64,000 bases of DNA from Zygnema cylindricum (taxonomy: Eukaryota; Streptophyta; Zygnematophyceae; Zygnematales; Zygnemataceae): assembly GCA_037447655.1 (NCBI GenBank), contig JBBHKE010000307.1:67738-131737 (forward strand), in the 5' to 3' direction. A model generated the notes under the pieces. The model saw only the letters and a program-made list of their open reading frames with translations, was not told the origin of the DNA and did no database searches. How positions within the stretch are numbered: position 1 is the first letter of the stretch; every line of letters begins with the position of its first letter. Made by a program: the position numbers and the translations under genes. Below, piece by piece: positions 1-64,000 of this stretch.

Positions 1-2399
1 AAAATTATCCTATTTTATAACAAGTGGTATTGGAGCAAGTGGAAGCTCCCAGTAGTAGTCATTTTGAAACAAGTCACTATCAGATGCGAGGAGTGTTGTT
101 TGAAAGAATCAATAAAAATTTTGAGCTCACTTACAAACAATTATAGTAGAAGAAGCATATTTTTCTAAGACAACAGCCGGAGCCGAAGACGATGAAGATG
201 CCGGTGTAGTCATCTCAAAACCAAACCAAGCAAGAAACTTCCACAAAAACCGGTCTGAAAAACAACAACTTCAACAGTTGATCAAAACCAAACCAGAGAC
301 ACAATAGCTCTACAAATCTACCACAATGTAGATATTATCATGATGAACACACACACAAATTACAAGTAATTCTGCTTTCAGATCTGTGAGATATTCACAG
401 ATGAAAATGTCAAAAACAGGTGTCAAAAACATGCTGTACAGTTTTTGCCTACAAAGTTTTCATAACTCCAAAAATGTCTAAGTCCTACTCATATATGCTG
501 AAGCCTATGCTGCTGAAAGTACGGAGGCATTCCAGCCGTACAGTAACTACCTATCAGACTCTACGTAACACAAGGTATGTCATACAAAAAGAATCCTACA
601 CAAATCAGCTCACCACACAATGACAAAAATCTACTAAACCAAATATTTGCAAAGGAGTAAGATTCTCTATACCATGTCATTTTTCGCTTATGTGGTCCAC
701 ATTGACTAGCATTTGTCGATGGTCTCCGTCCGCCGTGTCCATTTCAAATTTGGCACCTTAAACAAATCTCCATGTGCCATTTTGTCCTCAAGTGCATTTA
801 TCAACCAACAAACAAATATTTTTGGACTGTCTTCTTTCTTGTAGTGAAATGTGTCTCGGGAGTGTATACAAAGGTGAACTCCCAATCGAGATAGTGCAAC
901 ATCAATTCTGGTTTCTATTGAACCAAAATTAAAACTAAATATACGCTAAGTCGCAAAACTCTATCTCCCTCACACTCGAGGCATAAAGAGGACAAAAGCT
1001 TTCCAAAACAACATGATTCACGTGGGACCACAAGTGACGAAGCAAGGTGCTTCGTACAACACGACCTAATTCAGCTGGACTTTAGCGATTACCGTTGACT
1101 AAGCATTTGGAACGTTTTGAGTACGGTTGGAACGTTTTGTGTACGGTTCAATATCTGTAAATATCTGAATAACATTAGTTTGTAGTTTAGTGTAATAAAA
1201 AATAGTGTTCCATTAATCAGGTTTTTGAGGTATAGTGACACAAATGTAGTATGCTATGTCGTTATTCAAGATAGAAACCGTAATAACAATTACTCAAATT
1301 AGTGTACATCAGTGGATACACACTGTGAGTATATAACTTAGGACTTAATAAATTTTGTAGTATCCAATTTTGGGAATATGATTTTATGAGAGCAGTTTTT
1401 GGGAAACTTCCAAACATCATATCTTATGGTTTACTAAATCATTTAGGCTATAATTCTGGTATTTGTGAGTTTACTGTATATTGTATCATTGTGACAAATT
1501 AGAGGCAAATCGGCTTTCTAAGTCATATTTTGTGTCAGTTCAAAGGTGGTTGTTGAGTAGGTAGTTTTGTAATTTCTACTGGTTTTGATGTCTACTTCCA
1601 CTACTACTGTTGGTTCTCCTCCTGCAACGGTGGTTGTAGAACAACAATCAACAATGTACCCCCCACGAGGGCTTGCAAAAACTAGTCCCGTGTAACTGAA
1701 TTGCAGTCTTTGAGATGGTAGAACTTGGTCGTCCGGCCTCAAGTTGGCGCGCGATAAAGTGCGTTCTGTTTAGTTCAAAAAATACAAGGATTTCGTACTG
1801 CTGGGTGCCCTTACTCCTCCTTACTCTGATGCTCGTACAATTGAGAAAGGGCCCGGAAATCCTTGGTGATTTAAAGGTGTGCCAAAAACACACACGAGCT
1901 TGACAGCTATCGAGCTACATGGGAAAAATAAGAGAAGGGCCCACAACCGAAAATGGTTTGCATCGGAGTCCTACAAATAACCCCCCTTCTGCGGATGCTT
2001 CGTATAACAATGATCATGCCTATTTGTGCCCACATCACATCCCTCCCTTAGACATGCATGCAATATAGGGGAGACAATGAGATAAGAAATAGGAATGAGT
2101 GCATGGGGAGGCGAAAAGATATCCCCTCCCTTTTCTTTTCCCCACCTGGCCGGGTAAAAGAAGTGGGTTGGAGGTAACCCGGCTGACCTCTCAACCCCCC
2201 TCCCCCCTCTTAGTCAACAGTGAGTAAGACAAAAAAAATTTACCGACCAAATTCGCAATTCGCGCACAACCATGTGTTGGAGGGAGGAGGACGTGGCTCC
2301 CACGAGGAGGGGAGACATGCTGGATGCCAACACTAGCCGCATTGATTGCAGACCCAAACGTCGCATTGTTGAGAGGACTGATTACAGGCTGATGAACAG
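1..2399. other. No gene recognised
   Basis: No open frame in this stretch matches a family I know, and no exon with convincing splice sites was found. The sequence is AT-rich up to about 1.5 kb and more GC-rich with purine blocks from about 1.9 to 2.4 kb. A short direct repeat, GGAACGTTTTG followed by GTACGGTT, occurs twice near 1108-1150. The part from 2.0 to 2.4 kb lies downstream of the gypsy integrase in its reading direction, so it may hold that element's end, but no LTR was found. Confidence 0.5.
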
Positions 2400-2449
2400 G
2401 AAGGAGGATCGGCAAAGTAAGTCAAGTGGAAAGTGGGTTCATCCTCTAA

Positions 2450-3345
2450 TCCTCAAAGATGACAATGTGCCACATTGATCTGATTCTCTTTAGTTATTCG
2501 GCCATCTTTCCCCTCCAAGGTAAAAACCATTTTGTTAGAAAATTCCATCACTTCCAAATTTACTCGCCCGGCCAAAATATCCAGCGTGTCCTTTATCTGT
2601 TACATCCAATATTCAAAGTCCACGGGCATATATCATCGTTGCCTTGGCATATGATTTCTGCTTCGGCGTTGAGAATACCACAACTGATCCTGTTGTTGAG
2701 CCGCCCATATATTTCCCATGGCGAGAGGAATCTATCGGTGGAATAATTTAGCTCTCTCGGCAATCAATTTTTTGACAGTCCCTTGGTTATCCATCTTCAG
2801 AGAACCACAACCTCGGCGGATGCTGCGCCGGGAATGATGGGATGTTGTCGAAATAAGATGAAGTAAGGGCTGTAGGAGTTAAGAGAAGATTGCCTGATGA
2901 ACTTGTATTCCATGGCAATCCAAGGAACTCTTTTGTCCCACTCCCCTAAATCTTCTTCAACCGCATATTTTCGTAGTGACTGCTTCATTGCCAGTACGCA
3001 GCTTTCGGCCAAACCGTCGGCTTGTGCGTGGTCACGGCTAGTCAGCCGATGTTCGATGAGGCATTTTTCTAAGAGGATGAAAAATTCTCTAGCAAATTTT
3101 GAGCTTTGGTCGGTTACAACCTTTGCTAGCGCCCAAAATTGTGATAACACCCTCTACAAATAGGCATCTACAACTGCCTTAGACTCTTTCCAAGGCAGCA
3201 TCACCAACTCAATCCATTTGGAAAAATATTTGATCATGACCAGCATGATATAGTTCCCCTGTCTATTGGTTGGAAGAGGTCCCAAAAGGTCCAAAGACCA
3301 TCGATAAAACCCTTTCCCGGATGGGTAGCAAATGAAGCTCTATCC
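2450..3345 (-). pseudogene. Ty3/gypsy integrase remnant
   Basis: This encoded the integrase that inserts retroelement cDNA. In minus-strand order the sequence shows WSLDLLGPLP, then FSKWIELVMLP, then the longest open piece (3150-2797) with VTDQSSKFAREF and LTSRDHAQADGLAES, followed by WIAMEYKFIRQSS and PYFILFRQHPIIPG. These match the catalytic core of gypsy integrases, with the Asp in TDQ and the Glu in LAES at the last two DDE positions. An in-frame TAG near 3155 and frameshifts separate the pieces. Weak C-terminal similarity (LGGERWPNN, RESDQCGTLS) runs on to about 2450. The family is certain; the exact ends are approximate. Confidence 0.85.
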
Positions 3346-3849
3346 CGCCTTTTTTGTCTAAAGGTGCTTTGACTTGATCACGAAAGGGTGTCAGTGTATG
3401 ATTTAGTTGACTTAGGTCCCCAACTTGTGCCACCATCAAGATCTAGCAACCAAGGAAGTGGTCTTTTTTTGCCTGAAGTGTGCGCATTGCTGATGAAAGC
3501 ATGGGATCAGAGTTTCTCGATTTTAGGGGGGAAAAACCACTTTCCTCGTTTCGTCCAACCATTTCTAGAGGTGAATGCCTTGGTCCCAGTCATACGTCGC
3601 CATCCGGGTCTAAACATGGGACAATTGAACTCCAAAAACATGGGAAAGAGGGGATCTTTGCTGAATGTATTTCCAAATCAAGGTCATTCAAAATATCCTT
3701 CCTTGCACCTCGTATTTGTGCTTGCCCTTCCACGTCTGCCGCATAAGTCGACAGTTCCCCCCCAGATTAAGGAAGCCAAATGAAGGCAAAGGAGGCTTTT
3801 ATAATCCCCAAACTGATCTCTGGATCCTCATCGTGCCAAGCGATGGTAG

Positions 3850-4330
3850 AGTCAATGATTGCAATTTCGGCTAAGTGCGTCAGCATTTCCGTGGATTTCT
3901 CTTGCCCGATGGATAATACTGAAATCATATTCCTGTAAGATTAAAACCCATCTGGCGAGTTTGCCGATTAACTTATTGTTTTCTATTATCCATTTGAGAG
4001 GTCGATGGTCCGTAATAAGTGTCAAACAGACCCCGTATAAATAGTGTTGGGAATGCTAGATTGCCCAAATAGCTACAGGGAGCTCTCCATGGTAGCGGCT
4101 GTAATTTCCCTTTGCCTTGTTGTTGCTCCTACTGGCGTGTATTACAACATACTCAGGTCCGGCGTCATCAATTTGAGCAAAAACTGACTCTAATCTAAAC
4201 CTTCTCTAATCAGTGTAAAGGAGTAAAGGTTTCTAGTGATCAAGCATCCAGCATGGGGTGTTCTTTAAGAGAATCTTTAAAAAACTGCAAGCCAATATGC
4301 TATTATTCGGCCCATTGCCATTCTTGGTCT
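3850..4330 (-). pseudogene. Ty3/gypsy RNase H remnant
   Basis: The minus strand reads DDAGPEYVVIHASRSNNKA, GNYSRYHGELPVAIWAI, then a TAG, then HSQHYLYG, LTLITDHRPLKWIIENNK and LARWVLILQEYDF. This is the RNase H-like domain between RT and integrase in Ty3/gypsy pol, which degrades the RNA strand of the hybrid. The TAG stands where relatives usually have Gln, as expected from a C-to-T change. The copy is non-functional. Confidence 0.85.
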
Positions 4331-4399
4331 TTTTGCATCTAATGATTTAGAGGATGGCTGTGACTACTTAACCCGAGGATGAACCTTCGGTAATAGTTT

Positions 4400-5000
4400 G
4401 CCCAACCAAGAGGGCCGCGATGTCTTGAGGTGGAAGAAGCGCGTCAAGGGATGACACCTTCACCATATGGGGGCCCACTGTCCCAGGGATCACTTCATCT
4501 CCAAGGTAAATGATTTTCTTCACCCAAAAAATACCCGCCCGGTATTTGGCTGCTTGTATGCTCCAAGTATTCCTCAAATGTCTTAGAGAAGATGATGACA
4601 TCACCAATGTAGCAATGGGCACAATCAATTCCTTGGAGCGCCTCGTCCATTTCCCGTTGAAATTTGGCCATTATGTTCTTCTACCCAAATGGCATGTAAA
4701 TCTATTCGTATAACCAAGAACAGGCCAAAAATGGCGTCCTCTCCCGGTGCTTCCGTTCTATTGCAATTTGATGACGTGTTCTTCATGTCCAAGGTAGAGT
4801 AAATGGTGGCCCAAGCAAGAGAGTTGAAAATCTCTTCTGGGTTAGCATCGAATATCCGTCGGAAATAGTTGCACCGTTCAGTATTCGATAATCACCACAA
4901 ATCCGAAAATCTACAGTTTTCCTAGACGAAACCTTTTTGGGAAGAAGACTGTCAATAAGCAAATCCGTGAAGTCCATTATTCTTTTTAACCAATCCACCT
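4400..5000 (-). pseudogene. Ty3/gypsy reverse transcriptase remnant
   Basis: From 4998 downward the minus strand reads VDFRICGDYRILNGATISDGY, near the canonical gypsy phrase for the RT fingers. Further on, in another frame, come QGIDCAHCYIGDVIIFSKTF and then YLGDEVIPGTVGPH. The catalytic YxDD box is changed to YIGD, so the active site has lost its first Asp. At least two frameshifts are needed to join the pieces. Confidence 0.82.
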
Positions 5001-5010
5001 GCTACCAAGG

Positions 5011-5964
5011 TTTAGACTTTTGCGGTGGTTAACCCCTTCTCTTTGAAGCTGAAAGGATATTGCTTCTACCAAACAATCGCCGTCTCGTCTATCAAATCGA
5101 TTTCGGAAAGGGGTCCCTTTGAAGATACTGACATCTATGTTTGACTAGGAGAACATTTGCTTATTTTTTGCCAATCGTTTTGAGAGCTGGGCCTTCTGCT
5201 GAGAAACCAACTGTTCCCGCAAGGTTGAATCCATTTTCCTTGGCTCAACAGCCGCCTAGACTTTCGGTGGTCTGCACCAGCGTGTGATATCGAATTCCAG
5301 TCCCACCTTTGGGTCCACTTTCCCCGTGTCTGCTAGGACGCTACTGCTGACATTTTTTGCTAAGCTGTCGCCTTGTGAACCATCGTTTTCCCTTACTGGA
5401 GAAATCCTTAGGTGTGGAATGTGAGTTTTTCTCCTTTCTCTACCCCCCTCAATCTGCAAAGTTGGTTGCATTGCCAACAATTTAGGAGCTTGAAGATAAG
5501 TCATTCGAGATTATAGGGACTAGAGACTGGAAAATGCGAGAGCATGCTTTAAGACCCATGTGATGGCATTCAGATCCATGCTCTACTCGATTAAGCTGCA
5601 CCTTTGGAGCTCTAAAATACCTGGTGGGGTTATGGTTTCCGGATGGAATCCCATGGCTTGTTCTCGTTCTGCAATTGTTGATGTTGTCATTGTTTCTAGT
5701 GCATTATCAAAGATTATTTCCATTGCTCTTTTCCAATATGCGTGGGTGTGAGGAAAGGAAACCAATGTAGGTAGGGCTTGTTGGGGAATTCTTGGCTTGT
5801 TGCACATGAAAAAAAGGGAAAAAAATTATATAGGCTCCATTGCCACACAAAATTCGCAGATCAAAATAAGCTAATCTAGATAGTGCTAACTCGTAGTTTA
5901 TATAAACCCAATGATTGGCCCTTTGACAATCAGAACCCCATTATAGCTTCACCCCTATGAAAGA
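5011..5964. other. No gene recognised; possible gypsy gag/protease side
   Basis: This lies on the 5' side of the gypsy RT and should hold gag and protease if the copy is complete. Short minus-strand open frames at 5504-5256 and 5807-5583 show no zinc knuckle and no DTG or DSG protease motif that I can see. I assign no product. Confidence 0.4.
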
Positions 5965-6956
5965 AGGATTTATGTGTGCTCACTTCCACCACAAAATGCC
6001 AAGTTAGAATATGAGATTTGGACACATTCACTCACTTTGACTTTCCCTTAGAAATTCAACCACCCTGGTAGGCAAAAACTTTGACCGACTACTTCCTTCT
6101 GTAGCACTGACTCCTTTGAGTTCGTTGCAACAAGAATCATTGAAATTGGTCAACTTAGTTGATTAATACGGCTGGCCAAAGTTTGCCTTTTATACTAGAT
6201 GCTTCTGTTAGAGGCGACTACCTACCCAAAATATTCTTTATCCTAAACCCCTCTCTAAGCCCCCTAGTACTGAGGTACTGACAAATCACAAGACTGTATC
6301 GTAGAATAAAGTACAGACGCCAAAGTACTTTTTGTTCGAACACTGTACGACGTTGCCATAATGTGACACTTTTCACATCGTGATTTGTTGTCTTCTAATC
6401 CGGAGATTTCATAAACCCGTACAATGTTTCCACGTGTCATCTGGAGTGGCAAAGTCTTCAAACCGCCAAATTGCCCTTTCCGCGATGTCGGCGCTAATCA
6501 CAGCTATCTGATTGATATCGGTGTTTAATACAGACCGTCGAAACAAATATCCATACTATTTGTTTCGTCCAGTAATAATAGTACGAATGTTTCTATGCCC
6601 TATAAACTATAATCTAGTTAAATGGATAAACCTACGTGTACATGTTTAAAAACATATCAAACCCAATATATCTTAGCACTAGTCTTAGACTAAACAGACA
6701 AAGCTACTGGCTACGGTTCACTTGATGGACGGCAGGTACCAGGATCAATTCTTGGGTCTGTCAATTACCTTTACGTAAATCTACCTAGTTCACCCTCTGT
6801 CTTCTCTAGTGAGCTTTAGGTAGCCATGGCTCTAACTCTTTATAGAGCCTATTGTGACTACGACAAGTGTGGGGGCTTAGAGAGGGGAGTTAGAGGAAGA
6901 CTACCTCTGTTCTTTTCTATCCTAATACAAACCTAGAAAACACACAAATATCAACA
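5965..6956 (-). repeat. Copia LTR, second copy of the family at 55.5 kb
   Basis: About 990 bp align by eye with the LTR at 55481-56492. The high-coordinate end reads TGTTGATATTTG on the minus strand, preceded by the purine tract AATAAGGGGAG, so this is a minus-strand 3' LTR. Similarity to the 55.5-kb copy continues past the polypurine tract for about 100 bp and then fades, so only a stub of the internal region remains. Shared blocks lie at the low end (about 5970-6190) and the high end (about 6720-6956). Divergence is high, indicating an old insertion. Confidence 0.75.
6721..6765 (+). other. tRNA-minihelix-like nested hairpin in LTR, copy A
   Basis: An outer stem (6722-6730 with 6756-6764) and an inner stem (6739-6744 with 6750-6755) share one continuous 3' strand, as acceptor and T arm do in tRNA. 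The loop region GGATCAATTC resembles a B box. The geometry matches copy B at 56250-56294 exactly, and several pairs differ by compensatory changes. Confidence 0.55.
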
Positions 6957-8014
6957 CTCCCCTTATTTTTTAGTCTATTTTCCTTTTAACTCCCACAAAA
7001 AAATTAACAAACACCCTTTTTTTTTTCGTTTTCCTTTTCCTTTCATAAATTTATGAAAAATGCTCTCGTAATTACAACAATGCATTTGATGAACCAAAAT
7101 AAAAATGACATCACACATTTTTTTTAGCATCCCACTTTTTATAAATCTGAGCAAAGATTTAGTCCACATCCCTTTTCCATCCAAAATAAACCCAATTTCC
7201 CTCTTGCAATTGAAACAGCCAGCCCTATCTCCAATTTGCAACTTTGAGACCTCCATACGTCCTCAGAATGGACAGCTTACAAGAAGCCTCTAAGATTTTA
7301 AGCGGTTGAAACAATATTATGAAAATATGTCCAACCGTTTGACTGTCAAATTTATACTCAACGGTGTATTGCTTCGCGCGGAGAGCAAACCATGGTACAG
7401 GCCGAAACAAGGAGACTCGCGAAGGGTTGAGGAGAGAAATGTCAGCCGCAGGATAACCTCTTGAAGACTCTCGCGGATGCCGGTTCGACACATTTCGAAT
7501 TAGCCTGCGAAGATGTCACCAGGCCAAGTATACCTATCGCCGGGCCAGGTATACCTTTATTAGGTGGCGGCGTACAGCGTCTCGTGGGAGGGCGCAAACA
7601 GATAAAAAGGTGCTTTCGCGGTGGGTGATGTCAAAGTGTCAAGTAAAAAAAAAAAACAATTAAAAGTTAAAAACCAACGCACGAAAGAAGGCGTCCCAAA
7701 AAAAAAAAAAAAAACAAAAAAACAGATGTGCTGTCATTGCCGCTACGCTGCCATTACACCTATATTGTCGATCTCCTCGATATGCTGCTACTCAAAATAG
7801 AGTAGTTAATCACTCAATTTGTTGCTGGTCGGTTGGTCCTTTGCGGCCATAAGGTTGTTTGAATTAATTATTTTTTTGGTCCCCATCTTTAATACATTTT
7901 TAATGATGTTTAATTAAATATATTGTTCAAATTGTGGAATATTAATGCATTAATCGTAATGTAATACTACATTTATACATAATATAACACAAATATAAAA
8001 ATAAATACATTGAC
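6957..8014. other. Polypurine tract stub and gene-free DNA
   Basis: Positions 6957-7060 hold the polypurine tract and a short internal stub of the adjacent Copia copy. Beyond that no coding sequence is recognised. Two homopolymer A runs lie at about 7646-7658 and 7698-7714. A direct repeat around CCAGGTATACCT and CCAAGTATACCT lies at about 7520-7555. Confidence 0.5.
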
Positions 8015-8900
8015 TATCCGATTAAATCTTGGAGAAAATGTATTTATAAAATAAAAAAACTCAACAACGGATGAGAATAGTTAGTCGTTGTTTTCATTTA
8101 TTTTTATGGTATCACAAAACGAATAATAGTACAAATTTTACTCCCACGATCGATGTTATCGTTTTTCTATCTTACAATGTTTCAAGCCCGCATATTAAGT
8201 TTGACAAATACAACGACTACAATTTGAATAGACCATAATAGAGAAACTATATTCGGTTTGTGTTAAGTTATAGTTTGTTATACATAAACCAAAAGCATTA
8301 AATAAACCTTTTTAATCTAACGTAATCATTCATAAATTTTTCGAAATATCCGATTAAGTATTCGACAAAAGGCATTTAAAAAAAAAATAACAGATAAACG
8401 ATGATAATAATTAGCCGTTTTTTTTATTTCCTCTTATTGTATAACAAAACGAAATATTGTAGATATTTGACTCCCACGATCGATGTTATGATTTTCTTAT
8501 CTTACAATGTTTCAAGCCTATTAAGTTTGAAAAACACGACGACTACATATTTAATTGATAATGATAGATAAACTATATTTGGTTTGTGTTAAGTTATAGT
8601 TTTTTCATATAAATAATAAAATATCTGATTAAGTATTCCACAAAAGGCACTTATTAAAAAAACACCAAATAAATGATGATAATTTTTAGTCGTTGCTTTT
8701 ATTTACTCTTACAGTATCACAAAACGAAATATTGTAGATATTTCACTCCCACGATCGTTGTTATGATTTTTGTGTTTTACAATATTTCAACCTTATTAAG
8801 TTTGACAAACACAACGACTACATTTTTAATCGACCATGATTGATAAACATATTTGGTTTGTTATAAGTTATAATTTGTTATATAAACCAAAAAACTTTAG
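8015..8900. repeat. AT-rich tandem repeat, three units of about 275-330 bp
   Basis: Three head-to-tail units share the block CTCCCACGATCG (at 8141, 8471 and 8746), TTACAATGTTTCAA, ATTAAGTTTGA and AACGACTAC, and a unit start CGATTAAGTATTC. Spacing is 330 and then 275 bp, from a deletion in the second interval. No open frame spans the units. Confidence 0.85.
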
Positions 8901-9071
8901 CTAAAACTTTTCAGCCTAACTTAATTTTTTATAAAAATAATGAAATTAAAATCATACACATATAGAATTAGTGTGTGTGAACACGATATCCAACTTAATG
9001 ATGAAAACACAGTAGGCAGCAAATATTGAATAATTTATTTTGTAAATACCAATTAAAATGAAAATATTTAT

Positions 9072-9215
9072 GAAACAGGTAACAACAAACATTAACTTCG
9101 ACAACATCAAAGGTTACAAGTCTATTTTTATGAAATTATTTTTGAAACAAGTTACAACAAACATTAACTTCGACAACATCAAAGGTTACACGTCTTTTTT
9201 TATCAAATAAAAACA
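9072..9215. repeat. 72-bp direct tandem duplication
   Basis: Two adjacent 72-bp copies start GAAACARGTWACAACAAACA at 9072 and 9144. Both contain TTAACTTCGACAACATCAAA and differ at only a few bases, so the duplication is recent. Confidence 0.9.
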
Positions 9216-9460
9216 CAAGTTAAAACAAAGGAAAAAACAAATAGAACATAAACATATCATTGGCCGAAAAAAACAAATATATAAGCAAACTCATTACGCG
9301 AGTTTGAATTTATGAAAAAATCAGTTTAAATACATCATTATATATTATTATATATGTTTATAGAAAGTTTTAAAAGAAAAATAAAATCATTTATAATAAG
9401 TGCCAAAACAGTCCCACAAACTACAATTTAGTTTTTTTTGTTTTCAGTCGCTAATCTCTT

Positions 9461-9801
9461 TCATATGTCGCGTAGACTCCATTTGTTCACGAATTGGCGA
9501 TCTTGCAACATGCTCAACGCCTTCCTTAATGTTACATCATTCACCTCTGCTATTCTTTTAACTTCCTCCAAGATGATATTCCGATTATAAAAATTTTGAT
9601 ATTCTCCTTTCCTCCAACTAGTGCCACTTGATTCCAAATCGGCGATGAAGGGAGCCCACCTATACCATCATGGTATGCTTTCCACACATCTTTAACTGTG
9701 TGAAGCCGCGCTCCAATTTGAGTCATCAAAGGTACTTGATATGATTTCTCTTGTGAAGGAATAGGAGGTGGAAATGGTTCAATTGCTCGTGCCGTTTTTA
9801 T
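9461..9801 (-). pseudogene. Crypton C-terminal GCR1_C-like domain
   Basis: The minus strand below the Copia insertion reads ARAIEPFPPPIPSQ, VKDVWKAYHDGIGGLPS, then after a one-base shift near 9645 ADLESSGTSWRKGEYQNF, YNRNIILEEVKRIAEV and SLRDI, ending with TGA at 9461. The W-x4-G pattern, the WR(K/R) motif about 25 residues later and the following helix match GCR1_C domains carried by Cryptons and by fungal Gcr1-type regulators. It probably binds the element's ends. It is separated from the rest of its gene by the Copia element. Confidence 0.72.
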
Positions 9802-10665
9802 TGTTTTGAAATGTTAGTTTCGTACGTACGCGACATTTTGTGCGCACGCGGCATTTCCTGCTTAATTTATTAAATGAATTTATTGTGGAGGTTCGAATGG
9901 TTTCGAGGATTGGGGGGGGTGAATGTGTTGATATATATTGTTTGGGGACGAACGAAATAGAAATTGACTGGCGCGGAATGCTAAATTGAAATGGATGGCG
10001 GATCGCGAAGCGATCCGATTTGAAATATTTGAAGGGTTTTAAAATGTACGATGGTCGTACAAACATAATGCGACAGACATATTTATGAAAAAGGACGCAA
10101 CAAGTACAGAGCGACTTATTCGGCAAGTAGACTTGAATGCACTTCGTGATGTCATAAGATATTTGACGACTTACGTGGATCTCGTTTGGATTTTGTGACC
10201 GCGCGGAATTGAGTCAATCTACAATGTTTATTTTGGACGATCTGGATACTTTGAATAAATTCAAGGAATCTCATTGAGTTACGTTGCGTGACTCAATATA
10301 CTATTTTGTGAGATTGTACGTACGTGTAAATATTTGGTCAAACATTGTTTTGTCTTTTGTGTATTAAGTAATAGTGTACGTTTACTTATTTTGACATACC
10401 ATGAAGTATTCGGGTATACCAACATTAATACAGGTAGTTGCTAGATAGCGTATGGCTGGTATGCCTCCGTACACTCAGCAATAAGCTCGTATATATTTGT
10501 AGGACTTAGTCATTTCAGGACTTAGGAACTTTCTGTATAAAAAATTGTTTATGGAAATTTTTGGTTATTTCATCTAAGGATTGCTCTAATATCTGTTGGC
10601 AGAATTATCTGAAATTTGTTATGTGTGTTCCTCTTTGTATTGTTAATATTGTCAGAGATTTGCAG
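9802..10665 (+). repeat. 5' LTR of the gag-only Copia element
   Basis: It starts TGTTTTGAAATG at 9802 and aligns with 12576-13440 nearly base for base in blocks such as GGTTCGAATGGTTTCG and GCGAAGCGATCCGATTTGAA. The end is uncertain because similarity runs on into the leader. TGGTAT followed by GTG near 10680 could be a weak primer-binding site. Confidence 0.75.
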
Positions 10666-10775
10666 GGCTATTGTGTGCCTGGTATGTGTTTAACTTCATT
10701 GTGAAGTTAGTGTGTTTTATTAAAGTTCTGGCAGATTGTTTTCAGGTAGTCTCTGGTGCTTCCGAGGGTGAATCC

Positions 10776-12126
10776 ATGGCTAGAAATGGTTATCGACAAC
10801 AAGTTATGGGCCTACGCCCATGGCTACCCATATTGGATGAATCCTACTTATCTCTTTTTGTTAGATCGGGTTATTACCGCTGGAGGAGTATTATGGAGAG
10901 CTACTTCAAGTTGAGGAAGCTGATAGATGTGGTGGATGGGACATGTGTCAAAACATCGGCGGAATGGGAGGAAAAAAATTTGGAGTTCTTGAGGATCATC
11001 AATCTATCTATGAATGAGGAATTTGTAATGATGTACCTTGATGTGAAGAGTGCAGTTGAATTGTGGAAGTGGCTAGAACGTAATTATCAAAAGACTTATG
11101 TGTATCACCGGATGATTATTGCTACTAAATTATTTGAAAATAAATATGATGGAGGTAGCATGTTAAAATATTGCCTTAGTTTGCAAAGATTGTTTGTAGA
11201 AAATGATATTGCAGGAGGACACTTTACAAATGTTCAAAAGGCTCTCTTGTTAATGAAAGGATTACCTAAAGAATATAGGTGTGCTTTAGATAGATTAAAA
11301 AGAAGTTGATAAAAAGAATTGGAGCTTACCTTTAGCAATCAGATTTGTTTTAGATGAAGAAGATGATAAAGAGGCTTTAAAGAATAGGGGGAATTTTCAA
11401 GGTGTGAGATCACAATTTCAGAAAAATAGAAAAAGTGGTAAATCAAAAATTTATCTTTATTGTAATGCTTTAGAACATACTTTCAGAGTATGTCCATTAT
11501 ATAAAAGTGCATGTGTCACAGAAAATATTCGAAATGGATGGGATGACAATCGCGTTCGACCCCCTACACGAACGGTTACACTTCGAGTTGATGAATTTGT
11601 ATACTTACTGACTATTATTTTTCGAAATATTGAAAATGAGGAAGGAAGGGAAACATTTGTTGTCACCGAAAATAGAGTGGAGAAAGCAGTGCCCAAAAAG
11701 GATTTGGTTTCTATCAATTTTTACGATGACAGATTGGTGAGTGATAAATATTTAGAAGAGGAAGAGGTTATTAAAGTGAGAATAGTTAGAAGAGGTGAAG
11801 GTCATTTGGAAGTGGAAACCAAAAATAATTTGCATGAGGAGATTACTGTACTTAGAGAGAGAGAGAGGAAAGGTGTTCAAAAAATTGAATTAAAAGAGAA
11901 ATGTCATGATAGTGGGAAAAAAAATGAAATAACAAAAATCAGAAAAATCAGAAAAGAAAATTGTGATAAAGGCATTAATTTTGACAAGACATCAATTTGC
12001 AATAAGAGAACAAAGAAAAGATGCAGATATCAAAAGACCAACAATAAAAGAAAACATTTGCAAAATGTGATCAAGAGAAAACATCGTGAAAAACAAATTT
12101 ATGGAGGATTTTATCTGGGAAAATGA
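10776..12126 (+). pseudogene. Copia gag with long basic extension, one frameshift
   Basis: The start ATG at 10776 begins MARNGYRQQ, repeated in the leader copy at about 13710. The first part carries the Copia gag fold: SGYYRWRSIMESYFKLRKL, AVELWKWLERNY and LLLMKGLPKEY. A one-base shift near 11298 moves reading to VDKKNWSLPLAIRFVLDEED, and the frame then stays open to 12126. A degenerate zinc knuckle, YCNALEHTFRVCP, keeps C-x4-H-x4-C but has lost its first Cys. The last 130 residues are very rich in Lys, Arg and Glu and do not resemble protease or integrase. Total length is about 450 codons. Confidence 0.72.
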
Positions 12127-12575
12127 ATTTAAGGAGAGTTTTCATCTTTAAGGATTTATATAACATGTAAGTCATATGAAAATAGTCACTTTTGACATTC
12201 GCCAAGCTTGTAAGATTCGGATTTGGCATTTGAATTTTGAAATTAGATTGAAAAGATCTTTTTATATATTTTTGAAGACCTAAAAAGAGGCAAGAGAAAT
12301 AAAGGCGTAGTCGAGAAGGATGTATTTGGAAGGAGAGATTGGAAGCAATTGTGTGTTATGGAAAGACGAATTTGAGAAGATGTGGCTGGAAAGACGAATT
12401 TCAGAGGACATGGTTGGAGGCAGCATGAACAATGGTGACGTCAGCGAAAGCACTGGTGACGTTTGAACGAAGAAAAAAAAAAAGGAGAAATTTGGAGGTA
12501 CGAGAAGGTACAGTTACATTTGACACGTTGCATACTTTGTTATGGGTTCACGAAACTAAAATTTCGGGGGAGTAT

Positions 12576-13440
12576 TGTTTTGAAATGTTAGTTTCGTGCG
12601 TACGTGACGTTTTGTGCGCACGGGACGTTTTGTGCTTAATTTATTAAATGAATTTACCATGGAGGTTCGAATGGTTTCGTGGATTGGGGGCAGTGAATGT
12701 ACGGATATGTATTGTTTGGGGACGAACAAAATAGAAATTGAGTGGCACGGAATGCTTAATTGAAATGGATATCGGATTGCGAAGCGATCCGATTTGAAAT
12801 GCTTGAAGGTTTTGAAAATGTACGATGGGCGTACGAAACATAATGCGACAGGTATATTAATGAAAAAGGACGCAACAAGTATGGAGCAACTTATTCGGCA
12901 AGTGGACTTGAATGCACTTCGTGATGTCATAAGATATTTGACGACTTACGTGGATTTCGTTTGGATTTTGTGACCACACGGAATTGCTTCAATCACACAA
13001 TGTTTATTTTGGACGATCCGAATTCGTTGAAGAAATTCAAGGAATCTCGTTGAGTGATGTAGCGTGGCTCAACATATGATTTTGTGAGATTGTGTGTACG
13101 TGTAAATATTTGGTCGAGCATTGTTTTGTCTTTTGTGTATTAAGTTTTAGTGTAGGTTTACTCACTTTGACATACCTTGAAGTATTCGGGTATACCAACA
13201 TTTATAAAGGTAGCTGGTAGATAGCGTACGGCTGGTATGCCTTGGTACACTCAGCAGTAAGCTCTTGTATATATTTGTAGGACTTGGTCATTTCAAGACT
13301 TAGGAAATTTCTGTACCAAAAACTTTTTATGGACATTTTTGGTTATTTCATCTAAGGATTTCTCATAGATTTGTTGGCAGAATTATCTGAAATTATGTAT
13401 GTGTGTTCCTATTTATATTGTTAATATTGTCTCAGAGTTG
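12576..13440 (+). repeat. Second LTR of the gag-only Copia element
   Basis: This is a direct repeat of 9802-10665, preceded by the polypurine tract GGGGGAG at 12566-12572. It differs from the first copy by scattered substitutions and small indels. Confidence 0.8.
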
Positions 13441-13735
13441 CAGGGCTATTGTGTGCCTGGTATGTGTTTTGATTTTTTTTGAAGTTAGTTTGTTTTATCA
13501 AACTTCTGGCACACTATTTTTTTGCAACTTTGACTAGATGGTGTGATCACTATGTTTATTTTTTTTGTCAAAAACTTTGTGAGATTATTCAATAGCTTAT
13601 ATAATACCTGTTAATTTAGTTTCAGTTTGTATTGTTGATTCTGTCAAATTCTGTGTGTATCCAAAGTAGGCTGTTTTTGGGGTAGTCTGTGGTGCTTCTG
13701 AGGGTGAATCTATGGCTAGAAATGGCTATGACAAC
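13441..13735 (+). repeat. Partial second copy of the Copia leader and gag start
   Basis: It repeats the segment 10666-10800, with a roughly 170-bp insertion, and ends shortly after ATGGCTAGAAATGG. Crypton coding sequence follows on the opposite strand, so this end marks one insertion junction. Confidence 0.75.
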
Positions 13736-14203
13736 AATTTCCACATGAGTTTCATGTTGCTCGTCTTCCTTTCAAGGAAGATCACGTTCAAGAGTCCCAA
13801 TTCCCATCGTTGATTCACCTTCTAATGGTTTATTTTGATTTTGAGAAGGTTGTCTTACATGAAACGCCTCTCCTTCACCATCCATCACATGCATAATATG
13901 CGTTAGCTTATCATCTACACTACACATTTTCTTATTCATTGTTGAAATTTTATCTTTTATATAATGCATTTCCTCTCCCATATAATGAATCTTTCTTCCA
14001 CAAGTTTCACTCCATATGAATAGCGAATCAACTGATTTTCCCACTTGTGAGATTGTAATCAGCACATTTGCTTTGGCATCAGCAATTGAAGCCCACATGT
14101 GTGATGCTTCATGACAAGTTTTTTTGACTTCCTCTTTGAACAACGACCACAAACGAGATTGTAACATTTTGTGCTTGAAGATAGAAAGATCAGGAAATAA
14201 ATC
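13736..14203 (-). pseudogene. Crypton exon, helical linker region
   Basis: The acceptor TTTTTTTCAG at 14204-14213 precedes an exon reading DLFPDLSIFKHKMLQ, DSLFIWSETCGRKIHYM and MHYIKDKISTMNKKM. This fits the helical segment between recombinase and GCR1_C-like domain in Cryptons. The frame is closed by TGA at 13772-13774 but continues sensibly as KEDEQHETHVEIVV up to the Copia junction. The stop is therefore probably a later change. Confidence 0.7.
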
Positions 14204-14649
14204 CTGAAAAAAAACATGGTTTTGTAAATACACACTTTTGAGCCATTACATGGTGTGAAGGAAATTTTGTGTGGCTCGAGCATTTTTTGTGCACAAAAAA
14301 ACATTTGTATGGTTCATCAAAAAAATTATTCATTAAGATTAAAACAAAAAAAAGAATGCATTAAATGAGAAAAAAATAAAAAGAGATTGAGAGGGAAAGA
14401 GAAAAAAAAAACCAATTAAAGGAATACAAAATTACCAAAAAACATATAAAAAACTACATAAAAACAGTAAAACAATTGAAAAAATGGAAAAAACAATTGA
14501 AAAGTTAAAAAAAAGTTAATATAAAAAAAAACAATAAAAAAAAATCGATATAAGTGATACAAGAAAAAAAAACAGAGTAATATAAAAAAAATGTGACGAA
14601 CGTTAACACAAAAAGTAATGATAGAAATGGTGAGAGTTTTTATAAACAT

Positions 14650-14871
14650 AGTGTTGGAAGCTCAACATATGTCGTTTCGACCCATGGCTAAAACATAGCA
14701 CAAAGAGTAGCAGGGGGTTTCACTTTGGAACGAGGTAGAATTTTTTTTTTGGTGTTGTTTTCGAGGCTAGAAGCTTGAAGAAGAATGTCCGTTGGCAAAT
14801 CCGTGACATATGAGTATGAGAAGTGATCGGATGTCCAACGTCCCATCACTTTGATGGCTTCTCGATCAGCA
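14650..14871 (-). pseudogene. Crypton recombinase exon with catalytic Tyr
   Basis: The acceptor AG at 14872-14873 joins in phase to the previous exon (GG joined to T). The exon reads ADREAIKVMGRWTSDHF, SYSYVTDLPTDILLQ and ILPRSKVKPPATLCAMF. A TAG at 14688-14690 follows, and then PWVE. The GRW motif and YxTxLP segment match the Crypton recombinase C-terminus; the nucleophile is one of the Tyr codons at 14811-14819. LPR...PWVE is also a recurrent Crypton signature, so the TAG interrupts a once longer exon. Confidence 0.82.
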
Positions 14872-14990
14872 CTCAAATATTTACCATAAAAAAAATCAAA
14901 ATTTCAAAAATGAGAACATAAATAACAAACCTTCATTATTTCAAGTAAATGCATGAATAAAAATCAAATGTTAAGTTTACAAAAACGCAC

Positions 14991-15302
14991 CCTCTTGTCG
15001 CCAATATTGTTGCTCCTTGACCACGTCCGGCATGGGTTTTATGTTTTTTTTATATACTGAAATTGTGTATTGTAGCAAAGAGGTTGCATGAACGGTGTTT
15101 CTTTTCCTTCTTGGTCTTTCGCTAAAACTCCCTCTTCCGTGAAAGGCTCACCATACCAGGTTTCTTGTGTCGAAAAATTGGGAATTGCATTTTTATTTGT
15201 TGCTAATTCCCACCTCCAAAAAAACTCTTGGGCCACAGCATCTACCGTACAAATAAAAAAGTCTAAGTGACGCATGCATCCGATAAATTCCGCACGACCG
15301 TT
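14991..15302 (-). pseudogene. Crypton recombinase exon with HxxR box
   Basis: The exon starts after TTTTTACCGCAG and reads NGRAEFIGCMRHLDFFIC, VDAVAQEFFWRWELAT, FSTQETWYGEPF and, after a homopolymer shift, HKTHAGRGQGATILATRG before the donor GTGCGT. HAGR (15023-15034) is the catalytic HxxR. An eight-base A run (15044-15051 on the plus strand as T) is one base too long for the frame. Phase with both neighbouring exons is correct (0 before, 2 after). Confidence 0.83.
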
Positions 15303-15423
15303 CTGCGGTAAAAAAATACCATAAAAAAACCGAAAAGAATTAGTAAAACTTGTTTTTGGGTTATGCACAAAACATTACAAAAATACACATTTCATTAAAG
15401 CTCCACTTTTATAGATTACTTAC

Positions 15424-15577
15424 CACATTAGTTTTCCCATTTCTTGTAACCATCGCCAAAACATAACCCTTGTTTGGCCCAAGATAAGGAAGATCATACA
15501 AAAAAACATCCGCTAATTGAGCATTTATGGAATCATCGCCTCGACTGAGACACGTATGGTTCATGATAAATTGACTC
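15424..15577 (-). pseudogene. Crypton recombinase exon with first catalytic Arg
   Basis: After the acceptor TTTTGTAG the exon reads SQFIMNHTCLSRGDDSINAQ, LADVFLYDL and YVLAMVTRNGKTNV, and ends at the donor GTAAGT. The Arg in LSRGDD (15541-15543) fits the first catalytic Arg of tyrosine recombinases. The GKTN before the splice and NGR after it match the Crypton phrase between the Arg and the RH block. The upstream join is one base out of phase. Confidence 0.82.
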
Positions 15578-16038
15578 CTACAAAAAACAAAAACAAAACA
15601 TCAAAGAGACAAAAAATGACAATTTTACATATATAATGAGAGTTTTTTTTGAAAAAAGTATACCCTTTCTCCCAAAAATCAAAAATTGCATCACAAAAAA
15701 AAAAAAAAACAACACAAACAAAAAAAATGATAATGTTACAAACATAATTGGTACTTTATTTTAAAATAATTTATACTTTCTCCCAAAAACAAAAATTGCA
15801 CATAATTTCCGTATCTATTTTAAATAGACTTTGGAGTTAACTTAAAAAATCTTTTTGAATCCCAAAAAAAACATGTAAAAAAAAATGTAATATAAAGTCA
15901 AAAATTAAAATCTAATCCCTAATATAAGAAAATCAGATAAAAAACTCAAAAGGAATGCACCCTATAAAATAAAGTGTTAAGTAAAAAACATGAATGAAAC
16001 AATGAAATACAAAATTTAGTATTTTTATCGATACATAC

Positions 16039-16190
16039 CTCACTTAAATAGTGGTGTATGGTTCCATCCCCAATTTTTTTTCTTTGTGCTTCGGCCAACT
16101 CCAAGCAAAATGTTGAAAATCCTTTGTAATCTTCGAGAGAATACGCTTCTTGTATGCCTTCTTGACGGTCTTCATGGTTATTTTTTTTTA
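16039..16190 (-). pseudogene. Crypton exon before the recombinase core
   Basis: The minus strand reads NHEDRQEGIQEAYSLEDYKG, ELAEAQRKKIGDGTIHHYL and SE, and ends at the donor GTATGT (16033-16038). This fits the YT-E-Q-F region that precedes the first catalytic Arg in Cryptons. The upstream boundary and its join to the N-terminal exon are uncertain. Confidence 0.65.
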
Positions 16191-16255
16191 AATTTGATGT
16201 ATTTTTTTTGGACTTCTATAAAAGTTTTTGGATGATATTGTTGTCTCTAAGATTT

Positions 16256-16546
16256 TCACATCCCCCTTCTTTTTATGGCTAATTGCGTATTATACAAGTC
16301 TTGGAGTCCTTCCACCCATTGTATGAGTGTGGTATAGCTTTTATTTTTGTTATTCTTCAATAGTCCAATAACCCCATCAGGTGTAATAGCTACATTTGGG
16401 TGTCCTTGTGCACTCCAAAAATTTTCATACTGATTTAGACCAACTTGATAAGCTTTTTTTGTGTTTGGGTTATGTTGTTTTAATGTATCTTTCATGATGC
16501 GTGCTCTATCTGTTTCACTATATTGTGGGAGGTTTATAGGAATCTT
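16256..16546 (-). pseudogene. Crypton N-terminal core-binding exon
   Basis: An acceptor-like TTTGTTCATTTAG precedes KIPINLPQYSETDRARIMKD, then NTKKAYQVGLNQYENFWSAQ and SYTTLIQWVEGLQDLYN. Helices of this kind form the SAM-like core-binding domain of tyrosine recombinases. The first coding exon upstream was not found. Confidence 0.7.
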
Positions 16547-17251
16547 CTAAATGAACAAATTTTTGACAGTTTTCAAATGTGAGCCTTGAGACAATACTAG
16601 GTAAAATTTAGAAAATTCCCTTACGCCAAGAAAACATTGAAAAGAAAAAAATTATCAAGATGAAAAAAAAATATAATAAAAAGAAAATAATAAGAAAAAC
16701 CTTTAAAAAGTTTAATTTAAAATAAAGGTGTTGAAAGAAAAACAAGTAAAGAATAAAAAAGATGAAATAAAAAAAGTAAAAAAATAACAAAAACGAAAAT
16801 TCAAAACTGTAGGATTTAGGGTTAAGCTATAAGATTTAGGGTTAGGCTGTAGGATTTAGGGTTGAGCTGATTTAGCGGTTAGTTTCAACACTAGAAACGT
16901 CATAACGTAAATCAGAACCTATGGTTAAAAGGTACATCATAAATAGATTAACATAAGCCCATATTTACTTGCGTTTCAAAACAATACAATTTGAAACGTA
17001 ATCATTTGCGATACATACTAAAAAAAATTGGTCCACATTTGAGCGTACGAAATTCGCCCGGAGGGCTAATGTACATTCGAGAGTGCAGAGCGTACAAAAT
17101 TCGTGTAGAGAGGTAATCTACATTGGCGAGTACGGATTTCAATTTTACCACGTACGAACATCCGCGAGGAGAGTTAATCTACATTGAAAAGTACGGAATT
17201 TCACTTTCGACCATACAGAGTATGATAAGTAGCGTCACATTTTGGAGTTAG
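16547..17251. repeat. Telomere-like and GTAC-rich short repeats
   Basis: Three copies of a roughly 25-bp unit containing GATTTAGGGTT lie at 16809-16869. At about 17040-17220 three degenerate units of about 60 bp share CTAATSTACATT and a flanking CGTACRAAATTCG. No coding sequence is recognised. Confidence 0.6.
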
Positions 17252-18024
17252 TAAGGGCGTGTCCCCATGTGTTCAAGTAAAGGTTTTTTTCCGTCGTTTA
17301 CATAGAAAATGGGACTCCCTACTTGAAAATATTACGCCGTACGAAAAATGGGCAAAAACTAAAATACAGTTTGTGTCATCTTGTAACTTGAAAGGTACAG
17401 CGATTTGGCAGTATTATCATTGCGACCCACTTCAACGTCATCTTGACACCTACACTGAAATCAAATCGCGACTTGCTTTTAATCAAAATATTACCCTATT
17501 GACGAATAGAAAGTTGGGGTTGCACGCGTGAATAGTTTTCAATTTTTTTTTGCACTTAGGAGAATACACGAAAAAAAAATTGTTTGTCCGTTTGCTTATG
17601 TTTCGTTTGTTTGTTTCGTTTTATGGATTTTATCTCCAACACGGTCTGCTGATATTGCAGCGGTGTAGTGACCCTTTCCAAAAACAAGAATTCCAAGAAG
17701 GAGCTGCACGCTACCTCTTCCCTTGTATCTCCCACTTCCCCTCTCACTGTCCTTCGATTTTTTGAGCGTTTTTAAGTGTAATTTAATTGGAGATCGCTAG
17801 TCGCCGACTAACAAAGGGAAAACAAGATAAATTCAAAGGCTTGTTTTTTTGCCATCGCATAAGGTAATTTAGTATTACAATTTTTTAATTATGTATTCAT
17901 ATTTTTTTCATTTTTATTCGTGTGCAACATAAAATCTTTATGATTTTTTTTTTACTTCTCTTACATATGCTTATTGCCTTCATCGTGTTTTTCATTATAT
18001 GGTTCATGACTAACAAAAAAGATT

Positions 18025-18790
18025 GGCAAATAAAGGGAGAGGGAGACTGAGAGAGAGAGGGAGAGGGAGAAAGAAAAGCATACAAAAGAAAGAGGGACAG
18101 TTTGAGAGGGAAAAAGAGTGGGAGGGGAAAAGACAGAGGGTGAGAGAGGAAGGGACAGATTAATAGAGAGAAAGAAAGGGAAAAGGAGAGGGAGATGGTG
18201 AGAGAGAGATGGAGAGAGGCAGGCTGAGCGTGAAAAGAGTGGGAGGGGAAGAGGGAGAAGGAGGGTGAGGGGATCAAGAAGAGGGGGGATAGGGGAGAGG
18301 GAGAGTGCGAGGGATAGGGAGAGGGCGAAGGATAGGGAGAGGGAGGGGGAGAAAGAAGGGAGGCAGATCTAGAGGGAAAAGGAGTGGGAGGGGGGGGAGG
18401 TTGAGAGAGGGGGGGAGGGGTAGAAGGAAAAGGAGTGGGAGAGGGAGAGGGAGAGGAAAAGGGAGAGGGAGAGGGAGAAGAAGGCATATTTAGAGGGTCA
18501 AAGAGCGGGAGGGGGAGAGGGAGAGGGAGAGAGAGGGGGGGCAGATTTAGAGGAAAAAAGAAAAGGAAAGGGAGAGGGAAAGAAGAGAAGGAGGTAGATT
18601 TAGAGGGAAAAATAAAAAAAGGGGAGAGGGAGAGGGAGAGGGAGAGGGAGAGAAAAATGGGGCAAATTTGGAGGGAAAAGGAAAGGGAGGAGAAGAGGAC
18701 GAGGGAGAAGGGGGCAGATTTTGAGGAAACAAGAGTGGGAGTTGGAGAGGGAGAGGGAGAGTGAGAGGGAGGTGCTTATTTAGAGGGGAA
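18025..18790. repeat. Homopurine minisatellite inside the Harbinger element
   Basis: The plus strand is almost all A and G. Successive units of 60-110 bp combine a spacer such as GGCAGATTTAGAGGGAAAA with runs of GGGAGA. Open frames here on both strands arise because purine runs lack stop codons; they are not genes. Confidence 0.85.
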
Positions 18791-18862
18791 AACAGTGTAA
18801 TGGTTCTCTAACTACAATCAATCTTGTGTCTTTCAATTTTGACAGCTCTCCTCAAAGATAAT

Positions 18863-20033
18863 ATGTCAAAAAAAGGGAAGCAGAATGCATCTCATAATAA
18901 TATCATTAACACAAACGAGCCATTAATCAATCTTTCATCTTATACCCCACCCTCTTCAATGCACACCCCGCAAATGCCACCTACAATATATCCGTTAACA
19001 CATCTTGTCTCTTCTAATCCTATATTCTCTTACACCCCATCCTGTTCTATACATACCCCGCAAATGCCACCAACAATTTCTCCACTAACTACTCTCTTCG
19101 CAAATCCTGTAGTAGCCACCACAAATCTACTGCAAAGACCCATAATGACCCCACCAAGACGTAAAAAAAACACGGAAACCCCCTAAACTAAAGGCGAAAA
19201 GTGGGAATTTGACGAGATAGAACTAGAGTTTCTTTAAAACCTAGGGATTAGTGCAAAGGCTAAATTCGGAATCATGGCTGAAAAATGGGGGGATCTCGCC
19301 AAAATTATGGAAAAGTGCGGGGTTCATCGCCTTTGGACTGAGTGCGAACGCAAATGGAATAATGTAACGAGTGAGTTTTAAAAAATCAGAGATCATAACG
19401 AGAGAAGTGGTGTTGCCACCTATTTTACAATGGGAAAAAAAAAATGGAAGACAAATGGTTTGCCACCGTCGATTCCTAAAGCAATTTTTGATGAATTAGA
19501 ATAATGGTTGCCGATGCGAGACGCTATCAACCCCAAGGTTACGTGGGATACCGGGGATGACCTCCCAAAGGTGGATGATGATTTTTTAGACAACGAAGAA
19601 GATACAGTTATTCTTGAGGAGAATCCAAAAAAAAAAAAGTAACGTTCGTGGTGAAACTGCTTGTGCAAACTTCGCGAAAGTACATGGATTTGACAAAAAT
19701 GTATGTGACGAAAAGGAGAAGAAGAAGAGAGAGGATGAAGGAGATGATGAGAAGGGCACAGGATTTCATTCGCCTTTTAATGGGGATAAGTTCACCTCCA
19801 CTCAGAAACGAAAGCGAGTCATGCGCAAAGGTAATCAAGAAAATTCGTCACATGCGGTAAAAGAAGTCGAAGAAATGTTGGATAATTCAGGCAGAAAACA
19901 GTTTGAGAGACAAAAAGAGATTGTGAGCATACATAAAGAACTCTTAGGCTCTGTGGAGAATGTTCTTAAGGGGGTCATCGAGGAAATGAAGATGACAATC
20001 GCAACAAATGTAAAAAATATTTTCAATAGTTAA
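18863..20033 (+). pseudogene. Harbinger trihelix/Myb-like DNA-binding partner
   Basis: In Harbinger elements the second gene recruits the transposase to the nucleus and the element ends. The frame starts at ATG 18863 (MSKKGKQNASHNN). It has a Pro-rich section with two copies of HTPQMPPTI, then KWEFDEIELEFL, FGIMAEKWGDLAKIMEKCGV and ECERKWNNVTSEF, a Myb/trihelix-like domain. After an A-run frameshift near 19630-19640 it continues to 20033 with a Glu/Lys-rich tail and a likely coiled coil (QFERQKEIVSIHKELL). Four in-frame TAA codons interrupt it, at about 19184, 19234, 19378 and 19502. Confidence 0.7.
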
Positions 20034-20219
20034 GTTTTTTGAATATAATAATGTACCTCCAAATACTTAGTATTTTTTGAGTTTTTTCAAATAGTAAAAG
20101 CATCAAATTCGTATTATAGAAAAAAATATTTTTGATTTTTGGGCCTTACTGTCAAGCATATGGTTAATTGGTTTGAGATATGATAAAAATTGGAAAACCA
20201 AAACTAATCAACGTGATAA

Positions 20220-20590
20220 TTTATTTTGTTTCTATTTTTTGTTTTGTGGGTTTTTTTTTTTTTTTGCTTTTTGTTTTTTTAGTAGTTTTTTTAATTTTTT
20301 AGTTTTTATTTTCTATTTTTCTTTCTCCTGTTTTCTCTCTTATGTTTTTAGATGTATTTTCTATTTTATTTTGTTTCATTTTCTTTGTTTTATGTTTTTT
20401 TAGAGTTTTTATAATTTTTATGTTATATTTCTTATGTTTTCTTTCTTTGTTTTCTGTCTTCTGTTTTTACTTTCTGAGCTCTGTTTTGTTTTTTCTCTTA
20501 CGATTTTTTTGCTACCTTTTTTCCTTTAATATGTTTCTTTGTTTCTGTTTTCTGTTTTTTAATTTTGTATTTTTTGTTTCGTGATTTTGT
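20220..20590. repeat. T-rich low-complexity block
   Basis: Runs of TTTTT with interspersed G and C on the plus strand give a Phe-rich open frame of no apparent meaning. This is a stop-poor composition effect. Confidence 0.8.
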
Positions 20591-21316
20591 ATTTAGGTGC
20601 TTAATAGTTTTAAAAATTTGTTTTCACATCATGACTCATGAAATAACGTGTTCACATTGACAACTCTAAATTCTTGGTTTTTTTTAAGTGAATTTAAAGT
20701 TTGATACACAAAACTATTAAACATCGAGTGAAACAAAATGCACCGAAGTAAACATAAGAAGAAAATATAAAATATATGCATGAACACAAATCAAATGGAT
20801 AAATAAAAATATCCTTCAAACAATAATTCATTGAAAACAAGTCTTTTATAGTACCAGGTACATAAAGAGTGGAATAGGATGTATATGAAAACAAACACTA
20901 GGGAAGCACATGATTTCAAAAACGAACATTGGCTGTAAAAAACAATGTCATACAAATTTAAATATCCAAAAAAATGATGTGGAAATATATAAAATTATTG
21001 AAACATAGGTTTTAATGAAGCCCATAACTCATATTGAAAATAAATTGCTTTAAAATTATTGGGCAACTATGTACTAGCACGAGTTCCTAAAAGACGAAAA
21101 AAAACCTTGACACCATTGTACGAAAATCACAAAATACACATTTTACTAATCGTCGATGTCCATTTCGTCGCCATTTTGGTCGTTGTCGTCAATCAACATA
21201 TCTATATCCCCTTCTCCATCCACATGAGGAACATAAATGCCGGTATTGTTATGTTCAATAGCCCCACCCCTCATGACAAAATCACGTAAAATGTCTCTTA
21301 CTCCAACACCCTGGAG

Positions 21317-22474
21317 TTAATGGGAGCGAGAAACAGTCGGTCGTCTTTCCACATCTCCACTTGCTCGTGCTAGTCGTTCGCGAGCTCTAGGCAAGCGAGA
21401 GGCCCTTTCTTCAATGTCAGTTACATTTTTTGCTTGTTCTTTCGCAAACTCCAACTCCCAATCGATATCCACCTCGTTCCTCGCAATGGAAATGTTGTGT
21501 AATACACAAGCAGCTATGATGAAAGTCAACATCGTTTCTATCCGTGGATGGTAAATTTTTTGGAAATACCTCCATTGCCCTTTTAGCTTCCCAAAAGCCC
21601 TCTCAATAACCATCCTCAACCCCGAATGTTGAAAATTAAATTTTATCTCAACTGCAGTAAGTCTCGCACCGGGGTACGGCACTACAAGGTTCGCATGTAG
21701 AGTGTACCCTGCATCTCCAACGAGGTACGGAAACACATTATTGTTTTTCCTTTGGAAAACATTCCCACTTGATTCCATACGCCTTTGAAAATCTTGACCC
21801 AATTTTGATCTACGAAAAATCCGTGAATCGTGGATTGATCCGGGAGATCCTACATTGAGATCAATAATCATTTTGTGGTCTACAACTGTTTGTACTACTG
21901 TGGAATAATTGTTCTTAGCGTCAAAATAATCGATCGGTAATATATTTTTTCCAAGTGTCATTTGTAAATGAGTACAATCGATAGCTCCTACACAATTGGG
22001 TAACCCTTTGTCTTTTTCGAAGAAATCTTTCGTCTCTTTAAGTTCGTCTTTAGTTGGCCACCTTACCCAGTGACGTAATTTTTTCACTATTGCCAATTAC
22101 TTTACGAGAAATTCTAACATTGAACTAACAGTCGAACGTCCAATACCAAATTCCACTGAAGTACGTATCAGACTTCCTTGGTGTCCTAACCTCATTAAGG
22201 CTATTAGAACCTGATTTTCTGTGCTCGATTCTCTACTTGGGATGTTTTGGAGTCATGAGGGAGGGTTAGTTTTGAGGTCACTCTCTAATTCTTTCACCAA
22301 AAACACCACAGTATCTTTTTTCAATCGAAACATTTTTCGAGAACGCTTGTCACTATAACGTCCTAATTCTACATCGGCCCAATGTAATGACCTCGGCTTG
22401 ATATAGTAAACCCTATTTGATTCAGATTGGAAGCTTGACAAATGTCGGAGGGTTATTTTTACAATTTCAAACAT
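21317..22474 (-). pseudogene. PIF/Harbinger DDE transposase with two stops
   Basis: The minus strand reads NQVLIALMRLGHQGSLIRTS, FGIGRSTVSSMLEFLVK, then NCVGAIDCTHLQMTLGK, NVGSPGSIHDSRIF, YLVGDAGYTLHANLVVPY and LRMVIERAFGKLKGQWRYF. These are the helix-turn-helix and the DDE blocks (Asp of AIDCTH, Asp of GDAGY, Glu of IERAF) of the DDE_Tnp_4 family. The last 259 codons are open. TGA at 22253-22255 and TAA at 22096-22098 break the N-terminal third. The length of about 385 codons is normal for the family. Confidence 0.92.
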
Positions 22475-23688
22475 AACTTTCGCAAAAATCTCTTCAAAAA
22501 GTTGTTAGCTTTGGCTATCATGTAACATGGGTGGTATGAGGAATTTGAATATCATTTGCAAAATTGTCGAGAAGCCCAATAAAAAATTTTCAACTATCAT
22601 TGCCGCACAACGTTTTTTTTTTCCAGAGTCATCCTGCATGCCCACCCTTTCAATATTATAATCTTGTTCGAAGGTTGTTATCATTTGTCAGCCAAATTGA
22701 AATGCCGATTCCAATTTTAATTTCAACTTTCAAATTGTAAGTGGAGTTTTTTAATTTCAGTTTTAAACTTTAAAAATCTAAAAATGTTGATGTCAATGTA
22801 GATTTCAATTTAGAATAACATTGTGTTTTTATTTAAGTTGGATTCTTATTTTTGTTCCTAATGTTCCTTGTTTATTTTCAATCCGAATTGAAATATTTGT
22901 TTGCTTTTCAAATTGTAATCTGACTAAAAAAATTTGATGTATACTTCCCATTTCAATTATAATTTGAATTTCAACAAACCCGAATGTGCAAGTTTAAGGG
23001 GTTTACCCTATTACATAAGCATCTTTCGCTATATTGCTTCCAAATGTTTGGTGTTCTCAAAAATTGTATGAAAACAATTTTGTTGGCAACCAAAATGATT
23101 CGGTTTTTCTCAAAAATAATTTAGTCTACAGTAGAGGTAATGAAGGGTCGTATGTGCTGCCCGTTTTTTTGTCTGAATGGCGAATGCTATAATTGCGTTA
23201 AATAGAAAAGTGTAGAAAATGGAAATAGGCAGGCGGACAAGATCCACCAAAACTACGCACATGGCAGTGAAAGAAAGCGTGACGTCTACAATGTCACGCT
23301 AACCATTCAATGTCAATTTCACTACTTTTGTAATGTACAGCCCATTTGTGGACGTAGGCGATTGCTTATGTCGTTTACACGTGGGCGTTAACAAATGACC
23401 CCTAGCGTCGACAATTCTCCCAGTATGTTAGGAGCTCTTTGCCGCTCTTTGCCGCGTACAAATGTCTGTAGTTTCTTTGGAGATCGTTCGCTTCTACAAA
23501 TATCAGCAATTTGTTGGCTTCTACAGGTGTAGCAAGTATTGGCGACATAGACAACTGCCACATATTCAAAATAATGAATGCACAAGTAACGATTCACATA
23601 GGCACACTTTGAAAAGCACACCGTAAAATCAGCGCTTAATTCCAAAATAACGTTTCAAAATATTGGTTACATGGGGACAAGGCCCTAA

Positions 23689-24496
23689 GTAGTACGCGCG
23701 GATTTGTCTTGTACTTTTTAAAATTTCAACATAAATACCTTCTCCGCTTTGAAAATATCTTCTCCCCCTTTCAAAATACTACTTCAATAATGACTGTAGG
23801 ATATCTTTACACTATCCGCGTATTATCCTCATTTCACGTTGCATAGTAAAAAAAAAATCGCCTGCAGCGCCATTTGACAACAATATGACTGTACTTTTTT
23901 TTTGTTTGTAATGTCATACGTAATATGTTCTCACGTGACGCCCAGCTAATTTTTATTTTTGTTTTTTATGTCAAAGGTCAAGTGTTCTCACGTGATGCGT
24001 GACTCAGTTGTTCGACGGATTAAATGGTGTAGTGTTTAAAGTGTGAATGTTTATTGTATTATGTAGATATTTTGAGTCGCGAACGCGATTTACATGTTGT
24101 CATGCGACGCGTGTGATGCTATTTGAGGTGAATTCTCTATATGAGAATGTTGTAAGTGTGAACACTTTGTATATTTTTGGTTTTTTTTGGTACATCTGAC
24201 CTAATCAGCGAGGAGACTCCTAAAAAAAAAAATCTTCGCGCTTCGCACGAAACTTTTGTCCTTATCAATAACTAGAAGGGATTTACATTGCCCGAGCAAA
24301 ATCCTCCTTGAAGGTCTCAGCCGCCCGCCAAATGTGCCCTCCCCCCAATGTGGAATACCACCACAGTACTTTATTTGTACCAATGTGTACTTCAAACGTA
24401 CATTTTTTGACAAAATGACGTAAGTGACTGTGCTCAACCAAAACAGTCACTGTCATGATCAATTCCGTTTTTTTAAGATTTTCAGAATCTAGATTC
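23689..24496. other. No gene recognised
   Basis: AT-rich DNA. Two copies of a short block with TTCTCACGTGA lie about 60 bp apart near 23930-24000. No coding match was found. Confidence 0.5.
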
Positions 24497-24499
24497 TAA

Positions 24500-25275
24500 G
24501 GGTATGTCCCCATGTGCATAAGTAAGGGTTTTTTTTTTATCGTTTTGCTATAAAACTTAGCGCTGTACTGCCTAAGTTCCAACCGTACGAAGGAATCACA
24601 AATTTGTAAAGTACAATTTGCTTCATCCTCGAACTTATGATGTACAAAAATTTGTCGTCTTGTGTTTTTCGACCCACTTTGAAGACAAAAAATGTCATCT
24701 TCAACCTTATATTTAAAACACATGTGCGATGTGTTTTAAAACTAAGGATTTTCTATAAACAAATAGGAATATGTATTCGCAAGTGTCGTAATATTCGAAA
24801 TTTTCATACGATTTCTAAGGACAAATAAAAGTACGAAATTCGCTATTTTTTGTCAGTTTCCATTCCAATACGCCAAAGAAAAGTACATAATTTGTTTGGA
24901 TTTGTCCGTTTTCGTCCAGTACGGATTTCTTTTTTGCAGGGGTCTTCAAATTCAGATGCCATTTCACGTCGACCGGACAGGAGTCGCAAAGGCAAAGCGC
25001 CTCGTATTCAACCGGGAAACGGCACAGGTTGGAATGCGCTACGTCTACAATGTCACGGTAAGACATGGACGTCACAAGCAGTTCCAAAAAATATCGTGGG
25101 ACCACAGATTGTAGACGTTAACAGCCGTCGCAGGTATTGTTGACGTATACAATCGTCAAATGCGTAAGTTACAATTTCGTCTTTACAGACATAGGGAATT
25201 TGGAAACCGGGTCTGGCGGATCCGCGCTAAAATACAAAGTAAGCTCGCTAAGTTACAGTACATGGGGACAAACCC
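24500..25275. mobile_element. Short non-autonomous Harbinger relative
   Basis: The ends GGGTATGTCCCCATGTG and the complement of GGGTTTGTCCCCATGTA match the termini of the 17.3-kb element. TAA flanks both sides (24497-24499 and 25276-25278). The first 200 bp also resemble its left end (AAGTAAGGGTTTTTTT, later CGACCCACTT). Length is 776 bp with no transposase. Confidence 0.88.
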
Positions 25276-25785
25276 TAACCTATGTGGTGCCAATCATAAT
25301 TGAGGAAGGTTCGTTACTGGCCCCACAAAATGGAGCGGACTTCCAGTAAACGTTGTTAGTAGACTTGTCCATACATTTATTGGGACCGCCCAATGGAATG
25401 TTACCGTAATTAACACTAATAGCGATACACGGTGTACTTTACAGTTTAAGAAAAAAAAACCGAAAATACCGCTTCAACTGCCATTTTATTAAATCATGCC
25501 TGAATCATTAAATCAGCCGTACATCGGAAAATTCGTAGAGCCTCTCCCAAAGCGCTACGTGCTAGAAAGGTTAATACATGCCGAAACTTGTGCTCCAAAG
25601 AAACACTGACCGTCCGTCAAGATCTCACATTGCGCCACATATTTGGCATGTAACGGGCAAATCTTGACCGTTCGGCAACAAATAATGTACGGCCTCCTTT
25701 GTCAGCGTGACCCGTTTCTAACAGACAGGTAGAAAGCCCTGGGCAATCTCGGCATCAGGACCTCGTGCCTGTCCAAATTCGGAAG
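25276..25785. other. No gene recognised; promoter-side DNA
   Basis: No coding match was found. The block CACTAATAGCGATACACGG near 25415 resembles the end of the MITE at 26919-27141 and may be a decayed copy. This stretch lies upstream of the telo-box array and may hold the promoter of the exon at 26161. Confidence 0.35.
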
Positions 25786-25913
25786 TCAAAACCCTAATCG
25801 TTCAAAACCCTAATCGATCAAAACCCTAATCGTTCAAAACCCTAATCGATCAAAACCCTAATCGATCAAAACCCTAATCGATCAAAACCCTAATCGATCA
25901 AAACCCAAATCGA
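25786..25913 (+). promoter_or_regulatory. Eight-copy telo-box 16-mer array
   Basis: Eight head-to-tail copies of TCAAAACCCTAATCGW occupy 128 bp; the last has one change (CCCAAATCG). Each holds the telo-box AAACCCTAA, known in plants from promoters and leaders of translation-related genes and as a site for telomere-repeat-binding factors. The array lies about 250 bp upstream of a start codon at 26161. Its regulatory role here is inferred. Confidence 0.6.
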
Positions 25914-26160
25914 CCTGCCGAGTGAAACTCCATCTGCAGGATTAAAAGTTGCAGCCTGGCTTTTGTTTAACAATCTTTTTGTATCCGTGTGACGTCACAT
26001 ATTTTCAGCTCCTGTCCCAATTCGAAACCCTAACCCTAATCGATCGGCAGAGAGGAGTTCCATCTCCATAGAACGAATATTGCAACCATTCGTGAAAATT
26101 TTGCTTTGTCTTTTGATTCAAAATCTTTTTTTATCCGTGTGACGTGACAATTTCGCAGCC
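25914..26160 (+). repeat. Duplicated leader segment with two possible acceptors
   Basis: Two diverged copies of about 115 bp follow one another. Both contain CTCCATCT or TTCCATCT, then AATCTTTTT, then ATCCGTGTGACGT, and end in CAG (26010 and 26158). The second CAG lies two bases before the ATG at 26161. CCCTAACCCTAATCG separates the copies. Confidence 0.55.
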
Positions 26161-26258
26161 ATGGCGGCCACCATGGCCATCGCGACGGTGTTGATCTTAG
26201 CGTGCCACGTGGCAGTCATTATGGGAGACTACATTGGACCCATGGCGCCGGCCGACAG
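26161..26258 (+). CDS. Putative first coding exon with signal peptide
   Basis: ATG at 26161 opens MAATMAIATVLILACHVAVI and continues MGDYIGPMAPAD up to the donor GTGAGT at 26259. A short N-region followed by a hydrophobic stretch looks like a secretory signal peptide. The local GC is higher than its surroundings, and the site follows a telo-box leader. The next plus-strand exon I recognise is the LRR exon at 29051, so this may be the start of the LRR gene. The LRR N-cap exon that should lie between them was not found, so the link is inference. Confidence 0.5.
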
Positions 26259-26319
26259 TGAGTTCTCCTCGCCTTTGACACTCTTTTACTGCCTGCGCGT
26301 CTCTTTATCAAATTGCGAC

Positions 26320-26880
26320 ACTTTTGTGTGACGAGACGTCACTTGTTACATGCAAGCCGTACAGTTAGACATCCGGGTGGTAGCCACGTCACGAAGCATT
26401 CTACACGACACGTCCCACGTGTTACATTATCATTGGTCAGTACGTTTCGAGGCACGCCACGTCAGAGAATTCTAGGTCATCAGACATTGGAGGAGGCACC
26501 AAATATAAAAAATTACTCTGCAGAATATACTGCATAGTTTCAAATGACAGCTCAGCAGCAAGACGCATGACAACTCAGCAGGCATCCAAAATAGAATGAG
26601 TACTGCAAGAGTCATTCCATTGGGCAATGCCACTGCATCAGCACTCACCTAGCTCCGTACGATCCGTACGTTTGCATATATTGCCGTACGAGAAAAGAGT
26701 ACAAAGAACACTGAAAGAGTCGTTCCATTAAAGCCACGCCACTGCAGGAAAACCTACCACTGTATAATCCAAAAATGGAATACATTGCAGTAGGAAAAAC
26801 TAAATAAAAGTCATTAAAGGTACCTTCCTACCTACATGACCAAATTTGGCAATCTTGTAAAGTAGCAGGCCGTACAGGTC
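26320..26880. repeat. Dispersed repeat, copy 1
   Basis: Blocks such as GCCGTACA, TAGCCACGTCA, ATTGGAGGAGGCA, a Cys-free stretch with GCAGC, and ATGACCAAATTTGGCAATCT recur in the same order at about 27920-28260. The sense is the same and the copies are diverged. The family is unknown. Confidence 0.6.
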
Positions 26881-26918
26881 CTTAGACGAGCTCTAAGGTC
26901 TGGGTAGGTAGGTAACCA

Positions 26919-27141
26919 CTACACCGCCAATCGCTATTAGCGTTGCATACGCTAATCCCGTCCCGCTTTTTTTTTTATTTATTCTCAAGTAGAATTATTC
27001 ACACTATTTAAAAAAAACCCTAATTCCTAATTAGAGTAATCTTTTTCTTCGAAAATTTCCAAATTCCCAATTAGTGTAAACCACGCTAATTATTCGTATA
27101 CGCTAAAGAAACTTCTACGCTAATAGCGATTGGCGGTGTAG
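26919..27141. mobile_element. 223-bp MITE with perfect 25-bp terminal inverted repeats
   Basis: The left end starts CTACACCGCCAATCGCTATT and the right end is its exact reverse complement over 25 bp. The interior is AT-rich without coding sequence. No clear target duplication flanks it, so I do not assign a superfamily. Confidence 0.85.
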
Positions 27142-27919
27142 ATGTGTCGGCGTAACAAATGTGTCAGGCAAAATGTGTCAGACAAATGACAGGCTGGAGA
27201 TAATCGATAGTGTTAAACGGGACTATGGTTTAATTGTTTCCCTGGTGGGTCAGATTTGTTTCAGTGCTTATAGAATATGTGCGATTTAATACGATTGGGT
27301 TCGGTTGTTAGCAACGTGTGAATGTGTGTGATAGTAATAGCTAGGATACAATGAAAAGGAAATCTTTATTGCAAAAATTGCGATGGCAAAACCATCTGAG
27401 TACAAAAAAATGGTAAAACTGAGAAATAACATTTGGAGACTACAAGAGTCAATGCAGAAAGCACTACACCTAAAACTGAAACGAAACAGAGTAATAACAA
27501 CAGTGTGAAGGCATAGAAAGATCTCCACAGTGGAATTTCATAAAATTAGCTATTAGTAAATTTAATAAATTATTGAGATTGAAGTGAAGAATTTGTAAAC
27601 CGGAATAGGCCAAGAAAGCCGACCTGAAGGATTGGCAATCGCACCATTTAGTAATGACATTAATAAAGGTAGGCGGGACGAGCAGAAATTCACAAATCCA
27701 TATGGGCCAAGACGGTCAGCCTAAAAAAACGGCACTTGCATCATCTAATAAATATAACAGGGAAAAAAAGTGTCATTCTTGCCAAGACAGGCCATTTTAT
27801 TGCAGATCGCCTGAAAAACTTGCTGAGATTGAGAATGACAAGTACAACGATCCTAGTGTGAAATCTGACTCCTATGTTGTAAAAAATCTGAGCTGTAGGT
27901 ATAGAGTGTGGCGAAACAT
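27142..27919. other. No gene recognised
   Basis: Open frames up to about 100 codons exist (for example plus strand from 27654) but none matches a family or shows a motif. If the exon at 26161 belongs to the LRR gene, this is intron or hides the missing N-cap exon. Confidence 0.35.
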
Positions 27920-28260
27920 CATGTGTTACATCCACGCCGTACATCGTACAATTGGATGTTAGCCACGTCAGCATAGCATTGCACATTTCATCATTTGTGT
28001 TAGGTTATCATCGCTCTCTAGGTTGGCAGGCATGTCACCTGACACTTCATGGATTGGAGGAGGCAGTGAGAAGACATTATTTTCATAAAGAATTGCATCG
28101 CAGCTGCCAGGAAATTATGGAGAGCATTACAAGATCCATTGCTTGACAACAACCATTCTGTAGTGTGTGATATATCCCTTGCAGCAGTGGAAAAACGAAG
28201 CCATTAGGAAAGATGCATCCTTTGTTAGGGGCATGACCACATTTTGACAATCTTGTAAAA
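27920..28260. repeat. Dispersed repeat, copy 2
   Basis: Same-order partner of 26320-26880: GCCGTACATCG, TTAGCCACGTCAGCA, GATTGGAGGAGGCAG, ATGACCACATTTTGACAATCT. It is diverged by substitutions and indels. Confidence 0.6.
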
Positions 28261-29050
28261 GCTATCCGTTTTTTTTAACATTGTGTTGTGTCAATACATC
28301 TCTCGCTCTTGTTTTATATTTTATCTTGGTCCTGTTCATGGAACACCTAAGAGATGCAATATGGGTAATGGTTATGGATCTAGGTTCCGGTTCTGCGGTT
28401 GACCTTTGCGTTTCCTTCCAAACTAATATTTAGTGTTGAGCTTGATTTTCACTGTCGTTACTGTTGATGTAGAGTCAACACTTGAGGCGGTGAAAGCGGC
28501 CACAATAAACAAGGAGAAATTTCCCACAATTCGTTGTGATGTAGATTTTTTTTTTTGCGATAGTACCCATCGCGTGACTTATATGTGAGTAAAAATTGTT
28601 GCGTGCACTCTCTACTGTGATGAATCACACTGAATTTCGCACTTAATTGTGATTCATATGTTGCATGCACTTTTTGTTGTGATACGCTTTTAGGCTAAAG
28701 CTTGGGCGTTGTCGAGGCTTAAAGGGGTAATTGGGTGGGGAACACAAGGAAGGGTCGGGAAGGGGGAGAGTGATAAAATGAACCCAAGGCAACAAAATCA
28801 AGAGAAAACCTCTTTGAGCATAGAGGAGAGTGGGTGGCTGGGAAGAGAGAATGGAGGGACTTGCTCAACAAGGGTGGAGATAGTTCTTTGTCTTTCGAGG
28901 AGAGGGGTGGAAGAAGTTGGAAAAAACTCATTCAATGACCAATGTGAGGGAGGGTTCTTTTAAGGACCAAAGGGAGGGAGGAAGAATTTTTTTAAGGACC
29001 AAGGGGAGGGAGGGAGGGTTCTTTTAACGACCAACGGGAAAGAGGTGCAG
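28261..29050. other. No gene recognised; purine-rich approach to an LRR exon
   Basis: From 28700 the plus strand is purine-rich. Three copies of a roughly 35-bp unit, with TTCTTTTAAGGACCAA and GGGAGGGAGG, lie at 28958-29040, directly before the acceptor of the LRR exon at 29051. Confidence 0.5.
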
Positions 29051-29122
29051 AGGGCTAGGCTCGAGAGGACTGGGGGGATCCATTGCGCCCGAGATTGGCA
29101 ACCTCACACGGCTAGAAACACT
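29051..29122 (+). CDS. LRR exon 1, first repeat after the N-cap
   Basis: After GTGCAG the exon reads GLGSRGLGGSIAPEIGNLTR then LETL, with donor GTGAGT. Same 72-nt length and phase as the exons 8 kb downstream, but a distinct sequence that resembles the first repeat of plant LRR proteins. Confidence 0.8.
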
Positions 29123-32100
29123 GTGAGTCAACACTTAAAAATATTCAAAAGTTAAAGAAACCAAAAGAATAAAAACATTATGATGAAAAAATTACTTTGC
29201 GACGTAGTCGCATTTTACAATTCTACTATTACAGTGGTAAAAATGGAGTTGAAAGAGGAGGCCGTGGATCTCTTCTACTTTTGACTTTCTATAAAAAAAT
29301 TACTAATTCTTGAAGATGTGCTTTCTTTGAATGAACACTATAGAACGTCTTTTGATTTGAAGAAACCATACTCAATGTGTTAAAAACTCCAATTGTTTTA
29401 TAAATTTTACACCTCCAAAGTATGAACGGACAAATGATAAGAGGAAAAAGGTTATCGAAGGTGTCGGTTCGAAGATTAAGTGTGCCTGCGGATTCACTAG
29501 AGTTAGTGTGGACGAAAATCGGTAGTTTTGAGGGGGAGAGTTTTGTGAACATTTACCTGAGGGTCGAGAAAGAGGAATTTGAAAAAGTCTTTACGGTTTG
29601 AAGGAAATTGTAAGAAGCTGAAGAAATTGAATGAAGATTTTAGAGATTTTTGCATAAATAGACAAATTTTGGTGACATTGGAAAGGATATTGAATAATTT
29701 CAGAAGAAATTTGAGAAAAAATACAATTTTAAATAGAAATTTGGAAATTTCTACATTTTGAGATTTCTAGTTGGAGAATTAGAAATCTTAGAGATTCTTA
29801 GAATCTTACAAACATTTTTAGAATTTTTGGCAAATTTTAAAGTATGAGATGGGAATTGTAAAAAAAAATTGGATAACATTTATGAAAATTTGGTTGATTC
29901 GTGAGCAGTTAGGAGAAAAATGGTGCGAATTTTCAAAATTTGGAGACAGTTGGAGACGTTTGCGAAAATTTAGGAAATTTGTGAACTTATTTTTAAAAAT
30001 TGGAAAACGATCGAGGAATTTAAAGATTTTGCAAAAAGATTGCTAAACTGGCAACCTTTTGAAGAAATTTGGTAAATTCAGAAGAAATCTATATGATGGG
30101 ACTAAATTGGAGGAATTCATGAATGGGTGGAAGCCGCAGCGCTTTTGTTGTCAAGTGGGAGAAAAAGAGAGTCTGTTGTCTTTGTTTGGTAGTTGGAAAG
30201 GAGGAATACCGGACAGGTTAGGAGCAAGAAAGTGAGACAAAAAGCTGCAGCAGCTTGGGAGACAAGTTATAAGAGAAAGAAAGGGAGTACCCGATGGGAT
30301 CGTACGGCCGACAGTTAGTCTCACTGGAATCTAGCGGCAACTACAACCGAGTACCTGAGTTTGAGTCTCTCAGAGTTTGACATTGAAGATTCACAATTTC
30401 CATCCGAAAAGAGTCTCTGTCAAATATCAAGAAAAAAGTCGACGAGACAAGAAAAGTCGACGAGACAAGACAACTGATAGAGAAGAAGAGCTGCACTCAC
30501 GGTAGAATGAAATTGTGATAAACATTAGAAAATTGGTCAATCGCCAGATTCTCAGCGACAAGGGTGACGGCTATGGTGAAGGCTGTTGAAAAGGCATGTT
30601 GTGAGGTGATCAGGTGGAAAATGTACAAAGGACGCCATTACGCCAACGAAGCTTAGATGGGAAGAGAAGAGGTGACCATTGGGTGTGAGCGGAAGATTCT
30701 TGGAAAGTATCGAAGAGAGAGAAGGGAAAAGAAATGGAATTTGGTATGAGTGACAGCCGGTGTTAGTGTAATGAACGTGTCCCAAATAAGTACTTTGCGT
30801 AGTTGATTAACATATTCGAGAATAGGTGGATCGTGTTAGTGTGCACGCAACTCTTCTAGGGAGTATTAGTTTTGAAGGCTCCCCGCATAATCACTAAAAC
30901 TACACTGCTCATCATAAAAGATAATATGCACTAATTAATTGTTAATAATGTGATTTTGTGTATTTGTGTCTAAAAAAATAGAACAATAACATTTATTTAG
31001 GCACTTAATGCCAATTTGTGTGTTGTCTTTGTAGTGTCACATTGAGCTGGCATCGGCACTATTTCAAGTGCGACTGTAGTACCTTGACCGCATTCATCGA
31101 GACACGTACTTGTGAGGTTGGAAATCGTAAGAAACATATAAATAAGAGTAATATTTGAAAATAGCTTTGGTTTCTTTACGCTACATTAGGCATTATATTA
31201 AATAATTTGCCAGGATTGATTAGGGTGAACCAATTGACAACATGTAAGGATAGCTTCGAAAACGCGATTATATTTTTGGGAGTGACTAGGTAACCATCAT
31301 GTGGTGCTATATCATTTCAACTAGTATCGGTGTGACCAATGTTTATGTGGCAAGATACATTCGAGAAGTACACCGTGAATCGCTATTATATAAGTGGATT
31401 ACGGGCAAGTTGAATTAGGACAAAAAGGACTAAAGTGGAGGTAGCACTATCAAATGGAATACAGTAGTAGAATTAGCACAAGGTGGACGTACAGATTCAA
31501 ACGAAGATATAACGCTAAGTTACCCTTTACACCCCCCTCAAGCTAAAACTACAAAGAAGCGTTTAGATGGAAGGAGAAGGGAAATTCGGAAACTAGGAGG
31601 AAAGAGGAAGACGAATGCTCGAAGACAAACGATGCTGTTCAAAATGAGGCCGATGTAGAGCCTTGCGAGAAAATCGTCTTCTTGATTCGCAGTCTTCACA
31701 CACAAAAATTGAAGAGTGCCATCTTTGACGCGTTGCCATTGATGTCGATATGCTTGGTCCGTTTATGGTGAACCGGATTCTTGATCAAGACGAGGGCGCC
31801 TTTGAAGTCGGAGAAGATATGAGTGGGAGTGGAAGGAGGAAAGCCGAGGTTGGCGAGAAGAGTGCATAGCCGCACAACCTCCTTGGCGGCTTGGCACGCA
31901 ACCATGTATTTGGCCTCGTTAATGGAGCATGCGTTAGTAGGCAAGACCAAGAAATAATCCCATAGCCCAAAAATAAACACGAGGCTGTATTAGAACGGCG
32001 GTAGAGCTCATTCTAGGCCCTATCTGAATCAACAAAGCCGAGGAGCCCCGTAGAACCAAAAGATGAGCATGTGAGACAGAGGGATTTTGGGGGGTGAGGC

Positions 32101-35100
32101 GGTCCAGTAGTAGTAGTACTAGCAGACATGACAAGATGATTGGGCGGAAAAGAATGGAGAGGTGGAAGGATTAGGCAATGTGGGTAGATTGACATGTAAT
32201 GGGTGACCGTCAAAGGAGTAGAATGTTGTGGAAATTGAGGTGTAGGAGGAATGGGATAACTGTGCGGAAATTTGGGGAAAAACAGGCTGGGTAGAGAATA
32301 GGGGAAGTGGATTGGGCTATGGGAAAACGTGAGCCGTTTTGATGTCACCGCCAGATTTGGCGGAATTGTGACTTGTGCCGCCTTTTTTCATAGCCGGCTT
32401 GCAACATTTGGTGGCCGTGTCCTTGTTTCTTGCAATAATTGCAAGTGACTGACAGCCCTCCCCTCAGGTTAGATTTAAACTTGTCTCCAAAGTAAGTGGT
32501 GACGTGGGAAGGGTTTGATGGATAAAAGGAAGATATTTTTCTTTTCTAATTGATACACAAGCGAGAAAAAAAATGGGATGATCAAGATTATCAAACGATG
32601 ATAGAAAAGAGGTACAAGATTTGGGTAAACCACCTAATAGAGTGGATGATAAATCGTTTTTAGACAATTAGACGCCAATCATTATACTCTTTTCTAAGGA
32701 TATGGATCCTGTTGGTTTCTTCATTAAGTTGAAGAAAGCTCGTTTTTGGATTCAAGGAGTTGCCCATCCAGTTTGTACTTATGTGACGTCAATTGAGACT
32801 AAGCGTCGATCATGTTGAAAGCGTCTCAATTGAGGCATGTCTTCTCTATCTATAGCACAATCACCAATCGAGCGTGGGCGTTGTCGTCTTTCAACTTCCA
32901 TTCGACGATTTCCTTAGATTTGGTGGTTTTGGTGGCTGTATCATCAGTGTTAACAATGATAAGAGGTTTTGACACGCTTTTCAAAAGATCCCATATTTTA
33001 TGAATGTGCGTAGTTGAATGACCAATCCTAAAATTTTGTGCCATCGAAAAATCTGGATATTATTAGAAGTTGCATGGTTTGGCCCATGACCTGTTTGGCC
33101 CATGGGTTGTTAAAAGCCATGACAAATGAAAAACTGCATGTTCAATTTTTTGTGATCAAGTGATTATTTCGTTTAGACAAAAGATCCTTTTATACAAAGT
33201 ATCATAACGCTAATTACTGTGGATAGTAATCTAAGACGTTACGTAGAGCGAGATTTGGATGGCTAAATGAATACCAAATGTGTTACTCAAAGTTAACCGA
33301 TGATGGAAAAGAATCAAAATGAAAGAAAAAAAAATAAAAATAATAAACGTACAAGTTATAGACCATTAAGTGGAGTATGGACAAGTTGACTTAGGACAAA
33401 GAGGAGTAAAGTAAACGTAGCATAATCAAGTGGAATATGCTCAAGTAGACATAGGACAAGGTGGACGTACGGATTGAGGAGAGAAGAACATAACGCTAAA
33501 TCACCTTCACAAGAGAGAGCGTAAAAGAAAAAGAGGGCGAGAAGGAGAGAGGGAGAGAGGGTGTAGGCGAGAGAGGGACGGAGAGTGAGAGAAGGAGAGA
33601 GGGAGAGGGAGAGAAACAGAGTGAGAGAGGTAGTAAGATGAATAGAGAGAGAGAAAGAGAGAAAAAAAGAGATAGAAAGAGAGACATAGGGAGAGAAGGG
33701 TAGCGAGAGAAAGAGAGATCGAGGACCTGGGTGCGGGCGAGGGCGCAGGCGAGGGCGAGGGCGAGGAATAGGGTGAGGGCAAGGGAGAAGGGGAGGGAGA
33801 GGGCGAGGGAGAGGGAGAGGGTGAGGGAAAGGGCGAGGGAGAGGGAGAGGGTGAGGGAAGAGAGAGAGAGGGCGAGGGCGAGGGCGAGGGTGAGGGAGAG
33901 GGTGAGGGCGAGAGAGAGGGGGAGGGAGAGGGCGAGGGAGAGGGAGAGGGCGAGGGAGAGGGCGAGTGAGAGGGAGAGGGAGAGGGCGAGGGAGGGAGAG
34001 GGCGAGGGCGAGGGCGAGGGAAGAGAGAGAGAGGGCGAGGGCGAGGGCGAGGGTGAGGGAGAGGGTGAGGGCGAGAGAGAGGGGGAGGGAGAGGGTGAGG
34101 GAGAGGGAGAGGGCGAGGGAGAGGGCGAGGGAGAGGGAGAGGGCGAGGGAGAGAGAGGGCGAGGGCGAGGGCGAGGGCACGGGAGAGGGCGAGGGCGAGG
34201 GAGAGGGCGAGGGAGAGGGAGAGGGCGAGGGAGAGAGAGGGCGAGTGCGAGGGCGAGGGCACGGGAGAGGGCGAGGGCGAGGGAGAGGGCGAGGGCGAGA
34301 GAGGGGGAGGGAGAGGGTGAGGAAGAGGGAGAGGGTGAGGGAGAGGGCGAGGGAGAGGAAGAGGGCGAGGGAGAGGAAGAGGGCGAGGGCAAGAGGGAGG
34401 AAGAGCGAGGGCGAGGGCGAGATGGAGAGCCAGGGAGAGGGGGAGGGAGAAGGAGAGGGAGCGAGGGGGCGAGGGAGAGAGGGGGAGAGGGGGAGAGGGG
34501 GCGAGGGGGAGAGGGGGCGAGGGGGAGAGAGGGAGAGGGGGCGAGGGGGAGAGGGGATGAGGGAGAGGGGGAGAGGGAGAGGGGGGGAGAGGGAGATTGG
34601 TGAAGAGGGGGAGAGGGGGAAAGGAGGAGATGGGGAGATTGGGAGAGGGCGAGAGGGGGAGAGGGGGAGAGAGGGGGAGACGGGGAGGTGGAGAGGGAGA
34701 GGGTGAGAGAGGGAGAGGGGGAGAAGGAGAGGGGGAGAGGGAGAGGGGGAGAGGGAAAGGGAGGGGGAGGGAGGGGGATAGAGGGGAATAAAAGGGGAGA
34801 GAGAGGGGGAGAGAGGGGGAGAGAGAGCGGGAGATAGTGGGAGAATAGGAGAGTGATTGGGATAATGGGAGTCGGAGAGTGGGAGAGAGTGGGAGAGATA
34901 GTTGGAGAGTTGGAGAGTGGGAGAGTGAGTGGGAGAGTGGAGTGGGAGAGTGAGAGATAGCGAGTGGGAGAGAGAGTGGGAGTGGGAGATTGAGGGGGAG
35001 AGAGAGGGAGAGTAGGAGTGGGAGAGAGAGGGGGAGACTGGGAGAGTGGGAGAGAGAGTGGGATAGTGAGAGAGAGAGGGAGGAGGAGAGAGAGGGACGG

Positions 35101-38100
35101 GGAGAAAGAGGGGGAGAAGGAGGGGGAGAGGGAGGGGAAGAGGGAGGGGGAGAGGGAAAGGGACAGAGAGAGGGAGGGGGAGAGGCAGGGGAATAGGGAG
35201 GGGGAGAGAGGGGGGGAGAGAGGGAGAGAGAGATGGAGGGGAGAGAGAGAGGGAGAGGGGGAGAGAGGGGTTGAGGGGGACGGGGAGAGAGAGGGTGAGA
35301 GAGAGGGGGAGAGAGAGGGGGAGGGAGAGGTGGAGAGAGAGGGGGAGAAAGAGGGGGTGAGAGAGGGGGTGAGGGAGGGGGCGAGTGAGGGGGCGAGGGA
35401 GGGGGTGAGGGAGGGGAATAGGGAGGGGAAGAGGGAGGGGGAGAGGGTGGGGGAGAGGAAGGGGGAGTGGGAGAGGTAAGGCGAGAGGGAGGGGGAGGGG
35501 GAGGGGAAGAGGGAGAGGGAGAGGGAGAGTGAGGGGGAGGGGGAGGTAGAGTGGGAGAGCGGGAGAGTGAGAGAGTTGGAAAGTGAGTGGGAGAGTGAGA
35601 GAGTTGGATAGTGAGTGGGAGAGTGGGAGAGAGTGGGAGTGTGAGAGAGAGAGGGAGGAGGAGAGAGAGGGAGGGGGAGGAGGGGGAGAGGAATGGGGAG
35701 AGGGGTGGGGGAGAGGGAGAGGGAGGGAGAGGGGGAGAGGGAGAGGGAGGGAGTGAGGGAGAGATAGATAGAGGGAGAAAGGGAGAGGGGTATAGAGGGA
35801 GAGGGAGAGAGGGAGAGAAGGAGAGAGAGAGAGAGGGTGTGGGAGTGGGAGACTGGGAGAGTGGGAGTGGGTGAGGGAGAGAGAGAGGGGGAGAGAGAGG
35901 GCGAGTGGGAGAGTGGGAGAGAGAGGGGGAGAGTGGGAAAGTGGGAGAGTGAGAGGGAGAGCGGGAGAGTGAGGGGGAGTGGGAGTGGGAAAATGGGAGT
36001 GGGAGCGAGTGGTAGAGAGAGTGGGAGAGTGGGAGAGTGAGTGGGAGTTGGAGAGTGGGAGAGTGGGAGAGTGAGTGGGAGAGTAGGAGAGGGAGAGTGG
36101 TAGAGAGTGGGAGAATGGGAGAGAGAGGGGGAGAGTGGGAGAGTGGGAGTGGGAGAGTGGGAGTGGGATATTGAGTGGGAGAGTGGGAGTGAGGGAGAGA
36201 GGGAGAAAGGGAGAGGGGGAGAGAGGGAGATGAGGGAGAGAGGGAGCGAGAGAGGGAGAGGGGGAGAGGGGGGGTGGGAGAAGGGTGTGAGTGTGGGATG
36301 GTGGGGGAGTGTGAGAGTGGGAGAGTGGGAGAGTGGGAGAGGGTGAGAGTGGGAGATCGGGAGAGTTGGATAGTGGGATGGGCGGAAATTATCCTGCGTG
36401 ACGAATTTCAGCATATTGGTGAATTTTGACGAAATCGTCGTGCTAGATAAATAATCTATATAGAGCTTAGGTTTTTTTGTCGGTGTCACAATACTGTACA
36501 GTCATGTTTGGACTTCATTTGTACTAGTTTTAATGCGAGGAAGTATTTATTGTGGTTTTTGACACAGCATACTAATGACAATACAAGTTGCTCGTTGTTG
36601 AGTACATAATATAGCCTTTAAAATGTAGGGATCGAAGATGTAGGTCGTATATAAGTATTGTGAGGGTAATGGCTTTAAATAAGAGACATGGCATCTAATG
36701 AAACTTTTATATTGGTCAATATATGTGAAAAATTCGGGTCCTACATTGTATCGATTTGTCATTTTCTTTTTGTGATGAAAGGAACTGGTTTATATTGTTG
36801 GAACATTGTCAACCTATACTTTTTTGTAAAACTAGGGAGCTACTTTTGATCATGTCATAATTTTGTTAGGTGAATTTGAGATGCTTATTTGCAATTGGTT
36901 GCTTTTCATGCTCATAGTCGAGGATGTGGCAGTATTATGTCTTTGCCGTGGTCTGGTTTGAGGTATAAAGGATCGTATTAGAAAGGAAGCCTTTCCTTAA
37001 TTTTCTTATAATTTTATTGGGTTTGAGAAAACAAAGCGTGTTGTTTAATTTTGTGGTACACATTTCAATTAGTAGAAATGGAGATGAAGTGGTGGTGAAG
37101 TTCATCAGGTGTTAAATTGGAAGTCCATAAAAAATAATGTCTTTTAATTTTTGTAATGGCACGTTGGTTAAAAACCCTCCACATATATTTGCTAAGATTT
37201 CTATGTATGACCTCATTGCCTTTACTAACCATGACGCACTTGAGGTGGCGGGTGGGGATGCCTGGTTCACAGAAATCTAGATGGCAACCAATTGAGTGGA
37301 AGCATTCCATCGTCCATCAGTCAACTGAAATCCCTCAAAACGTTGTAAGTGACACTTGATACTTTAGTTATGTTAGACATCAAAAATCTTACGCAATTTA
37401 AAAGGTTTTTGCCTATTGTTGGCTATTGCAAGTTTAGTCCACCACATCGTGGATTGTAAGAACCATAGCGCATTAGTACTTGAGATTTGGACCATTTTTT
37501 TTTTTTCTTTGTTTCCTATATTCTTTTTCATTGTAAATATTTCCAATGTCTACAGGAAAAAAAAAGGAGTTTATAAGAGTCGGTTTTGTCTCTCAGACAC
37601 GTAAAAAATGACGCTATTTCAATTTCTTTGGGTTGAAAATTATCTAACGATCACCACTTTTATCAACTATTGATGTCATTTGATTATTTCAACTTTCTAT
37701 TCCAGGAAATAGTGTCGCTGTTACATTCTGAAAAGGTCATTAACGTCCTCAATATTTCATATTATTCTAAAGTTTTTGTTTTGGAAAAAAATCTGAAAAC
37801 ATGACCAGCATGTTGGTTTTGGCCATAGTCACCAGATTCTCAAAGTTTTTGTTGAATATTTTGTAAATTTCATTATTTGAGTATCAAATCCGTGAAATCT
37901 ACCGCAAAATCAGTTCTAAATTTTAAAAGCTACAATTTTTGCTTGCAAATTTAATGGAAGGAAAATACGAATGTTTGCATTTGACAGTATTTGACGTCCT
38001 TGGGGTTTCTGGTTAAAACCTAACGCCCGTCATCGCTTCCATTTGCCGCCATGGCCAAAAAGACATTAAAGAGGCAGAGAAACTTATAAAAGATGAGCCA

Positions 38101-41100
38101 ATAGAATAGGAATTTAAAAAATTAAGTCACGAAAACGCACCTCCTCCAAATCACCAAATTCACAAGAGTTTTCCTCGCTAAAAATTGGTTATAGGGAAAA
38201 TCGTGCAGATTGTGGTGTTTATTTTAGTGGTACAGGTGATAGCTTTGTAATCACTACCATTTCTGTTGACGATCTAATTTTTGTTGGACGTAGTCGGACA
38301 AAAACAGAGAAAGTCAAAGTCATGCTAGCTTTCTTTTGCCTGTGACTGATTTAGGCGAGCTAGATGAAGACCTAGCTATCACTCTCCTCCGATACAGTTC
38401 TAAGCGCCTTACTTATATAAGTCAAAAGCATTATATCCTTGATCTTTTAGACACTTCTTGCATGGCCGACTGTACTCTCGTCTCCACTCCTATTGGTCCC
38501 CAGCACCACACTCACTAATGGACCTTTCGGTGGGAAAGCCCAAAAAGACACGTCCCTTTTACAACTCTAGTATTGGGAAATTGATGCATGCTATGCTAGG
38601 GACAGGCCGGATGTTACATTGTCATGCGTCTCTTATCTCTTTTCTCCCATTGTACCCCTCTCACTCAGGAGTACTTAGGTACCTTCAAGGCACTATGTAT
38701 AATCACCACACCTTTTTTTTTTCCTATTCTCTATCACCAAGTCTGCGATACACACTTGTATAGAAAGTCCCTTCAGTCACTTGTGACTGAAGTCAATTAA
38801 ATTATTTTTGTCAACTCTATTTCCCACTAGCACAGTTTCAGCCGTCTAACATTTCTTCATTCTAGGATTACTCCCATAAATTTAGCTCTACCACTAATGA
38901 CCACTAATGACCACTATTCCCACTATGCCCGAATTCCCAAAGCCCAAAAACCTTTTTTGCAAAAGTTTACAGAAAGCGAAAGTAATCTAGTGGGCCAAAA
39001 TTAATACTATTTTATATGGCAATACCTGATAATTGCCACTTCCCATTACGCCCCCACTACTCCAATTGTTACGCGGACACCGGCCATTTATTCCAACGCC
39101 CACCGGTATTATGGATGAAAAAAAAAAAAAAATAAGTGTAATTGATAAAAAATATGACGTCTCATTGTTCCAAAAGAAAAAATTTCACTCTTGCGGACAC
39201 TGCAAATGGAAATCTTGACGTTTCTGGTTGTTTCGATGAAAAATTGACGTCTACAGATTTCACATTGAAATAATTGAGATTTGAGGTTTTCGGAAGAAAA
39301 CGTTTCACATCCGGTAACTTCTTGGATAAAAAATGTTTTTTTGTTTTTTCCAGTCACATGGTTCTCATCCAAATGCCAAATATTGGCCAAATATTCAAAT
39401 ACAATTATAGTCGATAGTAACAATTGTAATGATAACAAATATGGTGACTCTAGTTTTAGCTGTGATTGGACAAATCTGGATTGAGGACATTTACTGGTTG
39501 TCCAAATGTCTAGTTCTCAAATAGAGTGGACTGGAATCCAAGTAGAGATGTATTTCAATTCCATGTGCAACTGAAAAAATGGACATAAGTATTGCATGTA
39601 TTTTACTTCAAGTCCATATTCTCCATTTGTTCATACAATTTACAAACTGCATACTCCATACTACTGAAATTATTTTTTCACATAAAATATTGATTGATTT
39701 GATTTTTTTTCTTTTATTGAATATATATTTTGGGATTAAAGTTGAATTAATTTTGATTTTGGATTTTATATTGATTTTTCTTGTCCAGATGGTTCAAAAC
39801 AACTAATTGAGTGGACGTATTCATCGCTCCATCGATCAACTCAAATCCCTCAATACTTGTAAGATTTAATGTACAAAAAAGTCAAAGGGGAGGGGGGATA
39901 AGAAAATAGTTTGAAAGGAGGAATTCGCTTAAAGAGGGGAGGGGGAGGAGAGGGGAAACAATATATGGTATACAAGAGGTGGACGATGCTCATCAAGGAA
40001 TAACCAAAAGGGAGAGGTCTGGCCTTGAGAAGTGGTGAGAGAGCATGTGAGGAGGAAAGAGGAAGTTTTAGGGAAAGAGGGGCGAGAGGGTGGCGATTAG
40101 AGGAGGGAAAGATGGTACTGCTTAAAGAGGGGACGAGGTAGGGGGGTGAAAGTAAAGGCCGTTCCTAGGTCGAAAAATCTTCCCTCTTTTCTCACCTCCA
40201 CCACTAGTCGCCTTAGAGTGAGAGAAATAAACATGGCCTCCCCATCTCAACCTCCTATAAGAGCATTATGGGAGGTAGAGTCAAAATGATGAGCGATTGG
40301 AGTGAGGGCTATCCTTTAGAAGCGATGTTAATTTGTGTGATTTGATTGTCACAATTCAACTGGGTCTCCAAAGAAATAGCATCTCTTGTAGTTTTAGACT
40401 ATAAATTTCAATTTGCAACAAGAGTGGGTAGTCAAATCAGTTATAACTGAAAACCTATACAAAGTCATGTTCATCAATTTCAGTAAGTAAAATGTTAGGT
40501 GAAAACCCTTTAGGTGTCAAGAATTTATACTCATTTGTTTCTTTGGATTTATCGTATTCCATGACAGACTAACTGTTTTTATTTGGGTTGTGACGTGGGA
40601 CGCTTTGGTGTCACAGAATTCTAAACAACAACAAATTGAGTGGAAGCATTCCATCGTCCATTGGTGGACTATCATCCATTATATTCCTGTAAGACCGATG
40701 TTTGACCAAAGCCTATGAGTATTTCTACAAAGCGGTGGACTCAATTTGAATTGCGAATATATGTCAACAAGAGTTGTTAGTTTTTAGGCTTTTGTTTTCA
40801 AATTAATTTTAGTGTTTTTTGGGAAAGGGGCTCCTTTTGTGAGTCACTTTAACTAGGGGAAAAGATAAACTATGTATAACTCTTCACAAGTTTTTGAAGT
40901 GATACAAAACTCAGTTTTATGCTTCAAGGTATGGCTGGATAAAGTGTTTGATCAAGAAAACCGTTTTCTCCTTAATTTTGAAATCACGCTGATGGACAGA
41001 TTTCATCCAGAATTGTCCGGTTTGCAGACAACAAAACTTGTCTTGCCTACTTGAAGCAACAAAAATGCATTTTTGCGGTTTTATTGGACAGGTGTAGACT

Positions 41101-44100
41101 AGTTCTTGTCACTGACACATACTCTCTCTCTCTCTCCCTCCCTCTCTCTTTTCTCCTCTCTCTCCTTTTCACTCGTCACAAATTGATGGCGGATCGAGTA
41201 TTAATCATACTCGATACTCATTACCGTCACATAGTATTTTTATCAAATCCGTTCGTCAAACCTCTTTCTCAACAATATTCCTTTGACCCCAGAAGTGCCC
41301 TGATGGGGGTAATATGCAACGACTTTGGTTTTATTATGTATTAACAAACCTGTATTGGGGAGTTATAGTCATCGCCCAAATGCATAGGCTTGAATTCAAG
41401 CTCCAAAAAAAGAAATGTGATTCAGTCATGTCTTCAATTGCAAGAATGGACACAAGTGTAAGATGTATTTTTCTTCAATTATATATCCTCATAATATACA
41501 ATTGCATAACCCATAAAACAAAACTATTGAAAGAAATATTTGGGGGGTGTTGTGAGAATTATTTGTATTACAGGTGGCTACATTTTAACCGATTGAGTGG
41601 AAAGATTCCATCGTCCATTGGTCAGCTCGTCAACCGTCACTATCCATGTAAGATTATAATGAAAATTTCAAAGACAATTCAGTTGGGGAGAGAGTATGAC
41701 GGTAAGATAGAGATGAATAAATGAAGCGTTTAGGAGAAAGGGGAGTTATTTACGGGTATGGCGGGGGGAGGGAGGAAGAGACGGCTTGAAAGGGTGGGGA
41801 GAGAGAGTGGCAGCGAGACCAACCTTAGGCCTCCGTATCTCAGACCGTACTCGACTGGCCGTACAACCGTACATTCACCGTACAACCATACACATGAATG
41901 TGTGTGGACTTTATGCTGCAAGATGAATGAAAGAACAGATTGCAGTTGAACTACGAACAGAGCTAAGAATAATTATACTCATTAATAGTGTTTATTATAA
42001 ATGGTAATAAATGCCCTTTGCCTATGATACCGTTGCAACACTAAGATTGGGCGAAAGATAAGATTATAAAGGCTTATCAAAGGGGATAATGAGGGTAAGA
42101 AAGGGTTTTCTTTCGGAGGAATCTCTGACAAATATTCACATATTAAGGTAAAAGAGTTTTATTTTTCTATTCTTGTGATATAATTTGGTTTCTGAGGATG
42201 ATAAATGTCTTGTAATCTCATCCTACACATTTTAATTTATAAAAGGAAAAAGACGGAGGGAGTGGTAAAATCCACCAATCAGAAGTGAATCTCCATTCAG
42301 GAGCATGTTTATCAAAATCTGTAAGTGCAAAGTTAAAAAAAGTTTCATTTGTAATTACCAAGTATTCATGATCAATTAACTTTGTTGTTTTATCTGCCAA
42401 TCCATACTAATTAGGGGGTTGGGGGAGTGGTATGCCTGCCTGGTATCGCAGATCTTTCTTGAGCAACCAATTGAATGGAAGCATTCCATCGTCCATCGGT
42501 CAACTGGCAAATCTCTCGAACATGTAAGACACAATGTTGAATTGTCCACCTTTTTCCTGTGAACTTTTATACAACCCACAGAAGGATTGGACAAAGATAA
42601 GAGGAAAGGGGCTTCTAAAATGGGTGGTGGGAGAAGGGGGGTTGTTTTGGAGAGGAATGGCTAAGAAATGATTAATTATCCATCTACATGATTTATGTCT
42701 TTTAAATTTTATAATTTGATTAGGTTTGTAAAATCGGAAAATGTCTTGTAACCTTGTGTTACACATTTCAATTCGTAAAAAAAGAAGGGAAGTGAAGGTG
42801 GTCAAATTTATCTATTCCAATCAAAAATTCATTCAAAATCATGTTTATCCATTTTTGTAGCGCAATGATAGATAAAATCCTTTCATGTGTAGTCATATAA
42901 AATTCATTCATTTTTCTCTTTTTTTGTTGTATTCATACTAACTAAATGTCATTTGGGTTGGAGGGGGTTGGGGGAGTGGGTATTTTTGGTGTTTTTAGCG
43001 AACTATCTTCGAACAAGTTGAGTGGAAAAATTCCATCGTCCTTTGGTCAACTGACATCCGTCGTAGGCATGTAAGAGTGAATTTCGAACAAATTCAATTT
43101 TTCTTTTAGATTGGGGTATAACCTGGTTCGAAAATGGCTGCCAAGGTGCAATAGGCATTTCTAGTATTAATTTATGTTGGCACTTTTATTTTTTACGTTA
43201 CAAGTTTTAATCTTTCCATATGATTGTGGTTAATGCACCTTAAGAAAACGCTTTGAAGTTTGGAAAGTTTAGAAAAAGCTTCATTTCAACATCCCCATTT
43301 TCCTGTCCGATTTTTACTTCAAACGGTTATCTGAATCATTTAAATGAAAGTAGAAATCAAAGAGGGGTGTTCGGATATGGTTCACTTAATAAAGTACATT
43401 AACTAGAGTGATTGAGTGGTTGAATAGCAGAACATCTAGAGGTGATAGTTAGGATCTTTGGGAGGTTAGTTTCTTAAGAGTGAGCAAGAAAGGCTCAAAC
43501 ATGTTACCTTTAATCAAAGAATATAGTGCGATAACCATGATGCTACCAGTAATTTATTAATAATGTTGACAAAATCGATTTTAAGACAAATTTCATCAAT
43601 GTATATGAAATAATTCGTGGGCGGTTTTGAATATAATGTATAGCAAAAGGAAAACCCCCAAAATTTAGCAACACCTTCGGGCACAATTTGCTCCCCTTAA
43701 AAGCTCAACAAAGGCCTTTAGAAGTGATGGAAGTTTTGATCTGAATGCATAAACTTCTTCTTTGGAAGGGGTGGGAACTTCAATAGCCTTAGGATCAAAG
43801 AAACTTGAGATTTTTTCAGGCGAGCCCAATTAGAGGGCTCATGGAAATTAGAGAAAGAATAAGATTACAGGAGAAAAAAATTGTTGAGATTCTGAAAAGA
43901 AGCCATAGTATCATTCAATTGCAAGACAGGAAGCTAAGGAAAACAACTCTCTATGTGAGGAAGCAAGCCTAATTACTGAACAAGGAAGATGAAAGAAGAA
44001 GATCTTATGTGAACTACGTAAACCAATCAACGGTCGCAATTCGCTACGTGACATACTCTCAAAATCTGCGGCTATTTGTCTTGTCGTACACTACGACTAC

Positions 44101-47100
44101 GTTTCACCAAATCTTGACGTCTACGCAAATACAACTTGACGTCTAATCAATTATTCCCGGACTTAGTTGACTTCTTTACAGCTTTGACTCAGACTTAGTT
44201 GACTTCTTTGCAGCTTTGACTTCTGGTCCTTAGCAGGAAATGGACACGGAAATGTAACAAAGAACGTGTTCGTTTATTTTACATTTATGTTATATAACAT
44301 GTTTAAAGTAAAACTAATAAGTTAAATATTTCATATCTTGCCAATATTCAACACTGATGGGTGGCTAAAGGAGGTGGGGTTTCTTGGTGTTACAGGGGTC
44401 TTGCTAACAACCAGTTGAGTGGAAGCATTCCATCGTCCATCTGTCAAATGACATCCCTCATGGAATTGTACGTTTAAATTATGATTATAACCAATTCTCA
44501 CTTTCAGAATGGGGTAGGACTTGGTTTGAAAACGGAGCGAAAGACATAAAAAGGATATTTAGAATTGAAGTTATATTAATGTATGCTAGATTTCGTAAAT
44601 TACTATTTTTAATTGCTTAATCTCATTATTGAAAGGAATGATCGTGATTTAATGATGATTATTATTTTGTATCAAATGGATATTATAGATAGTCAAGTTC
44701 ATTAGCAAAGTATATGCAATATATATAGCCCTTCCACACCTTCATAAAGTAGATTAAAACTCATTTTATGTTTCCAAATTAGGCTTGGACAAAAAACAGG
44801 GAAAGGCTTCAACTTAGGGTGACAGTTTTATTGATCCAACTTAGGGTGACAGTTTTATTGATCTTCTGAGAGCCGCGGATTGATGAGCAGCTACCTAAGT
44901 CAATTATTTTTTTTCCATGTTTTCTTAATAAACTGGAGATACTCAAAAACCAAAAGGGTGTAAAATTCTTGTAGGTGTATTTTACAATATTTGTCTTAGA
45001 CAGGATAATATAACAACGATTAGATATCTAGTGTATATGACTTATATGTTCAAATTCCCATAATAAAATTTGTTTTCCTCAAATGAAAAATCATTCAAAT
45101 CTTGTTGCACCTTTCGATTTGAAAAAAAAGGGGCGACGGAGGTGGTTAAATCTCTTGACAAGTGAAAATCCATTTAAATGCCTACTCGTCAATAGCATTG
45201 TTGGATAAATTGTTTTATGCGTATTTACTTAGAACTAGAACTTAGCTTTTTTTTTGTTGTTTCATCTTCTTGTCCATACTAGCTAAAAGTCATTATGGGG
45301 GGAGGGGGGTGGGTTACTCGTGGTGCTGAGTTTTAGACGTCTAAATGGCAACAAGTTGAGTGGAAGCATTCCATCGTCCATCAACAAACTAACATCCCTC
45401 AACAACTTGTAAGAATAAATTTTGAACAAAGCCGATTGTTACTTGTAGAATGGGGTTTGTTTCTGTATGAAAATGGAGATGAAGGCATGCATGTTGGCAC
45501 AAATTTAATTTATATGTTAGTAATTTTTTTTTGTGACGGTTCTTTGAACAAAATATTTGTTTCTTAATTTGTGAAGCGCTTTTGTATAAAATGGAAACTA
45601 TAGATAATCACGTTCATTAAGAAAAACTATGTGTTTGGTAACTCTTTCATAGCTTAACACTAGAGCTTGAAATACATGAACCGGAATGTTTGAATCACTA
45701 TGCAAATCGGTCGTCGTTGAATAACTCCCCCGAATGGGAGAGAGAGTGGAGGTGAGAGAGGGGAGCAAGAGTGTGGTGGTCAAGTAGACCTTTTAGAAAA
45801 GACTTTAGACGCTTTATAATTAGATGAAGATGTAGAGATCATTCTAAGAACCGCCATGGAAAAAAAGAGAGAGAGAGGGTAAAAGAGAAAGACAGATGCG
45901 AATTTTTTTGGATAAATATCTTGTGGCACATCGCAATTTTCCCCCTTTTTTTCCCAGTTTTGATAGCTAGGATATTTTAAGATTTAACTATAGAATCAAA
46001 TAGCAGAAGAATTCGACAAAATATAACAGGAAAGGAGCTTTACAAAAAGGGTTGATGGGGTTGGGAAAGGGCTGCCTTAGAGAGGAATCCCTTTTTATTA
46101 CTAAATATACAATTATAAATGTCATGTTTCTTTTTCTATGGTTCAAATGGGTTCGTAAAGACGAAATGTGTATCCTAATATTTTATAAAGACATCTCAAT
46201 TTGTAGAAGGATAAAGGAGGGAGACATCTGAAAATTCATCTAAAGTTATGTTAACAGTTCTGTAAAGAAATGTTGGTTAAAACTCCTGATGTGTACTGAG
46301 GTAGAATTAATCCTCAATTTTTTTTTTGTTTTATTTTCTCATACTCCATTAGAAACCGAAAGGCAATGTGTTGGGGGGGGGGTCTGGTGGGTATGCGAGG
46401 TCTAACAGGTATTTGAGTAAGAACCAGTTGAGTGGAAGCATTCCATCGTCCATCGGTCAAATGACATCTCTCAGCCTTTTGTAAGGCTTAGTGATAAACA
46501 AAGCCAATTCTCTCTCAAAATCTCTCTCTCTCTCACTCTCTCTCTCTCTCCTTTTCTCTCTCTCTCCCTCTCTTTCTCTCTCTCTCTCTCTCTCTCCCTC
46601 TCTCTCTCTCTATACCGCTCCCTCTCTATTTCCCCCTATTATTTTTGCGTTCTTTATAAAGGACAAAGTGGCTTGCTATGTAGACTTATTCAACTCCTTC
46701 GCGGGAACTTAGTTAAATAAGAGATAACAAAAATAAAAAAAACAATGAAAAATATTGTAGAAGACGAGAATTTTGTGTTAGCAATGGTGTCCACCTTTTC
46801 CCCATGACTTTCTATACATCCCACGCAAGGATTGGACGAAATAGAAAGAAAAAATACTTATCAAATCGGCTGGGTAATTAGAGATTAAACCGTGATAAAT
46901 GATTAAACATCCACTACGGATAAAACCTTAAAAAATGATTGAATATCCAATAATAAGACTTCTACTTTTAATTTTTTGCAATGAACTTTAGTTGTAAAAT
47001 GAAAGAGGGAAGGGAGTGGTTACATCTTTTAATTACTAGTGAAAATCCATTCAAAATTGTGTTTATCAGTTATTATTGTAAGTCTAATGTTGGAGAAAGC

Positions 47101-48828
47101 ACTTCATGTGTGCTTACCTAGAAGTCATGCTCAGCTTGATTTTGTCGTATCTTCAAGTCTTCTATTCATTTTCTAGTCCTCTTTTTTGATGTATGAATTT
47201 TTTTTCCTCTATTTTATGGTATCATCTTTAGTCCATACTAACTAGAAGACATTTGGGGGGTGTCGGTGTTTTAGAGATCTACGTTACAACCAGCTAAGTG
47301 GAAGCATTCCATCGTCCATCAGTCAACTGAAGTCCCTCACATATTTGTAAGTTCAAATTATATTGTAAGTTCGCTATATTTCTTTATATGCTCTCTTTGA
47401 TAAAAATGGACACTATAGAGAGTCACGTTGAATACGGTAAAGTATGCATAATAAACAACTCTATCACAATTTCTTAAAGTGGTATAAATGGTTATATTTT
47501 CCAAGTTAAGATAGGGTAAAAATTAAAAAGTTATCACTAAAAATGAAAAGGGGAAAAAGCAGCTTAGACCGAAACAAAGACCCCTTCTCCAATCCCATGC
47601 CTCCCTATGCCCTCTTTATAGCCTCCTACCTCCCTCCACTTTCCATTTCAATTTTCTAGTTTTCCATTTTTTATGACCTGTTTTTATTCCCTCTCACCTT
47701 TTCTCCTTCCCCTCCGTTCCCCTCCTTTCCCCTCTTTTTACGAGGATAGTGTTGAAATATCCAGAAAAAGTAACATGGGAAACTATCACTACTAACCCCT
47801 CCTCCCCACCTCTCCCATCCTATCCCATCCTCTCCCATCCTCTCCCATCCTCCCTTTTTCCTCCCTCTTTGCCCCATCTCTCTACACCTCACAAACTTGA
47901 GATCATTTCAATATAAAAAAAGTAAAACATGTAAAAAACGCATCATAAGAAAAATCGGGTGTTGATTAGGAGACAATATTTAATGTTTACAATTATTATT
48001 TTCTATCAAATGTACAGTCCAATTTGTTTAACACGACCATTGAAATTCATAACTTAATTTTAATATTATTATTGTTATTTTAAAAATGGACAGTCTAGAT
48101 GCCGAGATATTAATGTGTATTTGTTCAGACTGGAAAATATCCAAAATGAGATTGATCCACACTATTGAATGCTATGAATATCAATTTTTGACTAAAAATG
48201 ACAGTGGAGAAAAATGTTGTTGAAGAGTCTACAGTTTTACAGAATTCTCTGTAAAGAAAATTAAAAGGAAAGGTAGTTGCTGGTAAAAAAAAACAGGGAG
48301 GACCGAACATTGTCAAATTGACTGATTCGAAAATCCCTTTAATGTGTCAAATTCTTTCAAAATAAAACGTTTGTTGATTATGTTAAAATCACATGACCTA
48401 CAAAAAACCCTAAAAGCTTCACGATAGACACTCCCAACTTTCGTACCAATCGTGAAGTTAAGATTTTCCATATGTTTCTGAGCCCTTGTCGTTTGTCCAC
48501 ATGCACCAGAAATATTTCCTACAACTACTTTGTGGGACCAATATTGACAAGTAATGGACACCCAAAATGCAAAGAATTGGCAAACAATTGTCTTTTCAAC
48601 TCATCCCTCCCCAAAGGTTGTTCTCCTCAAAGTCAACGCAAAATAAGCGAATGTAAGGCATTTTGTAACGCGACACAAGTGGGAGGGCCATGTGGGGGAG
48701 GCGGTACCTGTTCTAATGGAACGAACGGAAAAACGGCCACCTGTACATGCAAGAAAGGCTACAACAATTCAAAGAATAAGTTCACTTGCAAATGTGAGCC
48801 TCATTGGAAGAGTAACCTTATTGTTTAA
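29051..48828 (+). CDS. Extracellular LRR protein gene, exon-per-repeat array
   Basis: Exons at 29051-29122, 37273-37344, 40617-40688, 42452-42523, 42999-43070, 44396-44467, 45337-45408, 46409-46480 and 47275-47346 are each exactly 72 nt. Each begins one base into a codon, has AG and GT borders, and codes one 24-residue plant-type LRR with consensus NQLSGSIPSSIGQLTSL. Two more (39789-39858 and 41574-41647) are broken. A last exon (48510-48828) adds a final LRR stub and a Cys-rich module, then TAA; AATAAA follows at 48912. LRR ectodomains of this kind bind ligands outside the cell in defence or development. No kinase or transmembrane exon was found in frame. The 8-kb second intron holds a Copia remnant and a homopurine tract. 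The 5' end is incomplete. Confidence 0.8.
29123..31110. other. Intron-like DNA; C-poor block
   Basis: No exon was found. From 29560 to 30130 the plus strand is strikingly poor in C, rich in GAAATTTGG-like words, and gives meaningless short frames. A 15-bp duplication, GTCGACGAGACAAGA, lies at 30438-30468. Confidence 0.5.
31690..32060 (-). pseudogene. Copia RNase H remnant
   Basis: The minus strand reads LLGFVDSDRA, then LWDYFLVLPTN, NEAKYMVACQAAKEVVRL, LGFPPSTPTHIFSDFKGALV and KNPVHHKRTKHIDI. This is the Copia RNase H, with the usual SDNQGAL changed to SDFKGAL. Stops and frameshifts separate the blocks. Confidence 0.85.
32350..33044 (-). pseudogene. Copia gag remnant
   Basis: ATG at 33044 opens MAQNFRIGHSTTHIHKIWDL. 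Later come a UBN2-like end, SSTLLGGLPKSCTSFLSSF, and a knuckle CNYCKKQGHGHQ that has lost its last Cys. Several frameshifts are present. Confidence 0.72.
33092..33511 (-). repeat. Copia 5' LTR, 420 bp
   Basis: On the minus strand it starts TGTGAAGGTGATTTAGCG at 33511 and ends in AACA at 33092. It is followed at once by GGTCATGGGCC (33091-33081), a match to the anticodon arm complement of initiator tRNA-Met. The high end touches the homopurine tract directly. Confidence 0.7.
33512..36380 (+). repeat. 2.9-kb homopurine tract
   Basis: The plus strand is nearly all G and A: GGGCGA and GGGAGA units to about 34.4 kb, GGGGGAGA units to 35.5 kb, then GTGGGAGA units with more T to 36.37 kb. The minus strand is therefore a long open Ser/Pro/Leu frame of nearly 1000 codons, and plus-strand frames are Arg/Gly/Glu-rich. 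These are composition effects and I do not call them genes. Confidence 0.95.
36381..37272. other. Intron-like DNA before the LRR array
   Basis: No exon recognised. Blocks such as GGTACACATTTCAATT near 37050 recur in later introns of the array (for example near 42760), so this is already part of the duplicated module. Confidence 0.6.
37273..37344 (+). CDS. LRR exon 2
   Basis: Acceptor TTCACAG, reads NLDGNQLSGSIPSSISQLKS then LKTL, donor GTAAGT. 72 nt, intact. Confidence 0.85.
38185..38710 (+). pseudogene. Copia reverse transcriptase fragment in an intron
   Basis: The plus strand reads ADCGVYFSG, VITTISVDDLIFVGRS, then in other frames PVTDLGELDEDLAITLL, YISQKHYILDLL, CTLVSTPIGP and SSIGKLMHAM. 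It corresponds to the Copia RT palm and thumb, with VDD kept. It lies between LRR exons 2 and 3 and is frameshifted; no LTR was seen. Confidence 0.85.
39789..39858 (+). pseudogene. LRR exon 3, broken (70 nt)
   Basis: The acceptor TTGTCCAG and donor GTAAGA are kept, but the exon is 2 nt short. TAA stands where the other exons have CAA before TTGAGTGG. Inclusion in the mRNA would close the frame. Confidence 0.8.
40617..40688 (+). CDS. LRR exon 4
   Basis: Acceptor GTGTCACAG, reads ILNNNKLSGSIPSSIGGLSS then IIFL, donor GTAAGA. 72 nt, intact. Confidence 0.87.
41113..41172. repeat. CT microsatellite in an intron
   Basis: CTCTCTCTCTCTCCC and related pyrimidine runs lie between LRR exons 4 and 5. 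Confidence 0.85.
41574..41647 (+). pseudogene. LRR exon 5, broken (74 nt)
   Basis: The acceptor TATTACAG and donor GTAAGA are kept. It reads WLHFNRLSGKIPSSIGQLV and then runs out of phase because of 2 extra bases in its last third. Confidence 0.8.
42452..42523 (+). CDS. LRR exon 6
   Basis: Acceptor TATCGCAG, reads SFLSNQLNGSIPSSIGQLAN then LSNM, donor GTAAGA. 72 nt, intact. Confidence 0.87.
42999..43070 (+). CDS. LRR exon 7
   Basis: Acceptor GTTTTTAG, reads ELSSNKLSGKIPSSFGQLTS then VVGM, donor GTAAGA. 72 nt, intact. Only 475 bp separate it from exon 6, the shortest interval in the array. Confidence 0.87.
43071..44395. other. Longest interval between the 3' LRR exons
   Basis: About 1.3 kb without an exon. 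A 32-bp tandem duplication with TAGTTGACTTCTTTRCAGC lies at 44160-44225. An exon may have been lost here, or unrelated DNA inserted. Confidence 0.5.
44396..44467 (+). CDS. LRR exon 8
   Basis: Acceptor GTGTTACAG, reads GLANNQLSGSIPSSICQMTS then LMEL, donor GTACGT. 72 nt, intact; it carries a Cys in place of the usual Gly of SSIGQ. Confidence 0.87.
44810..44863. repeat. 27-bp tandem duplication in an intron
   Basis: Two copies of a unit starting CAACTTAGGGTGACAG, at 44810 and 44837, identical over the unit. Confidence 0.9.
45337..45408 (+). CDS. LRR exon 9
   Basis: Acceptor GAGTTTTAG, reads RLNGNKLSGSIPSSINKLTS then LNNL, donor GTAAGA. 72 nt, intact. Confidence 0.87.
46409..46480 (+). CDS. 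LRR exon 10
   Basis: Acceptor TCTAACAG, reads YLSKNQLSGSIPSSIGQMTS then LSLL, donor GTAAGG. 72 nt, intact. Confidence 0.87.
46510..46617. repeat. CT microsatellite just after LRR exon 10
   Basis: Long CTCTCT runs start 30 bp past the donor of exon 10 and give a spurious Leu/Ser frame. Confidence 0.9.
47275..47346 (+). CDS. LRR exon 11
   Basis: Acceptor GTGTTTTAG, reads DLRYNQLSGSIPSSISQLKS then LTYL, donor GTAAGT. 72 nt, intact. Confidence 0.87.
48510..48828 (+). CDS. Terminal exon: LRR stub and Cys-rich EGF-like module
   Basis: After ACCAG the exon starts in the array phase with NISYNYFVGPILTSNGHPKC. Ten more Cys follow in spacings such as CKAFC, GGPCGGGGTC, TCTCKKGY and FTCKC, and the frame stops at TAA 48826-48828. 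CxGxGxCxxG...CxCxxGY resembles an EGF-like fold; Cys caps are common after extracellular LRRs. A donor-like GTGAGC at 48794 would leave ten Cys and join in phase to the exon at 50142. Which end is used cannot be told from sequence alone. Confidence 0.72.
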
Positions 48829-48911
48829 GGATGTCTGTTACAAACTTGAAGTGGTTCTTACTTTTATGCATAATGTTTTGATTTATTGTTTTTGTAATGT
48901 ATGTGTCATTG

Positions 48912-48917
48912 AATAAA
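48912..48917 (+). terminator. Likely polyadenylation signal
   Basis: AATAAA stands 84 bases past the TAA of the terminal exon, a normal distance for a plant-type 3' end. Confidence 0.5.
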
Positions 48918-48934
48918 TTTTGATTGTGACGTGA

Positions 48935-49247
48935 TGAATATACACATATATGTATATATATATGTATATTTGTAAATACATAGATATGTTTTTATATATA
49001 TAACATGTAGATTTGTGTATACACACATGTGCGTACACATATATATACACACATATACATATGTATGCGTACATGTACTTATATAAGGATATATATTCAT
49101 CTATATACAAATGTATGGTTATATATATACACCGGATATATATGCATATATAAAATAAATATACACATATATGATATACATTCATATAGATATATGTATA
49201 TATGATATATATTCATATATATATATATATACATATATACATATATA
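48935..49247. repeat. TA/TACA dinucleotide-rich block
   Basis: Alternating TATA, CATATATG and ACACATAT runs with many self-complementary stretches. No coding content. Confidence 0.9.
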
Positions 49248-49959
49248 TGTTAGGTTATTGGGTGAATCGGCGGATCGGCCGAATTCACGTTTGTGTTCAG
49301 TTTAAGTTTGATTCAGTTTGAGTTTGTGTTCACATTATTTATTGTTCAGTTTGCGTCGGCAGTGTTTTGTTAAGTCTTGTTTAGTTTGCGTGTTGGCGAA
49401 GGTTTGTGTCATTTGGTACTGTACGATTAATAAGGTATTCAGTGCGTAGGACCGTGGTACGGCTTGAAGTCTAGCGCACGTTTAAGTTCGGCGTCACTTC
49501 TATTTTCGGCGCTGAAGGTTCCAGTGAGTGTGAGTGAGTTTCCGTGAAGTTAGTGGAAGAAGTCGTGGAGACTAAGTCTTCCTTTGAGCTCTTATTTAAG
49601 GAGAAGTATGAGTCGAGAATTATTATGTGTCTGTAGTAGTAGATGCATCATGTGTCTGAAATAGTAATGCATCAGAGTTAAGTGAGAGTGAGGAAGAAGT
49701 TAAGTGAGATTGAGTGTAAGGAAGAAGTAAGTGAGAATAAGTGGAGAAGTGAGAGTGAGTGAGTGAGTGAGAAGAAGAGATGTGAGTGAGTGAGAAGAGT
49801 GAGAGTAAGTGTTTGTAAAGGAAAAGCCTTTGGCTAAATAAAAGTGTATTTGGTCGATGTACTTTCTTGTGAGATTGTGAGACTATTTGTGTTAAGCTTC
49901 CGCTGTGCATGTTATCTCTGTTCGATTTATTTTTGTGTGCAACGATCCTGAATTTATCA
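49248..49959 (+). mobile_element. Solo LTR inserted in a TA microsatellite
   Basis: The 712-bp segment starts TGTTAGGTTATTGGG, ends TTTATCA, and is flanked on both sides by ATATA, as expected for a 5-bp target duplication (though the microsatellite makes this weak). Inside are TATTTAAGG near 49600 and AATAAAAG near 49838. There is no PBS, tract or coding sequence, so recombination between LTRs probably removed the interior. Orientation is inferred from the TATA-like and AATAAA order. Confidence 0.6.
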
Positions 49960-50141
49960 ATATATATATATATATGATGGAAGAGTATAAATTGAATTCT
50001 TTTTGCAGGTCAAGTTTGTGAGGTCGTCTACCCTGTCAAGTCTTGTGCTTGTTTTATTCAAATTTGTTATTATGAAACGGAGTTTTTAACAAAAAAGGAA
50101 TAAAAATAACTACTAACTATTTATATTGTTTTTCCTATCAG

Positions 50142-50281
50142 TGTCAGGAACCCCGCCGCGCACTCCTTCCATCCCCCAAAACCGACCTCCCACTCCCCGT
50201 TTGAGATCTCCTCCCCCGCCCAGATCCCCACTCCCTCGCAAATCCCCACCCCCTCATCGCCCTCTTCTTAACACTCCTTAA
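50142..50281 (+). CDS. Proline-rich exon, possible alternative end of the LRR gene
   Basis: A textbook acceptor with branch point CTACTAAC (50110-50117) and TTTTTCCTATCAG precedes the exon. Joined to the donor at 48793 it reads LSGTPPRTPSIPQNRPPTP and continues with SPPPPRSPLPRKSPPP, ending at TAA 50279-50281. A hydrophobic stretch, RFVVIIGLLV, lies just beyond in another frame. Extensin-like Pro-rich linkers before a membrane segment are common in plant receptor proteins. The present frame stops first, so a membrane form would need a further splice or is decayed. Confidence 0.45.
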
Positions 50282-52624
50282 CGGCGACCCCCATTTTTTC
50301 TTGAACAAAACTAAAGGGTGGGGGAAAACACCCTTTTTCTGAGATTTGTGGTTATTATAGGCCTCCTCGTGCATGATAACCTGTTGCCTTTTGTTTTTTT
50401 TCTTTTTCTTTTTCTTTTTATCGAGGTTATTCTATCATGTTCTTAAATTTTTTTTAAGGATTCTAAACAAATATAAAGAGATATATTTAAAGAATATGTT
50501 TGATGATTGTGGGTAGTTGATGTTATTCATAGTTTTTTTAAATCATCAATATAATGTCGAGAATTTTGATTAAATAAAGTAGAAGTTTTGAGGTGGTGCA
50601 TTAACTCCCACTTCTTAGTAGCGACTGATACCTTTTTCTTTTTGTATTTTTTCAAAACTTAAATTATCATTGTTATTCTTAAACAGGTAAAATGGTGGAG
50701 ATGTTGAACATGATCAAGATTCGCTTCAATAGATTATAGAACTACTTCACTTTTATTAGAAAGAGATTAGCGTGGGACATTCATCAAATATAGGGTGAGA
50801 ACAACACGATTTTGGTATTTTTTATATTCGTTTCTATATATTTTTATTTTTGTTTTTTGTTTGCAAAAGTAGTTGGAGACAAAGGAGATTTCATTATACT
50901 TCCCTATGTGATTGGAGAATTGTATCAGTAGGTGTTTATGAGAAGTCACAATGAGGGACTACATTCAAATGCAACCCAGAATTTCTATGTTTTCTTAGTT
51001 TCAGTTTTTTTATTTTCCCCTTACATTCTAAATAGACTTCTATTTGGTTTTTTTTGTGGTTATTCGACTTTGATAATGGAAAATCGAATATGAGAAGATG
51101 GGTCGTGGTATCACCAATCTTGGGTTTGACACGTGTGTTCGTTCTAAACTATGTTAAAAAACACAAACGTATAATACGAGTTTTCGTTTGTACTTGTTGT
51201 TTACGGGTAGTTCCCACAAAATTCGACTTTTGTGGGAAATCAAGTTAATGAATAATTGTGCATGAGGTATCAAAAGGTTCATCTAGAGAAGGTTTAAGAA
51301 GGGAAATGATTTGTGTTTAAAAAATAAATCTACTGTTAAACGACAAAACTTAGTACTTGTTTGGATTGTAGTTAATCACTTTATCCTTTTCATATCGTTT
51401 TTTTTAAGGAAACAGGTTTACAATGTGGGTGAATGTCCATCAAAATTACAAAATTCACTTAATTGTCTTTTGTTTAGATATCTCGCACAAGTTCGTTAAC
51501 CTAAATTGTAGAAATCAGGTTCAATTCACAAATGTTATAATCGTCGATTTCTAGTGCAACCAAATCTCTATCTCTGCCACAAATTATTCACTTGAACAGT
51601 TTTGGGTGAATAAATATAATTTTTTTACGTCTAAGTCAATAAAATTAAAATATTTTGTACTTAAAATCTTTGACAAGAAATGAAGCAGGCCAATAGCAAC
51701 GAGGTTCAAATTTCTCTCTCTTCGTTGAAATCCTTTACTTCCCTCATCGCCTCCTTCCAGCCCACATGCAAAAACAATTGAAAGAAAAAATAAAGCAAAA
51801 CGTGCGAAACGGCTAACATTTAGTAAAGAGTAAAGTGAAGACTATTTCTTTCTTTAGGGTCACTCTATCTTTTTTTTAAGTAACGACACTTCCAAGGCCA
51901 TTTCAATCAAAAATGAGAACATAGTCGTACGATTTGGATGTATATACCCAAGTTTTACTTCTTCATGGTATGGTCACAAAGTTATGTAAAGGTGCATTGT
52001 GCAAATCGGTCTATGGGTCGTTTCGCGTCTGTGTAATGTATTGGTTCTGATTGTTTGGCTTTATATGTATAGTGAGTCCGTGTTACTACTTACGGGTCGT
52101 GTTCGTGTCTATACTTTTGGTTATATGTATGGTTGTTTCGTGCGTAGTACCTAGTACGTTTTCATGAAGTTGTGTCTTGGTGGGTAAAATATGTTTGTCT
52201 TGTTGTTTGTGTTCGGTGAAAGCATATCCTTTGTCTAAGTGATAACATCTTGGCATGGTTGTTATATAGTGCATTTGTAAACTTAGTTTACTAAGTCTCT
52301 CTCAAAGTGCCATTGATTTTTTTATATGCTTGGTCCTTTTGTGAAACACATGGTGTTTGACTAAAGCAATACTCGACATACTACCAAAATTAGTGGCGAT
52401 GCACTTAAAGGCCGCTCCAATTCCTCTAATGATCAATAATCAAGACCAGATACAAATAAAAACACACACAAGTGAAAGCCTTACATCGTATTTGGGAGAA
52501 AGGTAAGCCAAAGTCATTTAATTACCGGAACGTTTTCCCGAGAACAAGTTGAATATTCCCTCACCCACACGCTCAATTTATCCCACTAAATGTAACAAGG
52601 AGAATGTAACGCAATAAATTCAAT
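50282..52624. other. No gene recognised
   Basis: AT-rich DNA with short frames only. No kinase motif (HRD, DFG) of an LRR receptor kinase was seen on the plus strand here. Confidence 0.5.
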
Positions 52625-53765
52625 GTGATTAATTTAGGTATAACTAATTTAGGTATGACTAATCTAGGTATGATAAATTTATGTATCACTAATCTAGGTA
52701 TGACTAATATATGTATGACTAATTTATATATGATTAATCTAGGCATAACTAATCTAAGTATGACTAATACAGGTATGACTAATCTAGGTATGACTAATCA
52801 AGGTATGACGAATTAAGGTATAACTAACGTAGAAATCGCCAATCTAGGTCTGGTTAAGATAGATATGACTGATCTAGGAATGCCTAATTTAGATATGACT
52901 AATTTAGGTGTGACTAATCTGGATATGACTAATCTAAGCATGATTAATGTAGATATGACTAGTCTAGGTAGGTATGACTAATCTAAATATGACTAATTTA
53001 GGTAAGAATATTCTAGGTTTCACTAATTTAGGTACAGTTAATCTACGTATGACTAATCAAAGTATGAAAAATCTAGGAAGGACCAATGTAGGTATGACTA
53101 ATTTAGGTATGATTAATCTAAGTATGACTAATTTAGGTAGGATTAGTCTAGGTTTCACTAATTTAGATACGATCAATCTATGTATGACTAAGTTTGATTT
53201 CACTAATCTACGTATGACTAATGTAGGTATGACTAATCTAGGTAGGACTAATGTAGGTATGAATGATCTAGATACGACTAATCTTCGTATAACCAATGTA
53301 GATATAACTATTTTAGTTATGACTAATCTAGATAAACAAATCTAGGTCGGACTAATCAAGATATCATAAATCTAGAAATGACTAACCTAACTATGACTAA
53401 TCTAGGTATGACTAATTCAGGTATGACTAATGAAGATTTGACTAATTTAGGTAGAACTAATCTAGGTATGACTAATCTAGACATTATTAATCTAAGTTTA
53501 ACTACTCTAAGTTTGAGTAAATAAGGTATCATTACTCTAGATATGACTAATCTAGGTATGACTAATTTAGGTATGACTCATCTAAGTAGGACTAGTCAAG
53601 GTAGGACTAATCTAGATATGACTAATCTAAGTATGCTAATGTAGGTATGTCTATTTTAGGCATGATTAATTTGGGTATGATTAATTGAGGTATGAATAAT
53701 CTAGATATGACTAATTAAGATATGACTAATGTAGGCATAGTTAATTTAGGTGTGATTTATTTTGA
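52625..53765 (+). repeat. 15-bp minisatellite coding pentapeptide-like repeats
   Basis: About 75 units of GGTATGACTAATCTA and variants run head to tail. In frame they read (M-T-N-L-G)n, for example in the open pieces 52625-52816 and 52974-53345, which resembles the A(D/N)LxX pentapeptide-repeat pattern. Frame-breaking indels near 52810, 52970 and later mean that no single frame crosses the array. No splice sites or flanking domain were seen, so I call it a minisatellite. Confidence 0.85.
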
Positions 53766-55480
53766 GTAACAAACGCTAGAAAGAGTTCGGTTCTCTTTCA
53801 TGTATGTATATGTATATGTATATATAAATGATAAAAAAAGATTCCTTTTTCCCAAAGAGTACCTCACCCGCCCCGAAAATTGGACACAAAAGGACAAAAA
53901 AAATTATTACTTTTAAAAAAATACAACAAATAAGCCATGGTTATTTGGACGTAGGTGAACTTACACAAATCAAAAAAAAAAAATTATGAATGGGAAATTT
54001 TGTCACTAAAGTCAAATCAACTATCAAAGCGGTGTTTGAGTATCTCACTAATGGGAAGCAACCAACAGGGTTTGTTGGTTACAAATGAGTACAGATGCGA
54101 AAATCAACAAGGTAGTTAAAAGCAACACATGAGGAAAGGAGAAATTAACAAAGTGGTACTAGGAGGAACCAATGGGAATTTGGAAATAAAGAAGTATTCT
54201 TGGGCATGCATGCGGTTTTGCATGCACTCTTAGGGAATTGTTATAGTGTAGCAACTCGTACGGTATAATAATTGAAGCATTTGGCGAGACAAAATTGAAA
54301 TGTGTTACAAATTACTTCACGCGGATTGGGCCGTCCATTTTTATTTCTAATTCAAGAATTCAACGTCCGGTCACGTGTTCATTTGCCACAACAGTTTAAG
54401 TTGAGTTCCATGACCGCCAAACATAGGGCGACGTGCTATGTGGTGAAGACATGGAAGTTCACGTTAAATAGTTACAGTTTAAATTTACTCCTACAAAAGA
54501 AAAGAGGTGGTTAGCAAAGATATTGTCGTTGGTTGACATGTTTGAGAAACGTCGACCAAAAACAGAGTTTGTTTAGCCTTTTGACGTTTCTCTCAAAAAA
54601 AGGGAACGTTGAGATATTTGGTGAATCGACAGATTGGTCAAAATCGCATCATATTATATTTTTTTCGTTTAGTGCGCTTCTCTGTTCGTTTTGTGCACTT
54701 TCAATGTTGCTTCATTCGTTCTCAAGTTATTTTGTACATATAATTTAGAAAAGAGTAATCGATCCACCGCACATGTTTATTTCCGGTATTTAGGGTTCAA
54801 GTAACAATTTGGCGACACACTCAATAAGAGGAGAAATGCTAGAATCAGTTGAATGCAAAATTGTATGCGATTCTGACTCGTTGTAACGAATTTTAGTTTG
54901 TGTCGGTTTGTTTTTGGTGTGATTTTTATTCTGGCTCATTGTGTTAGATACAATGTTGTGAAACGAGTGTCAAAAAAATGTGCGTTTTATCAATTTGCCG
55001 AGTATCCATATCTTTCGAAGATGTCACCACGGCTGTTTTTTTTGTAGTATTGTGTATCCGCAAGGATTTGCTATAACCAGTATGGTCATTTTTTTGGGTT
55101 GTTAAAATCGATATATTAGCACGCGACATTGGTGTTATCGCTGATAAACAAGCGATAATATCTGTTGTTTATTGGTGATAACACTGATATGGATAATTAT
55201 CGCGTTAACTTTACAAACCGTATAGCTAAATGTACAACCCGTACACATAATTGTACAGGTTATTCCCTAAGCGCGCCGCTGACCCTCAGTCCCCCAGTTT
55301 TCAAAAACTATTCACCAAATTTGCTTGTTTGTTCTAAAGTATAGGGGATTTACTTGGGTTCCACGCTCTTATGCCCTCCCAGAATGTCATTTTGAATTAT
55401 CAAAAAATGGTAAAAGTAAATGGTGGAAGTCTAACATATTTGTTCGTGTGCTCTGTTTGTCTAGTTTTTGAAGAAGTTTA
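53766..55480. other. No gene recognised; one hairpin
   Basis: A TATG microsatellite lies at 53796-53830. The 18-base arms TGTTATCGCTGATAAACA (55133-55150) and 55166-55183 are inverted repeats with three mismatches. Otherwise nothing was recognised. Confidence 0.5.
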
Positions 55481-56492
55481 TCCAAATCTGTGTCCACCAT
55501 TCGACTACAAAATACAGGAAGCCTTTAGATAGTTATTAGCTAACCCACTTTCAATAGCAACCACTGCTACCCAAGTGGACACGCAGACAAATTGGCTGCA
55601 CCTCTGTGCAGCCTAGACTCCCCTGCGTCTGTAGCAAAAAGAATCACTCAAAACGGCCAACCAGCCGATTAGTTATGAGGCAGTAAAAATGCCAATTTGT
55701 ACAAACTTCAAAGGGAGAGGTGACTACCTACCAAATTTTCTAAGTCCTGATTCCCTCTAATAACTTCTATCTACTGAAGTACGGACCAATCAGATTATTG
55801 TACCGTACCAAAAAGTACTACTATCGGTATACCTTTTGTACGGCATATGTACGACAAGGCTATTAAGTGGACGCGTGTCTGTTTTTTACTCGTCCGTATG
55901 TTCCTCGGCATTCCCATGACCAAATGTCATCTCTCCACGTGGCTCCAAGTCATGCCACGTCACAAAATGCCAAATTGACCATTCTATAATCTCAGCGAAG
56001 ATGTATGCCATTGGATAAGAACCGGCATTAAATGTCGTTTGGTGAAAACAAATGTCAGATTCATTTTTTCGTGCGGGATCCAGTTCGCACTGAATTTAAC
56101 CTAATCTATGATGTTACATTTACATTTCCATTTATTGGATTACGGGACATAAAATACTTTAAATATGAGTCACACCATATATACTCACATACTATAGCAT
56201 TTAGCATTGGTCCTAGTCTAATAGGATAAAGCTGACCGCTATTGGCCAACTTGACGAACCGCAGGTAACGGGATCAAATCCCGTGTTCGTCAAGGATATT
56301 TTTTAGTAACCTACTAAAAATAACTGCCTGTTGAACTAAGGCAGCTATGGATCGACACCCTCTCTATCCTTCAGTGAATACAACAAGTATGGGGGCTAGA
56401 GAGAGGAAGTGGAGGCATGCTGCCCGTCGTTTTCTTTTATCCTAACAAATTTAAACCTAGAAAATACTCTAGAAATCTATTAATTTCAACAC
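55481..56492 (-). repeat. Copia 3' LTR, about 1.0 kb
   Basis: On the minus strand it starts TGTTGAAATTAATAG at 56492 after the purine tract. Its far end at 55481 is placed by alignment with the 5' LTR end at 60916. It contains the nested hairpin at 56250-56294. Confidence 0.8.
56250..56294 (+). other. tRNA-minihelix-like nested hairpin in LTR, copy B
   Basis: The outer stem CTTGACGAAC (56250-56259) pairs perfectly with 56285-56294. The inner stem ACGGGAT (56268-56274) pairs perfectly with 56278-56284. The inner 3' arm runs directly into the outer 3' arm, as T arm and acceptor stem do in tRNA; eight bases replace the D and anticodon arms. GGATCAAATCC is close to a B box. Confidence 0.65.
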
Positions 56493-56555
56493 TCCCTTTA
56501 TTTTCTAGTCTAATTTTAATTTTTTTTTCAACCCGCACTTTTCCTGACAATATTT

Positions 56556-58080
56556 TTATTTATGAGAGAGCACAAGTTTGGTCATCATGTCAACCACCAT
56601 TTCTTCATCAGGTCTATACACAAGATTTAAAATTTTATTTTCAACTTTTTCCCTTACGAAGCTTAATCTTATGTCCATATGTTTTGCTTTGAAATGGTGT
56701 TTTGGATTGGCAGCAATTGCAATTGCAGCTTGATTATCGCAAAAGACTTCATGCACTCCCTCTTTTATATATCCGAGTTCTTGCAAGAATGACTTCACCC
56801 ACATTAGTACTTTTACAACAAAACAAGACGCCATATACTCAGCCTCCATAGTAGACTGAGCAAACACCTTTTGTTGCTTACTGCTCAAATTGCAAGCACC
56901 TTACCCCACATATAAAGCATATCCAAAAGTGCATCTTCTCATAAGTGCATCCCCATAACTGGCATCACTCCAAGTGGTGATATTAGTGTGCTCCCCTCCC
57001 AAATGTAACCATAATTCTATGGTTCCAAACAGATATCTCATGACTCTCTTGGCTGCCTCCCAATCTCTATTTGTAGGATCATTAAGACTCCTACTGAGGA
57101 CTTCTACTGCTGCCGCTATTTCCGGACTTCTACTGCTGCCGCTATGTCCGGACTTCTACTGCTGCCGCTATGTCCGGACTTCTACTGCTGCCGCTATGTC
57201 CGGCCTTGTACAGTTCATAAAGTAGATCAAACTTCCTACGACCTGTCTGTAAGGAATAGACTTTATAAACTCTCTCTTCTCAAGACTCATCTGATCATTT
57301 AAGATTATCACTCCTCCTTCTACACTCCCATTATTTACTTTCTTTAAGTACATGGGAGTAATACAACTATTAGCTTTCTCCATTTAAAATTTCTCAAGCA
57401 TATTTCCTATTGCTTCTTTTTGAGTGAGTCTTATGATCCTCTTCCCCCTATCTCTTTCCATCTAAATTCCCTAAATGTATCTTGCCTCACCTAAATCCTT
57501 CATATCAAATCTGCTTCTAAGATCTTTCTTTAGCCTATTAATCTTTTCCAAAGATTTACACAACAGATGTAGATCATCCACATAAATTGCAATAAAAATG
57601 ACACCATTCTCATCTTCAAACATATAGATAGAATGGGTGGAGCTGATCCAGATATATCCCTGACCAGTGAGAAACTCATCTAGTTTCTCATTCCACTGTC
57701 AAGGAGCTTGCTTTAGTCCATACAAGGACTTTATGAGCCTACAGACTTTGCTGTCTTCGCCATTCTCCACGAATCCCTCTGGTTGTCGCATGAAGATTTC
57801 TTCTTCTGACTCACAATTGAGAAATGCTGTCTTAATGTCCATCTGAGGAATTTCCATGTCTTCTGTTGCTGCTAGACTGAGGAGAATCCTTACTGATGGG
57901 AACCGAACAACTGGAGCAAAAGTCTCTTCATAGTCAATCCCCACTTTTTGGGTGAACCCCTTTGCTACCAAACGAGCCTTATATCTCTCAATAGTACTAT
58001 CAAGGTTCAATTTTAGTTTAAACACCAATTTACAGCCGTTACGTTTTCTATCATGAGGACAGTCCGCTAGTTCTTAAGTA
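56556..58080 (-). pseudogene. Copia reverse transcriptase and RNase H
   Basis: The minus strand reads YKARLVAKGFTQKVGIDYEE, MDIKTAFLNCESEEEIFM, SLYGLKQAP, a stop, QWNEKLDEFL, then FIAIYVDDLHLL (YVDD at 57572-57583). RNase H follows as WSDASYGDALM, STMEAEYMASCF and EVFCDNQAAIAIA, ending at about 56556. Catalytic motifs survive. At least five stops and a four-copy 26-bp expansion (57099-57202) break the frame. Confidence 0.93.
57099..57202. repeat. 26-bp tandem repeat, four copies, inside Copia RT
   Basis: Four near-identical copies of a unit starting GACTTCTACTGCTGCCGC. Only one unit is needed to code PDIAAAVEV. Three extra units add 78 bp, which restores the outer frame but reads through stops inside. 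Confidence 0.92.
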
Positions 58081-58539
58081 TTTCCCTCTATGATAAAGGC
58101 CATCTCATCATTTATAGCTCTAATCCATTTGTCTTTCTTTGGGTTGTTTACGGTCCCCCGAGTATGACTGAGGCTCCACTAGATGAGATAGCTTAGTTAC
58201 CTTGTGAGCCGCCTGTTTTTCTTGAATCCTTTTGCTGCTCCTTCTCCCCCCCTCAAACTCTGAGGCTGAGATGGAGGGAAGTCTTGGATTTCTCCTAAGT
58301 GTCTCATCGGCTCCCCTATCCATGGAAGCCGGTTCTAATCCCTCCTCTTCAATCTCCTCGAAGTCCATAGTAATATGTGACGTTTCCGTTGGATTGCCTT
58401 TGTCTTTGATCTCCCCTGAATTTGCAATCCCTATTTCACTCATGTCCCTCTCAGGAAGGATGGAGTCCCCCTCATTTTCAGACTCAAATCTGATTCTTAT
58501 CTTTTGGTATATTTAAAAGGGTCAAATGATTTCCCTTCA

Positions 58540-59563
58540 TCCATGACAACTAGGTGTTTGACCAGAATGATATCTCTCTTTGGTACGTCATAGACTCTAT
58601 ATCCCTTGACATCCTCATCATATCCTACAAAGTATTCGGGTTCCCTTAGCATCTAAATTCCAGTTTTTCTTATCCGTGTCAAGCCTTTAAACTTGGCTAC
58701 CAAATTCTCTAAAGTGAGAGATATCTAGTTTCCTTCCCACCCATCTCTCATAAGGTGTCATTTTATTTACAGCTGGGGTAATGACTCTATTATTAATGTA
58801 GTTGGCACAATTCAAGGCCTTTGCCCAAAATCTCTTCCTATTTTCTTCTCCGCGAACATACTACATACACTATCTACTAGTGTTCGGTTCAACCTCTCAG
58901 CTACCCTATTTTCTTCCGGGTTATATGGTACCGTTTTTTGTTGTTGAACTCCCTCATTTCTCAAGTATTCTACAAACTAGTTAGAGGTATATTCCACCCC
59001 ATTATCACTCTTTATCCTCTTAATGGGGGTTCCATGCAACTTCTCACTCCAAGCTTTATAACTTTGAAGCAAGTAAATGTTTCAGACTTTGGTTTTAGGA
59101 AGTAGACTCTAGAGTATCTAGACGAGTCATCGGTTATTGTCAACATAAACCTCTTTCCTCCAACGTAAGGCACTTTTGCAGGTCCCCAAATATCTATGTG
59201 GACTAGATCTAGTAACTTCTCACCTCTATATGTGGCAGCTATAGGAAAGGGAAGTCTGTGAGCCTTACCTTGAGCACAGCCACTACAATCATTCATCATT
59301 TCATTATCCCCAAACAGAATGCCTTCTACTACCCCAAACTTATTCATTTTCCTCAACCTATCAAAATGCACATGCCCCAATCGTTTATGCCAAATCATCA
59401 ACTTTGGAACACCAAAATAGTAAGCATTCTTCTTTTCATTACTTAGATTAAGCCTAAACATTCCTTGGCTACCCTTATCTGCTGTGAAGTCAACTCCATC
59501 CCCATACATAGCTGTAAAGACTCCCTTTCTGGTGAAGGTATCAAACTCTTTGTCATCTAACAT
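58540..59563 (-). pseudogene. Copia integrase
   Basis: The HHCC zinc finger (WHKRLGHVHFDRLRKM, then CSGCAQGKAHRLPFP) is followed by LVHIDIWGPAKV and TITDDSSRYSRVYFLK. After a frameshift near 59060 come IKSDNGVEYTSN and PYNPEENRVAERLNRTL, which complete the D-D-E triad. GYDEDVKGYRVYDVPKRDII marks the C-terminal domain. The linker to RT (58443-58120) is acidic and Ser-rich. Confidence 0.92.
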
Positions 59564-59586
59564 AGACGTAGAGACAAGATTTTTAC

Positions 59587-59800
59587 TCAGCTGAGGAATT
59601 TAGAGTACATCTGAAAATGTGAGTATTTAGTCTTACCCTCTACTAAGATTTTCAGATCTACTAATCCCACTAGATCAGTAGTAACCACTCTCCCATCCCC
59701 AAACTCTATTTCTACTGTAGGGATTTTCCTTAGCTTAGTGAAAAGGTCTTTTTCACGACACATATGCATGGATGAACGTGAGTCGATGATCCATCTTTCT
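59587..59800 (-). pseudogene. Copia protease with altered active site
   Basis: The minus strand reads WIIDSRSSMHMC, where Copia proteases have DSGAS or DSGAT. Gly of the catalytic D-(S/T)-G triad is replaced by Arg. VEIEFGDGRVVTTDLVG and a frameshift towards IPQLSKNLVS follow, joining the integrase part. Confidence 0.82.
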
Positions 59801-59819
59801 TGTGGAGCTTCCCGAATTG

Positions 59820-60870
59820 CTCTAAGGGCACAGTTCTATCTCCGAGGGATCTCCTTCTCCTCCAAACTCTCGTCAAGAAGACGCTCCCCATCCTCCTCCG
59901 AAGACTCGTCCTCGGTCTCCCCTGTCACCTTTGTGACCAAAAGTGCCTCTTTCTTTCCTCCAGAAGAACCTCCTCCATGGTTCTCTTCGAGCCTCAGCTC
60001 CGATAGCTTGACACAATCCGCGATAAAGTGTCTCGGCTTTTTGCAAAATGACATAGGCCCTTTGGGGGCCTCTGTCCTCCAGGCTTAACTCTTTCTCCTT
60101 TGTACGGTTTTTTCGGGTCCGGTTTCCAACTGTCCCCTCCGGCGACTAGAGGTTGAACGCTCTTTCCTCATCTCCTGATTTTAATTGTGTTCTCTTGCAC
60201 AAGTATCATGCGGACCACTGTATTCCACTTCCATGAATAATCAGTCATTTCCTAAACTCTGTACACTATATTCTCATACTCGTCGGGTAACTTCATGATA
60301 AGAGTGTGTACCTTCATCTTCATTGTACCTATCTAATCGACACTCTCCATCTCCATATACAAACAAGAAAGATCATTACGGTAGTCTAACATATTTCCCC
60401 CTTTGTAAGTATAATTTCCCAACTTTTGCTTTGCCAATTGGAGCTCTTGAATCATACCACCTCTATAGATCTCTATCAAACTCACCCACCACTCCTCGCC
60501 CTTGTAAACGTGAAAGTGAGGAGTTTCCAAAGCTTGTGTGAGGTGTCTCAAAATGAAGTTCTTGGCAACCATGTTGGTGTCTTCCCACATTTGAGTATCG
60601 GTCTCCACGGTCTTCACAATCGCCCCTCCGAGTGTCGTGGGAATAGGAGCAATAGGATACAGAGGTGTCTCCTTTTATTTCCCCTTTTCAGACACATTGC
60701 TGTCCCCATCATCTGCCTCCTTTGTTGCAGCAGATGTTGCTTCAAAAAACCTTATTCCACCAAATCTAGGTGGTGTTCCCTGAGGTGGACGTTTCACTTG
60801 TCCACTAACAATACCCCACTATCGTTTTTCACACAAAGCTCTTATCATCATGGCTACCCTAAAGATAAAC
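59820..60870 (-). pseudogene. Copia gag
   Basis: The frame begins near 60855 (MMIRALCEKRYWGIVSGQ). UBN2-type blocks HLTQALETPHFHVYKG, ELQLAKQKLGNYTYKGGNM and LIMKLPDEYENIVY follow, with in-frame TAA, TAG, TAG and TGA. The zinc knuckle FCKKPRHFIADC needs one more base to recover its first Cys (CHF is read one frame over). Confidence 0.85.
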
Positions 60871-60904
60871 CCTGATCCATTTAAGATGGGCACCCTAGAG
60901 GTTT

Positions 60905-60914
60905 GGCCCATAAC
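60905..60914 (-). promoter_or_regulatory. Primer-binding site, half initiator tRNA-Met type
   Basis: One base after the LTR end (CA at 60916-60917) the minus strand reads GTTATGGGCC. This is complementary to the anticodon-arm region of plant initiator tRNA-Met, not its 3' end. Drosophila copia uses such an internal site. Confidence 0.6.
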
Positions 60915-60915
60915 A

Positions 60916-61136
60916 TGCAAACCTGTGTCCTATATTGGACTACAGAATACAATAATCCTCTAGATAGCTATTAGCTAACCCACTTTCAATGGAAACCCCT
61001 GCTACCCAAGCAAACAAGCAGACAACGTGACTTCACGCCTGTGGAGCGTGAACTCTCCTAAGTCCGTAGGAAAAAGAATCTATGAAAACGCTCAACCAGG
61101 CGATAAGTTATGAGGCAGTAAAAATGCCAATTTGTC
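60916..61136 (-). repeat. Copia 5' LTR, truncated to 221 bp
   Basis: It aligns with 55481-55705 of the 3' LTR (TTAGCTAACCCACTTTCAAT, GTTATGAGGCAGTAAAAATG). Similarity stops abruptly after CCAATTTGT, so the outer three quarters, with the promoter, are missing. Confidence 0.8.
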
Positions 61137-62087
61137 CTTAGGCCGACGTCACCAAACAGGTAACTTTGTCCCTTGGGCGACCTCAACGACCGGGTAATTT
61201 TCAAAGTACCACCTGGGCAATCATCTTTAAACGTTAGATCTAGGCTGCTCAAACCTATGAATACGATGAAACCGCCACCAGAGTAATGCGTCTTCAACCG
61301 TCTATCTTTCGTTCGTGACCGTCCGATTTTTTGTCAATTTATCAGTCGAATTTTCCACAAACTTTTCCCAAAGGAAAAGATGTCTACTCTCCTCTTAGAC
61401 TTCACTATTTATTTATCATTGCCCTTGACTGGCCAGGCCATAATCAAAGCTCCGCTGAACAGGTTTTACCATAGCCAGTCATTGATGAGCAAGGACTCAA
61501 ACTTACCAATGCAAAAACGTGTCAATTCTCTTACTAATAACGTTGCATTTCCAACCAATCAAACACTACGTTTCATTACGTAACATTTACGTGCAAAAGT
61601 GCGTGCCAAATGAAACATGACTTCACACGAACGTGCGTCACAAATTTCGCACGCGAAACTTACTACGAAATTCAATAAAGTGAAATGGACGTTTCATACT
61701 AAAATTGTCCGAAACGGACCACCGTGCGTACTAAATGGCATATTGATTTGTTTGGTACTTTTTTAAATGTACGCCTGAAATTTCGCGACTAATGTTTGAT
61801 TCTTAACCCGTTTCAATAAACCCACTTGTTAGTTTTACCCTACGTTGTCTTCTAAATACACTAATCGCTATAGATTTATAAATACACCTCCAAAACGTGC
61901 GATTCGTTCGCGGACCTCCACCAGATTCATTCCTCTATATTCATAACACCTAAATCACCTTTACAAACAAGTTTGAACCGCTTTTAGTGTTACACTGATA
62001 CACACACGGAGTGTGATAATAATTCAAATCATTAAAATTTAGGGAATTGCTAAACGCAAAGATGATTTTTGCTGTGTGCGGGCAGTT
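61137..62087. other. No gene recognised
   Basis: No coding match. CACTAATCGCTATAGATTT near 61858 faintly resembles the end of the 26.9-kb MITE. Confidence 0.5.
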
Positions 62088-62330
62088 GTCAAAAATCGTA
62101 CCTGTGAAATACATTGTCGTAGAAGCTACCTACTTCTAAGTTCAGATTTGACGGTCAATCTGTTAAACAACTTTGACTGGCGAAATATTGTAACAGCGGT
62201 TAGAAAACTGCCGCGCTTGCTAACGTCCACCGTCATAAAAAAAAAAATCAACTCACACGGCCGGCGCAGGATTACTGTAACAAAACTACGGCAGCCACAT
62301 ATATATAAAATGGCTGCTTGCAGGTAGTTA
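62088..62330. repeat. Long inverted repeat, left arm
   Basis: It pairs with the reverse complement of 63573-63823 over about 245 bp. Shared blocks include TACTTCTAAG, TCAGATTTGAC, GCGAAATA and GCGCTTGC, plus CAGGTAGTTA at the inner end. By eye most positions agree. Confidence 0.85.
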
Positions 62331-62652
62331 CTCACTTGACGTGAGCTCTACTGTGAAAGCACACAGCGACATTTGACTTAGCCGCAAAAATGGAATGAAA
62401 TTGCGAACGGTTATGCTGAACTTGGACAAAAATTAAAAGACGACGTAATCCATGTATAAACTCGCACGAAACAAAATAATTTTCGTGCAAAATATAAAAG
62501 CGTACCCGGGTATAAATATCAATGAAACTAAAATGACGCGTCGTCACGCACGACCAAATGAAGCCACACTTTTTACGAATCAACATTCCTACATTGAAAA
62601 GTTCTACATTGACCACATTTCGGTTTGCATTCTCCAAGGATTACGTGAAGTA
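62331..62652. other. Spacer between inverted arm and MITE
   Basis: About 320 bp without a recognised match; open frames overlap on both strands but show no motif. Confidence 0.4.
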
Positions 62653-63572
62653 GGGTACATCCCATGTAATCAAGACTTTGATAAAGTATTTCGACCGAAG
62701 GACTTTTCACTACTTCAAGAGTGTCCCTAGCGAAAATGAAATCAGAACTTTGAAATGTGACGGTTGTAGACGTAGGTACAACTTGTGACGATTGAAGCCA
62801 ACTGCGAAAATTTCGACGATTAGTGACTCCAACAAAAACAGCTACATTGGTAGACGTCTAGATTTTTGTGAAATCGTAGATGTTTAGGGTTTGGTGATAT
62901 TGTGACGTCACGCTCATTTGTGATAACGTCGACGTCACTGATTCAATAACTTTTTGCCATGGTTTTCCGATTTCGTTTTTTCTACTTTTCTCGCTCGACT
63001 TGCCATTTAAAAAAAACCTAAAAGTTTTCAAACATAATATTTTTAAAACATCTTTCATTTAATACCAACATTGTCGTCTCTCATTCTAAAAAGTGTGAGT
63101 TAAAGCGATGGTGTGAGAGGGAGATGGGAGAGGCGACGACGACGTAAAATTTTGCAAAGGACCCAATGAATGAAAGTGGAGGTTTGAGACCCCTGCAGAT
63201 TTTTTTCGGTACATGCGCGTGACGGGCACGAAGAAAAATAGCGAGGACTCTCCCTCGTCCTAAAATTTTCACACTCTTGTGGCGCATGCATGGGTCATTT
63301 TTCATTCGGTTTTTGGGCGGTACTTGAACTAAAATCACCCCCTCGAGGTGATTTTGGGTGCTGGATTCTCTTGCTCGGGGGTTTTAAAGGGGAAAACGCC
63401 AAAATGCGTTCACGCGACGACAAACACGCAGTACATCCAAAGTATGAATTGGCGTTCAGTCTACTTTGGTAAAAATGATTTTGTGGACGGCTAAAGTTTT
63501 TGTCAAAGTTCCCTGAATTTTAGGGCAAAAAGACAGAGAAAAGTAGATGCTTTAATACATGGGGACGTACCC
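62653..63572. mobile_element. Harbinger-type MITE nested at the right arm
   Basis: The left end GGGTACATCCCATGTA and the complement of the right end, GGGTACGTCCCCATGTA, are inverted repeats of the family at 17.3 and 24.5 kb. The right side is followed by TAA, which is also the inner end of the inverted-repeat arm. The left flank reads GTA rather than TAA, so the target duplication is imperfect. No transposase is present. Confidence 0.75.
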
Positions 63573-63823
63573 TAACTACCTGCGCGCAACCATTTTATTT
63601 ATATGTGGCTGCCACAGTTTTGTTACAGTTTTGTTACAGTAAACCGTCGGCCGTGTAAATTGTTTTTTTTTTTTCATGACGGTCGACGTTTGCAAGCGCG
63701 ACAGTTTCCTAACCGTCGTTACAGTATTTCGCTAGTCGAAGTTGTTCGACGGATTAACAGTCAAATCTGAGCTTAGAAGTACGTAGCTTGTACGAAAATG
63801 TACTTCACATGTACAATTTCTGA
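63573..63823. repeat. Long inverted repeat, right arm
   Basis: Inverse partner of 62088-62330. It begins TAACTACCTGCGCGC, directly after the MITE end. Confidence 0.85.
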
Positions 63824-64000
63824 AAACTAACACCTTTAATCGTTATTAGCGTATAGAAATTATTAGTGTAAAGAAAAAAATAGCGTCATTCATTCTAATT
63901 TAGTGCCAGAAGACGTGGCAGATTATGGTCCACGTCCTTAATAGTATATTTTATTATATTTAAGGTATCAATGTCAAAATTTTGGGGTGCCGATATATCG
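63824..64000. other. No gene recognised
   Basis: AT-rich tail. CGTTATTAGCGTA near 63840 faintly resembles the 26.9-kb MITE terminus. Confidence 0.4.

Follow-up and report, generated by a model that had tools for sequence, protein, structure and literature searches.

A decayed copy of a multicopy CryptonF-type DNA transposon in the genome of the streptophyte Zygnema cylindricum

Cryptons are rare DNA transposons that move by cut-and-rejoin recombination, not by a standard transposase. The locus described here raises the question of whether a stretch of Zygnema cylindricum DNA (the window, 64,000 nucleotides in all) carries a spliced member of this group in a plant-like genome, as a preliminary description of positions 9461..16546 had proposed. 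Our analysis indicates that a CryptonF-type DNA transposon very probably lies in the window as a dead copy, which belongs to a multicopy family of the streptophyte genome and moved and decayed in the manner proposed below.

All the motifs named in that description were found, in the order and on the strand claimed. The minus strand encodes a core-binding region, the Arg (LSRGDD), HAGR, GRW and the Tyr (SYSYVTDLP), followed by GCR1_C. The profile search suggested at that time recovered both expected domains above cut-off. The joined exon pieces match NDC10_II (PF16787) with E 1.4e-20 and 74 bits (cut-off 26.3 bits), single exons match it weakly and under the cut-off (E 1.4e-4 to 0.083), and positions 9461-9667 match GCR1_C with 25.7 bits (cut-off 23). 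The HxxR/Tyr and GKTN/NGR joins are indeed in phase across GT-AG introns, and the same introns are present in another copy, L016. The original bounds turned out to be too narrow: the gene starts with an ATG at 16637, upstream of 16546 on the minus strand, and blastn against other copies rules out a Crypton confined to 9461-16546, since the whole element extends over 7363-24364. The features of the locus are as follows.

7212..7362, plus strand: right flank, the other half of the target repeat listed last (match to L009:571-643, E 4.2e-4)
7363..24364, minus strand: whole Crypton copy including two nested insertions (blastn against the full length of copies L009, L011 and L016)
At 7363: right end of the Crypton, GCAATACACC
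7363..9460, minus strand: 3' non-coding part and right end (7362-9797 has 92.4% identity to L009)
9461..9797, minus strand: exon 5, second part, GCR1_C DNA-binding domain (9461-9667 above the Pfam cut-off); premature stop at 9461
9798..13737, plus strand: nested copia-type LTR retrotransposon fragment, inside the last exon
9799-10742 and about 12573-13520: two LTR-like repeats of the copia-type fragment
Within 10647-11309: Retrotran_gag_2 of the copia-type fragment
13738..14203, minus strand: exon 5, first part, end of the NDC10_II region and coiled coil (83.9% identity to L016; 13738-14271 has 90% to L009)
14652..14871, minus strand: exon 4, GRW, catalytic Tyr (SYSYVTDLP) and LPR..PWV; intron-4 donor lost (CT) (91.8% to L016)
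14991..15302, minus strand: exon 3, HAGR motif; 29-bp deletion (92.6% to L016)
15424..15577, minus strand: exon 2, catalytic Arg (LSRGDD) and GKTN hairpin (95.5% to L016)
16039..16637, minus strand: exon 1, N-terminus and core-binding region, frameshifted (93.3% to L016 exon 1)
17255..23685, minus strand: nested PIF/Harbinger element with TAA repeats at its flanks and imperfect terminal inverted repeats GGGC..TGTCCCCATG
21317-22096: PIF/Harbinger transposase fragment, DDE_Tnp_4, within the nested element
23686..24364, minus strand: left (5') terminal segment of the Crypton (88.6-91.8% identity to the left ends of L016/L009)
24338-24364: left end of the Crypton, GTGGTGGTATTCC
24366..24520, plus strand: left flank, its first ~105 bases being the host repeat that served as target (match to L009:460-569, E 2.5e-26)

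An intron was considered for the interval between coiled coil and GCR1_C and rejected, as this interval is the copia-type LTR-retrotransposon insertion. Both the DDE and the gag fragments of the window belong to the nested insertions and are not the Crypton's own. The left flank common to the window, L012 and L013 was similarly discarded as an extra stretch of the element, because uninterrupted repeat copies show that it is host repeat. The tRNA and Rfam scans of the window gave no match. The R, H, R and Y residues of the recombinase are present in the window copy too, as judged by the alignment of copies. The damage is heavier than the homopolymer shift and two stops noted at first: relative to L016, exon 1 has gained 3 bp at one site and lost 17, 2 and 5 bp at others, exon 3 lacks 29 bp, the last exon has deletions of 1 and 12 bp, and CT stands at the intron-4 donor.

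A copy count had also been suggested, and it reveals a many-copy family, with at least 50 GCR1_C matches in the organism's own 352.8 Mb assembly and copies spread over many long contigs. The window exons are colinear with 16 of the 18 first-type copies fetched. The L016 gene consists of five exons, separated by four GT-AG introns, and its product is a protein of 722 aa with the catalytic residues R219, H358, R361, W384 and Y393. This protein matches the Pfam profiles NDC10_II (E 8.3e-26) and GCR1_C (E 2e-9, 38 bits), both above cut-off, and Phage_integrase with E 0.031 only. An hhalign profile comparison aligns the family with fungal CryptonF recombinases at 99.9% and E 2.5e-36, over 347 columns and with 25% identity. 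No relative closer than about 30% identity turned up in the sequence searches, and a PDB sequence search gave one chance match (E 0.44). No credible Pfam match was obtained in nine non-gene ORFs of L016 (61-119 aa), and neither these ORFs nor the protein match a reverse transcriptase.

Of 16 aligned copies, 13 retain all five residues (R-H-R-W-Y), and L010, L013 and L015 have each lost one. L016 is the only one of the 16 free of stops, frameshifts and splice-site loss; L011 is open throughout, with AA as its modelled intron-4 acceptor, which is not AG in 7 of the copies. GT-AG is kept at introns 1 to 4 in 15/16, 9/16, 15/16 and 8/16 copies, respectively, some of which the column alignment may misplace. 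Exons exceed introns in likeness to L016 in 14 of 15 copies. The dN/dS of diverged copies is near 0.2 (L016-L011 0.20, L016-L024 0.195, L016-L023 0.18), and that of recent pairs indicates weak constraint (L009-L021 0.83, L016-L015 0.48).

The Crypton ends read RTACC/GTAGTGG on the left and TATACC/G on the right, the slash marking the junction. RTACC precedes GTAGTGG in 8 of 14 left junctions, and 4 of the 14 are without a TAYC-like core. At the right junctions TATACC occurs in 10 of 12, with G as the next base in 8 of 12 (L019 and L022 represent one shared right flank). The target is often a dispersed host repeat. Both L009 and L027 contain it uninterrupted, its halves meeting at AAGTACCGTTGA in the former and at ACGTACCGTTGA in the latter. 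In L028 the repeat extends through its left half and about 11 bases further, and L012 and L013 match it by the left flank only. Comparison with the uninterrupted repeat copies places the insertion point between TACC and G, with no target-site duplication and no target loss, as expected for tyrosine-recombinase integration. The proposal of a spliced Crypton with complete catalytic motifs agrees with the family profiles and the colinear paralogues as well as with the conserved introns and the junctions at target sites.

Separately, an insertion of ~590 bp lies at the same spot of the repeat in L009. Its ends differ, and by eye it was rejected as a Crypton derivative.

A functional member is ~6.9 kb long and codes for a single protein, predicted to be spliced from five exons. 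The parts of this protein are a SAM-like core-binding domain, a recombinase domain of the tyrosine type with R-H-R-(W)-Y, a linker that forms a coiled coil and, at the C-terminus, the DNA-binding domain GCR1_C. The element ends are probably bound by the core-binding domain together with GCR1_C, the latter as a putative end-binder. The recombinase tyrosine would then cut within the short shared core TACCG, at strand-exchange positions predicted from the junctions, and the element may be excised as a circle. If the circle then recombined at its core with a TACCG-like core of the target, the element would be integrated without target-site duplication or removal of target bases. The window copy was inserted into a dispersed host repeat, after which it acquired small deletions and stops and the PIF/Harbinger and copia-type insertions.

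Where the family came from is a further question, as the preliminary description had left the choice between an extended host range and transfer. A recent horizontal transfer, with a fungus, oomycete or other eukaryote as the donor and with multiplication afterwards, seems unlikely to us. CryptonF elements with GCR1_C are known from fungi and oomycetes, between which transfer was proposed in the part of the Kojima and Jurka 2011 survey used here (PMC3212892), and the nearest proteins that the sequence searches found are of fungal type (P0001 together with relatives that bear the names Elaphomyces and Suillus). However, identity to the retrieved fungal-type proteins is only 22-30%. Furthermore, host copies of two families split from 18 non-host rows with support of 90/86 in an unrooted, long-branched tree, which contains host copies and retrieved fungal-type proteins only, to the exclusion of the groups CryptonA, I and S and of oomycete, animal and other algal Cryptons. 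At least three divergent host families exist (the L016, L027 and L031 types), and in three of them one intron lies at the same codon, directly after GKTN. This position is read through by at least 15 of 21 retrieved fungal-type proteins (16 in a pattern match, the other 5 not matching the pattern). The range extension is supported. Transfer is not shown: the host copies lie apart from the sampled sequences of fungal type.

The three families and the shared intron codon may tentatively suggest that CryptonF has long resided in the green lineage, in which GCR1_C was freed from the recombinase as in yeast; we regard this as possible, yet less than probable. In L028 an open frame of 623 aa combines a Crypton-like N-terminus with GCR1_C and lacks the recombinase, and in L031 the HxxR region is altered. 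If the idea is true, both would be candidate plant-lineage DNA-binding genes derived from Cryptons, in parallel to yeast Gcr1 and Cbf2.

It is very improbable that the Crypton contigs are fungal or protist contamination, given the many long contigs involved. The assembly contains RbcS, nuclear and of streptophyte type, and GRAS, the latter with 27 matches at exon level that are divided among exons on 12 contigs. These genes agree with the plant-like host first proposed and indicate Zygnematophyceae or land plants; the division of GRAS over exons, along with MeaB beside L025, may favour a zygnematophyte alga. Neither RbcS nor GRAS was found on a contig that also carries a Crypton. The window itself has plant-type elements (Plant_tran/DDE_Tnp_4 and copia RVT_2), and the flanks of other copies have Ser/Thr kinase, CitMHS and MeaB exons (MeaB beside L025), none of which proves a green host. 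There was no match to rbcL in the assembly, presumably because organelles were removed, and in the search for viral contigs 0 of 7 and 0 of 63 pattern matches were confirmed. A domesticated gene family in place of a mobile element is hardly credible: GCR1_C and NDC10_II are Pfam names of yeast genes of this kind (Gcr1, Cbf2/Ndc10) and the diverged copies show constraint, but there are dozens of decayed copies with common ends, uninterrupted target repeats, and catalytic residues kept in most copies.

The reading of the window as a dead CryptonF-type copy gives plants a testable site-specific tyrosine-recombinase DNA transposon, for which the gene and the ends are documented in a streptophyte along with the target core and uninterrupted target sites. 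No earlier description of such a Crypton was found in the open-access literature, preprints being outside the scope. In the part of the 2011 survey used here, no Cryptons are reported from plants (PMC3212892), and the portions used of later plant papers give "Crypton" merely as counts or table entries (PMC4438587, PMC8729191, PMC10722297). The family could serve as a marker for CryptonF spread and is a possible source of domesticated DNA-binding genes.

Among known systems, DIRS/Ngaro YR retrotransposons differ in that the element includes a reverse transcriptase. CryptonS, from oomycetes and a diatom, as presented in the portion of PMC3212892 used, is likewise a YR DNA transposon with terminal direct repeats of 5-6 bp, but is without the GCR1_C that the window family has. 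The yeast proteins Gcr1, Msn1, Hot1 and Cbf2/Ndc10 share GCR1_C, with a YR-like middle in Cbf2 and Gcr1 according to the same portion; they are host genes with the catalytic site lost, whereas the window family is repeated and mobile. Protein P0005 of Elaphomyces granulatus shares the two-domain architecture (Pfam GCR1_C and NDC10_II), and its catalytic positions align, GKW/Y and the PPAMLK region among them, but it is 28% identical to L016 in the alignment. CryptonF, as far as that portion of PMC3212892 describes it, likewise pairs a tyrosine recombinase with GCR1_C at the C-terminus. Its terminal direct repeats are also short (6 bp in most of the fungal elements and in the five from oomycetes), and no reverse transcriptase or DDE transposase was found in the element. 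The differences are the streptophyte host, about 25-30% identity to the fungal-type proteins retrieved, four introns, the core TACCG, and often a dispersed host repeat as target. In general, this is a real CryptonF-type family, known in kind, with a host range that is new as far as our searches reach.

The motif blocks that the preliminary description placed in a spliced Crypton are present in the minus-strand translation of the window. Single pieces gave weak scores against the Pfam profile NDC10_II (E 1.4e-4 and 0.083, and 7.1e-4 for the one that follows the Tyr), and the pieces joined in order matched it with an E of 1.4e-20 over residues 95-377, spanning four exons. Positions 9461-9667 match GCR1_C with 25.7 bits (Pfam cut-off 23 bits); in the joined string this region scored too low to be listed, and the GCR1_C assignment of the window copy is therefore that of the single fragment. 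The Crypton described there is a real finding, of larger extent than first reported. Its left end, 24364, has three mismatches to a consensus-like pattern for which no chance matches are expected. Besides the two nested insertions given below, the copy carries lesions of smaller size. The elements of the window are as follows.

7363-24364, minus strand: Crypton copy, exons at 16637-9461
17255-23685: PIF/Harbinger element of 6,431 bases, TAA on either side
9798-13737: copia-type LTR fragment, inside exon 5
16807-16869: CCCTAAATC-type telomere-like repeats directly upstream of the Crypton gene, found at the equivalent place in other copies, L016 included
33356-36500: CCCTCT-like low-complexity repeat of about 3 kb with strong skew and three open minus-strand frames (at 34001-36000, GC 0.657 and GC skew 0.91)
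56559-60674, minus strand: second copia-type element, RVT_2 E 8.9e-42 at 57699-58073

The window Crypton is a member of a family and not a lone relic. The home assembly (352,776,454 bases in 2,689 contigs; the window is C237:67738-131737) holds at least 50 GCR1_C matches, every one over the cut-off, and at least 60 exon-level NDC10_II matches, 57 of them flagged over it. A second type is apparently represented by eight of the 50 GCR1_C matches, whose alignment to the profile begins at position 8 or 9. Twenty stretches were fetched; 16 of the 18 first-type ones (L009-L026) match all window exon queries, L017 and L025 being without the 5' exons. In L025, MeaB (methylmalonyl-CoA mutase GTPase) exons adjoin the Crypton copy (996-1289 and 2214-2825, oriented).

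The sole undamaged copy in a 17-row alignment, L016, has exons of 620, 154, 341, 220 and 834 bases separated by four GT-AG introns of 469, 121, 119 and 569 bases. Its stop-free product of 722 amino acids matches NDC10_II (E 8.3e-26) and GCR1_C (E 2e-9). The window copy retains all five key residues, as do 13 of 16 copies; GT-AG is kept at introns 1-4 in 15, 9, 15 and 8 of 16. L011 is open over its full length, with AA as fourth acceptor. The dN/dS of L016 is 0.18-0.20 against L011, L013 (0.192), L023 and L024, and 0.59 against the window copy; close copies give 0.44-0.53, and L009-L021 0.83. In 14 of 15 copies the exons show higher identity than the introns (the exception is L019); in the window copy they do not, owing to an insertion in the alignment. 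This pattern of dN/dS and identity is that of lineages under selection while active and decaying afterwards.

Homology between copies ends at common positions. Of 14 left junctions, eight read RTACC|GTAGTGG or GTAGTAG-like, two TATC and four neither; ten of 12 right junctions read TATACC, with TATACT in L026 and TACACC in the window, and the following base is G in eight of the 12. One repeat forms the left flanks of the window copy, L012 and L013, and one the right flanks of the window copy and L026. Uninterrupted copies of this target repeat, at L009:440-720 and in L027 (reverse, about 74-256), join both halves at GTACC|GTTGA; insertion therefore took place at TACC|G without duplication or loss. 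A DDE transposase would not be expected to leave such a junction, whereas strand exchange by a tyrosine recombinase within a short shared core would. L028 carries the left half of the repeat and about 11 further bases. Another repeat copy in L009 holds an insertion of about 590 bp (about 1286-1876) with ACCGTGAATCGTTATT-type ends, near the Crypton target position.

More divergent relatives occur in the same genome. L027 (C1544), matched weakly by the window exon queries, encodes GRGNSAR, HAMR, GRW and GCR1_C across several exons and is a second Crypton family. A third, divergent Crypton-like gene, L031 (C623:62000-67000, minus strand), shares the GKTN-type intron position; by eye its HxxR region is FKGR-like, so the catalytic His may be lost. 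L028 (C531), with no match to the window exon queries, has a 623-aa open frame at 5036-6904 on the plus strand, in which a Crypton-like N-terminus is combined with a GCR1_C domain (25 bits; the cut-off is 23). The frame gave no recombinase match and is possibly a non-autonomous derivative or a domesticated gene.

Concerning the host, rbcL was not found in the assembly. RbcS gave nine matches on four contigs, with the short-loop form in L029 and L030, and GRAS gave 27 exon-level matches on 12 contigs and none in 14 control genomes. The host is therefore a land plant or a member of the Zygnematophyceae.

Outside the host, the window protein retrieved one match, P0001, among 5,114 candidates; P0001 gave 18 matches, itself included, and a mixed-alignment search added three proteins from the best 7,997 candidates scored. 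The named sources are fungal (Elaphomyces, Suillus). A profile of L016 and L011 matched that of 13 retrieved proteins with 99.9% probability (E 2.5e-36, 25% identity). In a tree of 21 rows (three host rows and 18 of the 21 retrieved proteins, the short P0006, P0011 and P0016 being dropped), the host rows lie on one side of a branch with support 90/86; this separation is weak, since L027 is represented in 29% of columns and the tree has several long branches. L016, L027 and L031 agree in the codon at which the intron after GKTN-x lies. A read-through pattern across its place is found in 16 of 21 retrieved proteins (P0018 by a variant) and not matched in five; the absence of the intron is uncertain for P0005 and several more, whose sequences may come from annotations already spliced.

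The element agrees with CryptonF on each feature tested apart from tree placement, where host copies and fungal-type proteins were the only rows compared. CryptonF with GCR1_C is recorded from nine fungi and four oomycetes, most with 6-bp terminal direct repeats (PMC3212892). Crypton is listed among superfamilies in all groups studied, land plants included (PMC4438587), and counted in plant repeat annotation (PMC8729191, PMC10722297). These entries weigh against the strongest claim of novelty; the portions available of these three papers gave no Crypton gene structure or target sites, and the word 'crypton' is absent from the main text of PMC11096116. In general, the kind of element is known; new, with respect to the literature searched, are the range of hosts and the collection of uninterrupted target sites.
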